Below, piece after piece: positions 1 through 42,650 of a DNA stretch of 42,650 nucleotides. Source of the DNA: a virus; the IMG/VR virus record IMGVR_UViG_3300008107_000527, positions 1 through 42,650 of that record. One strand, written 5' to 3'. The number at the start of each line of letters is the position of its first letter. The stretch's first letter is position 1. Below the pieces are notes generated by a model that saw only the letters and a program-made list of their open reading frames with translations, was not told where the DNA came from and did no database searches. Position numbers and translations under genes: made by a program.

Positions 1-198
1 GGTTTTTGCAATGGCCCTCAGTGCCTCTGGTATGAGTGGAACTTTTAGCAGAGGCAGCTTTGGTGGAAATCCAAAAGAAATAGTGGGCAACGAAACTGTT
101 GGCAATGGTAACGATATTACGATGGTAATCGTGTTCGATGCCTTATCAACAGAGACTGATGATCTGGGCCAATTTAGACCGACTGAAGGTGTTGCCAT
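1..198 (-). CDS. Unknown protein, N-terminal part (runs off window start)
   Basis: An open minus-strand frame starts at ATG 198-196 and stays open to base 1, giving 66 residues with no stop. The start lies one base after the TAG stop of the hub/spike gene (202-200), so it continues that operon. The visible part has a polar N-terminus, a short beta-type stretch (TITIVIS) and then a very Pro/Leu-rich segment (LPLPTVSLPTISF, PPKLPLLKVPLIP). I do not recognise the family. Its position directly after the spike suggests a tail or baseplate component, but no PAAR-type glycine motif is seen, so I do not call it a spike tip. Confidence 0.65.
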   Translation of the reverse strand, partial: MATPSVGLNWPRSSVSVDKASNTITIVISLPLPTVSLPTISFGFPPKLPLLKVPLIPEALRAIAKT

Positions 199-199
199 A

Positions 200-1237
200 C
201 TATTGAGCTATTGTTGTGGTTGACCCTATCATTTCTGACGTTATTTGCACAATAGGTGGTCCAGTTGGAGATCCATCATTGCCATTTGAATGGGTATGGG
301 AATTGAAAGCTAAAACGAGTAAATCGCTAAGTGTGACCGTACTTTTTGCGAGTGCGCCTAGTGCAATGTTTCCACCATTGATCAATATGTTTTGGGCTGA
401 CACCTGAACTCCAAGTTCACCCACAACAACGGACGATTGATCTGGCGTCGATACTGTAACAGTCGTGGGCGATAGACTTACATAGCATCCACTGCCAGTA
501 GAAATCGCAATATTACCGTCGCCATCAAAGGCAAGAGTTGATCCAGCGGCATCCGCAAGAGTTACAGTGCCATCAATTATCGTGAACAAAGCTGCGCCGA
601 CGAAAAGAGAGTATCGTCCAACAAATTGAATGAGATCCTCATCCAGAGAGATAGCCATGTCAGTGGCTTTGATTGAGAATCCTTTGGTTGTTTCAAAAAA
701 GATCTGGTCCTCTGCACTTACTTGCAATGAGCTGATGATTGCTGTGATGTCCTGAACGCTAATCTGCAAGTCTTGGTTTGCTCTTAGCAGTATTCCATCG
801 ACTCCATCATCCAATAGTATAACGTTGCCTTTGGCCGTTGCAAGCAGAACAGACGTTTCATTCAACTCAACTGTGTGGCCAAACTTTGTAAGTGCTGCCC
901 TGAATGGCCGTCCATTCTTGTCATACTGATGAAGTGGAAATTTTTGTGCCTGTGATCTACTTTGAGTTGCCCACTCCCACAGTGGCTTCTCTGGCTCCCC
1001 ATCAAGAAAGGTCACCCACACCTGGTCACCCACATCTGGAATCCAGTCAATTCCACCAGACTTGGCTGATCCACCAGCTGGAAGTCCTCTTGACAGCGCC
1101 CATGGCAGTTGGGCAGTGGACACTTGGCTTGAGTTTCCGTAGGCAATAGGCACCCTTACCTTGAGCCTTCCAAGCTTTTCTGGGTCCCTATTGTCTTCAA
1201 CCACTCCGGTGTAGACTCCTGGATATTGTGCTTCCAT
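200..1237 (-). CDS. Baseplate hub/spike protein, gp5/gpV-like (345 aa)
   Basis: This is likely the central spike of the contractile tail, which pierces the host envelope. The N-terminus (YPGVYTGVVEDNRDPEKLGR, then LKVRVPI) is the typical opening of the baseplate assembly protein V/gp5 OB-fold domain, followed by DVGDQVWVTFLDGEPEKPLW, which is the second hallmark of that domain. From about residue 125 the protein is a run of short beta repeats (ILLRANQDLQIS, IFFETTKGFSIKA, SGCYVSLSPTTVTVS), as expected of a triple-stranded beta-helix spike. Near the C-terminus FNSHTHSNG contains an HxH motif; in P2 and phi92 spikes such a motif binds iron at the tip. No lysozyme domain is visible, unlike T4 gp5. 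It is divergent from the tube-like gene, with starts about 15 bases apart. Confidence 0.85.
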   Translation of the reverse strand: MEAQYPGVYTGVVEDNRDPEKLGRLKVRVPIAYGNSSQVSTAQLPWALSRGLPAGGSAKSGGIDWIPDVGDQVWVTFLDGEPEKPLWEWATQSRSQAQKFPLHQYDKNGRPFRAALTKFGHTVELNETSVLLATAKGNVILLDDGVDGILLRANQDLQISVQDITAIISSLQVSAEDQIFFETTKGFSIKATDMAISLDEDLIQFVGRYSLFVGAALFTIIDGTVTLADAAGSTLAFDGDGNIAISTGSGCYVSLSPTTVTVSTPDQSSVVVGELGVQVSAQNILINGGNIALGALAKSTVTLSDLLVLAFNSHTHSNGNDGSPTGPPIVQITSEMIGSTTTIAQ

Positions 1238-1251
1238 TTAGTTATGGTAGA

Positions 1252-1914
1252 ATGCGTATAGTTTCCAAGAACATTTGGGGATCAGCTTCCACAGAGGGAA
1301 TTGACCAACAGAGAGATGATCTTTGGTTCGTTGATTTCAAGGTTGTGGCAAATGACCTGAACTTTACACTGGACAACTCTTGGCTGTACGTCAAGTCTGT
1401 TAAGTTGCCCAATTTAGAGACCATAGCTGAAGCCTTTAAGCGTGATTCACGCCCATATTACTTACCAGGCTATGACAAACCCATGGAGACGGTTGATATA
1501 ACCTTTCTCTATCCCATACCACAGACAGGCCAAGAATACCCACCAATCTATCACCTGCTCTACAAGTGGAGAGCCAGAGTTAGAGCTGGACGTGGTGCCA
1601 TGTCTGGTGAAAGGGCTGAGTACATCTCTGAGGCCAACAACTATGGAGCCGCACTGCCTTTCAGGTGGGATCTTCCTTTGAGATTCTTACGTGGCAACAG
1701 ACCCCAAGAAACTCCTACAACCTTTGACGCTTCTTCAACTGTCTCTGCTTTGTCGACATCATCAGCCCACATAATGAAAAATGCCTGGCTATCAAGCCTA
1801 GGCATTTCTGAAGTCGACACTAGCAGCCAAGCAAAAGGCGTCGAGATCAGAACGTCATTCTACTGTGAAGACGTTTTACTCTCTACACCTGATGGCGTAA
1901 GGTACGATCCTTAA
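1252..1914 (+). CDS. Probable tail tube or tube-initiator fold protein (220 aa)
   Basis: The protein has an early phrase about a displacement on one axis (DLWFVDFKVV, LYVKSVKLPNLE) and then a strand pair (METVDITFLYPI) followed by HLLYKWRARVRAG. That arrangement resembles the gp19/gp54-type tube fold used by T4-like phages, where the second strand set is followed by a helix ending in a basic segment. The C-terminus (VEIRTSFYCEDVLL) again looks like a tube strand. I chose ATG 1252 (MRIVSKNIWG); an in-frame ATG at 1228 would overlap the start of the divergent hub gene. Neighbouring hub/spike supports a tail role. The stop shares the bases TTAA with the converging small gene. Which tube-fold protein it is (tube, tail terminator or baseplate cap) cannot be decided here. 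Confidence 0.55.
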   Translation: MRIVSKNIWGSASTEGIDQQRDDLWFVDFKVVANDLNFTLDNSWLYVKSVKLPNLETIAEAFKRDSRPYYLPGYDKPMETVDITFLYPIPQTGQEYPPIYHLLYKWRARVRAGRGAMSGERAEYISEANNYGAALPFRWDLPLRFLRGNRPQETPTTFDASSTVSALSTSSAHIMKNAWLSSLGISEVDTSSQAKGVEIRTSFYCEDVLLSTPDGVRYDP

Positions 1915-2114
1915 CTAGGAATTGGTGTGTGACCCAACTTGTGTGGGGCCTCTTCCTTCTGTTTGGCCTCAGTTGACTTACGAAGTGTCTCTAGCACCCG
2001 AAGACTGTCAGAAAGAGACGGACCAGAGGTACGAACCTTGGGCTTCTTCAATCCGCCAAGGCTTTCGGCAATTTGGATATGATCGTTGACGTTCTTCACA
2101 TAGTATCTACACAT
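1911..2114 (-). CDS. Small hypothetical protein (67 aa)
   Basis: A hydrophilic, lysine-rich minus-strand frame exactly fills the gap between the tube-like gene and the primase gene. Its stop TAA and the TAA of the tube-like gene share the four bases TTAA at 1911-1914. Its start ATG (2114-2112) shares the palindrome CATG with the primase ATG at 2113. A longer version from ATG 2132 is possible (73 aa) but overlaps the primase further. Residues such as NDHIQIAESLGGLKKPKV look like a helix plus a basic tail. No family is recognised. The tight fit at both ends is the main argument that it is real. Confidence 0.5.
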   Translation of the reverse strand: MCRYYVKNVNDHIQIAESLGGLKKPKVRTSGPSLSDSLRVLETLRKSTEAKQKEEAPHKLGHTPIPS

Positions 2115-3135
2115 GAATGGCCAGTCTCTCATATCTGAGGTTCATGCCATATTCTCAGTGGTTCCCGACAGATCCACCAGAGAGGAACTGATCATTCTGT
2201 GTCCTGAGCCCAACTGTGGTGACAAGACAGGAAACAGATCAATCAACGTCAAGTCAGGCAAGACAAACTGTTGGCGTTGCAATAAGGGTGGAGACTTTGT
2301 AAGATGGGCCAAATCTCTTGGTTACTCAATTGAAGATGGGGAAACTCAAGCTGTTGGTCTTGATACCCTTGAGAGTCTTTCAGACGAGGTTGACAGAGTT
2401 GAGAAATCTTACGTCCCATCTCTTATTGATGTAAAACTTCCAAGAGGCTTCATTGCCTTGAGAGATGAGCCTGACTCCGCCTACTATCGGCTTATAGCCA
2501 AGATGGCAAAACGTAAGAATCTTTCCATCGAGATTTTTGCTGATGCTGGTGTGGGATTTACCAGAGATTCTGACTTCTGGGAACCCTATGCCATATTTCC
2601 AGTCTATGAATGGGACAGGGTTGTCTACTATCAGGGCCGTACATACGTTGACATACCAGGTGAATCCACAAAGAAATTTCCTTCAAAGAATGAGCTAAAG
2701 TTTGGCTCATCATGCTGGGTTTACAACCTAGACGAGGCACGTGAGAAACGTGCTACAACGGTAGTGGTTGTTGAATCCATACTGAATGTCATGTCACTGC
2801 GACAAGAGTTTCAACGTCGTGGTATAAAGGATGTTGTGCCCATAGCAGTCTTCAAACATTCCATATCAGCTATGCAAGAGCGTAAGATTATGGCCATACG
2901 CTCAATTAAGGAGGTATGCATAATGTATGATGCTGATGCCACGCAATCTGCATTCAAGGAGTCAAGGAAGTTCATGAATAGGTGCAGATTCTCTGTGGCA
3001 CACATACCACAAACGCCTGAAGGCAAAACTCAAGACGCAAATGACAATGTGGAGTTTGCCGTAGACCAGTTTCTAAATCGCCAGTTCTATGACACAGCCG
3101 TCTCTCAACTAGAGATTGAACTACTTAAACTATGA
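2113..3135 (+). CDS. DNA primase with zinc ribbon and TOPRIM domain (340 aa)
   Basis: It makes RNA primers for lagging-strand replication. Residues 30-56 hold a CHC2/T7-type zinc site: C30-x4-C35 then C53-x2-C56 (CWRCNKGGDF). The catalytic TOPRIM core follows: the acidic residue of strand 1 is in TVVVVESILN (E221) and the DxD motif is MYDADA (D273, D275). The later QDANDN matches the conserved D-N-D element after the TOPRIM core in bacterial and phage primases. Between them, DVGFTRDSD-like text (AGVGFTRDS) and YYQGRTY are usual primase sub-motifs. No helicase domain is fused, so the phage presumably encodes a separate replicative helicase. The stop overlaps the next gene by ATGA. Confidence 0.9.
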   Translation: MNGQSLISEVHAIFSVVPDRSTREELIILCPEPNCGDKTGNRSINVKSGKTNCWRCNKGGDFVRWAKSLGYSIEDGETQAVGLDTLESLSDEVDRVEKSYVPSLIDVKLPRGFIALRDEPDSAYYRLIAKMAKRKNLSIEIFADAGVGFTRDSDFWEPYAIFPVYEWDRVVYYQGRTYVDIPGESTKKFPSKNELKFGSSCWVYNLDEAREKRATTVVVVESILNVMSLRQEFQRRGIKDVVPIAVFKHSISAMQERKIMAIRSIKEVCIMYDADATQSAFKESRKFMNRCRFSVAHIPQTPEGKTQDANDNVEFAVDQFLNRQFYDTAVSQLEIELLKL

Positions 3136-3707
3136 CCAAAATTCGACCAATTGGCGAGCGCATTGCCATTGTCAACACTGAAGTGGCTTACGAGGGCAAG
3201 ATTGCTTTGCCTGAGAGTGCTCACAAGACTCACGTCCACGGCAAGTGCATTGCAGTGGGATCCGGCAAATACCCTGATGGCACCACCAAGGAGATGTATG
3301 CCAAGGAAGGTGAGGTCTACCTCTACCAGATTGATGGCTCTCAGCAGGTCAATGCGACCTTCAAGGTTGACAACCAGCCAGTGCTTCTTTTGCATCAGGC
3401 CGACATGATTTGTCGTCTGAATGACAAGGTTGTAAGTTTTGACACCATCGACATGATGGGCCACTGGCTGTTGGTTGAACCTTACTTCGAGAACAAGAGT
3501 GAGATCATCATCCCTGATTCGGCCAAGGAAACACAGCATGATCTACACCACTTCAAGCTAGCCAAGAAAGGCCCACAAGCCGATATCAGGGCTAATGTAG
3601 GAGACGAGATTTTCCCTGCTCGTGGACGTCTTACACCTCTGAACCTGGATGGCAAGATCTATTGCTTCATCCAGGACAACTTCATTTATGGTCACTTGGA
3701 GTCGTGA
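3132..3707 (+). CDS. Co-chaperonin-like protein with two GroES domains (191 aa)
   Basis: The first domain (about residues 1-93) begins RPIGERIAI and continues GKIALPESAHKTHVHGK, CIAVGSG and MYAKEGEVYLY, which follows the GroES order of a first strand, a mobile loop and the GD-V-x-F closing strand. A second, more divergent copy (about 104-191) repeats it: GHWLLVEPYF, SEIIIPDSAKETQHD, then NVGDEIFPARG. Normal GroES is about 95 residues with one domain, so this is a tandem fusion. Phage co-chaperonins such as T4 gp31 work with host GroEL to fold the capsid protein. The gene is translationally coupled to the primase (ATGA). No GroEL gene lies in the window. Confidence 0.8.
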   Translation: MTKIRPIGERIAIVNTEVAYEGKIALPESAHKTHVHGKCIAVGSGKYPDGTTKEMYAKEGEVYLYQIDGSQQVNATFKVDNQPVLLLHQADMICRLNDKVVSFDTIDMMGHWLLVEPYFENKSEIIIPDSAKETQHDLHHFKLAKKGPQADIRANVGDEIFPARGRLTPLNLDGKIYCFIQDNFIYGHLES

Positions 3708-3725
3708 GTTTTACTCCAATAAGCA

Positions 3726-3762
3726 TTTTCACCGATCGGTGAAAACTTCACTTTGAGTGAAG
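3726..3762. repeat. Two adjacent perfect inverted repeats
   Basis: Bases 3726-3745 form a perfect 20-base palindrome centred on CGATCG (arms TTTTCACCGA/TCGGTGAAAA). Directly after it, CTTCAC (3746-3751) and GTGAAG (3757-3762) form a 6-bp hairpin with a TTTGA loop. They lie 18 bases after the stop of the GroES-like gene and just before the strong terminator. They could be additional transcription stops for the plus strand or a protein-binding site. Confidence 0.6.
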
Positions 3763-3764
3763 AC

Positions 3765-3798
3765 AAAAAAAACGGCCCGCATTTCTGCGGGCCGTTTT
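3765..3798 (-). terminator. Intrinsic terminator, strong on minus strand, weaker on plus
   Basis: A 12-bp perfect stem (3769-3780 with 3787-3798, loop ATTTCT) ends on the minus strand in a run of eight T (complement of 3772-3765). It lies 16 bases after the stop of the Gly-rich protein gene, so it ends that transcript. Read on the plus strand the stem ends in only four T, so it can also stop transcription coming from the primase/GroES-like block. Confidence 0.9.
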
Positions 3799-3814
3799 GC
3801 TGTGTGGAAATGGC

Positions 3815-4324
3815 TTAGTAGCCACCGCCACCGGACACACCACCGTAGCCATCGCTCGGAGGCTGAGTGCCGTTTGGAGCATCTGGAGGATTGCCCCAGT
3901 ATTGGCCGATGACCGGATCGTTGAAGATCGGATCGTAGCCCCAACCACGCTTGCCAGCGTTGACGATGTCGACCTGAGCGCCGCGCAGATCGCCCTTGTT
4001 GCGGAATACGGTCGTTACGTTGGCCGTAACAGACTTAGCATTGCCGGAACTGTCAACACCAGAACCGAAGAAGCCGAACTTCTTAGCGAGGATGTTATAG
4101 CTCAGGGTCTTTACACCCTTAGGCTTGACTGTGACCGCCGAACCCACGTTAGTGAAACCACTCGCAGTAAGCGTGGAGGCAACCTTAGCTTGGAACCACA
4201 GATCGTAATCTGAGGTATTCTCGATGATAAGATCGAGATTGCCAAGGCGCTCGTTAGCATACTGCAGGTAGCCATTGCACTTCGTGGCGTCCGTCCCGAA
4301 ACTAACTTGACTGACTTGATTCAT
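3815..4324 (-). CDS. Gly/Tyr-tailed protein of unknown function, possibly an abundant virion protein (169 aa)
   Basis: The body has alternating strands (LDLIIENTSDYDLWFQAKVAS, KPKGVKTLSYNIL) resembling an Ig-like or jelly-roll beta fold, with DLIIENTS and VTVKPKG as paired edge strands. The last 35 residues are Gly/Pro/Asn/Tyr-rich and end GGVSGGGGY. It has no membrane segment. It stands as a monocistronic unit: a 106-base leader region in front and a strong terminator behind, unlike most genes here. That arrangement suggests separately controlled, high expression, as for a structural or decoration protein; this is inference. Upstream of ATG there is no Shine-Dalgarno sequence but an A-rich stretch (CACAAAACAAC). 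No family is recognised. Confidence 0.75.
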   Translation of the reverse strand: MNQVSQVSFGTDATKCNGYLQYANERLGNLDLIIENTSDYDLWFQAKVASTLTASGFTNVGSAVTVKPKGVKTLSYNILAKKFGFFGSGVDSSGNAKSVTANVTTVFRNKGDLRGAQVDIVNAGKRGWGYDPIFNDPVIGQYWGNPPDAPNGTQPPSDGYGGVSGGGGY

Positions 4325-4430
4325 GTTGTTTTGTGTTAAGGGTCCACTCAGACCCGTTAATGTGCAGCTTAAGTGCTATATTTCGGAATACGGTCCTCCG
4401 AAACAATTCAAGATCAATCGTATAAACTAA
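4325..4430 (-). promoter_or_regulatory. Leader/promoter region of the Gly-rich protein gene
   Basis: This 106-base gap holds two inverted repeats. Distal: TTTCGGA 4381-4387 with TCCGAAA 4397-4403 (9-base loop). Proximal: GGGTC 4340-4344 with GACCC 4351-4355 (6-base loop), which would be a hairpin in the 5' leader, followed on the minus strand by TTAACACAAAACAAC and the ATG. The AT-rich CGAAATATAGCAC just downstream of the distal repeat on the minus strand is the best -10 candidate I see. The distal repeat may be the end of the nuclease transcript or an operator. Confidence 0.45.
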
Positions 4431-5480
4431 TTAACCCATTAGTTCTTGACCAAAGGCCAACAAATCCTCCTCCATGACTTGAATGCCTTTCTTGTCTGGA
4501 GGGTTATTTTTAATGTAGGCCTTCATAAGGCTCTCCACATCAAATGTCACGTCCTTTTGGACTGTTTCAACATTTGCTTGACCTGGAGCTGACTCAATAT
4601 AATCATAGACTGGAATAGCTCTATGGGACAGTGGGTGCCCATAGAATCTTTGAGCCTCTTCAAAAGATTTCAGCCTTACTTCAAATCGATCCTCTGACTC
4701 TTGTCTTACTGTGGCTTCGAACTGCTCCAAACTCTGCCGATGATACTGCGGCATCTTAGTGTTTACCAGTTCAGCTTTACCAGTCTCTGTATCGAGAACC
4801 ATAACATACTTGGTCTCATTCAGCTCACCAAAATCTTGCTGAAAGGGCGAACCAACGTAGAAATGATTGGGTTTGAACTGCTGGTGTTTGTGGATGTGGC
4901 CTAGGAAGGCAGCATCAACTTGTGGAATGTCATCAGCCACCAGCCCATCTTGTAATGTCATGCCATGGGCCAAAGCGCCCTGGATTGAGAAGTGGCCAAG
5001 CAAGATAACCTTACGACGTGTGCCTGCAACTGTCCTGGCCTTCTGGACAGTCTGAATGATGGTCTTCTTCAGTTCCTCCTCATTGTCAATGTATGAGACA
5101 CAGGCAAATACGGCCTCACAGCCAAAGTCAATCACACCATGAGACTTTATCACAGTAAAGATACCATCATACATGACACCAGGGTGGACCTCTGTGCTTC
5201 TAAGCCACTGCTCATGGTTGCCCATGAGCTTGATGTTTCGACCTTTGAAAGCTGACAGTGGCGTCAGCACTGAGTGGATCGTGGGAATAGGAATGGCTTG
5301 ACGATCATCCGTGGTGTCTCCAAGATCAATGAGGCCATCACACTTATGCTTGTCATAGGTTTTCTTAAGAAACGCCATGAAGGTGTTGACACGCCACCTT
5401 TGAAGTGGCATGCTTGGGTCATTGAAACATCTCTCATGGCCATCAGCAGCCTGGAGATCGCCATAGATGAGGAATCGCAT
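4431..5480 (-). CDS. SbcD/Mre11-type phosphoesterase (gp47-like nuclease subunit, 349 aa)
   Basis: It is a calcineurin-fold metallophosphoesterase with the SbcD/Mre11/T4 gp47 motif order: LIYGDLQ (D8), IDLGDTTDD (D52, D55), LMGNHEQW (N88, H89), ILLGHFS (H163) and FLGHIHKHQ (H195, H197). With a gp46/SbcC-type ATPase such enzymes process DNA ends during recombination and repair; that partner is not in this window. The first motif reads GDLQ, where the family normally has D-x-H, so one metal ligand may be replaced by Gln. The C-terminal 100 residues are the usual capping region. It overlaps the Nudix-like gene by one base at 5480, so the two are probably coupled. Confidence 0.85.
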   Translation of the reverse strand: MRFLIYGDLQAADGHERCFNDPSMPLQRWRVNTFMAFLKKTYDKHKCDGLIDLGDTTDDRQAIPIPTIHSVLTPLSAFKGRNIKLMGNHEQWLRSTEVHPGVMYDGIFTVIKSHGVIDFGCEAVFACVSYIDNEEELKKTIIQTVQKARTVAGTRRKVILLGHFSIQGALAHGMTLQDGLVADDIPQVDAAFLGHIHKHQQFKPNHFYVGSPFQQDFGELNETKYVMVLDTETGKAELVNTKMPQYHRQSLEQFEATVRQESEDRFEVRLKSFEEAQRFYGHPLSHRAIPVYDYIESAPGQANVETVQKDVTFDVESLMKAYIKNNPPDKKGIQVMEEDLLAFGQELMG

Positions 5481-6037
5481 CAGATCAGGTCCAAAATGGC
5501 ACTACGAATGGCCAAGCTATTGTCCTTGATAAATGGTCCCAGTGATGGAGCCCATTGTAGATCAAGCAACTTGCCCAACTCAGTGTAGTGCACTTTTCGC
5601 ATTTCAGGGTGCTTGTCTGGCTCCTTGTTGACCATGGTATCCAGAGTCTTCACAGGCAGAGCCATCACAGTGATCACCCAGTGCCAGTTGTCTACAGCCG
5701 CGATATTTTCGTACACACCAATCATCTTGGCCTTGGTGTAGTCAGCTTCCAAGTTCAGTTCCTCTTGGAGTTCAACAGCAAACTGTTGGGCTAATGAAAA
5801 ACCACACTCATGCAACCCAGATGGCAGTGACCAGCAGTTCTTAGCTGAGCGGACGTTTGGCCCACGATAGATCAAGGGGAAGTAACCCTCTGGATCAACT
5901 GCAAAGCCAGACACAGTTACATTGGGTACTGGCACGGCAGAATTACCATCTGTGCGCCATTTCCAGTTAGCTTTGATAGGTTCAATCACAAACTCAAGAA
6001 CTGTACTTAAGTCGTGACAATTGATCGAATACTTCAA
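5480..6037 (-). CDS. Nudix-like hydrolase with a degenerate box (185 aa)
   Basis: The phrase SLPSGLHECGFSLAQQF followed by AVELQEELNL aligns with the Nudix box G-x5-E-x7-R-E-U-x-E-E-x-G-U. The two catalytic/metal glutamates in LQEEL are kept, but the first E is F and the R is V. Before it, GFAVDPEGYFPLIYRGPNVRS looks like the typical first strands. Nudix enzymes cleave nucleoside diphosphate derivatives; with the altered box, activity is uncertain and a binding role is possible. The only usable start is TTG at 6037; no ATG occurs before the box. The start region overlaps that of the divergent plus-strand gene by up to 24 bases. Confidence 0.6.
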   Translation of the reverse strand: MKYSINCHDLSTVLEFVIEPIKANWKWRTDGNSAVPVPNVTVSGFAVDPEGYFPLIYRGPNVRSAKNCWSLPSGLHECGFSLAQQFAVELQEELNLEADYTKAKMIGVYENIAAVDNWHWVITVMALPVKTLDTMVNKEPDKHPEMRKVHYTELGKLLDLQWAPSLGPFIKDNSLAIRSAILDLI

Positions 6038-6373
6038 TTTCTGATGGAGGACACAGAGGCCGAAAAGCTGGATGAGAAAGCCAAGGCTTATGTGGACCGC
6101 CTGCTTTTAAGGTTGATGACGTCACCAGCCTTGATGTCCTTTTTAGAGGCAACTCAGCTACTAAAAGAGGGCGATGACTACATAGTCGAACTGCTCTTCA
6201 GAAAAGTTCCTGAAGAGCAGGTCGATGTCATCAAGCAATTTATTGCTGAGCCAAACACATCTTTTGCTTTTGAGCAGAGAGGCCAGACTCATTTTGCCTT
6301 CAGAGTCAAACTAGCTCCAAAGGATCTTGTGGATGATTCCGGGCAGGGTCCAACAACTGGTGTTGGGGAGTGA
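6014..6373 (+). CDS. Hypothetical protein (119 aa)
   Basis: A GTG start at 6014 gives 119 residues; an ATG at 6044 (MEDTEAEKLDEK) gives 109 and would avoid the overlap with the Nudix-like gene's TTG start. The protein is highly charged and helical at the N-terminus, then DDYIVELLFRKVPEEQVDVI and TSFAFEQRGQTHFAFRVKL, probably an alpha/beta domain. The family is not recognised. Its 3' end overlaps the converging small gene by 68 bases, a long convergent overlap for this genome. Confidence 0.6.
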   Translation: MTIDRILQFLMEDTEAEKLDEKAKAYVDRLLLRLMTSPALMSFLEATQLLKEGDDYIVELLFRKVPEEQVDVIKQFIAEPNTSFAFEQRGQTHFAFRVKLAPKDLVDDSGQGPTTGVGE

Positions 6374-6563
6374 TATAGACTAGTCTCCCCATGAGAAAGT
6401 CTTTCACAATCTTACGGCACATATGGCCGCGTGACTTGACGCTGCGAATTGACAGGTCATCACGAACCTTGTCCAGAAGCTTACCATCATCACTTTCCAA
6501 TCTGAAGGCGATGATGGCCTCTTTACCTGGCCGCTTGGCTTTGACTTTACCTTGTTCTGTCAT
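6306..6563 (-). CDS. Small basic protein, possible ribbon-helix-helix regulator (85 aa)
   Basis: The segment AIIAFRLESDDGKLLDKVRD followed by SRGHMCRKIVKDFLMG looks like a short strand plus two helices, the order found in Arc/MetJ-type ribbon-helix-helix DNA-binding proteins. The N-terminus (KVKAKRPGKE) is very basic. The C-terminal 25 residues lie in the overlap with the converging gene. It is transcribed divergently from the portal gene across a 39-base gap, a common place for a regulator. The function is inferred only from the residue pattern. Confidence 0.5.
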   Translation of the reverse strand: MTEQGKVKAKRPGKEAIIAFRLESDDGKLLDKVRDDLSIRSVKSRGHMCRKIVKDFLMGRLVYITPQHQLLDPARNHPQDPLELV

Positions 6564-6602
6564 GGTTAAGAGAACATACTCTACCCTAGTTTACAAGAAA
6601 AT
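6564..6602. promoter_or_regulatory. Divergent gap in front of the portal gene block
   Basis: This 39-base AT-rich gap separates the starts of the small basic gene (-) and the portal gene (+). It must hold the start signals for the portal-gp25 block. GGTTAAG (6564-6570) abuts the minus start. On the plus side CTAGTTTACAAGAAAAT precedes the ATG, with no Shine-Dalgarno sequence. Promoter boxes cannot be assigned with confidence. Confidence 0.35.
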
Positions 6603-8576
6603 ATGAAATTTAGCACCATAGGAACAGAGCTGCTGCGCAGGATGGGCTTCATTGGTTCGGGTGACCCTGTCAGCTCGATTATTCCTCGTGCAAATACGCC
6701 TTCGGCTAACCAGGAGCTAGTCGACGACTTCATGGACGCTAGCCGCGTGGCTAATCCAGATACCTGGATGAAGTACGCGACTATCATGAAGCGTCCCTCA
6801 TCCATGGATCAAGTGCTTGATCTTTGGGAGGAAATGGGCACCTGGGACTTGATGGCTGCTGCTCTTACCGAGCTTGTTGAGGAAGCTACTCAACGTGATC
6901 CTATAAACCCAGGAACACTTTGGTTTGAGTGCAACGACGCCCAGTTTGAGGATGACCTCAATGAAATGCTAGATTTGATTGGCGTTGAGGACATTCTCAA
7001 CTCTCAAGTCTGGTATCTAGCTGCTCTTGGAAACCATTATGAGAAGATTGAGTATGCCCAAGGTGAGGGCGTGCTAGGTCTTCACTTCATTCATCCAAAG
7101 CTTGTTCGTCGTTACTGGCTTGAAAAGAATCGCCAGTGTATTGGTTTCAAATGGTCTGACAGAAAACCTAGAGCCAGCGATATTTTCGTCGCTGCCGATG
7201 GTGTGACTGAGATTCCTCGTGCGGCCATTGCCAGTTCACAAGGACGAGCTGAGGATCTCTGGTATCCGTGGGACATACTTCACATGCGTCGTATGTTTCG
7301 CATGCGCTCGTCTGAGTATGGCGAAGCTATCTATGATGAAGCTCAAGGCATCTACAAGAAACTACGCATGGCCGTGGACCAGATGGTTGTCCACAGAGCC
7401 CAGGTTCAGCCTGATCGTTATGTAATCAACATCGACGTTCAGGAACAAGCCCCTGCTGACCAGATGCGTACAGTACAGCGGTGGAAGCAGATGCTTCGTT
7501 CAAAGCAATCATTTGGTGCTGGTGCCACAGACAACCTGGCGGCTCCCACTGATTTTAAGAGCTTCTACAACCCATGGGCCCTTGATTCTGTCTTGTGGGT
7601 GGCCATGCCCAAAGGTTTTCAACACACTATCTCGAAACTGGCCGGTACTGCAAATGTGCCAGACGTCTATGACATTGAGTTGTTGACTGATCTCTTCTAC
7701 TCAATCCTTGGCATGCCCAAGAGCTGGTTTGGTATTGGTGAATCCGGCGGACAGAACGCTCCATCAGGCAAGTCTTTGCTGGCTCAAGACATTCGCTTCC
7801 TCCGTAAGGTTCGTTCGATTCGCAAGCCAATCCTATCACAGTACACCTGGTTGGGTAATTTCCACGCGATCCTTAAAGGCAAGACCAATCTAGACTCGTT
7901 GAACATTCAGGCCAAGATGGCTGACATCGGTGGCCTTGAGGACCAGATGAAGCTAGACTTGTTGTCAACACAGGCCGACATTCTTGGAAAGTTGGCTGAC
8001 GTAATGGCCGCATACAACCTACCAAAGGAAGCCTGGATTGAGTTGATCTTCAAGCGCTATCTTCGTCTGCCTGACAATGTAGTCAATGTCTTTATGACTG
8101 CCTTGCCAGCCCCAGTCGAGGCTCCAGCCTTTGAATCTAAGGGAAAGGCCGATGACTTGAAGAGAATCTTCGAGACCATTCGTTCCAGACTTGATCCTGA
8201 AAAGACTCAGATCATGATGAAGATCAAGGCTGCTGTGGAATCATCTAGCATCGACAATCATGTGAAGAAGAAATATCGTGGAGTGCCAGATGTGCTGTCT
8301 CTTCCTCAAATCAGAGCAGGTGACAGCATCATTGTGGGTGACAGCGCTCGTATGGTTGCTGGCAATGACTTCAAAGTGGACAAGTCAGCTTTGACAGGAC
8401 CAATGAGAACTCTTAATGAGAATCAGCAGAAGCCTGTGGTACAAAAGCTGGTGATCAATGAGTCCACAGAACCCAAGCCAAAGACTGAGGAGAAGTCGCA
8501 AGGACCAGCTCCAGTTTTCGAGTCTAATGAGACTGACAACACAGCTTGGCGCAAGTACACTCGACTCCATAAATGA
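6603..8576 (+). CDS. Portal protein, gp20-like (657 aa)
   Basis: This is the likely dodecameric portal through which DNA enters and leaves the head and to which the neck attaches. The middle part is typical of T4-like portals: LWYPWDILHMRR, SSEYGEAIYDEA, then a helix (IYKKLRMAVDQMVVHRA) and the strand PDRYVINIDV. A long helical region with SILGMPKSWFGIGE follows, and the C-terminus from about residue 560 is low-complexity and charged, as in portals with an extended crown. It is longer than T4 gp20 (524 aa). It is the first gene of a plus-strand block and overlaps the gp25-like gene by ATGA. Confidence 0.8.
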   Translation: MKFSTIGTELLRRMGFIGSGDPVSSIIPRANTPSANQELVDDFMDASRVANPDTWMKYATIMKRPSSMDQVLDLWEEMGTWDLMAAALTELVEEATQRDPINPGTLWFECNDAQFEDDLNEMLDLIGVEDILNSQVWYLAALGNHYEKIEYAQGEGVLGLHFIHPKLVRRYWLEKNRQCIGFKWSDRKPRASDIFVAADGVTEIPRAAIASSQGRAEDLWYPWDILHMRRMFRMRSSEYGEAIYDEAQGIYKKLRMAVDQMVVHRAQVQPDRYVINIDVQEQAPADQMRTVQRWKQMLRSKQSFGAGATDNLAAPTDFKSFYNPWALDSVLWVAMPKGFQHTISKLAGTANVPDVYDIELLTDLFYSILGMPKSWFGIGESGGQNAPSGKSLLAQDIRFLRKVRSIRKPILSQYTWLGNFHAILKGKTNLDSLNIQAKMADIGGLEDQMKLDLLSTQADILGKLADVMAAYNLPKEAWIELIFKRYLRLPDNVVNVFMTALPAPVEAPAFESKGKADDLKRIFETIRSRLDPEKTQIMMKIKAAVESSSIDNHVKKKYRGVPDVLSLPQIRAGDSIIVGDSARMVAGNDFKVDKSALTGPMRTLNENQQKPVVQKLVINESTEPKPKTEEKSQGPAPVFESNETDNTAWRKYTRLHK

Positions 8577-9244
8577 CAACATCGACAGCCCATACCTTAA
8601 AGGGTCAGACGGTCACTGTTTCTGTTACTCTAACAGAGACTGATCCAGCTCTTACGTATTTGGCTGGAACGATAGATTGGGGAGATGGCACAACGACAGC
8701 CATACCCAGATCACTTAAAGTCAGCAATGAGTACTCTAGCTCATACACTCACACGTATGTCAACAAGGGTTTCTACGTAATAAAGGTTTCTGGCAGGAAT
8801 TACAAGTCACCTCAGCCACAAACAGACCTTAACATCATCTATTTGGATGTGGGTGCAGCACCCATAATCACTGTCAACAGAGGGTTTCTAAGAGGTCCAG
8901 TGTTGCCTGACAACTCCTCAGTGGGTGACTGGGTGTTAAATGGCGGATCAGATGTTCAAGTTATCATATCTGATTTAAGGAACCTCTTACTCACACAGAA
9001 GGGTGAGCGCCTCATGAATCCTGACTTTGGAACTCAAATAAACAAGTTGGTATTTGAGCCAGACACATCAGTTCTAGAGGCCCAAGTTCAACAGGAGGTT
9101 ACTCAAGCAATTGCAAAGTTTGAACCCAGGGTCAACATTCTTTCGGTCTCAACTGAGAGGCTGCCCAATGACAGACAGGTCAATGTTGCAATCCAGTTTC
9201 AAGCACTAAATCAGTTTCTCACTCTTGGTCTCAACTACTCATGA
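8573..9244 (+). CDS. gp25-like baseplate wedge protein with N-terminal PKD-like domain (223 aa)
   Basis: Residues about 105-223 match the gp25/W baseplate family: IISDLRNLLLTQKGERLMNP, DFGTQINKLVFEP, then a helix and the hallmark KFEPRVNIL with the closing strand NVAIQFQ. gp25 joins wedge to sheath and helps start sheath contraction. Residues 1-100 form an extra domain with GTIDWGDGTT and SYTHTYVNKGFYVIKVSG, the W-G-D-G-x-x and Y-x-x-x-G-x-Y signature of PKD/Ig-like folds. Stand-alone gp25 is about 130 residues, so this is a fusion. The gene overlaps both neighbours by ATGA. Confidence 0.8.
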   Translation: MTTSTAHTLKGQTVTVSVTLTETDPALTYLAGTIDWGDGTTTAIPRSLKVSNEYSSSYTHTYVNKGFYVIKVSGRNYKSPQPQTDLNIIYLDVGAAPIITVNRGFLRGPVLPDNSSVGDWVLNGGSDVQVIISDLRNLLLTQKGERLMNPDFGTQINKLVFEPDTSVLEAQVQQEVTQAIAKFEPRVNILSVSTERLPNDRQVNVAIQFQALNQFLTLGLNYS

Positions 9245-9576
9245 CCAAAAAGCCAAAGTCAATCACCAAGTCAAAGATTATTCGACGTTTAATGACGGAT
9301 TGCGAGTTGTCGTACGTTGATGCCAATAAAGTCCATGACTGTCTTGTTAGTACTATCGAAGAGGCTGTGATCAATCTAAACAAGATAAGTCTGGGTCATG
9401 TGGGCTCAATTACTCCCAAAGTAATTAAAGGAAAGTCTGTTTCGATGAATTTCAAAAGATCCAAGAAAGGAGTTGAGAAAGTACAACGATACTTTTTCTT
9501 GGACGAGAGAGTCAGATTCCATCTTAAGCTCTATAAGTCTTTTGCTGATAGGGTCGAATTCAATTACAACCCATGA
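9241..9576 (+). CDS. HU/IHF-like DNA-binding-fold protein (111 aa)
   Basis: The opening ITKSKIIRRLMTDCELSYVD followed by a helix (VHDCLVSTIEEAVINLNKIS) and the turn LGHVGSITPK reproduces the HU/IHF order: T-K-x-x-L/I, two helices, then the G-F-G-S-F turn. A basic region (NFKRSKKGVEK) takes the place of the DNA-contacting arm, and the C-terminus (RVRFHLKLYKSF) resembles the final strand/helix. It sits between a baseplate gene and a fiber gene, so it could be a DNA-packaging or a structural protein using this fold. It is translationally coupled on both sides. Confidence 0.55.
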   Translation: MTKKPKSITKSKIIRRLMTDCELSYVDANKVHDCLVSTIEEAVINLNKISLGHVGSITPKVIKGKSVSMNFKRSKKGVEKVQRYFFLDERVRFHLKLYKSFADRVEFNYNP

Positions 9577-10910
9577 TTACTCCACTTATACTTCCAAAAG
9601 CCGCTGGTCTAGATTATGGCAACGGTGATGTAAGACACCTTACATCCACTGACGCAAACTCGGCCTCGACCATATCCTATGCCACACGTAATCTGGCTGA
9701 GAGAGACAATATCCTGGCTCGGGTAATAAACTCTATCATCTCAGAGGTCAATAATAAGGAGCAAATCATTGACTTGCAGGTGCCACGAATCTCATTGGCT
9801 GCATCGCAGTCAATCGTGGTTCTCAACTACAGAATTCCTAGTGGTTTTGAGGCCAGAGTGTTGAATGCTGTAGTGTCTTCAACACCTAGCAATCTGGTTC
9901 GACTGGAAGTATTGTGGTCCTCAGTTTATGGTGCTACGACAGGCACCTCTATTACCTCAACTCTTTCTGAGGTAAGTGGCCAAACTGTTTTCTATGGTGA
10001 AGGTGAGTTCATTGTAAAAGTCACCAATATTGGTAGCTCAACTGCAGCTGTTTGTGGCGATGTTCAAATCACCATGAGACCTGTGGCTGAGGTACAAGGT
10101 TCATTGCTGGTTCCAACACTCGTTACGCCTATCAGTGGTGGTTCTGGAGCGGGTGAATCTGGTTATTCGGGCTTTTCAGGAGTATCTGGTTTCAGTGGAA
10201 CAAGAGGCGCATCAGGTTTCAGTGGCTTTTCTGGTGAGACGGGCACAGATGCATTCACAACCACGAGTGCATTGTTTATTATGCCCTCACCTTCTTCGAA
10301 TGTTACTGTTTCAGTAGCGGATACTAGCTGGATAGTGGCTGGCCAAGTGGTCTATGTTCAGACTGCTGGTTATTTCGTAGTCGCCAGCATTACTAATTCC
10401 ACAACTGTCGTCCTGACTAACACAGGTTATGCTGGCAATGCAGCAGCGGCAACCAACATTACCTCTGGTAAGAAAGTAGGTCCAGCTGGCATTAGTGGAG
10501 CGTCTGGAGCATCTGCTTCTTCTAACACAATTACCACTGGTACCACAACAATCTCAACCAATTACACTGGAACAACCACCGCCGGATCTGGAAGTTATTT
10601 GGCTGTGACTAACGGCGCTAATAGCTATGTGGTGGCCACAACTACCTTGACAATTGGTGCCAACACATTTACTATAGTACAAGGTCAACTTTTGGTGATG
10701 CTGCAAAGTGGTGATTTGACTCTTACACTATCATCGCCATTTACTACATCTAATACCTTTACGACTGTAACGGTGGATGATGCATTTCAGGCCAGTGGAC
10801 AAACGTTCAAAACAATAGTGTCTTCCTCTCAGCTAAAGATAACACTCCCTGCTGGATACACTGCTGACACTCGTGTGTCGATATCATTTATTGGTGTTGT
10901 TGTCACCTAG
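9573..10910 (+). CDS. Short collagen-like tail fiber/adhesin (445 aa)
   Basis: The N-terminal 180 residues are beta-rich and probably attach the fiber to the tail. A short collagen-like stretch of Gly-X-Ser/Thr triplets follows (about 190-223: [26 protein letters not shown]). Then comes a small domain (about 234-302) starting FIMPSPSSNVTVSV that is also present in the giant tail protein at 25938. A second mini-collagen piece (GPAGISGASGAS) leads to a Ser/Thr-rich C-terminal domain with receptor-binding character. It is the last gene of the portal block. Its end overlaps the converging gene by 27 bases. Confidence 0.7.
   Translation: MITPLILPKAAGLDYGNGDVRHLTSTDANSASTISYATRNLAERDNILARVINSIISEVNNKEQIIDLQVPRISLAASQSIVVLNYRIPSGFEARVLNAVVSSTPSNLVRLEVLWSSVYGATTGTSITSTLSEVSGQTVFYGEGEFIVKVTNIGSSTAAVCGDVQITMRPVAEVQGSLLVPTLVTPISGGSGAGESGYSGFSGVSGFSGTRGASGFSGFSGETGTDAFTTTSALFIMPSPSSNVTVSVADTSWIVAGQVVYVQTAGYFVVASITNSTTVVLTNTGYAGNAAAATNITSGKKVGPAGISGASGASASSNTITTGTTTISTNYTGTTTAGSGSYLAVTNGANSYVVATTTLTIGANTFTIVQGQLLVMLQSGDLTLTLSSPFTTSNTFTTVTVDDAFQASGQTFKTIVSSSQLKITLPAGYTADTRVSISFIGVVVT
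10147..10241 (+). repeat. Short Gly-X-Ser collagen-like repeat
   Basis: About ten Gly-X-Ser/Thr triplets are coded here inside the short fiber gene. They use the same codons (GGT/GGC, TCT/TCA/AGT) as the long fiber arrays at 35.7 kb and beyond. Confidence 0.8.
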
Positions 10911-11996
10911 TTCACTCTGCACGTACTTATCAGGACAGTCTGGCCAATACTTTACAAAGCACTCTTTGATGAGTGCTCTATAACACTTAAATCTCTGAGT
11001 CATTGTCATGCTCGTGTTTAACATGGCAATGACTTTTTCTTTTATTGGATTCAAGTCAGCTGACTTTTCTAACATTCTACGAACAAGTTCACGGCCTAGT
11101 GGTCCACGGTAAATGGCTGTTTCACGTGGATCGTGTTTGTATGACCATGTCTTGAATCTGAAGAGTCGATTAAGCTCTAAAGGTGTCCATGGGTGATCTA
11201 GGGCTGACACAATCCAAGACCCCGTCTGGTCTTCTAAATAAACAGTGCACTCTCCAGAGTAACGTATTCCACCACCTATGGCGCTATTATCAATTTTCAG
11301 ACGAATTTTTCCAATATTTATTTTTCCACATGTATCACCAGAGATAAAAGACAATACTAAGGATGCAGTTTGGGCTGAAACATCACTCGGATAGTTTGGC
11401 GTGGTGAAGTTTACATCACCCGAAGTTTTGGTAGTTGACCCAGGTGTTCCATCAGCATTTTTATATGTCCATGTGGCCGTTGTTGGTTGGAAAGTGTGTC
11501 CACCACTTGGAAATGCTGCATACTTAATTCCATTCTGATAAAAGAAGGAAAAATTCATGCTAGTCCAGCCGGTAGAAAGATACACTTCCCATGTAACCAC
11601 TGTCGACTGAGTGGCTTCAAAATCGCATGTTACTCCAACATTTGGTTGAGCTTGACCCTCTGGGGCCAAACTAAAAGCTTCTGTATTAAGCTGTGTTGTT
11701 ATTGTTGGAAGTCGTGGAACGCCATAAGGCGAAAGACTTGCTGGAATTCTGTAGATTATTCCGCCTGACCTTATCTGTAAAGTGACAGTTCCAACCTTAT
11801 TGCCATATCGCGTGGGAACTGAATCATCATACGGCGTTGGAGCATTGTCAAACACGGGCTCATTTAGTACTGTGACACCCAAATGTGATAGGTCAATGGG
11901 CAGCGCCTCGTGATTTTTAAGATTCTGAAGAAGCTTATCAACACTGCTACTCAGAGTGTCTGTGGCTCTCTCTGTGACTAGATTTGATGAGTTCAT
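10884..11996 (-). CDS. Tail-appendage protein (370 aa)
   Basis: The N-terminal 45 residues (MNSSNLVTERATD, VDKLLQNLKNHEALPIDLSH) resemble the starts of the two preceding minus-strand proteins, suggesting a common docking module. The central part (about 75-265) is beta-rich with many aromatic and Thr residues (TVTLQIRSGGIIYRIPASL, TASLVLSFISGDTCGKINIG), like a baseplate or fiber domain. The C-terminal 100 residues change to a basic helical region (RELVRRMLEKSADL, MTMTQRFKCYRALIKE, FVKYWPDCPDKY). No enzyme motif is seen. It is the last gene of the minus block 13736-10884; ATGA overlap with the upstream gene. Confidence 0.65.
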   Translation of the reverse strand: MNSSNLVTERATDTLSSSVDKLLQNLKNHEALPIDLSHLGVTVLNEPVFDNAPTPYDDSVPTRYGNKVGTVTLQIRSGGIIYRIPASLSPYGVPRLPTITTQLNTEAFSLAPEGQAQPNVGVTCDFEATQSTVVTWEVYLSTGWTSMNFSFFYQNGIKYAAFPSGGHTFQPTTATWTYKNADGTPGSTTKTSGDVNFTTPNYPSDVSAQTASLVLSFISGDTCGKINIGKIRLKIDNSAIGGGIRYSGECTVYLEDQTGSWIVSALDHPWTPLELNRLFRFKTWSYKHDPRETAIYRGPLGRELVRRMLEKSADLNPIKEKVIAMLNTSMTMTQRFKCYRALIKECFVKYWPDCPDKYVQSELGDNNTNK

Positions 11997-12241
11997 GGCA
12001 CGATCTGTGAAGGAACGTAGTAAAGTACGTTGTCAACTTTTATCACACTCACTCTTCCATTTGAGCCTGGCCAGGATTGACCCGCACTATCTTTGTAGGA
12101 TGTTGCTGGGTTTGTTATGGCATGCCCCAAATGTGTTTGGCCATGTGTCTGCTCAGCGTGAGTTTCTAACAAATCTCTAATCTGGTTGATTCTCTCCTGC
12201 TGTGTGGCGAGTTCAGCCGAAGTTATGATTCGTGTGTTCAT
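11993..12241 (-). CDS. Small tail-appendage protein (82 aa)
   Basis: It looks like a shortened relative of its neighbours. The N-terminus (MNTRIITSAEL, INQIRDLLETHAEQTHG) matches the pattern of the PA14 protein (MNTPLLTDSQA, VNAINNTLARHAAKG). SYKDSAGQSW aligns with YLFADSGGNSL. The C-terminus (VIKVDNVLYYVPSQ) is a strand pair similar to VVNGVTYRFGVTI at the end of the PA14 protein. So it may be the docking module alone. It overlaps both neighbours by ATGA. Confidence 0.6.
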   Translation of the reverse strand: MNTRIITSAELATQQERINQIRDLLETHAEQTHGQTHLGHAITNPATSYKDSAGQSWPGSNGRVSVIKVDNVLYYVPSQIVP

Positions 12242-13359
12242 GGATTATAGACCACCGAAATAAAACCAGTTGATGATATAATAGTCACCCCAAATCGGTA
12301 TGTGACTCCGTTGACAACGACAGAATATGCTCTGTCAACATCTTCAAAAGGTTGAATAGAAAGTTGAGTTACAATGGCTGTCTTGGCATCTGACGTCAGG
12401 TCACTGTTCTGTACGTCCAAGATTACAGCGGCCATGCCGGCCTCCATCTCATCTTGGTTAGTAAATAGAATGCCTTGAAAGCTGAAAGTATTAGACGCAG
12501 ACTGGTATGACTCAAATGGGTCCAGACCTGTTGGAACAAGTGTTCCATATGTTATGCCAGCTGGAAGGTTAAAGACTAAGCCAGCGCCAATGGTATCTTG
12601 TTGGTTTACTATCCTTATTGAGTATGTACCAGCGTTAAGATACACTGTCTTTTGGTTTGATACCACTCCATTTTGTGTCCATACACCAAACCCGTGTTCC
12701 CAACCATTCCAACCATCTGCCCATGAGTTGTCTATGATAAGATTTCCATCAATGTACAACCAAGATGCATCATCTGAGTTTAAGTAGAAATTGTAATTTC
12801 CTGATGTCTCTACAATGATATCACCTGTGATAAGAGCGATGTATGGAACTCCACCAATAGGAAGCCATGAGTAGCCAAAATTGGCTTCAGACACTGAAAA
12901 GGTTTTTCTGAGGTCAATGAAGCTGGCCTGTGGGTTGACATGAATTCCAGGGCCATCACCAGCTGTCGCAAATTCATGCGCATAGTATCTTCCAGCTATT
13001 CTCTTTGTCGTGTCTGGTCTGTAGCCAAGTGATGGGTTACTTGGATTGATATACATGTTAGATATCAATCCATAGATTCTAACAAGAAGATTAGCTGTTG
13101 TGGGTATGAACTGTGGGTTCTGTGCCACAGGCAGATACACTTTTTGAGGGGTACCAGTATTAGCTTGGGCCCCTCCAATAACCAAACTGAACGGACTCAG
13201 ACTATTACCACCTGAGTCTGCAAATAGATAGGACACAACACCTTCATCGTCATGAGCATCAATTCCTTTTGCTGCATGACGAGCGAGGGTGTTGTTTATT
13301 GCATTAACTTGAATTTGGCCCGATGAGGCCTGAGAGTCCGTCAGTAGTGGCGTATTCAT
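12238..13359 (-). CDS. Tail protein with PA14 domain (373 aa)
   Basis: Residues about 118-270 form a PA14-type beta domain: AGRYYAHEFATAGDG, FSYSW-like NFGYSWLP, a run DIIVETSGNYNFYLNSDDAS, then WLYIDGNLIIDN and NAGTYSIRIVNQQ. The DD-A-S followed by W-L-Y-I-D-G is the PA14 hallmark; PA14 domains bind carbohydrates in a calcium-dependent way. Here it probably helps the tail contact surface sugars. The N-terminal 40 residues are the shared docking module. The start codon shares one base with the stop of the preceding gene (TAATG). Confidence 0.75.
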   Translation of the reverse strand: MNTPLLTDSQASSGQIQVNAINNTLARHAAKGIDAHDDEGVVSYLFADSGGNSLSPFSLVIGGAQANTGTPQKVYLPVAQNPQFIPTTANLLVRIYGLISNMYINPSNPSLGYRPDTTKRIAGRYYAHEFATAGDGPGIHVNPQASFIDLRKTFSVSEANFGYSWLPIGGVPYIALITGDIIVETSGNYNFYLNSDDASWLYIDGNLIIDNSWADGWNGWEHGFGVWTQNGVVSNQKTVYLNAGTYSIRIVNQQDTIGAGLVFNLPAGITYGTLVPTGLDPFESYQSASNTFSFQGILFTNQDEMEAGMAAVILDVQNSDLTSDAKTAIVTQLSIQPFEDVDRAYSVVVNGVTYRFGVTIISSTGFISVVYNP

Positions 13360-13736
13360 TATCTAGTGGGTGGCTCTGGAAGCTCTTCTTCCTCCTCAGT
13401 GGCAGCCACACCCAATCTGTCAGCCAATGTCTCCTCGTCCTTGGCGATCTCTTCCTCTTCTTGCCCAGGAGCTGGTTCAAGAAGCATTGGACTAAGAGCA
13501 TCATCAGCCTCAGACTTGGCCATATTTGGGTTGTCAGACGTGCCTTCCTTCTTGTCACCTTCTTGGCCCGGTTCTGGCATCTTTTCCAAGTACCAGTTGA
13601 ATCCTTCGAGCATTTCATCGGCCTCTGGTCCCATGCCTGGGCTCTTTTGAAGGGCGTTACGAAGCACTAGGATCTCTCCGTAGGTTAACTCAGCACTATA
13701 GGTGTTGAACTGTCCAGCTTGTTTCTTTAGTTTCAT
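13359..13736 (-). CDS. Acidic hypothetical protein (125 aa)
   Basis: The N-terminal half is helical (AELTYGEILVLRNALQKS, ADEMLEGFNWYLEKM). The C-terminal 75 residues are low-complexity and strongly acidic with several Glu runs (GQEEEEIAKDEE, TEEEEELPEP). No motif is recognised. It opens the minus-strand appendage block, so it could be an assembly chaperone or a head/tail accessory protein; this is a guess from position and charge. It is divergent from the plus-strand gene at 13764. Confidence 0.6.
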   Translation of the reverse strand: MKLKKQAGQFNTYSAELTYGEILVLRNALQKSPGMGPEADEMLEGFNWYLEKMPEPGQEGDKKEGTSDNPNMAKSEADDALSPMLLEPAPGQEEEEIAKDEETLADRLGVAATEEEEELPEPPTR

Positions 13737-13763
13737 GCAGCATTAACTACAGTTCTTGTCCTT
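13737..13763. promoter_or_regulatory. Divergent 27-base gap
   Basis: Both flanking genes start here, one on each strand. The gap contains ATTAACTA (13742-13749) and no Shine-Dalgarno sequence on either strand. Promoters, if present, must extend into the coding regions. Confidence 0.35.
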
Positions 13764-13982
13764 ATGAAAGAATTCCTAGGCAAGGTCAGGGATGGGGACT
13801 TTAGTCTGGATGACCCAGAGTTTTTGGACCAAGCTTTCAAGCATAGAAGATTTCTACGCATTGAGGGCACCCTAAGTGAGATAACATCAGTTCAAGACAT
13901 CACTGAAGAGAACCAGATAAAGGAAGTAAGACTATCCAGCCGTGGATACAAGATGGTTGGCCGTAGAAAACTTTTTCGATGA
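13764..13982 (+). CDS. Small hypothetical protein (72 aa)
   Basis: The sequence is charged, with a helical N-terminus (MKEFLGKVRDGDFSLDDPEF), a strand (FLRIEGTLSEITSV) and a basic end (YKMVGRRKLFR). No family is recognised. Its TGA overlaps the ATG of the glycosyltransferase gene (ATGA at 13979), so it is the first gene of that block and is probably translated with it. Confidence 0.65.
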   Translation: MKEFLGKVRDGDFSLDDPEFLDQAFKHRRFLRIEGTLSEITSVQDITEENQIKEVRLSSRGYKMVGRRKLFR

Positions 13983-15106
13983 ACATCATAACGTTTCACA
14001 AGCACGTTGAGCTTCATTTTAACAAGAGCTCAGGCCAGTCAGTGTTCAAAGGTCTTCCTGGACTAAACTACATCTTTGGCCGCGCTCAACTTGTAAAACT
14101 GGCTGGAAGTCAAGAATTTAACTCTTCCATCCTCAAACAATCACTTCTAGAACCTCGTCTAGCTAATTTTGTAGCCAGAGAAGGTGAAGGCGGCACAGTC
14201 CTAGTTTACAACGGGTGTGGTGGGTATGGTGACCAGATAATGACCTGGCCACTTACACTGATATTGCACAACATGGGCTACAAAGTTCATGTGCTTGTAG
14301 ACCCGGGTAATGCGGAATGCTGGTCCAACTTTCCATGGATTCAATCTGTAAATGTGTTGCCGATTGATCTCTCCATCTTCAATCTGTTCGATCACCACAT
14401 CATGATGGAAGTTGTGGCCAATCTAGATGAGCATTCGCCACAACTTCACCCGCTAGACTCAATGCTATTCAAAATTGGAATTGACCCTAGTAAGGTTGAT
14501 CCTGGCCTTAAGTCTGTTGCTCCAAATTTTACCCTGGACGAGACGGCCTTGGCGGATAAAGTTGTTGGAAACATGCCTATCGGCATATTTCAACTTTCAG
14601 CTGCATCACGTGTTAGATCTCTCACGCCAGACGAATCGGTGAGCCTGTTGCTTCATGTTGCAAAGTCTTTTCCAAACTTAGTTTGGTATGCCATCTATGA
14701 TGGCATTGGTCATACTCATGTCTTCAATGACATGCTTAAAGATCATCCTATAAATGTTGTGCCATATGTTGCACCGAACTTGAGAGTTTTGTGGGCAATG
14801 ATTCAAAAAGCCAGAATTTGTGTTGCACCTGATAGTATGGTTGTCCACATTGCCGGGTCCATGGGTGTTCCATGCGTTGGGCTTTGGGGACCAGTAAGGC
14901 CTGGTACTCGAGTGAGTTACTATCATCACCACTACTCCATCTTCAAACAAGACGCCTGTCATATGGCACCATGCCATGCTTATACGTCATCTTTTCCACG
15001 GTATTGTCCAACAGCTCAGATGCCGCAATGTGCTGTTTTGTCCGCAATATCTTTCAATGAAGTTGTCGATAAAATTAGGTGTGTACAAGACACCGTAACC
15101 AAATAA
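13979..15106 (+). CDS. GT9-like glycosyltransferase (heptosyltransferase family, 375 aa)
   Basis: It has the two-domain GT-B layout. The N-terminal domain opens VLVYNGCGGYGDQIMTWPL, matching the G-x-G-D turn at the start of GT9 enzymes. The C-terminal domain has IGIFQLSAASRVRSL (the strand and loop after the linker) and the donor-site signature APDSMVVHIAGSMGVPCVGL followed by WGPVRPG. GT9 enzymes move sugars such as ADP-heptose. The acceptor is unknown; a phage enzyme could act on virion proteins or on host glycan. It lies next to the FkbM-like methyltransferase, 22 bases apart. Confidence 0.8.
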   Translation: MNIITFHKHVELHFNKSSGQSVFKGLPGLNYIFGRAQLVKLAGSQEFNSSILKQSLLEPRLANFVAREGEGGTVLVYNGCGGYGDQIMTWPLTLILHNMGYKVHVLVDPGNAECWSNFPWIQSVNVLPIDLSIFNLFDHHIMMEVVANLDEHSPQLHPLDSMLFKIGIDPSKVDPGLKSVAPNFTLDETALADKVVGNMPIGIFQLSAASRVRSLTPDESVSLLLHVAKSFPNLVWYAIYDGIGHTHVFNDMLKDHPINVVPYVAPNLRVLWAMIQKARICVAPDSMVVHIAGSMGVPCVGLWGPVRPGTRVSYYHHHYSIFKQDACHMAPCHAYTSSFPRYCPTAQMPQCAVLSAISFNEVVDKIRCVQDTVTK

Positions 15107-15128
15107 AGGGGCGTCCCGCGGAGTAGAT

Positions 15129-15791
15129 ATGTCAAGCATAGATGTAAACTTCCTGAGAGATGGCAACCCAGGAGTATTCGATGAGGTTGTCACACGCAAT
15201 GGCTATGGAATCCAGAAAGGTTGTTTCAAGGGTCAATTAGTCATTGACTTTGGAGCCCACATTGGAACCTTTGCCTACATGGCTCACTCATTGGGTGAGG
15301 CTGAAAGGGTTGTCTGTGTGGAACCCAACCCTAGAAACTATGAACGTCTTGAGAGATGTTTTGGTGGTCATCACCAATTCTTTCTTGAAAATAGGGCCGC
15401 AAGTCGTGATTACACCCCTGTGAGAATCAGTGATTCTGACAATGTTTCAACGACTGGTTCTGTTGGCCATCTTGTGAACAGTGTGCCACTTCAGGAATTT
15501 GTCCACCGATTTGCTGAGTACAGAGGAAAAGCCACACTCAAGTGTGACATCGAAGGTGGTGAGTATGATGTGCTATGGACCTGTCATAGAAAAGAAGTCA
15601 CGTTCTTCAACACCATACTGCTTGAAACCCATGACTCTGTTGAAAGACACTTAGCCATGAATGAGTACCTCAAGCTTTTTGGCTACAAGATTTCTAGTCA
15701 ACATCAGATGTTCAAATGGGACGTGTTGCCAGATGGTAGTACCACGAACTGGCAACCACTCAATGCTTGGGTGTCTCGATTCGATCTATGA
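15129..15791 (+). CDS. FkbM-family methyltransferase (220 aa)
   Basis: The SAM-binding motif is VIDFGAHIGTFAYMA (about residues 38-52), with the acidic end of strand 2 at CVEPNPRNYERL, followed by the FkbM signature KCDIEGGEYDVL. Members methylate hydroxyl groups, often of sugars or polyketides. Next to a GT9-like enzyme it most likely modifies a glycan. A weak GGAG precedes the ATG, one of few Shine-Dalgarno-like sites in the window. The stop overlaps the helicase ATG (ATGA). Confidence 0.8.
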   Translation: MSSIDVNFLRDGNPGVFDEVVTRNGYGIQKGCFKGQLVIDFGAHIGTFAYMAHSLGEAERVVCVEPNPRNYERLERCFGGHHQFFLENRAASRDYTPVRISDSDNVSTTGSVGHLVNSVPLQEFVHRFAEYRGKATLKCDIEGGEYDVLWTCHRKEVTFFNTILLETHDSVERHLAMNEYLKLFGYKISSQHQMFKWDVLPDGSTTNWQPLNAWVSRFDL

Positions 15792-17536
15792 TTTTCCTTC
15801 GCGAAACAGCTATCTATCTCCACATTGAAGGTGATGCCAAAGAGCTGTCAGCTCTTATTGACGAGACAAAAATAAGGCCACCAAACTATTGGCGTGCAGA
15901 CTCATACCAGCTTTACAAGATGACTGGTGGTGAGAAAGGCTGGGACGGTTACATGCGTCTGATTGAACGTTCAGCCGCTCAAGCTGGTAAAGCTCTTCGT
16001 GGACTTCAGGACTCCATACTTGAAGCCTGCAAGAAGCTAAACATCGAAGTCAACAAGGACAAGCTGATCAAGAGTCCATTTCATGGTTTGGTTGTTGATG
16101 ACATTCCTGATGATCTTCTTGTTGCAGACTTTGATCTTGATGGCAACCAGAAGTCATGCATTGCATCCTGGTTGAATCACGCCCATGGCGTGCATAAAGT
16201 CACTGTCAGTGGTGGTAAGACAGCCATGTTTTGTGCTGCGGCTGCCATGATCAAGAGAAGGTTTCCTGAGTCAAGATTCCTCTATCTTACACCTACAGAA
16301 CGACTCATCAACCAAGTTTATCGTGAGTCACGAAAGTTTCTTCCTGACTGGGACATCACTCAGTTTGGTGGTGGCAAGAAAAATTGTGAAGGCAAAGACA
16401 TGGTTGTGGCGACTGCAGCTTGTATGCACGCCAACTACGATGAGTTGACCTATGAGAAGTGGTTCAGGACTTTCATGACAGTGCTTGTGGATGAGAGTCA
16501 CCATTCTTCTAGTGAGAGTTGGCAACGCATCCTTCTTTCAACTCCAGCCTTCTTTAGGCTAGGTGCCTCAGACACCACTCGTGAGGATGATGTGGTGTCT
16601 TTTTCAAGGATCCATGGACTTGTGGGTCCTATCAGGAATCGCGTTGAGGTTGACCCACTGATTCGTGTGGGTCGTGTGGCCAAACCCACCATCTATATCG
16701 TTGACAACCTAAATTGGAAAGACAGGTTTGCTCATCTGCCTCATACAGCCAGACCTGAAAGTCCAGCTTGGGCGTTAATTGACAACGAGTGGAAGAAAGC
16801 CAAGTACATTGGTCCAGTCTTTGAGAAAGCTGAACCAAACAAGAGCACTGGCAACTACAGACAGGGTGAGGAGGACGGTTATGCGAGAAACAAGAAAGGT
16901 GAGCTGATACCAACTCAAAATATGCATCACATCCAAGTGGATGACGATGATATTGAGATTGAATCTCGTTGGTGTTTGCTTGAACGTACCAATGACTTGG
17001 GCATCATTCAGTTCAAGGAACGAAACAACTTGATAGCTGAATGGGCCAAGCATTTCTCTGACCAAGGACACCCAACACTTGTTGTTGCCACGCGGACTTT
17101 GCACATCCTTATCTTGCAAGCCTGCATCTCCAAAGTAGTGGATCCAAGTCTTGTAAAGATCCTTTTCTCAACCCATGATTCAACTGAAAGAGATGAGACT
17201 TTTGAATGGCTCAAGAAAACGCCTGGAGCTGTCCTGATCACGCCTCTTGTCAAGGAGGGTGTGAGTATCAACGAGATCCGTGGTGGCATCGTGGCTGACC
17301 ATGTGGTTTCTCACGAGCTAATGTCTCAGATCATTGGTCGCTTCATTCGCCAGAAGAAGACTGGCAAGAATGAATGTGAGATCGTGATGTTTATCGACAG
17401 ACAACACCCACGACTGAAAAAGAATGGTCTAGCCCTGTTGGAAAAGCTAGAGAAGATTCGTGGATATGAGTATGTGTTCCCAGTCTTGGGACCAGACACG
17501 AAGAGTAAAGGCACTCGTTATGAGTGCCTATTTTAG
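15788..17536 (+). CDS. uvsW: UvsW-like SF2 helicase (582 aa)
   Basis: The N-terminal 110 residues match the small substrate-binding domain of T4 UvsW (YRADSYQLYKM-like, GWDGYMRLIE). Helicase motifs follow in order: Walker A VSGGKTAM (K144), motif Ia LTPTERLINQ, VVATAACM, the DEAD/H-type box LVDESHHSS (D235-H238), motif III LGASDTTR, then ITPLVKEGVSINE and motif VI QIIGRFIRQK. T4 UvsW unwinds branched DNA and R-loops and drives the switch to recombination-dependent replication. It is longer than T4 UvsW (about 500 aa), with an insert around 300-400 rich in charged residues. ATG 15788 was chosen because it overlaps the previous stop. Its stop shares TTAG with the converging gene. Confidence 0.85.
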   Translation: MIFLRETAIYLHIEGDAKELSALIDETKIRPPNYWRADSYQLYKMTGGEKGWDGYMRLIERSAAQAGKALRGLQDSILEACKKLNIEVNKDKLIKSPFHGLVVDDIPDDLLVADFDLDGNQKSCIASWLNHAHGVHKVTVSGGKTAMFCAAAAMIKRRFPESRFLYLTPTERLINQVYRESRKFLPDWDITQFGGGKKNCEGKDMVVATAACMHANYDELTYEKWFRTFMTVLVDESHHSSSESWQRILLSTPAFFRLGASDTTREDDVVSFSRIHGLVGPIRNRVEVDPLIRVGRVAKPTIYIVDNLNWKDRFAHLPHTARPESPAWALIDNEWKKAKYIGPVFEKAEPNKSTGNYRQGEEDGYARNKKGELIPTQNMHHIQVDDDDIEIESRWCLLERTNDLGIIQFKERNNLIAEWAKHFSDQGHPTLVVATRTLHILILQACISKVVDPSLVKILFSTHDSTERDETFEWLKKTPGAVLITPLVKEGVSINEIRGGIVADHVVSHELMSQIIGRFIRQKKTGKNECEIVMFIDRQHPRLKKNGLALLEKLEKIRGYEYVFPVLGPDTKSKGTRYECLF

Positions 17537-18111
17537 AGATCCAGCCAGTCTAGCCAACCATTCATAGTCCACTCTGTCCTGGCCTCTGGGAATCTCTTCA
17601 AGTACAAGTCTTTTAGGCTGGACTTGGCAATCTTCTCTTCAGCCTCTGGCCAGCGTGCTTTCAAGGCCTTTGTTGCATACGTGTAAGCCTGGGCTGGATT
17701 TTCAGCCAGAGCACTGAGTACCCTTGGGTTACTCGTCTTTTTGCCATTCAGCGCAGACTTGATTTCTCGGTCCTGCGCTGCTTTCATCATCAGGTCATAT
17801 CCACCCACACGGTGTTGTGATGATATTTCGCCAGGAGGTTGCTCATAGATGTCAGCATGTGTGGCATCCTGTTTGTGAGCCCAACCAGAAACCCATCGGC
17901 CTCTGTACTTGTCTCGAGCATATCTGTTTTGTCCAGATTTGTCTCTGTAGACAATTCTCGCTTTAGTGCCTTGATTCTTTAAGAATCGCATCACTGCTGG
18001 CACATCCTCAACAGGGACACGTCCTAACCACGAGGGTGTTCTGTGGGTTCCCTGGACATTCTTGGGCTTGGCCTCACAGACGAATGATACAATGAAATCA
18101 ATGGTGCTCAT
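17533..18111 (-). CDS. Hypothetical protein (192 aa)
   Basis: The protein is basic and has two parts. The N-terminal half has a strand (IDFIVSFVCEA), WLGRVPVEDVPAVMRFLKNQ and many Arg/Lys/Tyr residues (RYARDKYRGRWVSGW). The C-terminal half is helical: NPRVLSALAENPAQAYTYAT and ALKARWPEAEEKIAKS, a pattern like repeats in which residues are arranged around a ribosome- or DNA-contacting helix pair. No family is recognised. It is the last gene of the AAA+ block and overlaps the 110-residue gene by ATGA. Confidence 0.65.
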   Translation of the reverse strand: MSTIDFIVSFVCEAKPKNVQGTHRTPSWLGRVPVEDVPAVMRFLKNQGTKARIVYRDKSGQNRYARDKYRGRWVSGWAHKQDATHADIYEQPPGEISSQHRVGGYDLMMKAAQDREIKSALNGKKTSNPRVLSALAENPAQAYTYATKALKARWPEAEEKIAKSSLKDLYLKRFPEARTEWTMNGWLDWLDL

Positions 18112-18431
18112 ACACCCAAAATCTTTGAGATGTCTCGCGTGGCTTTAGTTCCAATCTTGGATAGCTCTTTCTTGTCATCGTCTGTGTCCATGGGACGATT
18201 GCGATTGTTCATCGCTGAGGGAGGAGCATAATCACCTTTTTCTAGGCGACCTAGAATGCGATTGGCAATACGTGACAGATAGTTCTCAAAGTCTTGTGTC
18301 GCACGACCCACTTGAATCTGCCAAGATTGTGGACCCATGGCATTCTGCAAACCATTATCAGGCCGTAGCGTCTCTGCTTTGGCCTTGAATGATTGCACCA
18401 CAGGTGCGAGTTGTTTCTTTGAGATAGGCAT
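18108..18431 (-). CDS. Hypothetical protein following the AAA+ gene (107 aa)
   Basis: ATG 18431 (MPISKKQLAP) lies one base after the AAA+ stop; an upstream TTG at 18440 would add three residues. The protein is helical and charged (VVQSFKAKAETLRP, DFENYLSRIANRILGRLEK), ending KATRDISKILGV. Its place right after the AAA+ gene suggests it could be an adaptor or partner. No family is recognised. Confidence 0.6.
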   Translation of the reverse strand: MPISKKQLAPVVQSFKAKAETLRPDNGLQNAMGPQSWQIQVGRATQDFENYLSRIANRILGRLEKGDYAPPSAMNNRNRPMDTDDDKKELSKIGTKATRDISKILGV

Positions 18432-18432
18432 G

Positions 18433-19380
18433 TTAGCCAATGATTCGATTCACCACGCCTGTCTTCTTAGACTCCTTGATGTTTCTGGAGTCACGCAGAC
18501 GCATGATGACGTCATCCACTGGGTCGCCAATAGCAAAAGCTCCGGCGATCAGCTCACGCAAGTGACCAAAGGAAAGTCCCTCAGTCTTCTTGGCCATGTC
18601 TTGAATCTGTGAGTCCTCAGCAAGGCCCTTGAGCTTGTGGCTGAGGTACTTCAGACGGTGTTCAAACTTGGGTGGACCCACATAGATCCGTTTGTCAAAA
18701 CGGCCAGGACGTTGTAGTCTTGGTGATAGACGATCGATGTAGTTTGTCGTGGCTAGATAGCAGACACGATCAACTTTAAGATCACCGTCCATGAGTCTAA
18801 GCAGAGTACGCTCGTCATAGGAGGCCAGCTCATCAGCCTCCTCAAACGTAACCACAATACGACGTTCAGGTTCAATCTGCCGGACAGCACCCAGAGCGCT
18901 GGAAATTTGATCTGGAGAGTTAGCCATCAGCACGATATCTCCATTCTTGGCCATGGCCTCACCAACTTGCTGAAGAGCCAAGCTCTTGCCAGATCCAGGG
19001 GGACCATAGAGAATGATGCCACGTGACTGCATCAATCCCAACTTCTTGTAGTGCTCCTTACGCTCCCAGAATGTGGCAATCTCGTTGACAGCCTTGTGCA
19101 TGGGTGAATCCTCAAACACCATCATCTCATCAGTGTTTGGTTGGATTTGCTCCAGGAACATGCCACTCATATCATGGCCAATCTTGTAAGCGCCAGGTGT
19201 GAGACGGTCTGTCAAGGTAGCATCACCCACAGGGCGGAATTGTGGGCCAGACACTGTATACTTGAAAAAGCTCTTGGGAACTTCCTTCACACTCTTGGGT
19301 GTGGCGATGCGAGGTTGGTCATCAATGTCGTAGGATCCCTCTGATTCGCCTAGAATTCTCAGCGATGTAGTCTTTCGCAT
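18433..19380 (-). CDS. AAA+ ATPase (315 aa)
   Basis: The ATPase core starts near residue 110. Walker A is YGPPGSGKSL (K132), Walker B is IVVTFEEADEL (E180/E181 in place of the usual D-E), sensor 1 is YLATTNYIDRL, and QRPGRFDKRI carries the arginine finger pair. The C-terminal helical lid ends with GLSFGHLRELIAGAFA. This is the classic clade of FtsH/Cdc48/Bcs1-like unfoldases. The N-terminal 100 residues are a separate domain of unknown type. Such proteins remodel other proteins; the phage target is unknown. The start ATG lies in a CATG shared with the plus strand. Confidence 0.85.
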   Translation of the reverse strand: MRKTTSLRILGESEGSYDIDDQPRIATPKSVKEVPKSFFKYTVSGPQFRPVGDATLTDRLTPGAYKIGHDMSGMFLEQIQPNTDEMMVFEDSPMHKAVNEIATFWERKEHYKKLGLMQSRGIILYGPPGSGKSLALQQVGEAMAKNGDIVLMANSPDQISSALGAVRQIEPERRIVVTFEEADELASYDERTLLRLMDGDLKVDRVCYLATTNYIDRLSPRLQRPGRFDKRIYVGPPKFEHRLKYLSHKLKGLAEDSQIQDMAKKTEGLSFGHLRELIAGAFAIGDPVDDVIMRLRDSRNIKESKKTGVVNRIIG

Positions 19381-19406
19381 GGCCTAACTACTCGCGTAAG
19401 TATCTT

Positions 19407-20129
19407 GTGCTGACGACTGAGCAGATTCAATACGCCGTCGATAAAAAGACGTACCAGTTTCAATTTTGGAAGTTGGTGTGGACAAGCCCACAGACACACG
19501 TTTTCCAAAGTGATGACAACTTTGGCCTGCAGCATGTTATCATCACTCTGACAAACAACAGATTTGCCAGAGTCCAAATTGATCTGGGTTATACCACATC
19601 GTCTTGGTACGATTGTACTTTGGAAGATGTTCAAAATATGGCCACATATTTTTTCCAAAAGTGGGGTCCAGATCCAGGGTCAGTGTGGCAGGGCACAGCC
19701 ACACTCAGCGGGACTTATGGCCCTATTGGAACATATGTGGAGATTGTTGGTCGTTTGCTATTGAACGCAACATTTATGTTTGGTGAAACACCAATAATTC
19801 CAGAAACCTTGACAGATTCATTTGCAGCATTTCTGGTCCCATCGGTGCCAGATGGAAATTACATAGTGACTGTAAGTGGTACAAATATTGGCACATTTGG
19901 TGTTAGAGAGCCCAATGACACACCTCTTATCACCTACGTTGTTCAGTCAGATTCTCTCTATGTGACTATAGTGGGTGATGGTTTCCATTCTAATCAGACG
20001 ACAGTTGTTATGTTTGGTGTTACATATAGTGTCAATGTCATAAAACCCACTGAGTGTAACTTCCTTGCAAATGTAGTCATGGGTCCTTTTGTGTTGACTA
20101 CCCCTCATGGGTCAGTCTCCTATCCCTAA
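19407..20129 (+). CDS. Tail/baseplate-type protein with Ig/TIG-like domains, start uncertain (240 aa)
   Basis: The ORF as it stands begins at GTG 19407. The in-frame text upstream reads PNYSRKYLVLTTEQ, a natural protein start, but it is separated from ATG 19379 by a one-base frame change (ATG GCC TAA). Removing one base would give a gene starting at 19379 in the CATG shared with the AAA+ gene, so the window may carry a small indel. The N-terminal part (VDKKTYQFQFWKLVWTSP) is unknown. The C-terminal half has two beta domains, the last with YVTIVGDGFHSNQTTVVM and VMGPFVLTTPHGSVS, like IPT/TIG folds. Confidence 0.6.
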   Translation: MLTTEQIQYAVDKKTYQFQFWKLVWTSPQTHVFQSDDNFGLQHVIITLTNNRFARVQIDLGYTTSSWYDCTLEDVQNMATYFFQKWGPDPGSVWQGTATLSGTYGPIGTYVEIVGRLLLNATFMFGETPIIPETLTDSFAAFLVPSVPDGNYIVTVSGTNIGTFGVREPNDTPLITYVVQSDSLYVTIVGDGFHSNQTTVVMFGVTYSVNVIKPTECNFLANVVMGPFVLTTPHGSVSYP

Positions 20130-20146
20130 CCAGTAGTTACCTTGCT

Positions 20147-20263
20147 ATGCCAGCCAAAGGCAAAAAATTCTCAAAGAGCTACACAGACTCTAAGACAGGC
20201 AGAATGTCTGAGCAGAAAGAAGTGGCATTGTCGTGGCAAGAAGAGTGTGAAGGAGCACATTGA
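20147..20263 (+). CDS. Short ORF, probable N-terminal piece of a frame-disrupted gene (38 aa)
   Basis: It starts at ATG 20147 with MPAKGKKFSKSYTDSKTG, a convincing basic N-terminus, and stops at 20261-20263. The next ORF, in the frame one base later, carries a good continuation (KEHIDDVINDML) but no ATG at its beginning. So this is probably the start of one protein split by a one-base insertion or a +1 frameshift, or else a separate 38-residue gene. Confidence 0.4.
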   Translation: MPAKGKKFSKSYTDSKTGRMSEQKEVALSWQEECEGAH

Positions 20264-20474
20264 TGACGTCATCAATGACATGCTAGCCGTCTCTTTTCAA
20301 ACTGAACCCAAGTCTAACAAGGTAAATCTAGGAGAACCTCATGAACTTGCTCCGCAAGATAATCGCAGCGCTCAAATTGGCCGTTCAATTATACAGCTTG
20401 CCCAAGAACTTGTTGATCTTCACTCTCAAGAGGGTGAAGACATTGATCTTGAGTTTGAAGAAGTAACTGTCTGA
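20247..20474 (+). CDS. Acidic small protein, possibly C-terminal part of the preceding ORF (75 aa)
   Basis: The frame is open from TTG 20142, but the residues before about 20240 look like an out-of-frame translation. GTG 20247 (then KEHIDDVINDMLAVS) is the first plausible internal start; it overlaps the end of the 38-residue ORF by 17 bases. The protein is helical and ends in an acidic tail (HSQEGEDIDLEFEEVTV). No family is recognised. The thermonuclease gene follows three bases later. Confidence 0.45.
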   Translation: MKEHIDDVINDMLAVSFQTEPKSNKVNLGEPHELAPQDNRSAQIGRSIIQLAQELVDLHSQEGEDIDLEFEEVTV

Positions 20475-20477
20475 TTT

Positions 20478-20936
20478 ATGCCATTTGAGTACCATGCCAG
20501 AGTTAGACAAGTGGTGGATGGTGACACCATTGTTGTAGATATCGACTTGGGCTTTGATGTGGTCCTAGCTAACCAAAAGGTTAGATTCAATGGCATTGAC
20601 ACGCCTGAGAGTCGTACTGCTGACAAGGTTGAAAAGGTATTTGGTCTTCACAGCAAGGATTTTGTCAAAGGATTTGTTGATAAATGCCAAAACCAGGTGA
20701 TAGTTCGCACCTATCTGAGTGATTCCACTGAGAAATTTGGCCGAATCCTGGGTGACATACTAAATCCCAACGACACCAGTAAGTCTCTTAATGACATCAT
20801 GATTGAGAGTGGACTTGCGGTAAAATACTTGGGTGAGAACAAGGCCCTGGTATCAGAAGCTCATCTCAAAAACAGAAAACGCCTGATTGACTCAGGCGCT
20901 GTAAAGATGACATACAAAGAAGCTGGAGTTTCCTAG
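20478..20936 (+). CDS. Thermonuclease (staphylococcal nuclease-like, 152 aa)
   Basis: The SNase OB-fold is clear: VRQVVDGDTIVVDIDLGF (Ca-binding D16 region), then VRFNGIDTPESR with the catalytic R36, D41 and E44 equivalents, and EKFGRILGDI with the second catalytic arginine (R89). Length is close to the family norm. No signal peptide is present, so it acts in the cell, perhaps breaking host DNA or RNA. Its TAG shares CTAG with the stop of the converging glycosyltransferase gene. Confidence 0.9.
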   Translation: MPFEYHARVRQVVDGDTIVVDIDLGFDVVLANQKVRFNGIDTPESRTADKVEKVFGLHSKDFVKGFVDKCQNQVIVRTYLSDSTEKFGRILGDILNPNDTSKSLNDIMIESGLAVKYLGENKALVSEAHLKNRKRLIDSGAVKMTYKEAGVS

Positions 20937-21592
20937 TCTTTGAAGCCTCTGGCTTTTCTCTCTTTGTAGATTAAGTTGTCTCTTCTTCCTGCCTCTGAGT
21001 TGATTCTCGTCAACTCATCTGTCTGGTATTTGAACCATTCATGCTTGATTGGTTGCTTGTTCACATGGGCTAGCTTACCCATGCTGCTCAGTATCTCTGT
21101 CTGCTCACAGTCACAACATTCTGATTCGTAGACTGGATTGTAGATCCAACCAAAGTACCTGTAGCATTCATTGGTCATCACTGGCAGTGTGATAAGATCA
21201 CGCCAGTGATCTCCTAAACGTGGATCATCATTGTAATTGATCATCCACGCCCATGGGTTTTCTTTGATGTCTTCTCTGATCTGAGCATCCCAACCCTGAT
21301 GAGGAATCATATCATCAGCCACTGCCACAAGAATGTCCCACCCATCCGGTGAGATACCATGATTTATGGCTGCAATTTTCCCCTTGGGTGGTGTCACTGT
21401 CAGCCCAATTCTTTTTGGATTGCTTCTAGACCCGTAGTCTCTTGATAGATCCTTCGGCCAGGAATCATCCTCATCGACTGTTACTAGAAAATCAACCTTG
21501 TCAAGATCCTCACAAGTAAAGATGTAGTTTTGGAAGTTTTCCTTAAACTGATTCCACCTGTGCTTTGTGGGATATTTGACTAGTATTCTCAT
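20933..21592 (-). CDS. GT2-like (GT-A fold) glycosyltransferase (219 aa)
   Basis: The N-terminus (MRILVKYPTKHRWNQF) and the strand DFLVTVDEDDSWPK are typical of a short GT-A domain. INHGISPDGWDILVAVADDM contains the A-D-D metal site after the nucleotide-binding half, followed by GWDAQIREDI. NPVYESECCDCEQTEIL is the acceptor-side segment with the catalytic acidic residues. The donor sugar cannot be told. Overlaps thyA by ATGA, so it is expressed with it. Confidence 0.7.
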   Translation of the reverse strand: MRILVKYPTKHRWNQFKENFQNYIFTCEDLDKVDFLVTVDEDDSWPKDLSRDYGSRSNPKRIGLTVTPPKGKIAAINHGISPDGWDILVAVADDMIPHQGWDAQIREDIKENPWAWMINYNDDPRLGDHWRDLITLPVMTNECYRYFGWIYNPVYESECCDCEQTEILSSMGKLAHVNKQPIKHEWFKYQTDELTRINSEAGRRDNLIYKERKARGFKD

Positions 21593-22578
21593 ACTGCCAC
21601 TTCAGCCTTAATTGTTGGGTGGCTGCTGTAACCAACCAGCTGAATGTCATCAAAATTGAAACTGAAAAGGTCTGTCTTTGCAAGATTCAACGTGACATAC
21701 GGAGATGTGAATGGAGCCCGTGTCAACTGTAGCTTGGCCTGGTCTATGTGGTTTTGGTATAGATGGAGGTCACCATAGGTGTGGATAAACTCACCAGGCA
21801 CCATGTCCACACAGTGTGCCATCATCTGAAGGAGCAGAGCGTAGCTGGCGATATTGAATGGCACACCCAGGAAGAGATCACAGCTGCGCTGGTACAGCAA
21901 GCAGTTGAGCTTGCGTCGACCATCTGAGAGCACCTCTGTGTTGAAGTGAAACAGCACATGGCATGGTGGCAGGGCACAGTGATCCACCCAGTAGGGATGC
22001 CAAGCTGAGACGATCATGCGTCTATCATCTGGATTGGTCTTGAGTTTGCCAACCACCTTCTTCAGCTGGTCAACGGTGTCAAGAGCATCAAATCCATTGG
22101 CTGATGCGATGGTCTCGTAGTCGTTGTAGAAGGGAAAAGCCCGCCACATGCCACCGTAGGTGCCCATGCCTAGGTCACCCCAACGATTCGCAAAGTCTGA
22201 GGAATTTTTGATTTCCTTGACAAAGTTAGGCTGAGAAAGTTTTTGCACTGGTACCTTGATCAAGGTACCAGCTCTTCCCTCAATATCAAACTCAGGGGTT
22301 TTTAAGTAACGCTGGTAGGCCCAGTCATCCCAGATGTGGACGTCATTATCCACCAGGTACTTGATGTTGGTGCTGCCACTGATGAACCAGAGCAGCTCAT
22401 GAATGATGCCTTTGAAAAAGACCTTCTTGGTGGTCAGCAAGGGAAATCCCTCAGCCAAATCAAACCTGGCTTGGGCTCCAAAGACACCAATGGTGTCCAC
22501 GCCTGTCCGATTTTTCTTGGGCTTTCCCTCCTGTAGGACCTTCCTAAGGAGACCCAAGTAGGTCTCGTCATGGATCAT
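21589..22578 (-). CDS. thyA: Thymidylate synthase (329 aa)
   Basis: It makes dTMP from dUMP and methylene-tetrahydrofolate. The catalytic cysteine is C206 in ALPPCHVLF; further hallmarks are the N-terminal RTGVDTIGVFG, ELLWFISGSTNIKYL, the dUMP-binding LYQRSCDLFLGVPFNIASYA and HTYGDLHLYQNH. About 45 residues are inserted between HIWDDWAYQR and WGDLGMGTYGGMW, absent in E. coli ThyA, and the usual P-V-Y-G-K-Q-W-R appears as GTYGGMWRAF. Such a gene supports the high DNA synthesis of a large lytic phage. Confidence 0.97.
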   Translation of the reverse strand: MIHDETYLGLLRKVLQEGKPKKNRTGVDTIGVFGAQARFDLAEGFPLLTTKKVFFKGIIHELLWFISGSTNIKYLVDNDVHIWDDWAYQRYLKTPEFDIEGRAGTLIKVPVQKLSQPNFVKEIKNSSDFANRWGDLGMGTYGGMWRAFPFYNDYETIASANGFDALDTVDQLKKVVGKLKTNPDDRRMIVSAWHPYWVDHCALPPCHVLFHFNTEVLSDGRRKLNCLLYQRSCDLFLGVPFNIASYALLLQMMAHCVDMVPGEFIHTYGDLHLYQNHIDQAKLQLTRAPFTSPYVTLNLAKTDLFSFNFDDIQLVGYSSHPTIKAEVAV

Positions 22579-22778
22579 TGGTTAACAACAAGGATGTAGG
22601 AGTTCTTCAGTACATCACCCCACAGGAGCAGTGATCCGCTTTTCCCCTCACTGATGACATCAAGATTCACAGCAGTGGCCTGGGCCATGAAGTCACGAAT
22701 CTTTGCTACGTCTGTGTCAGGATCTGTCTTGATTTCGAAGGCCTTACCGTTTGGCAGATAGATGACATGCTTTGGCAT
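22575..22778 (-). CDS. Small hypothetical protein (67 aa)
   Basis: A compact alpha/beta protein: strand VIYLPNGKAFEIK, helix VAKIRDFMAQATAVN and a second strand pair SGSLLLWGDVLKNSYILVV. No family is recognised. It is first in line before thyA and overlaps it by ATGA. Its ATG lies inside the 8-bp hairpin 22776-22797, which could limit ribosome access. Confidence 0.6.
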   Translation of the reverse strand: MPKHVIYLPNGKAFEIKTDPDTDVAKIRDFMAQATAVNLDVISEGKSGSLLLWGDVLKNSYILVVNQ

Positions 22779-22797
22779 AGGTTACCTAGAACCTATG
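22776..22797 (-). promoter_or_regulatory. Inverted repeat over the start of the gene before thyA
   Basis: CATAGGTT (22776-22783) and AACCTATG (22790-22797) form a perfect 8-bp stem with a 6-base loop. The minus-strand start codon at 22778-22776 is part of the stem, in a 24-base gap between two minus-strand genes. It could be an operator or an RNA hairpin that covers the start. Confidence 0.5.
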
Positions 22798-22802
22798 TGG
22801 GG

Positions 22803-23549
22803 TCACAGCCCAAGAATTTTGTCGATTGACTGGGAAACTTTGCTGTCCAACAGGTTAGCTCCAGTCATCAGTCTCACAAACTTGTCCTCGTAGCTGGTTC
22901 CCTCAACGTAGGGCCAGAACTGGTCGATGGCCTTACCTTTCTCCACACATTTGTCATAGGCAACCTTGGCCATGACCTCCCTCATGGGAACCTCAATGCC
23001 ATACTGCTCAGTGAAGAGTCTCATGAGTGTCTCAACATCAAGATCGTCCATGGGGTCGATCTCCATCTCATGGGCCATCCAGTGGTCAAAGCTGTCCGGA
23101 TCATAGGCCTCTCCCCAGCGGTCATTACGGTATCTGGCCTTGAGCTCTTGGGTTGTGGATGCATACTCACCAGGCCCGGTCACTCTCACATAGACACTGG
23201 CAGGTGAATCACCCGCAGGACCATAATTCATACCAGAACCCACGACTGGGTACATGGACATGTCCTCTCTGGTGTCACCCGTTACTTTAGGCATGATTTT
23301 TCCCGTGATCATGCCATCTGGCAGCAAACCACCAATGTTCACATACTGATTGAAGACTGTGAATGAGGGACCCATGGACCACAAAAATTCAGCTATGAGC
23401 GGTGGTTTAGGGTTGACTTTGACAGAGAAATTGTCAAAGGCAGCCATGACTGACACAGGGTTGCCAGAGCCAGCCATCATGCCAACCTCGACGCCATATC
23501 TTCCACCCAATTCACGGGATCTTACTGCCCAATCGGATCGTGTGCTCAT
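22803..23549 (-). CDS. Hypothetical protein (248 aa)
   Basis: The N-terminal 130 residues are Gly/Pro/Met-rich and beta-like (VEVGMMAGSGNPVSVMAAF, PSFTVFNQYVNIGG, GPAGDSPASVYVRVTGPGEY). The C-terminal half is helical and acidic (FDHWMAHEMEIDPMDDLDVE, TLMRLFTEQYGIEVPMREV) and ends LLDSKVSQSIDKILGL. EIDPMDDLD faintly recalls the DPF motif of the next genes. No family is recognised. Last gene of the minus block 25509-22803. Confidence 0.65.
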   Translation of the reverse strand: MSTRSDWAVRSRELGGRYGVEVGMMAGSGNPVSVMAAFDNFSVKVNPKPPLIAEFLWSMGPSFTVFNQYVNIGGLLPDGMITGKIMPKVTGDTREDMSMYPVVGSGMNYGPAGDSPASVYVRVTGPGEYASTTQELKARYRNDRWGEAYDPDSFDHWMAHEMEIDPMDDLDVETLMRLFTEQYGIEVPMREVMAKVAYDKCVEKGKAIDQFWPYVEGTSYEDKFVRLMTGANLLDSKVSQSIDKILGL

Positions 23550-24013
23550 TTGTAGCTCCTCATGACTAGGTTAACTAACTCTGGTTCGTTGGGCAGCACG
23601 CCTTTGTCAATCATCTCCTTGACACACCAATCCGCCATCTCTACCATCACATCCTCTGGAAGGGCATGGTTTTCAAATTGAGTGTAGCCTTCCTCCTCTA
23701 ACTTCTGAGTGGCCACAACGATAAATTCATCAATCAGGTCCTGTGAGAAATCCTTGTAGCTTGGAAACAAGTATGCATTTGGCAGGTTTGATGCCAGACG
23801 GTCAATGTATGCGGATGCGCCCACTGGGTATCTCACTTCTTTCCGCTCAAAGTAAGAAGTGATATCTTCCTTGCTCTTAATATGGCGATCACGCATCGCA
23901 CGATAGAGAGCCTTCTCAAAAAGCTCATCTTTTCTCAGCTTCTTAAACCCCAGCAGGGGGTCCTCCTTGAAGGGATCCCAGCCATGGATAAGATCCTCTG
24001 GCGTGATGTTCAT
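23546..24013 (-). CDS. Hypothetical protein with DPF motif (155 aa)
   Basis: An alpha-helical protein with an early WDPFKEDPLLGFKKL motif that is shared, as D-P-F-x-E-x-P, with the genes at 24527 and 24994. Later helices include ELFEKALYRAMRDRHI, DLIDEFIVVATQKLEEE and VMVEMADWCVKEMID. Function unknown. Overlaps both neighbours by ATGA. Confidence 0.65.
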   Translation of the reverse strand: MNITPEDLIHGWDPFKEDPLLGFKKLRKDELFEKALYRAMRDRHIKSKEDITSYFERKEVRYPVGASAYIDRLASNLPNAYLFPSYKDFSQDLIDEFIVVATQKLEEEGYTQFENHALPEDVMVEMADWCVKEMIDKGVLPNEPELVNLVMRSYK

Positions 24014-24525
24014 CTGTACAGCACCTCCATGGCGTCCAGGTCATCCAGGCGATGATAGGAGATCCACCCATTGACATAACCTTCAAGGTGCCTTCTGATT
24101 TGACCCCAAAGATCCTTGCCACCACTGTCTGCCTTCCAACCCATCTCATTCAAGTTGAAACCGTGTGATTGAAGCTCGTCCCTTACTCGTCTGTAGATCG
24201 ATGATTTGATAAGAGCCTTGGAACCAGTGCTGCGTTCCTCGATGGGGTAGTAGATGGCCAGAGCTGGGTACATGGCCTCGTCATAGTTGGACCTCTCGTC
24301 AAGGTCATCAGTCCACTGCTCCTCGTCCTTCCAGTTGGCCTTGAACTTCTCCAAGTTGTCAAGACCCACTATCTCCTTGAGCATGGCATCCAGGTCCAAG
24401 CCAAGAAAGATCCTCCAAGCTTTGGCATACTTCTCCTTGGTGCTCATCATGACAGTTCCACGAAGGATGTCCTCAATGGAGTCACCAGATTCAGAGTCAA
24501 GAATGGCGTCTACAAAGTTTTTCAT
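24010..24525 (-). CDS. Hypothetical protein (171 aa)
   Basis: I chose ATG 24525 (MKNFVDAILDSESGD), two bases after the previous stop; an ORF from 24570 would overlap the upstream gene by 44 bases. The opening FVDAIL also occurs in the protein from 24527 (VFVDAIL). The rest is helical and charged (KYAKAWRIFLGLDLDAML, ALIKSSIYRRVRDELQSHG) with many Trp. Function unknown. Confidence 0.65.
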   Translation of the reverse strand: MKNFVDAILDSESGDSIEDILRGTVMMSTKEKYAKAWRIFLGLDLDAMLKEIVGLDNLEKFKANWKDEEQWTDDLDERSNYDEAMYPALAIYYPIEERSTGSKALIKSSIYRRVRDELQSHGFNLNEMGWKADSGGKDLWGQIRRHLEGYVNGWISYHRLDDLDAMEVLYR

Positions 24526-24526
24526 G

Positions 24527-24997
24527 TTATTCGCGGTAACCAGTGCTGGAGATAAAGTCATGCATGTCATCCATGATGATCTCTGAGATTCTCAAGAAGG
24601 CTCTGGAGTCCAGGTCATTCATAGTTGGCAGGCCAGCAGCCTCAATCAGTTTGTGAGTGAGGTCATAGGTCTTGATGAAAAAGCGATCCTTTCCAGCTTT
24701 GGCCATGCTCTTAAGATCGCTGGGAAGCTTGGATCTGACTATGCGCTCATGCTCCTCAGCCACATCATCCTGGGCCTCCTTCCACAGTCTGGGCATCTGA
24801 GTCTTGATATAGCTCCAGATAGTTTTCATCTTTTGCAGAGTCACATCTGGATCCTCAGAGAAAGGATCACCCATGAGGGACAGCTGAACAGAGAGTGGTC
24901 CTGGAAGCTCAACCTTGTTTTCACCCAATATGGCATCAACAAAAACTGAGTTACTCCACATTCTGATAGTTTCTGTGGTTGTTGGAGGTATCTTCAT
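24527..24997 (-). CDS. Hypothetical protein with DPF motif (156 aa)
   Basis: VFVDAILGENK and then LMGDPFSEDPDVTLQKM align with LVIDSVVQQRK and SIEDPFNERPEESYKLI of the next-upstream gene, and GLPTMNDLDSRAFL aligns with GLPVLKDSKPKLF near the ends. The two are therefore probably diverged duplicates. All-helical, no catalytic motif. Function unknown. ATGA overlap with the upstream gene. Confidence 0.65.
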   Translation of the reverse strand: MKIPPTTTETIRMWSNSVFVDAILGENKVELPGPLSVQLSLMGDPFSEDPDVTLQKMKTIWSYIKTQMPRLWKEAQDDVAEEHERIVRSKLPSDLKSMAKAGKDRFFIKTYDLTHKLIEAAGLPTMNDLDSRAFLRISEIIMDDMHDFISSTGYRE

Positions 24998-25509
24998 TTA
25001 AGTTTTTCGTGGGAAGCTAGCTCAGAGAAAAGTTTTGGTTTGGAATCTTTTAGCACAGGCAGACCCATCCTACGCATGGCTTTTTCAACCTCCTCATAGA
25101 CATGGTATACGATAGCAGAGTCACTGTACCTGTCATAGATAGATGCAGACTTTCCAGATTCCCGGATGATGTAGTCCACAAGGACGTTAGCTGCAGTCTT
25201 AAGGATCATCTCCTCTAGCAGGCTCTGTTCCACACGTTGATTTCTGAGGTTGTTGGACACTGGATCCACGATCTGGTCAATCTTTTGGTGGATATCCGGA
25301 ATGTGGTCTATGACCCAATCCTCAATGAGCTTGTAGCTCTCCTCTGGTCTCTCATTGAAGGGGTCCTCAATGGATAGGATAGCTAGGATCTCATCCACAG
25401 GCACCAACTTGACGACAATTGGTTTTCTCTGTTGGACCACACTGTCAATGACTAGTTTAGCTCGGGCTCTCACTATGCTGCTAACTACTTCAGGTGGGAA
25501 TCTAGACAT
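24994..25509 (-). CDS. Hypothetical protein with DPF motif (171 aa)
   Basis: ATG 25509 (MSRFPPEVVSSIV) lies four bases after the stop of the possible small ORF at 25514-25792; an in-frame GTG at 25521 would add four residues. It shares the SIEDPFNERPEE motif and the GLPVLKDSK end-piece with the downstream gene. It is helical and Val/Ile-rich (RARAKLVIDSVVQQRK, ILKTAANVLVDYIIRE). Function unknown. First secure gene of a five-gene minus block. Confidence 0.65.
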   Translation of the reverse strand: MSRFPPEVVSSIVRARAKLVIDSVVQQRKPIVVKLVPVDEILAILSIEDPFNERPEESYKLIEDWVIDHIPDIHQKIDQIVDPVSNNLRNQRVEQSLLEEMILKTAANVLVDYIIRESGKSASIYDRYSDSAIVYHVYEEVEKAMRRMGLPVLKDSKPKLFSELASHEKLK

Positions 25510-25513
25510 AAAC

Positions 25514-25792
25514 TTACGCACTTAACGGAGAGTCGGCATGACTCTCCCTATAGTAATATGGACCATATGACCGGGGAGAGCCAGAGCCAGCTGCAGTTAG
25601 CAGCAGAAACATCGTTAGCACCGAAGCACTAAGGAGTGAGTGCAAAGTCCAGAGCAGCTCTCCCACTGACGAGCTCTCTAGCACAGCCTGGTACCTTTCA
25701 TACGGAGTAGTTTGGTTCTTCTCCAGTGGATATGACCACTCAAGCTTGCGAGGTATATGGGAAATTAAAAGCCCAGGACACCCCCGGACCAT
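25514..25792 (-). CDS. Doubtful small membrane-protein ORF (92 aa or less)
   Basis: The frame ends at TAA 25516-25514, four bases before ATG 25509 of the next gene, an operon-like spacing. It contains a plausible membrane helix (LLSASVLTMFLLLTAAG) followed by a short polar tail (SGSPRSYGPYYYRESHA). The only ATG before the helix, at 25792, lies in the loop of a strong hairpin, and the same bases form several inverted repeats, so the frame may be accidental within a structured noncoding region. Phages often have such small membrane proteins (holin or spanin parts), but nothing specific identifies it. Confidence 0.35.
   Translation of the reverse strand: MVRGCPGLLISHIPRKLEWSYPLEKNQTTPYERYQAVLESSSVGELLWTLHSLLSASVLTMFLLLTAAGSGSPRSYGPYYYRESHADSPLSA
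25527..25547. repeat. 8-bp perfect hairpin in front of the minus block
   Basis: GGAGAGTC (25527-25534) pairs with GACTCTCC (25540-25547) across a 5-base loop. On the minus strand it would be a leader hairpin 17 bases before ATG 25509, followed by GTTAAGTG, similar in layout to the leader of the Gly-rich protein gene at 4324. Confidence 0.6.
25574..25664. ncRNA. Candidate 91-base branched RNA structure
   Basis: GGGAGAGC (25574-25581) pairs perfectly with GCTCTCCC (25657-25664). Inside lie two small hairpins: GCTGC/GCAGC with loop AGTTA, and CACT/AGTG with loop AAGG. The closed, branched shape suggests a folded RNA, and it is not a tRNA because no T-arm or anticodon arm is visible. The strand is undecided. 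It overlaps the doubtful membrane ORF. Confidence 0.3.
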
Positions 25793-25812
25793 GGATAGGG
25801 GACGTCCTGGGC
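25759..25812 (-). terminator. Terminator-like hairpin on the minus strand
   Basis: GCCCAGGAC (25771-25779) and GTCCTGGGC (25804-25812) form a 9-bp perfect stem, extended inside by CCCC/GGGG. On the minus strand it is followed by TTTTAATTTCCC, as in an intrinsic terminator. A transcript starting within about 120 bases to the right on the minus strand would be stopped before reaching the minus block, pointing to a short RNA or an attenuator. Confidence 0.5.
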
Positions 25813-25937
25813 ATGTCAGAAGGTTGCGGGTCGCTGCGTCAAGTGACGGCTGGGAGAGTTGCCGTTGTCAGGTGACAGTTGCGAGAGGCAAAGTTTCGAC
25901 GTTACCAAGAACTTGTTTCAAAAGATAGTTAACTCGT

Positions 25938-28900
25938 ATGGCAGTTTCTGTACTACCAGAGAATTTTTTCGTTGATCTGTTGCCAACGAAAATCATGGAG
26001 CTGGACACCACTGGGGTGTTGCATGCGACATTGTCTGGATTCCAAGATCGATCAGACGACATTCGTGCTTATGTTTCATTCATAAATAAGCTTATTGACC
26101 CTTTTGCTGGCTATCCCATTGCTGGAACATGCGTGGCCACAAACTACACAGATGAGTTTGGCCTCAATGTAACACGCACCGTTCTGACATTTGACCTGCA
26201 GTCAGATCCAAGCTATCAGGCTTTTGAGGCTGGTAATCTTACCCAGGACGAGGCCAAAGCCTGGATGGGTGAGGTGCTGTCCATTGATCCAACTGTCATT
26301 TCTAGTGTCACCACAACCATAGATCCATTCAAGACTGTCTATGAGCCCATGATTGGCTACCTGGCCAAAAACTTGGGTGTGGTGTTTCCTACATCCAATG
26401 CAGATGACCCTAGAAACGCTGAGTTGGTGGCCAGCCAATTTTCTAGACTTCCCATCAAGGGAACAGCCAAGTCTATTGAGATTGCAGGTCTTATTGCTGG
26501 CTTTGATTCAGTCCACGTCAACCCACTGTGGGGACGTTTGTCGCCAAGAAATCCAGTAGACATTGGTCTTAGTGTAAACAACCAAGATTTTTCAGCGATT
26601 ACCTTGGTTGAACCCACGATTGTTCCAAGTGAGTTTTACGACCCACTAGACTACCGTGACGGACCATTCTACACTTGGTCAACTCGTCTTAGCCTTCTCA
26701 ACAGCACTAACTTTGTCTCACAGGCCAACGGGTCAAATCCGTACCTTCGTTGGAAAATTGGTGGTTTGCTCGCCACTAATTTTAGAGGTGTCTATAACAC
26801 CGCTTCAACCTACAACAAGGGTGATATCGTTGTTTCAACGACTGGACGTAGCTTTCTTGCTCAGACCACCACAACGTCCATACCACCGACTAGCTTTGTA
26901 ACTGCTAATTTTCTGATGCCAGAGATTGACTCGAGTGTGTCAGTCTCTGTTAGCAACTCCTCTTGGATGACAGTTGGTCAGTCTGTTTCAGTCTATGATG
27001 CTGGCACACTAGTTGTAGGTTCGATCAGTGGAACAACGGTAAACCTCATCAATAAGGGAGCAAATAACAATCTTGCCCCTGGAATAACTGTCAATGCTGG
27101 CAGTGTTATCGTTTCACAAGATTCTTCCATCTGGCTTGAGATAGAGGCCCCTTCTGCTAGCATCTATACTCTCTCAGGTGGTCTTCCAAATGTTGAGTCC
27201 TCAGCTGATCTATCATCCACAATAAAGGTTGAAGGTCTAGCTGAAGGCGAATCCTTCAATGGATTGCAGGTTGTTGTCGAAAATGTCAACAATGTCATCT
27301 CAACGATCGAAACCCTGTCAACTGACCCATCGACTGTTGTTGTCACAACACTTCAGCCTCATGGTCTGACCACAGGTTCATATGTTTTCATCAGCAACGT
27401 ATCACCATTTGATTATGTTGGTCTTTATACTATAACTGTAACGGCGTCTAACAAGTTCACATATAGTCTTCCGTCTAACATTTATGTTGCTGGCGTGGCT
27501 GCAGATGGAATCGTACCATACTATAGTAATGGTGATTTTGAAGTCACCATTTTTGATCGGTTGTCAAGCATCAAATATAGGACTAGCTACTACAACTTGG
27601 TGTTGACTGTTAATGAGTCAACGATTCAAGCCAGATCTGTTCCAGTAAAGCCTAATCCTGATGTAATAAAAGGTGTCAATGAGGGTTCACTAACTGCTGT
27701 ACCACCCTACTTTCCATTTAGTGGTACAACCGAGGTTGAAGGAAATACACCCCAAGTCAACACAGCATGGTTAAGTACTCTTGCCGCTGAGACTGATTCC
27801 ATACTCAATTCTGTAAAACCTGCTACTCGATACGTTCGTAGTTTTAGCACTGGCGTTCTCTACGAGGATCAAGTTGGATATGCTGAGTACGCCAACCAAA
27901 CTCTTATCTTTAGTGCAACTTCACCACTTTCTGGTACCATAACGGGCCCAATCTATCCGCGCACGGCCAGAGTCACAATTGTACGTACGCCATCTATTAC
28001 ACAGTTTTTTAGAGTAGTGTCTTTTGGTGTTGATTCGCCCACTATCACAATTAGTCCTGAACTATTGTTGACATTCAACGCAATTGTGGGGACTCAATAC
28101 AGGATTGACTCAAAAGACAGCTTATTCGACCCTTGGTATCCAGCATCACCAGTATTTATTGCCACTTCATCCGTAGTATATTACCAACTTGGAGTCTATG
28201 AGGCGGCTGAATTGGTTGGTCAATCAGATGAGAATGACCCAGATCAAGTTTCATTCTCTACAACAGCTACGTTCGGTGTAGTAACTGTAGACCTCAACTA
28301 CTATTCTGGAGTATTCAGTGGAACACGACCTGCGCAATTTCCTCCTAGCGATTCTGTAATCGCCAATTGGGTTCTCACAGACACCGGCACTATTCGAACT
28401 GAACCCACAATTGTACAAAAGCAAGCGGGCACACTTGGATTCTTGCCTAGAGCTGAGGACCAGTTTGGTTATTCGTCTGGCACTGCTGAGTTTGGCAGTC
28501 GTCCAACTCAATACCCTGATGTCAACGAGTGGACAAGGCCACTGGAGCGTGAAGTTCTTGACAGAGACCTTGAGATTGTTTACGGAAACGAGGAAAAATT
28601 CCCTGGAAAATTCATAGCAAGTGCTGATTCAAACGACGGCGTTACGTACGGCCTCTTCCTTGTTCCTGGAATTTTCCCATACCGTTTTAGGTTCAGCGAG
28701 TTAGTGGGCAAAAACCCACTTCAGTCCTTGGCTTACAGTGGAAACAGCTTGTACTATGTGGGAATACGATATGGCCAAGTCATGGCCTGTCCTGAGCGCA
28801 CATTTTCGCAGTCCATGCAATCTGGACTCAGTGCTTGGATTCCATTTAATGCCCATCCTGATGATAATCTTCAGATTAACTCAGTGTACCCAACTCTGGG

Positions 28901-31900
28901 TGTCCTAACAACCACTGGTCTTGTTCCTGAGGACAGAGTGTGGAATAACATTCGTGGCTGGATAACCCACTGTCATGGTCTTACATCATCATTGTCTGTA
29001 GATCCTCTTCTCGACGAGCTCAGCTTCTCATTTTGGATTGATCCACAAAACAGTGCAACTCTAACAACCATCCTGACTCTGGGACCAATCCAGATCAAGA
29101 TGGCTAGCACTTCAAGCTTACAGGTTTTCTATGGTGGATCGCTCGAGGCCACCCTGTCCATTTCTGGTTTCTCGTATATCAGTGTATGCCAAAAATCAGG
29201 AGCACTTGTTGTAGGTGTTAATGGATCCACAGCCTCATACGCTGTAACGCCCACAACCACGCCTTTCTACGAGTTGACATTCAGCTCTGACTCTAGCAAC
29301 AGCTATTACATCCAGGATTTCAAGCTGTGGTCTGTCTTTAAGACTTCATCAGAGATTGCTAGCTATTACCAACCAACGATTGTACCAACCACAATTGCTT
29401 CACTTCCAACGCCTATTGAGGTTTCTACCACAGGCGATCGTTGGTTCCTCAAGGTATTGTCAAGTGGTTTTGTTACAACTGGACTTCAGCCCGAATCTAA
29501 GTTGGTAGAGGTCAGTGATCAGTACAACTCAACAACTGGTGGAACAACTGTTGAGACAAGTCAGGGTACTATCACTCAGTATCCTGGAAATCTTTTGCCT
29601 GTTGCAAACTATGATATACAAGGCCGATTCATTGCTGACTCTGGCCGAAATCTTGTTGGAATTCCAGGTGGAACTGTCCCAACAACTCGTAAACTAGGCG
29701 AGGCTTTTCTGCCAACTAGTGCCATCAATCGTGCTCCAGCATCGCCAACTACTGGACTTCCCAGCGGCATAAACCCTGAATGGTTGAATGACACTTCAAC
29801 AGGTTACATTCGAGTGGTTTCTGCACCATTTTCAAGCACTGGTGGTGTTGTTAGCACACAGTCCACTGGAACTGTATCACCATGGCCGAATCCAGCCTAC
29901 AATACAAACCCTCTTGTTGACAGGATTTGGATTCAGGGTGATAGTGGGACCATTTACCAGTTGGGCGTTGGTGGCTATGAGCTGAGCCCAACATTCAATG
30001 TGGCTGCTATAGACCCCAATGAGATGGGTGAGTGTCCGTCTGGAGCAGTGACCATCCTTACAAATGGTTCAAATAAACTCTCTGTAAATTCATCGAATGT
30101 TGTTTACGCCACTGGCACAGTAGACACAACCACGCCTCGTACCTATCTCTATCGTCACAGCTACCTAGTCTACACGTTTAGTGCAAGTGAGGGTTGGATA
30201 CCCACTGAATCGTCGTCACTTTACGAAGGTAATCCGTCTTTATATTCGACAGGCCAGTTGATGTGGTCTTCAACTGCTGGTGCTTCTACTTTGACTCCTG
30301 GTCATTATAGAATTAAGATCACAGCCTACAATCACGGACGTGTTGCCAGCACATTCAAAGGTTTTGACGTTGAAGTCACCATTGGACAGAATGTAACTTT
30401 CCCGCTGGTTCTTTCACCCAACTCAACTGAAGAGGAAACATACTATGACTTCTATGTTAGTGAGACGATTGTTGCTCCATGGCTTGTACAGATTTATTGG
30501 GGTGGTATTGTTGATGATCCTACTAGAGGCATTACCTATCAGTTGGTTGTCACTGGCATCGAGTTGGACAGACTTAAAACCCAGGTTTACAGGGTTGGTC
30601 CAGGTACCTCACTAGTAGAGATTAGCACGACAGCTTCAGGTACAACTCCTGTCCAAGATCTTACGCCTGGTGGTTGGATGGCTGAAATCTCCAACACTGG
30701 CACTATTGGTGAGTGGGCACATGAGGCGAATGTTCGCCCAAATGTAGGAGGCATTGAACAACCTTACACACTGTCTGAACTGTTGACCATGTCGACTGAC
30801 GAGAAAGTCAGTCGAGTTATGCTTAGCAATGACTACGCAGGTCAGACTGTTGTACCAGATCCAGCGTCACCCACACCTCCTTCAGTGGTCTCACAATCTC
30901 AAACTCTTTCACCCAGTACGTCACCCATTCAAGTGGGCTACGGATTAGGTATTGACGTTGTGGCCACCAACACTGTAAATTACTTGTGGTATTTCTGGGA
31001 TAATTCAGTTGAGGTAACATCTGAAGGCACAATACAGAAAACAGTAAATCAAGGTGGAAATCTGGTGTGGACCTGTGTGGTTGCTGATGAGTGGGGCCAG
31101 TCTGATTCAACTACTGGCACCATTTCTGTTAATGCACCACCTGTCATTCGCTCGGCTTCTTTGTCGAATAATGACTTACCTCCGATTTACAGCACAACTC
31201 TTACTACTTTAGTTTCTGATCCGGATTCATCATCGCCCATTACAGTTTGGCTTGATGGCGAAACACCCGTGACGGTATCCACCTTGGACAGTGGAACCAC
31301 CCAAGGTACTGCTACATTTACTTTTAATGTTAGCACCAGTTCCACCAAAGTTCTTCATGCAGTTGATTCCAATGGAGGAACTACTCTTCTGGACATTGAC
31401 ATTCGAGCCTTAGCCTATAAGCCCATAGTCGCTGCCGTCATCGCTGAACCGAGAACCCAACGTATTGGCACAGTCCCAATACGTTTTACATGCCGCGTTA
31501 CTGATCCCAATGGAGGAGGCACACCAACGTTTGCTTGGGATTTCCTGACTTCTAATGGTTGGGCTGAGGCCGATTTTAGTGGTGTTACTGGATTTAGCTC
31601 AATAACCGGTGGCTATACTAGCGCTGGTTTGTCCCAAAGTTTGGGCGGTGGATCCTATCAAAATAACGTTCTGGTTCCGTCCATTCCAAATCAGACCGCA
31701 GGTTTCAAACTTGTCAGACTAACGATTACACCCACGATTGGCACTGCTCAAGTGTTTTATGGTTCAGTCAACTTAATTGAGAACCATACTCCAACTATAG
31801 ATCGTTTCGATATTGTCTCCGAGGGACCTCTTGAAGCTGGTGAACCTGTAACGATTCTAGCCGTGGCAACCGACGTTGACAACGACATCCTGTCATACGC

Positions 31901-32612
31901 GTGGGTTATGAGCAATGTGCAGGACCTTAACCCACAGTACAAGACCAACCCAATAACAGTAACTCCTAATACCCAAGTGTTGTCTGGAAGTCTTACAGTT
32001 AGTGATCCTTATGGACTATCAGCCACTGCCAGCATACCTCCAGTGCTAATTGCAAGCCGAACAGTTGTTGATGGCACCGTGGGTGTGCCTCTAACATATG
32101 TTGCTCGCGCAATGTCAGCGACAACGGGCACTTTCACTTGGGGAATTATCCCTTCAGGTCTTACTCAAATCGACGGAACCATTCTTGGCACTCCTTTGGT
32201 TGAAGGAATTACTAACACAACGCTGTCTGTGGCTTCAACAAGTGGAATTGACACACGCGCCTTTACTTGGAGAATTGCCACAGCTGTCATACCGCCACTC
32301 TCTCCAACAAACCTTATTGTCAATGGCGATGGCACAAACCCACGCTACACCACTGGCCAAAATCTTACGATTCAGTGGACTGTAACCACAGATGGTGGTG
32401 CGTTGCCATCATCCATCATCGAGCTTTGCAAGTTTGATGGAACAGTCATTAAGACTATTGAGATTCCAACTGGCGCGAATGTCTACACAGTAACCTCAAA
32501 CGACATTCTCACCTCATTTGGCTCATATCAAGACATTCTTGTAAAGGTATACTTGACCAGAAATACAGCCAAGTCTCAGTTCCCGGCTCAAACCATCGTT
32601 ACATTCGCCTGA
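25938..32612 (+). CDS. Giant multidomain tail/baseplate protein (2224 aa)
   Basis: The N-terminus (FFVDLLPTKIMELD, then SDDIRAYVSFINKLIDP) looks like a baseplate-attachment domain. Then come many beta domains. About 324-391 (FLMPEIDSSVSVSVS, SWMTVGQSVSV) is a module shared with the fiber at 9573. Near 475-530, PHGLTTGSYVFISNV is a small barrel motif common in phage tails. About 963-1149 (FSFWIDPQN, SYYIQDFKLWSVF) resembles a LamG/concanavalin-like sugar-binding domain. From about 1650 to the end there are Ig/cadherin/PKD-like repeats (VTDPNGGGTPTFAWDF, ATDVDNDILSYAWVM). No enzyme motif or membrane segment is seen. It opens the fiber block and is probably a long host-contact or tail-tip protein. 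Confidence 0.75.
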   Translation: MAVSVLPENFFVDLLPTKIMELDTTGVLHATLSGFQDRSDDIRAYVSFINKLIDPFAGYPIAGTCVATNYTDEFGLNVTRTVLTFDLQSDPSYQAFEAGNLTQDEAKAWMGEVLSIDPTVISSVTTTIDPFKTVYEPMIGYLAKNLGVVFPTSNADDPRNAELVASQFSRLPIKGTAKSIEIAGLIAGFDSVHVNPLWGRLSPRNPVDIGLSVNNQDFSAITLVEPTIVPSEFYDPLDYRDGPFYTWSTRLSLLNSTNFVSQANGSNPYLRWKIGGLLATNFRGVYNTASTYNKGDIVVSTTGRSFLAQTTTTSIPPTSFVTANFLMPEIDSSVSVSVSNSSWMTVGQSVSVYDAGTLVVGSISGTTVNLINKGANNNLAPGITVNAGSVIVSQDSSIWLEIEAPSASIYTLSGGLPNVESSADLSSTIKVEGLAEGESFNGLQVVVENVNNVISTIETLSTDPSTVVVTTLQPHGLTTGSYVFISNVSPFDYVGLYTITVTASNKFTYSLPSNIYVAGVAADGIVPYYSNGDFEVTIFDRLSSIKYRTSYYNLVLTVNESTIQARSVPVKPNPDVIKGVNEGSLTAVPPYFPFSGTTEVEGNTPQVNTAWLSTLAAETDSILNSVKPATRYVRSFSTGVLYEDQVGYAEYANQTLIFSATSPLSGTITGPIYPRTARVTIVRTPSITQFFRVVSFGVDSPTITISPELLLTFNAIVGTQYRIDSKDSLFDPWYPASPVFIATSSVVYYQLGVYEAAELVGQSDENDPDQVSFSTTATFGVVTVDLNYYSGVFSGTRPAQFPPSDSVIANWVLTDTGTIRTEPTIVQKQAGTLGFLPRAEDQFGYSSGTAEFGSRPTQYPDVNEWTRPLEREVLDRDLEIVYGNEEKFPGKFIASADSNDGVTYGLFLVPGIFPYRFRFSELVGKNPLQSLAYSGNSLYYVGIRYGQVMACPERTFSQSMQSGLSAWIPFNAHPDDNLQINSVYPTLGVLTTTGLVPEDRVWNNIRGWITHCHGLTSSLSVDPLLDELSFSFWIDPQNSATLTTILTLGPIQIKMASTSSLQVFYGGSLEATLSISGFSYISVCQKSGALVVGVNGSTASYAVTPTTTPFYELTFSSDSSNSYYIQDFKLWSVFKTSSEIASYYQPTIVPTTIASLPTPIEVSTTGDRWFLKVLSSGFVTTGLQPESKLVEVSDQYNSTTGGTTVETSQGTITQYPGNLLPVANYDIQGRFIADSGRNLVGIPGGTVPTTRKLGEAFLPTSAINRAPASPTTGLPSGINPEWLNDTSTGYIRVVSAPFSSTGGVVSTQSTGTVSPWPNPAYNTNPLVDRIWIQGDSGTIYQLGVGGYELSPTFNVAAIDPNEMGECPSGAVTILTNGSNKLSVNSSNVVYATGTVDTTTPRTYLYRHSYLVYTFSASEGWIPTESSSLYEGNPSLYSTGQLMWSSTAGASTLTPGHYRIKITAYNHGRVASTFKGFDVEVTIGQNVTFPLVLSPNSTEEETYYDFYVSETIVAPWLVQIYWGGIVDDPTRGITYQLVVTGIELDRLKTQVYRVGPGTSLVEISTTASGTTPVQDLTPGGWMAEISNTGTIGEWAHEANVRPNVGGIEQPYTLSELLTMSTDEKVSRVMLSNDYAGQTVVPDPASPTPPSVVSQSQTLSPSTSPIQVGYGLGIDVVATNTVNYLWYFWDNSVEVTSEGTIQKTVNQGGNLVWTCVVADEWGQSDSTTGTISVNAPPVIRSASLSNNDLPPIYSTTLTTLVSDPDSSSPITVWLDGETPVTVSTLDSGTTQGTATFTFNVSTSSTKVLHAVDSNGGTTLLDIDIRALAYKPIVAAVIAEPRTQRIGTVPIRFTCRVTDPNGGGTPTFAWDFLTSNGWAEADFSGVTGFSSITGGYTSAGLSQSLGGGSYQNNVLVPSIPNQTAGFKLVRLTITPTIGTAQVFYGSVNLIENHTPTIDRFDIVSEGPLEAGEPVTILAVATDVDNDILSYAWVMSNVQDLNPQYKTNPITVTPNTQVLSGSLTVSDPYGLSATASIPPVLIASRTVVDGTVGVPLTYVARAMSATTGTFTWGIIPSGLTQIDGTILGTPLVEGITNTTLSVASTSGIDTRAFTWRIATAVIPPLSPTNLIVNGDGTNPRYTTGQNLTIQWTVTTDGGALPSSIIELCKFDGTVIKTIEIPTGANVYTVTSNDILTSFGSYQDILVKVYLTRNTAKSQFPAQTIVTFA

Positions 32613-32616
32613 TCCT

Positions 32617-33366
32617 ATGGCTCTGCCCACAGCACCATTCTATCCCAGTTCACTGCTGGACCCAAGAAATGCGGCTGATCTGAAGCAGCTTCTCTGGAAA
32701 AATTTCTTCATCATCAATGAGGGTCCAGGTTTTAGTCGACAACCCACAAGAGTTGGAGGCGAACCTAACACAGTGGTTGGGCCTCCAACTTTTGGTCAGC
32801 ATTATGTAAATGCCGTTTGGGTTGATGGCATTCGTGGCTTGTGGTACTGTGTCGCATCTGGCATACCTGGAACTTGGGCACAAGCTGAATTACCAGTTGT
32901 CACGGCTTTCCCAACTACAGCTCAAGTGGGCTATCGTGTCATACGCAGTGATGAGGGCTACATCACTTACTACTGGGACGGCACAAACTGGGTAAACATT
33001 GGCGGTGGCGGTGGTGGCACTGTAACTGGTGCTCAGAATCTTGGCACAGGAGCTGATGGCCAAGGTGTCTATTCTTCTTTGTCTGGAACAACACTGCTCT
33101 TCAGACGCATCAAGGCTGGTGAGAATATCTCACTGGTATCAAATGCAAATAGCATTGAGGTTGCAGTACAGCATGACCCACATTTTATCGGCACAACCAC
33201 TGTCGATGTCTTAAAGATCATAGCCCAATCCACACCCACAACTCCTGTTGATGATTCATTTGTTTCGTGGGTGTATACCTCGGGCACAAGTCCAAACAAG
33301 ACAATTATTTGGAAAGCCAAGAGCCGTGACGGAGGAGAAGTTATTCTTTCTTCTGTCATTGTCTAG
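32617..33366 (+). CDS. Tail fiber-like protein (249 aa)
   Basis: The N-terminal part (about 1-135) contains LWYCVASGIPGTWAQAEL and YYWDGTNWVNIGG, a pattern often seen in phage fiber attachment domains. A Gly hinge (GGGGGGTVTGAQNLGTG) follows. Then GQGVYSSLSGTTLLFRRIKA and ENISLVSNANSIEV form a module widespread in phage tail fibers. The C-terminal 60 residues are a small beta domain. It begins four bases after the giant gene. Confidence 0.7.
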   Translation: MALPTAPFYPSSLLDPRNAADLKQLLWKNFFIINEGPGFSRQPTRVGGEPNTVVGPPTFGQHYVNAVWVDGIRGLWYCVASGIPGTWAQAELPVVTAFPTTAQVGYRVIRSDEGYITYYWDGTNWVNIGGGGGGTVTGAQNLGTGADGQGVYSSLSGTTLLFRRIKAGENISLVSNANSIEVAVQHDPHFIGTTTVDVLKIIAQSTPTTPVDDSFVSWVYTSGTSPNKTIIWKAKSRDGGEVILSSVIV

Positions 33367-33368
33367 GC

Positions 33369-35054
33369 ATGTTTGATGTAATCATTCCCACAAAGTGTAT
33401 TGAGCCGGCTTTAACCAGGCTGTGCGAGTCCATCCAACTCTACACCCGGTTAGGGGATGGATCACTGAAATTCACAGCCGTGGGCCCAACACAGCCACAG
33501 ATACCATGGCTGAAGTGGATAAAGCATGAGGGAAGTGTGGCCTCATCCATAAATGAGGCTGTGAGTCAAACCACTGAGCCTTACATGATCATACTGCACG
33601 ATGATGCAGTCTTATTGCCACAACGTCAATCTCGATGGATTGAGCAACTCAAAAATTTGATGTCTGATCCAATGGTGGCCGTTGGCGGTCCCATGAAGAT
33701 CAATAAGAATGGCGTTGATTTTGTCAACTTCTTTTGTGCAGCCATATCAAGAAGTGCTTGGTCAAAGATTGGTCCGTTGTCTCTAGACTTTCCCTATCAT
33801 GACTATGACGTTGAGTGGTGTTCACGAGCTCAAAAAGCCGGATACCAAATAAAGTCTGTTGGTGAGCTGTCAAGTCACAACGGATACTTTACAGGTGACT
33901 TTCAAATTTACCACGCTGGTGGACACACTCTTAGAAATTCGCCAAGTCCTCAACCCGAGCCAACCAAAGTTGAGCTGTCCTCTCCTGGGATTGTTTACTC
34001 ATTAGCTCCACATTCTCACCCAACTGTTCCTGTCACAGCACACATTTCTACTCGTGGAAGATACAAGACAACACTGCCTCTGGCCATACAATCAATAGCT
34101 CTTCAAAGCCTGGTTCCAAAACGTTTGATCATCTTTGATGATGGTTGTGACGGCCAATTCTTCAAAGAAACCATCTATGTGCATCTCTTCAACATGCTTC
34201 AAAGCAAAGGTTGCCATGTTGATGTAGTAAATGGTGAGGGAAAAGGCCAAGTACTAAACCACCAAAAGGCCATTGACATGTCTAACACTCCATTTATTTG
34301 GAGAGTGGACGATGACAATTCAGCAGAACCCAACGTTCTAGAGAAATTACTGGCCAACATGGGTGATGGCGTTGGCGCGGTGGCTCCATGTGTTCATTTC
34401 CCATGGATCACACCCCCACCACTGGACATTTCTGGCTCAGGCCTTATTGGCGATGTGAAGTGCAGAAACAACGTTCAGTGGTTCAAGTTCTCGGGTCTAC
34501 AGCCAGTTGAACATCTTCACAACACCTTTCTATTCAGAAAAGAAGCCGCAAGCCACGGCTACCCAAATAACTTGTCTGTGGTTGGTCATCGAGAGGAAAC
34601 CATATTTTCTCACGAGATGGTCCTCAGAGGTTGGAAACTTGTGGTGGTTGGTGATGCCATAACTTGGCACCTAAGAGATCCTGATGGTGGCATCCGGCTA
34701 TTCAGAGACACATCACTGTGGCAGTCTGACGAAGCTAAGTTTCATGAGTGGGCCACAGCCAGAAACGTAAAGTTCAATGACTACTGGTTGATTGTCTTAG
34801 ACAACGGCCTAGGAGATCACTTGGCCTTTGTCCATGTATGGCCTGAGATTAAAGAGAAAGCTAAACAAAAGGGACAGAAAGTTCTTTTAGCCGTCTGCTA
34901 CCCAGAGGTTTTCAAAAATGAACCTGTCATTAGCATTGCTGATGCCATGAAACTTGAAAAAGACCTTGGAAAACACAACGTCTACAACTTCATGATACAA
35001 AACAACTGGAAAAAATCTCTTGTTGATGGTTTCAGAGCAATGTACGGCCTATGA
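33369..35054 (+). CDS. Three-part glycosyltransferase: two GT2 domains plus a GT9-like N-terminal half (561 aa)
   Basis: Residues 1-195 form a GT-A domain (MFDVIIPTKCIEPA, metal site ILHDDAVLL at 76-84, YHDYDVEWCSRAQKAG near the catalytic acid). Residues 218-445 form a second, PVTAHISTRGRYKTTLPLAI with DDD site WRVDDDNSAEPN at 311-322. Residues 472-561 open WLIVLDNGLGDHLAFVHVWP, like the G-x-G-D turn of GT9 enzymes, and end where that Rossmann half would end. The matching C-terminal half is the next gene. It lies directly upstream of two Gly-X-Ser fibers, which are plausible acceptors. ATGA overlap with the next gene. Confidence 0.75.
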   Translation: MFDVIIPTKCIEPALTRLCESIQLYTRLGDGSLKFTAVGPTQPQIPWLKWIKHEGSVASSINEAVSQTTEPYMIILHDDAVLLPQRQSRWIEQLKNLMSDPMVAVGGPMKINKNGVDFVNFFCAAISRSAWSKIGPLSLDFPYHDYDVEWCSRAQKAGYQIKSVGELSSHNGYFTGDFQIYHAGGHTLRNSPSPQPEPTKVELSSPGIVYSLAPHSHPTVPVTAHISTRGRYKTTLPLAIQSIALQSLVPKRLIIFDDGCDGQFFKETIYVHLFNMLQSKGCHVDVVNGEGKGQVLNHQKAIDMSNTPFIWRVDDDNSAEPNVLEKLLANMGDGVGAVAPCVHFPWITPPPLDISGSGLIGDVKCRNNVQWFKFSGLQPVEHLHNTFLFRKEAASHGYPNNLSVVGHREETIFSHEMVLRGWKLVVVGDAITWHLRDPDGGIRLFRDTSLWQSDEAKFHEWATARNVKFNDYWLIVLDNGLGDHLAFVHVWPEIKEKAKQKGQKVLLAVCYPEVFKNEPVISIADAMKLEKDLGKHNVYNFMIQNNWKKSLVDGFRAMYGL

Positions 35055-35512
35055 TCATACTTTCTCCTTATTCCTCTAAAGTGAGAAATGGTGGCAACAA
35101 TGCCAAGAATTACCCACATTGGCAAGAGGTGATAAACAACCTCGTCTCTGTTGGCCATAATGTAGTCCAAGTGGGTGTTGTGGGCGAAAACCTTTTCAAG
35201 AATACAAAGCAGGCATTTGGACTCTCATTGCATGATTTGACTGAAATCATTTCGGACGATTCTTGCAAGACGTGGATGTCTGTGGACAACTTCTTTCCTC
35301 ATCTGTGTTCACACACCCAAAAGCCGGGTGTCGTCGTGTGGTCAAGATCAGACCCAAACATTTTCGGTTACCCACAAAACACAAATCTGCTCAAGGACAG
35401 ATCCTATCTCAGACCAGACCAGTTTGGTTTTTGGAACGACTGTTCGTTTGTGGAGGATGCTTTCGTCAACCCAACTGTCGTCACAACCGCGGTACTCTCA
35501 AAGTGTAATTAG
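35051..35512 (+). CDS. GT9-like C-terminal half (153 aa)
   Basis: ILSPYSSKVRNGGNNAKNYP, then a helix and HNVVQVGVVGE, resemble the sugar-nucleotide-binding half of GT9 enzymes. WMSVDNFFPHLCSHTQKPG followed by VVVWSRSDPNIFG corresponds to the donor-site segment seen in the full enzyme at 13979 (DSMVVHIAGSMG, LWGPVRPG). It has no N-terminal half of its own; that half ends the previous protein. The two probably act together as a split enzyme. Confidence 0.65.
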   Translation: MIILSPYSSKVRNGGNNAKNYPHWQEVINNLVSVGHNVVQVGVVGENLFKNTKQAFGLSLHDLTEIISDDSCKTWMSVDNFFPHLCSHTQKPGVVVWSRSDPNIFGYPQNTNLLKDRSYLRPDQFGFWNDCSFVEDAFVNPTVVTTAVLSKCN

Positions 35513-35515
35513 CCT

Positions 35516-37108
35516 GTGGCAGTTCAGCATTACGCGGGTGACACATTCGTAGGACTATCAACTGACGTTAAGCCTCTAAACGTTATCGATGGGGCGCGAT
35601 TTTACGAGTCTGACCCTCCTTACCTCGTATGGCTTAAAGTTTCTGGAGTATGGGTTAATATCGGAACTTCCGGAGCTGGCATATCTGGCTACTCAGGTTA
35701 TTCCGGCTTCTCCGGTTTTTCTGGTGAAAGTACTACATACATTGACGTAAATCAAGTATCCCACGGTTTTGTCATTGGTGATGTTTTACGTTTTGATGGG
35801 ACAAACTATGTTAAGGCTCTTGCTGATACTCCAGAAAATGCTGAAGTCGTTGGCATTGTAAGCCAAGTCATTGACAGCGACAATTTCAAACTTTTAACCG
35901 AGGGTGAAATTGACGGTTTGTCTGGTCTGTTACCAGGATACACTTACTTTCTAGACCTTTTTACTCCTGGTACATATAGTACCACGGATCCAAACGCTTA
36001 TGGCGCGGTGTCTAAGCCGCTGATGGATGCCCTAAGCACCACCAAAGCTTACTTCCACAACTGGCGTGGTGTTATTGTAGAGAATGGCCTCGGTGACTCT
36101 GGCTACTCTGGCTACTCTGGCCGTAGTGGCTTTTCTGGCACTAGTGGCACAAGTGGTACGTCTGGCTTTTCTGGTACCAGTGGCTACTCTGGTTTCACTG
36201 GCGTCAGCGGTTATTCTGGCTACTCAGGATATTCTGGCACCAGTGGCTACTCTGGCTACTCTGGCGTAAGCTCCAATCAAACCATTGTTGTAAACCAACC
36301 ATCACATGGTTTTATTGTTGGTGACTTGATAAAATATGATGGCAGCCTATACATGCTCGCCCAAGCGGATACCCCAGAAAATGCTGAGGTTGTTGGCATT
36401 GTGTACCAAGTCATCGACTCTGATAACTTTGTCTACCTCACTGAGGGTGAGATAACAACCCTGTCTGGGCTTACACCTGGTGCTGTATACTTTCTAGATC
36501 TTTATTCCCCTGGTGCTTATTCGACAAGTGAAACAAATGTTGTTGGCACTGTTTCTAAGCCTGTGTTGGTAGCCACATCAGCCACGACAGCTTTCTTCCA
36601 CAATTGGCGTGGTATCATTGTTGAAAACGGTCTTGGTGACTCTGGCTACTCTGGCTACTCCGGCGTTAGTGGCTTCTCCGGCACTAGCGGCACTTCTGGT
36701 TTTAGTGGATCAGGCTTAGTCATACGTCAACCCATAAGTGCCTCAAGTACGACTACATCTTTCTACTTTAACTCAAACGTATACACAGGTGACAAGTCAA
36801 TCTCTCCGAATCCATACTCAGCTTTTATCGTCAATTTGCCATCTGCCAGCCAGATCAACATATGCTTGAGACAAGAGGGAGTTGTGGGTGGCAACAGCAC
36901 TATCATACAGGTATTTAAGTCAGCTAATGGCGATCCATTGGGCAGTACTAGTGCGATAACACCTGAAACAGTTCAGACTGTTGGAGAAAACACTATGGCT
37001 GTCTACTCGTTCAGTGGCTTAACGATAAACCAATATGACGCCCTTTTCTTACGATGTATTCCGGCTACCAGCGGCAGCAGTTATTATGGCGTGGTAACTA
37101 TCGAATAA
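35516..37108 (+). CDS. Collagen-like tail fiber with duplicated domain (530 aa)
   Basis: It starts at GTG 35516 (MAVQHYAGDTFVGL), three bases after the previous stop. Short Gly-X-Ser/Thr stretches (about residues 55-72, 193-252 and 374-400) alternate with two copies of a 115-residue domain (VNQVSHGFVIGDVLRFDG and VNQPSHGFIVGDLIKYDG; both end WRG-IVENGLGD). A C-terminal globular domain of about 125 residues (VIRQPISASSTTTSFYF) is a likely receptor-binding or trimerising head. Collagen-like fibers form trimers. The long Ser-rich stretches are possible sites of glycosylation by the upstream enzymes. Confidence 0.8.
   Translation: MAVQHYAGDTFVGLSTDVKPLNVIDGARFYESDPPYLVWLKVSGVWVNIGTSGAGISGYSGYSGFSGFSGESTTYIDVNQVSHGFVIGDVLRFDGTNYVKALADTPENAEVVGIVSQVIDSDNFKLLTEGEIDGLSGLLPGYTYFLDLFTPGTYSTTDPNAYGAVSKPLMDALSTTKAYFHNWRGVIVENGLGDSGYSGYSGRSGFSGTSGTSGTSGFSGTSGYSGFTGVSGYSGYSGYSGTSGYSGYSGVSSNQTIVVNQPSHGFIVGDLIKYDGSLYMLAQADTPENAEVVGIVYQVIDSDNFVYLTEGEITTLSGLTPGAVYFLDLYSPGAYSTSETNVVGTVSKPVLVATSATTAFFHNWRGIIVENGLGDSGYSGYSGVSGFSGTSGTSGFSGSGLVIRQPISASSTTTSFYFNSNVYTGDKSISPNPYSAFIVNLPSASQINICLRQEGVVGGNSTIIQVFKSANGDPLGSTSAITPETVQTVGENTMAVYSFSGLTINQYDALFLRCIPATSGSSYYGVVTIE
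35678..35731 (+). repeat. Gly-X-Ser repeat, first array of the 530-aa fiber
   Basis: Six triplets ([18 protein letters not shown]) are coded here. They use the same GGC/GGT and TCT/TCC codons as the later arrays. Confidence 0.85.
35747..36091 (+). repeat. Duplicated 115-residue domain, copy 1
   Basis: Matches copy 2 at 36290-36634 at the same length (345 bases). Both contain ADTPENAEVVGIV, QVIDSDNF and FHNWRG. The copies differ at many third positions, so the duplication is not recent. Confidence 0.85.
36092..36271 (+). repeat. Gly-X-Ser/Thr repeat, second array of the 530-aa fiber
   Basis: About 20 triplets (GYSGYSGRSGFSG and so on) join the two copies of the duplicated domain. Confidence 0.85.
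36290..36634 (+). repeat. Duplicated 115-residue domain, copy 2
   Basis: Second copy of the domain at 35747-36091. A third Gly-X-Ser array (36635-36715) follows it, so the linker-plus-domain unit was duplicated as a whole. Confidence 0.85.
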
Positions 37109-37114
37109 CAACCT

Positions 37115-40100
37115 ATGCCTCCTGTCAATTTCTCAGCAGTAAGAGTAAGAGCCAGCTCAGGGTACTCTGGCATTAGTGGTTATTCCGGATACTCTGGCTT
37201 CACTGGCGTCAGTGGTTATTCCGGATATTCCGGTTACTCTGGTTCTGGCGTGAGTGGCTACTCTGGCTTCTCAGGAACCAGCGGTGTCAGTGGCTACTCT
37301 GGTTACTCCGGCTTTACAGGCGTCAGTGGTTACAGTGGCTACTCTGGCGACTCTGGCTACTCTGGCGTCAGTGGCTTCTCAGGTTATTCTGGTTTCACTG
37401 GTGTCAGTGGCTACTCTGGCTACAGTGGCTACTCAGGTGACTCTGGTTATAGTGGCTACTCTGGTGACTCTGGTTACAGTGGCTTCACCGGCGTCAGTGG
37501 CTACTCTGGCTACTCCGGATATTCTGGTGACTCTGGCTACTCTGGCTTTACGGGTGTCAGTGGCTACTCTGGCTACAGTGGTTACTCGGGTGATTCTGGT
37601 TACTCTGGCACCAGTGGCTTCTCAGGTTATTCTGGCTTTACCGGAGTCAGTGGCTACTCTGGCTACAGTGGCTACTCTGGTGACTCTGGTTACAGTGGCT
37701 TCACCGGCGTCAGTGGCTACTCTGGTGACTCTGGTTACAGTGGCTTCACCGGCGTCAGTGGCTACTCTGGTTACTCCGGATATTCTGGTGACTCTGGCTA
37801 CTCTGGCTACTCTGGTTTCACTGGCGTCAGTGGCTACTCTGGTTACAGTGGTTACAGTGGTGACTCTGGCTACTCTGGCTTCACAGGTGTCAGTGGCTAT
37901 AGTGGCTACTCGGGTGACTCCGGCTTCTCTGGTACCAGTGGCTACTCTGGCTTTACCGGCGTCAGTGGCTACTCTGGCTACAGTGGCTACTCAGGTGACT
38001 CTGGTTATTCTGGCTTTTCAGGCACATCTGGATTTAGTGGCTATTCAGGCTATTCTGGGACCTCTGGCTTTACCGGCGTCAGTGGGTACTCTGGAACCAG
38101 TGGCTTTACAGGCTACTCTGGCTTCACTGGTGTCAGTGGCTACTCCGGATATTCAGGTGATTCTGGTTTCTCTGGCACCAGTGGCTACTCTGGCTTTACA
38201 GGTGTCAGTGGCTACTCTGGGTATTCAGGTGACTCCGGCTTCTCTGGCACCAGCGGTACATCAGGCACCAGTGGCTACTCTGGTTTCACTGGCGTCAGTG
38301 GTTACTCCGGCTACTCTGGTGACTCTGGTTACAGTGGCTTCACCGGCGTCAGTGGCTACTCTGGCTACTCAGGTTATTCTGGTGACTCTGGCCACTCAGG
38401 AACTTCTGGCACCAGTGGCTACTCTGGTTTTACTGGCGTCAGTGGCTACTCTGGCTATAGTGGCTACTCTGGTGACTCTGGCTACTCTGGCTTTACTGGC
38501 GTCAGTGGCTACAGCGGCTACTCAGGTGACTCTGGCTACTCTGGCTTCACTGGTGTCAGTGGCTACTCTGGCTATAGTGGCCACTCTGGTGACTCTGGCT
38601 ACTCTGGCACCAGTGGCTATTCTGGTTACACCGGTGTCAGTGGCTACTCAGGCTATTCTGGATTTTCTGGTGTCAGTGGCACCTCTGGTACTAGTGGCTA
38701 CTCTGGCTTCACTGGTGTCAGTGGCTACTCAGGCTATTCTGGAACTAGTGGCTTTACAGGCTACTCTGGCTTCACTGGTGTCAGTGGTTATTCAGGTTAT
38801 TCGGGTGAATCCGGCTTCTCTGGCACCAGCGGTACATCAGGCACTAGCGGCTACTCTGGCTTTACCGGCGTCAGTGGCTACTCCGGATATTCAGGTGACT
38901 CCGGCACCTCTGGCACCAGTGGTTACTCTGGCTTCACTGGCGTCAGTGGCTACTCTGGCTACTCTGGCTACTCTGGTTTTAGTGGTACCTCTGGCACCAG
39001 TGGTTACTCTGGCTTCACTGGCGTCAGTGGCTACTCTGGCTACTCTGGAGATTCTGGTTTTAGTGGTACCTCTGGTACTAGTGGCTACTCTGGCTTCACT
39101 GGCGTCAGTGGCTACTCTGGCTATTCGGGCACATCAGGAACCTCTGGCACCAGTGGCTACTCTGGTTTTACTGGCGTCAGTGGCTACTCTGGTTATTCTG
39201 GCACCAGCGGTACATCAGGAACCAGTGGCACCTCTGGCTACTCTGGCACCAGTGGTTACTCTGGCTTCTCTGGAGTTTCAGGATTTAGCGGTTACTCTGG
39301 ATACTCTGGATTACCTGGCAATAGCAGTGGTCTTGTCTACTACCTAAACTCATCAATCAACGAGTCGCCTTACAAGCAACTAGGGTTAACTGGTGATGGT
39401 TTGCCAGAAAGTGCTGTAACTGCTACTATACCAGGAAATTCTATAGCCACAGTAGAGAGCTATAAGACTGTTGCTGGAAGTCCTGGTGTGACCACAATTC
39501 CTGCAGGATTCTGGTCCTTTTATCTTCACGTAAGCAAGAGTTCATCCACGTCTCAGCCGATATACGTGTATGTTGAAGTCTACAAGAGAAATGGTGGAGG
39601 TACAGAGACACTGCTTTTCACCACCGACCCAGGTGAGATCACAGCTATTACTTCGGCCATCTCAATGGTTATCACGGACACATATGTCCCAGGATTCCCA
39701 TTAAACATAACGGATACTCTTGTCGCGAAAGTCATTGCGGACAATCAAAATTCCAGCCCACATGGCGTAACTCTATACTCAGAAGGTACCACCCACTACT
39801 CATATACCGTAACTAGCTTGGGTGTGCCAAGTATCAGTGGTTACTCTGGTTATTCTGGCTTCACGGGCACTAGCGGTTACTCAGGCTATTCTGGCACTTC
39901 AGGTTTTACTGGTACCAGTGGCTACTCTGGCTTCACAGGTGTCAGTGGCTACTCCGGTTACTCTGGCATCTCTGGCTTTACTGGCGCCTCTGGCACCAGT
40001 GGCTACTCTGGCTTCACAGGTGTCAGTGGCTACTCTGGTTATTCTGGAACAAGTGGCACCTCTGGCTTCTCAGGAACCTCTGGCTTTAGCGGCACCTCTG

Positions 40101-42650
40101 GCTTCACGGGTTCCTCAGGCACTTCTGGCACATCAGGAACCTCTGGCACCAGTGGCTACTCTGGCTTCACTGGCGTCAGTGGCTACTCAGGTTACTCTGG
40201 TACTTCTGGCACCTCAGGAACTTCTGGCACCAGTGGCTACTCTGGCTTCACCGGCGTCAGTGGTTATTCCGGCTACTCTGGAACCAGTGGAACGTCTGGC
40301 ACCTCTGGCTTCACTGGAGCCTCTGGCACCTCTGGCTTCTCAGGCACTTCAGGAACCTCTGGCTTTAGCGGCACCTCTGGCTTCTCAGGTACCAGTGGCT
40401 ACTCTGGCTTAACCGGTGTCAGTGGCTACTCAGGTTACTCTGGCATCTCTGGCTTTACTGGGGCCTCTGGTGTCAGTGGCTACTCTGGCTTCTCTGGTGT
40501 CAGTGGCTACTCTGGCTACTCAGGAACCTCTGGCTTTAGCGGCACCTCTGGCTTCTCAGGCACCTCTGGCTTTAGTGGCACCTCTGGCTTCTCAGGAACC
40601 TCTGGTGTCTCTGGCACCAGTGGCTACTCTGGATATTCTGGTAGTGGCACCTCTGGCTTTAGCGGCACCTCTGGCTTTAGTGGCACCTCTGGCTTCTCAG
40701 GCACCTCTGGCTTTAGTGGCACTTCTGGCGCCAGTGGCACCAGCGGCTTCTCTGGAACGTCTGGCACCAGTGGCGCCTCTGGCACCAGTGGCTACTCTGG
40801 TTTTACTGGCGTCAGTGGCTACTCTGGCTACTCTGGCATCTCTGGCTTTACTGGCGCCTCTGGTACTAGTGGCTACTCTGGCTTCACTGGTGTCAGTGGC
40901 TACTCTGGTTATTCTGGCACCTCTGGCTTTACGGGTGCTTCTGGTACCTCTGGCTTCTCCGGCACTTCTGGCGCCAGTGGCACCTCTGGTTTTAGTGGCA
41001 CTTCTGGCACCAGTGGCTACTCTGGTTTTACTGGCGTCAGTGGCTACTCTGGCTACTCAGGAACCTCTGGTTTTAGTGGCACTTCTGGCACTAGTGGCTA
41101 CTCTGGCTTCACTGGTGTCAGTGGCTACTCTGGCTATTCTGGTACAAGTGGAACGTCTGGCTTCTCAGGCACTTCAGGAACCTCTGGCTTTAGCGGCACC
41201 TCTGGCTTCACTGGAGCTTCTGGCACTAGTGGTTTCACTGGCGTCAGTGGCTACTCTGGGTATTCTGGCGTTAAAGGTGCCACGGGCCCTATTGGCCCTA
41301 TCGGCCCTATCGGTGCCCAAGGTCTTCAAGGTCCTATTGGACCTATTGGACCTCAAGGTGTCTCCGGCACTAGTGGCTACTCTGGGTATTCTGGTACCAG
41401 CGGAACCTCTGGCTTCTCTGGTACTTCTGGCACCTCTGGCACCTCTGGCACCAGCGGTTTCAGTGGTACTAGTGGCTTCTCTGGCATCTCTGGCTTTACT
41501 GGCGCCTCTGGCACCAGTGGCTACTCTGGCTTCACTGGCGTCAGTGGCTACTCTGGCTATTCTGGCGTCTCTGGCTTCACTGGAGCCTCTGGCACCAGTG
41601 GCTACTCTGGCTTTACAGGTGTCAGTGGCTACTCTGGCTACTCAGGCACCTCTGGCTTCACTGGAGCCTCTGGCACCTCTGGCTTCACTGGAGCCTCTGG
41701 CACCTCTGGCTTCTCTGGTACTTCTGGCACCTCTGGCTTCTCCGGCACTTCTGGCGCCAGTGGCACCTCCGGCTTTACTGGCACTTCAGGTACCTCTGGC
41801 TTTACAGGCGTCAGTGGCTACTCGGGTTATTCTGGAGTCAAAGGCGCTACAGGTCCCATAGGTCCTATCGGCCCTATTGGCGCCCAAGGTCTTCAAGGTC
41901 CAATTGGTCCTATTGGTCCCATTGGACCTCAAGGTGCCTCTGGCACCAGTGGCTTCTCTGGTACTTCTGGCACCTCTGGATTTACAGGCGCCTCTGGTAC
42001 CAGTGGCTACTCTGGCTTCACTGGTGTCAGTGGTTATTCTGGCTATTCCGGCACCTCAGGAACTAGCGGTACTTCTGGCACCAGTGGCTACTCTGGCTTC
42101 ACTGGCATCAGTGGCTACTCTGGTTATTCTGGTACTTCTGGCACCTCTGGCTTCACTGGCGCCTCTGGAACCTCTGGTTTCACTGGTGCTAGTGGCACCT
42201 CTGGCTTCACTGGGGCCTCTGGCACCAGTGGCTTCTCAGGAACATCCGGAACCTCTGGTGTCAAAGGTTCTACTGGTCCTATCGGGCCCATTGGTCCTAC
42301 TGGACTTCAAGGTCCTCAGGGCCCTATCGGTCCTATTGGCCCTATTGGTCCTATCGGCCCTATTGGCCTTCAAGGTCCCATTGGCCCTATTGGCCCTATT
42401 GGTGCCCAAGGCCTTCAAGGTCCAATTGGCCCTATTGGCCTTCAAGGTCCTATCGGCCCTATTGGTCCTATTGGCGCCCAAGGCATATCTGGCGTCAGTG
42501 GCTACTCTGGGTATTCTGGTGTTAAAGGTGCTACAGGACCCATCGGTCCTATCGGCCCTATTGGCCTTCAAGGTCCCACTGGCCCTATCGGCCCTATCGG
42601 CCTTCAAGGCCCTACGGGTCCCATTGGCCCTATCGGCCTTCAAGGACCCA
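37115..42650 (+). CDS. Giant collagen-like fiber protein, runs off window end (at least 1845 aa)
   Basis: ATG 37115 ([18 protein letters not shown]) opens a frame that stays open to the last base. Residues about 16-733 are almost unbroken Gly-X-Ser/Thr triplets (units such as [18 protein letters not shown]). Residues about 734-907 are a beta-rich globular domain ([43 protein letters not shown]). Then collagen-like triplets resume, now with [10 protein letters not shown] units and blocks of true collagen character ([15 protein letters not shown] at 41267-41358, 41834-41936, 42257-42481 and from 42518). The protein is presumably a long trimeric tail fiber, with its C-terminal head beyond the window. 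Confidence 0.85.
37160..39318 (+). repeat. First long Gly-X-Ser/Thr array (about 2.2 kb)
   Basis: Tandem 9-base units (GGC TAC TCT and variants) in higher-order blocks of roughly 45-63 bases, e.g. [15 protein letters not shown]. The array is imperfect, with many silent changes. All four other reading frames look artificially open here. Confidence 0.95.
39319..39838 (+). other. Globular insert within the giant fiber gene
   Basis: About 173 codons without Gly triplets interrupt the array. The coded text ([47 protein letters not shown]) looks like a jelly-roll beta domain. It could be a knob along the fiber or a trimerisation domain. Confidence 0.7.
39839..42650 (+). repeat. Second long collagen-like array (at least 2.8 kb)
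   Basis: Tandem Gly-X-Ser/Thr codons again, dominated by GTS, GFS, GFT, GAS and GYS triplets, with four interspersed Gly-Pro-Ile/Gln blocks from 41267 on. The array continues past the window end, so its true length is unknown. Confidence 0.95.

Follow-up and report, generated by a model that had tools for sequence, protein, structure and literature searches.

The 42,650-nucleotide window analysed here (positions 1 to 42,650 of IMG/VR virus record IMGVR_UViG_3300008107_000527) carries a pair of glycosyltransferase (GT) genes that quite probably forms a phage-specific cassette for glycosylating the adjacent Gly-X-Ser/Thr fiber. This reading is drawn from sequence and structure models. Many unrelated phages have the cassette next to a fiber of the same type, a pattern suggesting that these phages add sugars to their own collagen-like tail fibers. 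In the window, from 33369 to 37108 and onward, a gene for two GT2 domains and the N-terminal half of a GT9 enzyme (GT9N) is followed by a gene for the C-terminal half (GT9C), directly 5' of two collagen-like fibers:

25938..32612, + strand: 2224-aa giant protein in a tail-module context, probably structural (2225-aa orthologs in loci L002 and L003)
32617..33366, + strand: conserved 249-aa protein, probably of the virion or baseplate, 2 nt from the fusion gene (same-place ortholog in L002 and L003)
33369..35054, + strand: GT2a-GT2b-GT9 N-half fusion protein, 561 aa (PF00535, E = 2.5e-11)
35051..35512, + strand: GT9 C-terminal half, 153 aa, donor-binding domain (family match to PF01075, WaaC alignment, model)
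35516..37108, + strand: collagen-like fiber 1, 530 aa, proposed substrate (PF01391, E = 3.4e-10; triplet counts; conserved in L002)
37115..42650, + strand: collagen-like fiber 2, at least 1845 aa, proposed main substrate (triplet counts)

Cassette genes and their neighbours are spaced by 2-6 nt. The start of the GT9C gene overlaps the end of the fusion gene by ATGA, fiber 1 starts 3 nt past the preceding stop and fiber 2 starts 6 nt past. Reading frames, profiles and gaps confirm the arrangement described in the initial annotation, with both GT9 halves and the GT2 domains tightly packed on one strand 5' of two fibers.

The fusion protein is GT2-like at residues 1-190, has a second GT2 domain at about 220-460 with DDD at 314-316, and resembles the N-terminal part of GT9 at about 470-561. 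The Pfam match to PF00535 comes from the middle domain and is shared by 19/19 family members; the profile is of the GT-A type with a DxD-type motif, D314, D315 and D316 being invariant, as are H407, R408, E409 and E410. The N-terminal part matches Pfam more weakly (PF13712, E = 1.3e-3), but orthologs from other phages are clearly identified as GT2 (E = 1e-15 to 1e-17). The 90-residue GT9N part gave no significant profile match, and its G480-x-G482-D483-H484 motif is invariant in 19/19 members. The protein model (pLDDT 78.6) matches tandem GT-A structures, while a PDB search with the GT2 profile gave no match. Foldseek matches of the 561-aa model to LH3/ColGalT and mimivirus R699 were rejected as a sign of collagen specificity since, with TM ~0.3 and rmsd ~20, they indicate only tandem GT-A domains.

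For the GT9 C-half, the 153-aa protein of the window has no Pfam match itself; Glyco_transf_9 (PF01075) matches 25/28 members of its family, the best at 3.3e-9. All Foldseek matches of its model (pLDDT 94) at E ≤ 0.001 have the GT9 fold (TibC, WaaC, WaaF and 3tov), with TibC giving the best E-value. In the WaaC alignment, K19, D79 and H84 correspond to K192, D261 and H266, which we take to be donor-site residues, and E46 lies near E222. Whereas a classical GT9 holds both domains in one chain, the two are separate chains in all cassette members seen: no GT9N-GT9C single-chain fusion occurs among 119 GT9N and 136 GT9C frames, and GT9N is directly upstream of GT9C in 100 of the latter. A two-chain GT9 of this small size would represent a novel enzyme architecture and might help in making glycosylated collagen-like materials.

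The initial annotation had also listed further modifying enzymes in the window. Pfam identifies a GT9 at 13979-15106 (PF01075, 5e-8) and an FkbM methyltransferase at 15129-15791 (PF05050, 9e-13), while no GT family in Pfam matches the putative GT-A at 20933-21592, which is thus unconfirmed. All three lie outside the conserved cassette, and nothing found in the analysis ties them to the fibers.

Together the two fibers contain 586 Gly-X-Y triplets, and in 529 the Y residue is Ser/Thr. Fiber 1 has 35 triplets (34 with Ser/Thr at Y), with Gly-X-Ser blocks of 6, 20 and 9 triplets between two globular-domain copies. Fiber 2, which extends past the window end and is therefore longer than 1845 aa, has 551 (495 with Ser/Thr at Y), including uninterrupted runs of 230, 90 and 221, long repeats of the PF01391 kind. 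Since runs of five or more Gly-X-Ser/Thr triplets occur in 0/120 random viral loci (1.0 Mb), a chance origin is excluded. Serine at Y uses both unconnected codon classes (291 TCN and 132 AGY, with 196 class switches between adjacent triplets) and is therefore kept at the protein level. Proline in fiber 2 is found at X in 39/551 and at Y in 1/551 triplets, within Gly-Pro-Ile type blocks, and the fiber is thus not proline-rich at X and Y in the way associated with collagen helix stability. Its later Gly-Pro-Ile/Gly-Leu-Gln blocks keep the register of the Gly-X-Ser part, which is only suggestive of a triple helix.

The best reading of these genes is that the cassette O-glycosylates, and often methylates, the phage's own fibers at their Ser-rich triplets. 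One GT2 domain would add the first sugar to Ser/Thr at Y of Gly-X-Ser/Thr triplets, and the second GT2 domain and the two-chain GT9, made of the tail of the 33369-35054 product (candidate catalytic Asp483) and the 35051-35512 product (donor-binding residues), would elongate the glycan. Otherwise, the first sugar may be attached to Ser by the GT9 itself, in a TibC-like manner. A SAM methyltransferase, which belongs to the cassette set in many relatives, would cap the glycan there. The substrate would be the neighbouring collagen-like fiber, a virion component poor in proline, and the sugar donors would come from the host. A role of the sugar in helix stabilisation or shielding is plausible; sugar attachment, the identity of the sugar and the purposes named in the initial annotation (stiffening, replacing proline, hiding) are what we infer from sequence and models.

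Glycosylation of collagen repeats is already a known kind of modification, as in BclA/SgtA and mimivirus collagen. In Clostridioides difficile, the gene immediately upstream of bclA3 is sgtA, and SgtA glycosylates Thr of the collagen repeats, and Ser in test peptides (PMC7157674). As in the window, a GT gene adjoins a collagen-like gene and hydroxyl residues of the triplets are the O-glycosylation acceptors, but there a single O-GlcNAc transferase acts on Gly-Pro-Thr repeats of a spore surface protein (PMC7157674), whereas here a GT2/GT9/methyltransferase set is paired with a phage fiber of almost proline-free Gly-aromatic/aliphatic-Ser triplets. TibC, which has the GT9 fold, heptosylates protein serines (PMC4358343); the TibC/AAH autotransporter heptosyltransferases share the GT9-like GT-B fold and modify a repetitive surface protein at many Ser. 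They are single-chain, iron-bound dodecamers acting on a beta-helix adhesin (PMC4358343), whereas the GT-B halves of the cassette are on separate genes, with the N-half fused to GT2. Mimivirus, a collagen-encoding virus, has the collagen-glycosylating enzymes L230 and R699 (PMC9546862). These, however, are LH/GLT25D-type enzymes acting on (galactosyl)hydroxylysine (PMC9546862), while for the phage Ser/Thr acceptors are proposed and no lysyl hydroxylase was seen. In mycobacteriophages Che8 and Rita, phage GTs are tied to covalent virion-protein glycans (cited in PMC11256854), but these are on the capsid protein, and no link to collagen-like fibers is described there.

The initial annotation had set co-occurrence with Gly-X-Ser fibers in relatives as a check, and it was found in the forward and the reverse direction and in comparison with three controls, although the control loci were not matched for host group. 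IMG/VR loci were selected solely by (Gly-Tyr-Ser)4 DNA, and 103 with a real tract were obtained among the matches listed. Cassette orthologs are present in 31/103 of these Gly-X-Ser loci, compared with 0/120 Gly-Pro-X collagen loci, 0/120 random loci and 0/17 false-pattern loci (Fisher p = 2e-12). Many of the 103 loci are related, forming 72 clusters; after dereplication the link holds at 18/72 vs 0/117 clusters (p = 6e-9). The value of 31 comes from clean models, with three loci matching via methyltransferase or other GT2 regions excluded; the same regions in an early HMM had made L603, a non-Ser locus, seem to carry the cassette. About 70% of the Gly-X-Ser loci among the matches listed have no exact cassette in the fetched DNA: the fiber may be independent of it, other GTs may serve, or the fragments may be cut. 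A relative of this GT2 is the commonest non-collagen neighbour of the tracts (44/103 loci among the matches listed). In a generic collagen sample the direction is the same and the numbers thin, with the cassette in 2/16 Ser-class and 0/97 other loci (clean models). In reverse, the tract was found in 42/80 loci picked by GT9C, and in 20/23 of those of at least 13 kb (among the matches listed). For records of at least 20 kb picked solely by the GT9 half, a Gly-X-Ser/Thr tract is present in 17/20 vs 1/28 random records (p = 4e-9), and 3/20 show none. Where a fetched locus contains both, tract and cassette adjoin each other, with a median gap of 40 nt, and share a strand in 40/42.

GTs that phages encode close to their tail fibers are usually assigned a role in DNA or LPS modification. 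The enzymes could modify the host envelope (O-antigen/outer core) against superinfection, their proximity to fibers reflecting a shared host-recognition island. This has been published for the GTs in the tail-fiber island of pelagimyophages, aquatic T4-like phages in which collagen repeats were noted, but where the GTs were taken as host O-chain modifiers with no tie to fiber sequence type (PMC7029224); it is also one of two published readings for freshwater actinophages (PMC10202952). The GT9 family typically comprises LPS core enzymes, and in jumbo record L004 the cassette sits among other GT genes with no adjoining fiber. We nevertheless consider envelope modification unlikely. It would not account for the bias toward Gly-X-Ser over Gly-Pro-X fibers (31/103 vs 0/120, among the matches listed) or for the spacing of 7-40 nt. 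Sugar-nucleotide, flippase and polymerase genes do not recur next to the cassette, which lacks the sugar-nucleotide/export genes and the relation to host loci of a phage LPS-modification cluster, and heptose isomerase PF13580 is in 0/29 records. A phage-encoded heptose supply was dismissed, as the PHROG 'phosphoheptose isomerase' match in L309 is a HAD/PNKP-type phosphatase match. In addition, the GT9 half was detected in only 5 contigs, two of them with Gly-X-Ser tracts, when 84,980 prokaryote species were scanned, which sets it apart from genes taken over from the LPS loci of hosts.

Glycosylation of hypermodified phage DNA is hardly credible. DNA-acting phage GTs are known, there is a weak Foldseek match to phage GT 9iqz and the window has a thymidylate synthase, but this retains the Asn of its PFNIASY motif, typical of dUMP enzymes and not of dCMP hydroxymethylases, and linkage to one fiber type would be left unexplained. 

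A dedicated fiber cassette, if real, would alter the reading of tail-fiber GTs for many aquatic phages, would explain the possible stability of long proline-free collagen-like rods, and would bear on host recognition and on recognition of virions. More tentatively, and with slightly less than even confidence, it may represent a widespread virus-only O-glycosylation in aquatic phages, in which a two-chain GT9, GT2 and methyltransferase act densely on hundreds of serines of proline-free collagen-like fibers, with sugar in place of proline keeping the fiber together or making it harder. In that case, a Gly-X-Ser tract would be a marker for glycosylation of a phage fiber.

The archetype [Gly-X-Ser fiber][GT2-MTase][GT2-GT9N][GT9C] has gaps of 7-21 nt after the fiber in L063, L306 and L365, where the cassette is downstream of the fiber, while it is upstream in the window. 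A T4-like portal, sheath and tube are present in L306 and the window, and endolysin neighbours in L063 and L365. Cassette and fiber might be one mobile tail module of aquatic phages with no enzyme-substrate relation, since tail-gene modules do move jointly and many sampled loci are related (103 in 72 clusters). Such hitchhiking appears quite improbable: the pairing recurs in three settings (myovirus, endolysin-linked and P19250A), the cassette can precede or follow the fiber, several gene fusions exist, the proteins form 22 clusters at 80% identity, and fibers and enzymes each occur alone and are still linked.

Among 50,697 INPHARED phage records, only isolate P19250A has the enzyme pair. Venkman (MT375522), with no annotated GT and no Gly-X-Ser tract, was considered as a paired-loss relative and discarded as too distant, no common J-like protein being detectable. 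In P19250A, whose setting includes a J-like protein, gp23 is a 1201-aa Gly-X-Ser fiber, gp24 a methyltransferase, and gp25 and gp26 the GT pair; this pairing and the co-occurrence above partly support the interpretation, made in the initial annotation, that the enzymes act on Gly-X-Ser fibers.

The window is a fragment of a T4-like myophage (a 42,650-base IMG/VR record), in which the following proteins give the structural setting.

200-1237, gp5-like protein
6603-8576, portal, gp20-like
8573-9244, baseplate, gp25-like
25938-32612, plus strand, giant protein of 2224 aa, with near-identical length in two other viral records (L002 and L003)

From 25938 to the window end, the main genes are all on the plus strand, in the order 2224-aa protein, 249-aa protein, 33369-35054, 35051-35512, fiber 1 (35516-37108) and fiber 2 (37115 to beyond the end). 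The tight same-strand packing of glycosyltransferase (GT) genes upstream of two fibers, described in the initial annotation, was confirmed: the 249-aa gene ends 2 nt before 33369-35054, the two GT genes overlap by 4 nt (ATGA), and fibers 1 and 2 start after gaps of 3 nt and 6 nt, respectively. The 2224-aa protein, whose first 1000 residues gave no Pfam match, is probably a baseplate or tail component of very large size.

In the 33369-35054 product, the GT2 domain matched by PF00535 (2.5e-11) is clear, the GT2 ahead of it is weaker (PF13712, 1.3e-3), and the chain closes with a tail of 90 residues in which G-x-G-D-H is invariant. This tail (GT9N) had no significant match, and its homology to the N-terminal half of GT9 is argued from position, motif and predicted secondary structure. 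The 35051-35512 product is the GT9 C-terminal domain (GT9C), with a PF01075 match in 25 of 28 family members, and WaaC and WaaF were the top matches in a PDB profile search. Its predicted model (pLDDT 94) gave 22 Foldseek matches at E ≤ 0.001, every one GT9-fold (TibC, WaaC, WaaF, 3tov), with the top TM-score (0.73) for WaaF and 3tov and the top E-value for TibC. Conserved catalytic-type residues are D314-D316 and E409-E410 in GT2, D483 in GT9N, and K19, E46, D79 and H84 in GT9C. A GT-B enzyme is split over two adjacent genes and the split is conserved, a GT9N–GT9C fusion being found in none of 119 GT9N and 136 GT9C frames. Apart from the fiber cassette, a full-length GT9 adjoins an FkbM methyltransferase at 13979-15791; among the loci tested, only L245 carries a related GT9.

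The fibers contain 35 (fiber 1) and at least 551 (fiber 2) Gly-X-Y triplets, with Ser or Thr at Y in 529/586 and mostly Tyr, Thr, Phe or Val at X. Near its end, fiber 2 passes, with the register kept, into blocks of Gly-Pro-Ile and Gly-Leu-Gln, as in ordinary collagen, which supports the collagen-like reading. Both TCN and AGY codons are used for Ser, and 196 of 484 neighbouring triplets switch class, indicating that Ser itself is under selection. Among 113 phage Gly-X-Y loci sampled irrespective of X and Y identity, Ser occupies at least half of the Y positions in 16 and a fraction below 0.22 in nearly all others, so Ser-at-Y fibers form a nearly separate class. Far from the GT cassette, a 445-aa baseplate-region protein (9573-10910) also has 11 Gly-X-Ser triplets in a short block at residues 194-226.

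The GT2 and GT9 enzymes would assemble a short glycan on the Ser/Thr residues of the adjacent fiber, and the glycan may be methylated wherever a methyltransferase is present; since no heptose isomerase is encoded, sugar donors would be supplied by the host. Each proposed step has a precedent in known systems: Thr and Ser of collagen triplets are modified by SgtA, whose gene adjoins bclA3 (PMC7157674), and the GT9-fold enzyme TibC heptosylates protein Ser (PMC4358343). Thr glycosylation is described as stabilising collagen (Bann et al. 2000, as cited in PMC3368898), which makes a similar stabilising role plausible for proline-free fibers. No paper linking phage GTs to Gly-X-Ser fibers was found, the subscription literature being mostly out of reach.

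The initial annotation had proposed surveying relatives for GT genes co-occurring with Gly-X-Ser fibers, and co-occurrence was found in both directions. In a scan of IMG/VR for (Gly-Tyr-Ser)4 DNA alone, 103 of the 120 matches listed, which like the other IMG/VR sets are not a random sample, had a real Gly-X-Ser/Thr tract. Among the matches listed, GT9 halves (clean models) were present in 31/103 true-tract loci and in 0/120 Gly-Pro-X collagen, 0/120 arbitrary-14-mer (partly redundant, 73 clusters) and 0/17 spurious-pattern loci (p = 2e-12; 18/72 vs 0/117 after clustering of similar loci); the sets compared may differ in host. Many of the records compared are fragments, and the exact cassette is absent in view from most Gly-X-Ser loci. 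Over whole records, any GT2 domain was found in 28/38 true-tract vs 8/50 Gly-Pro-X records. Collagen aside, the family most often found next to the tracts is the cassette's GT2 family (44 loci), followed by GT9C (27) and then structural proteins.

Conversely, when 80 loci were picked by the GT9C profile alone, a tract was found in 42, and in 20/23 of those of at least 13 kb; among records taken whole and 20 kb or longer, the figures were 17/20 vs 1/28 for random ones. The gap between cassette and tract-bearing frame has a median of 40 nt (≤100 nt in 24/42), and both are on the same strand in 40/42. A genome scan covering 84,980 prokaryote species detected the GT9C family in only 5 contigs, of which at least 2 have Gly-X-Ser tracts, so GT9C looks virus-specific.

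Among 50,697 phage records, the GT pair was found only in isolate P19250A (KX815270), as gp25 and gp26, next to a stand-alone methyltransferase (gp24) and in a genome with a lambda J-like protein. Its gp23 is annotated as a tape measure, but the sequence is instead that of a 1201-aa Gly-X-Ser collagen-like fiber.

The common cassette form is Gly-X-Ser fiber, GT2-methyltransferase (~420 aa), GT2-GT9N (~322 aa) and GT9C (~145 aa); L063, L306 and L365 have 7-21 nt gaps downstream of the fiber, and the order relative to the fiber is variable among loci. In the window, both GT2s are fused and the cassette lacks a methyltransferase, L077 has a methyltransferase-GT2-GT9N fusion, and L309 has GT2, methyltransferase and GT2-GT9N in one fusion. 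L306 lies in a setting of myovirus sheath, tube and portal, and L063 and L365 in one of endolysins. The L063 fiber has a C-terminal Peptidase_S74 chaperone domain, which is typical of phage fibers and spikes.

Directly upstream of the fused GT gene and Gly-X-Ser fiber of L309, a Radical SAM/SPASM-type protein (7023-7754) might be a further fiber-modifying enzyme. In L306, a T4-like record, an extra GT2 and a DXD sugar-binding GT (530-3168) lie just upstream of the Gly-X-Ser fibers. The 373 kb jumbo record L004 carries a GT2-GT2-GT9N plus GT2-methyltransferase-GT9C variant among other GTs and ribonucleotide reductase, with Gly-X-Ser tracts in the same record. Elsewhere in the window, a PA14/GLEYA-domain protein (12238-13359) is a probable carbohydrate-binding virion protein, and the thymidylate synthase (21589-22578) has Asn in PFNIASY and so looks like the ordinary dUMP enzyme, not a base-hydroxymethylating one.
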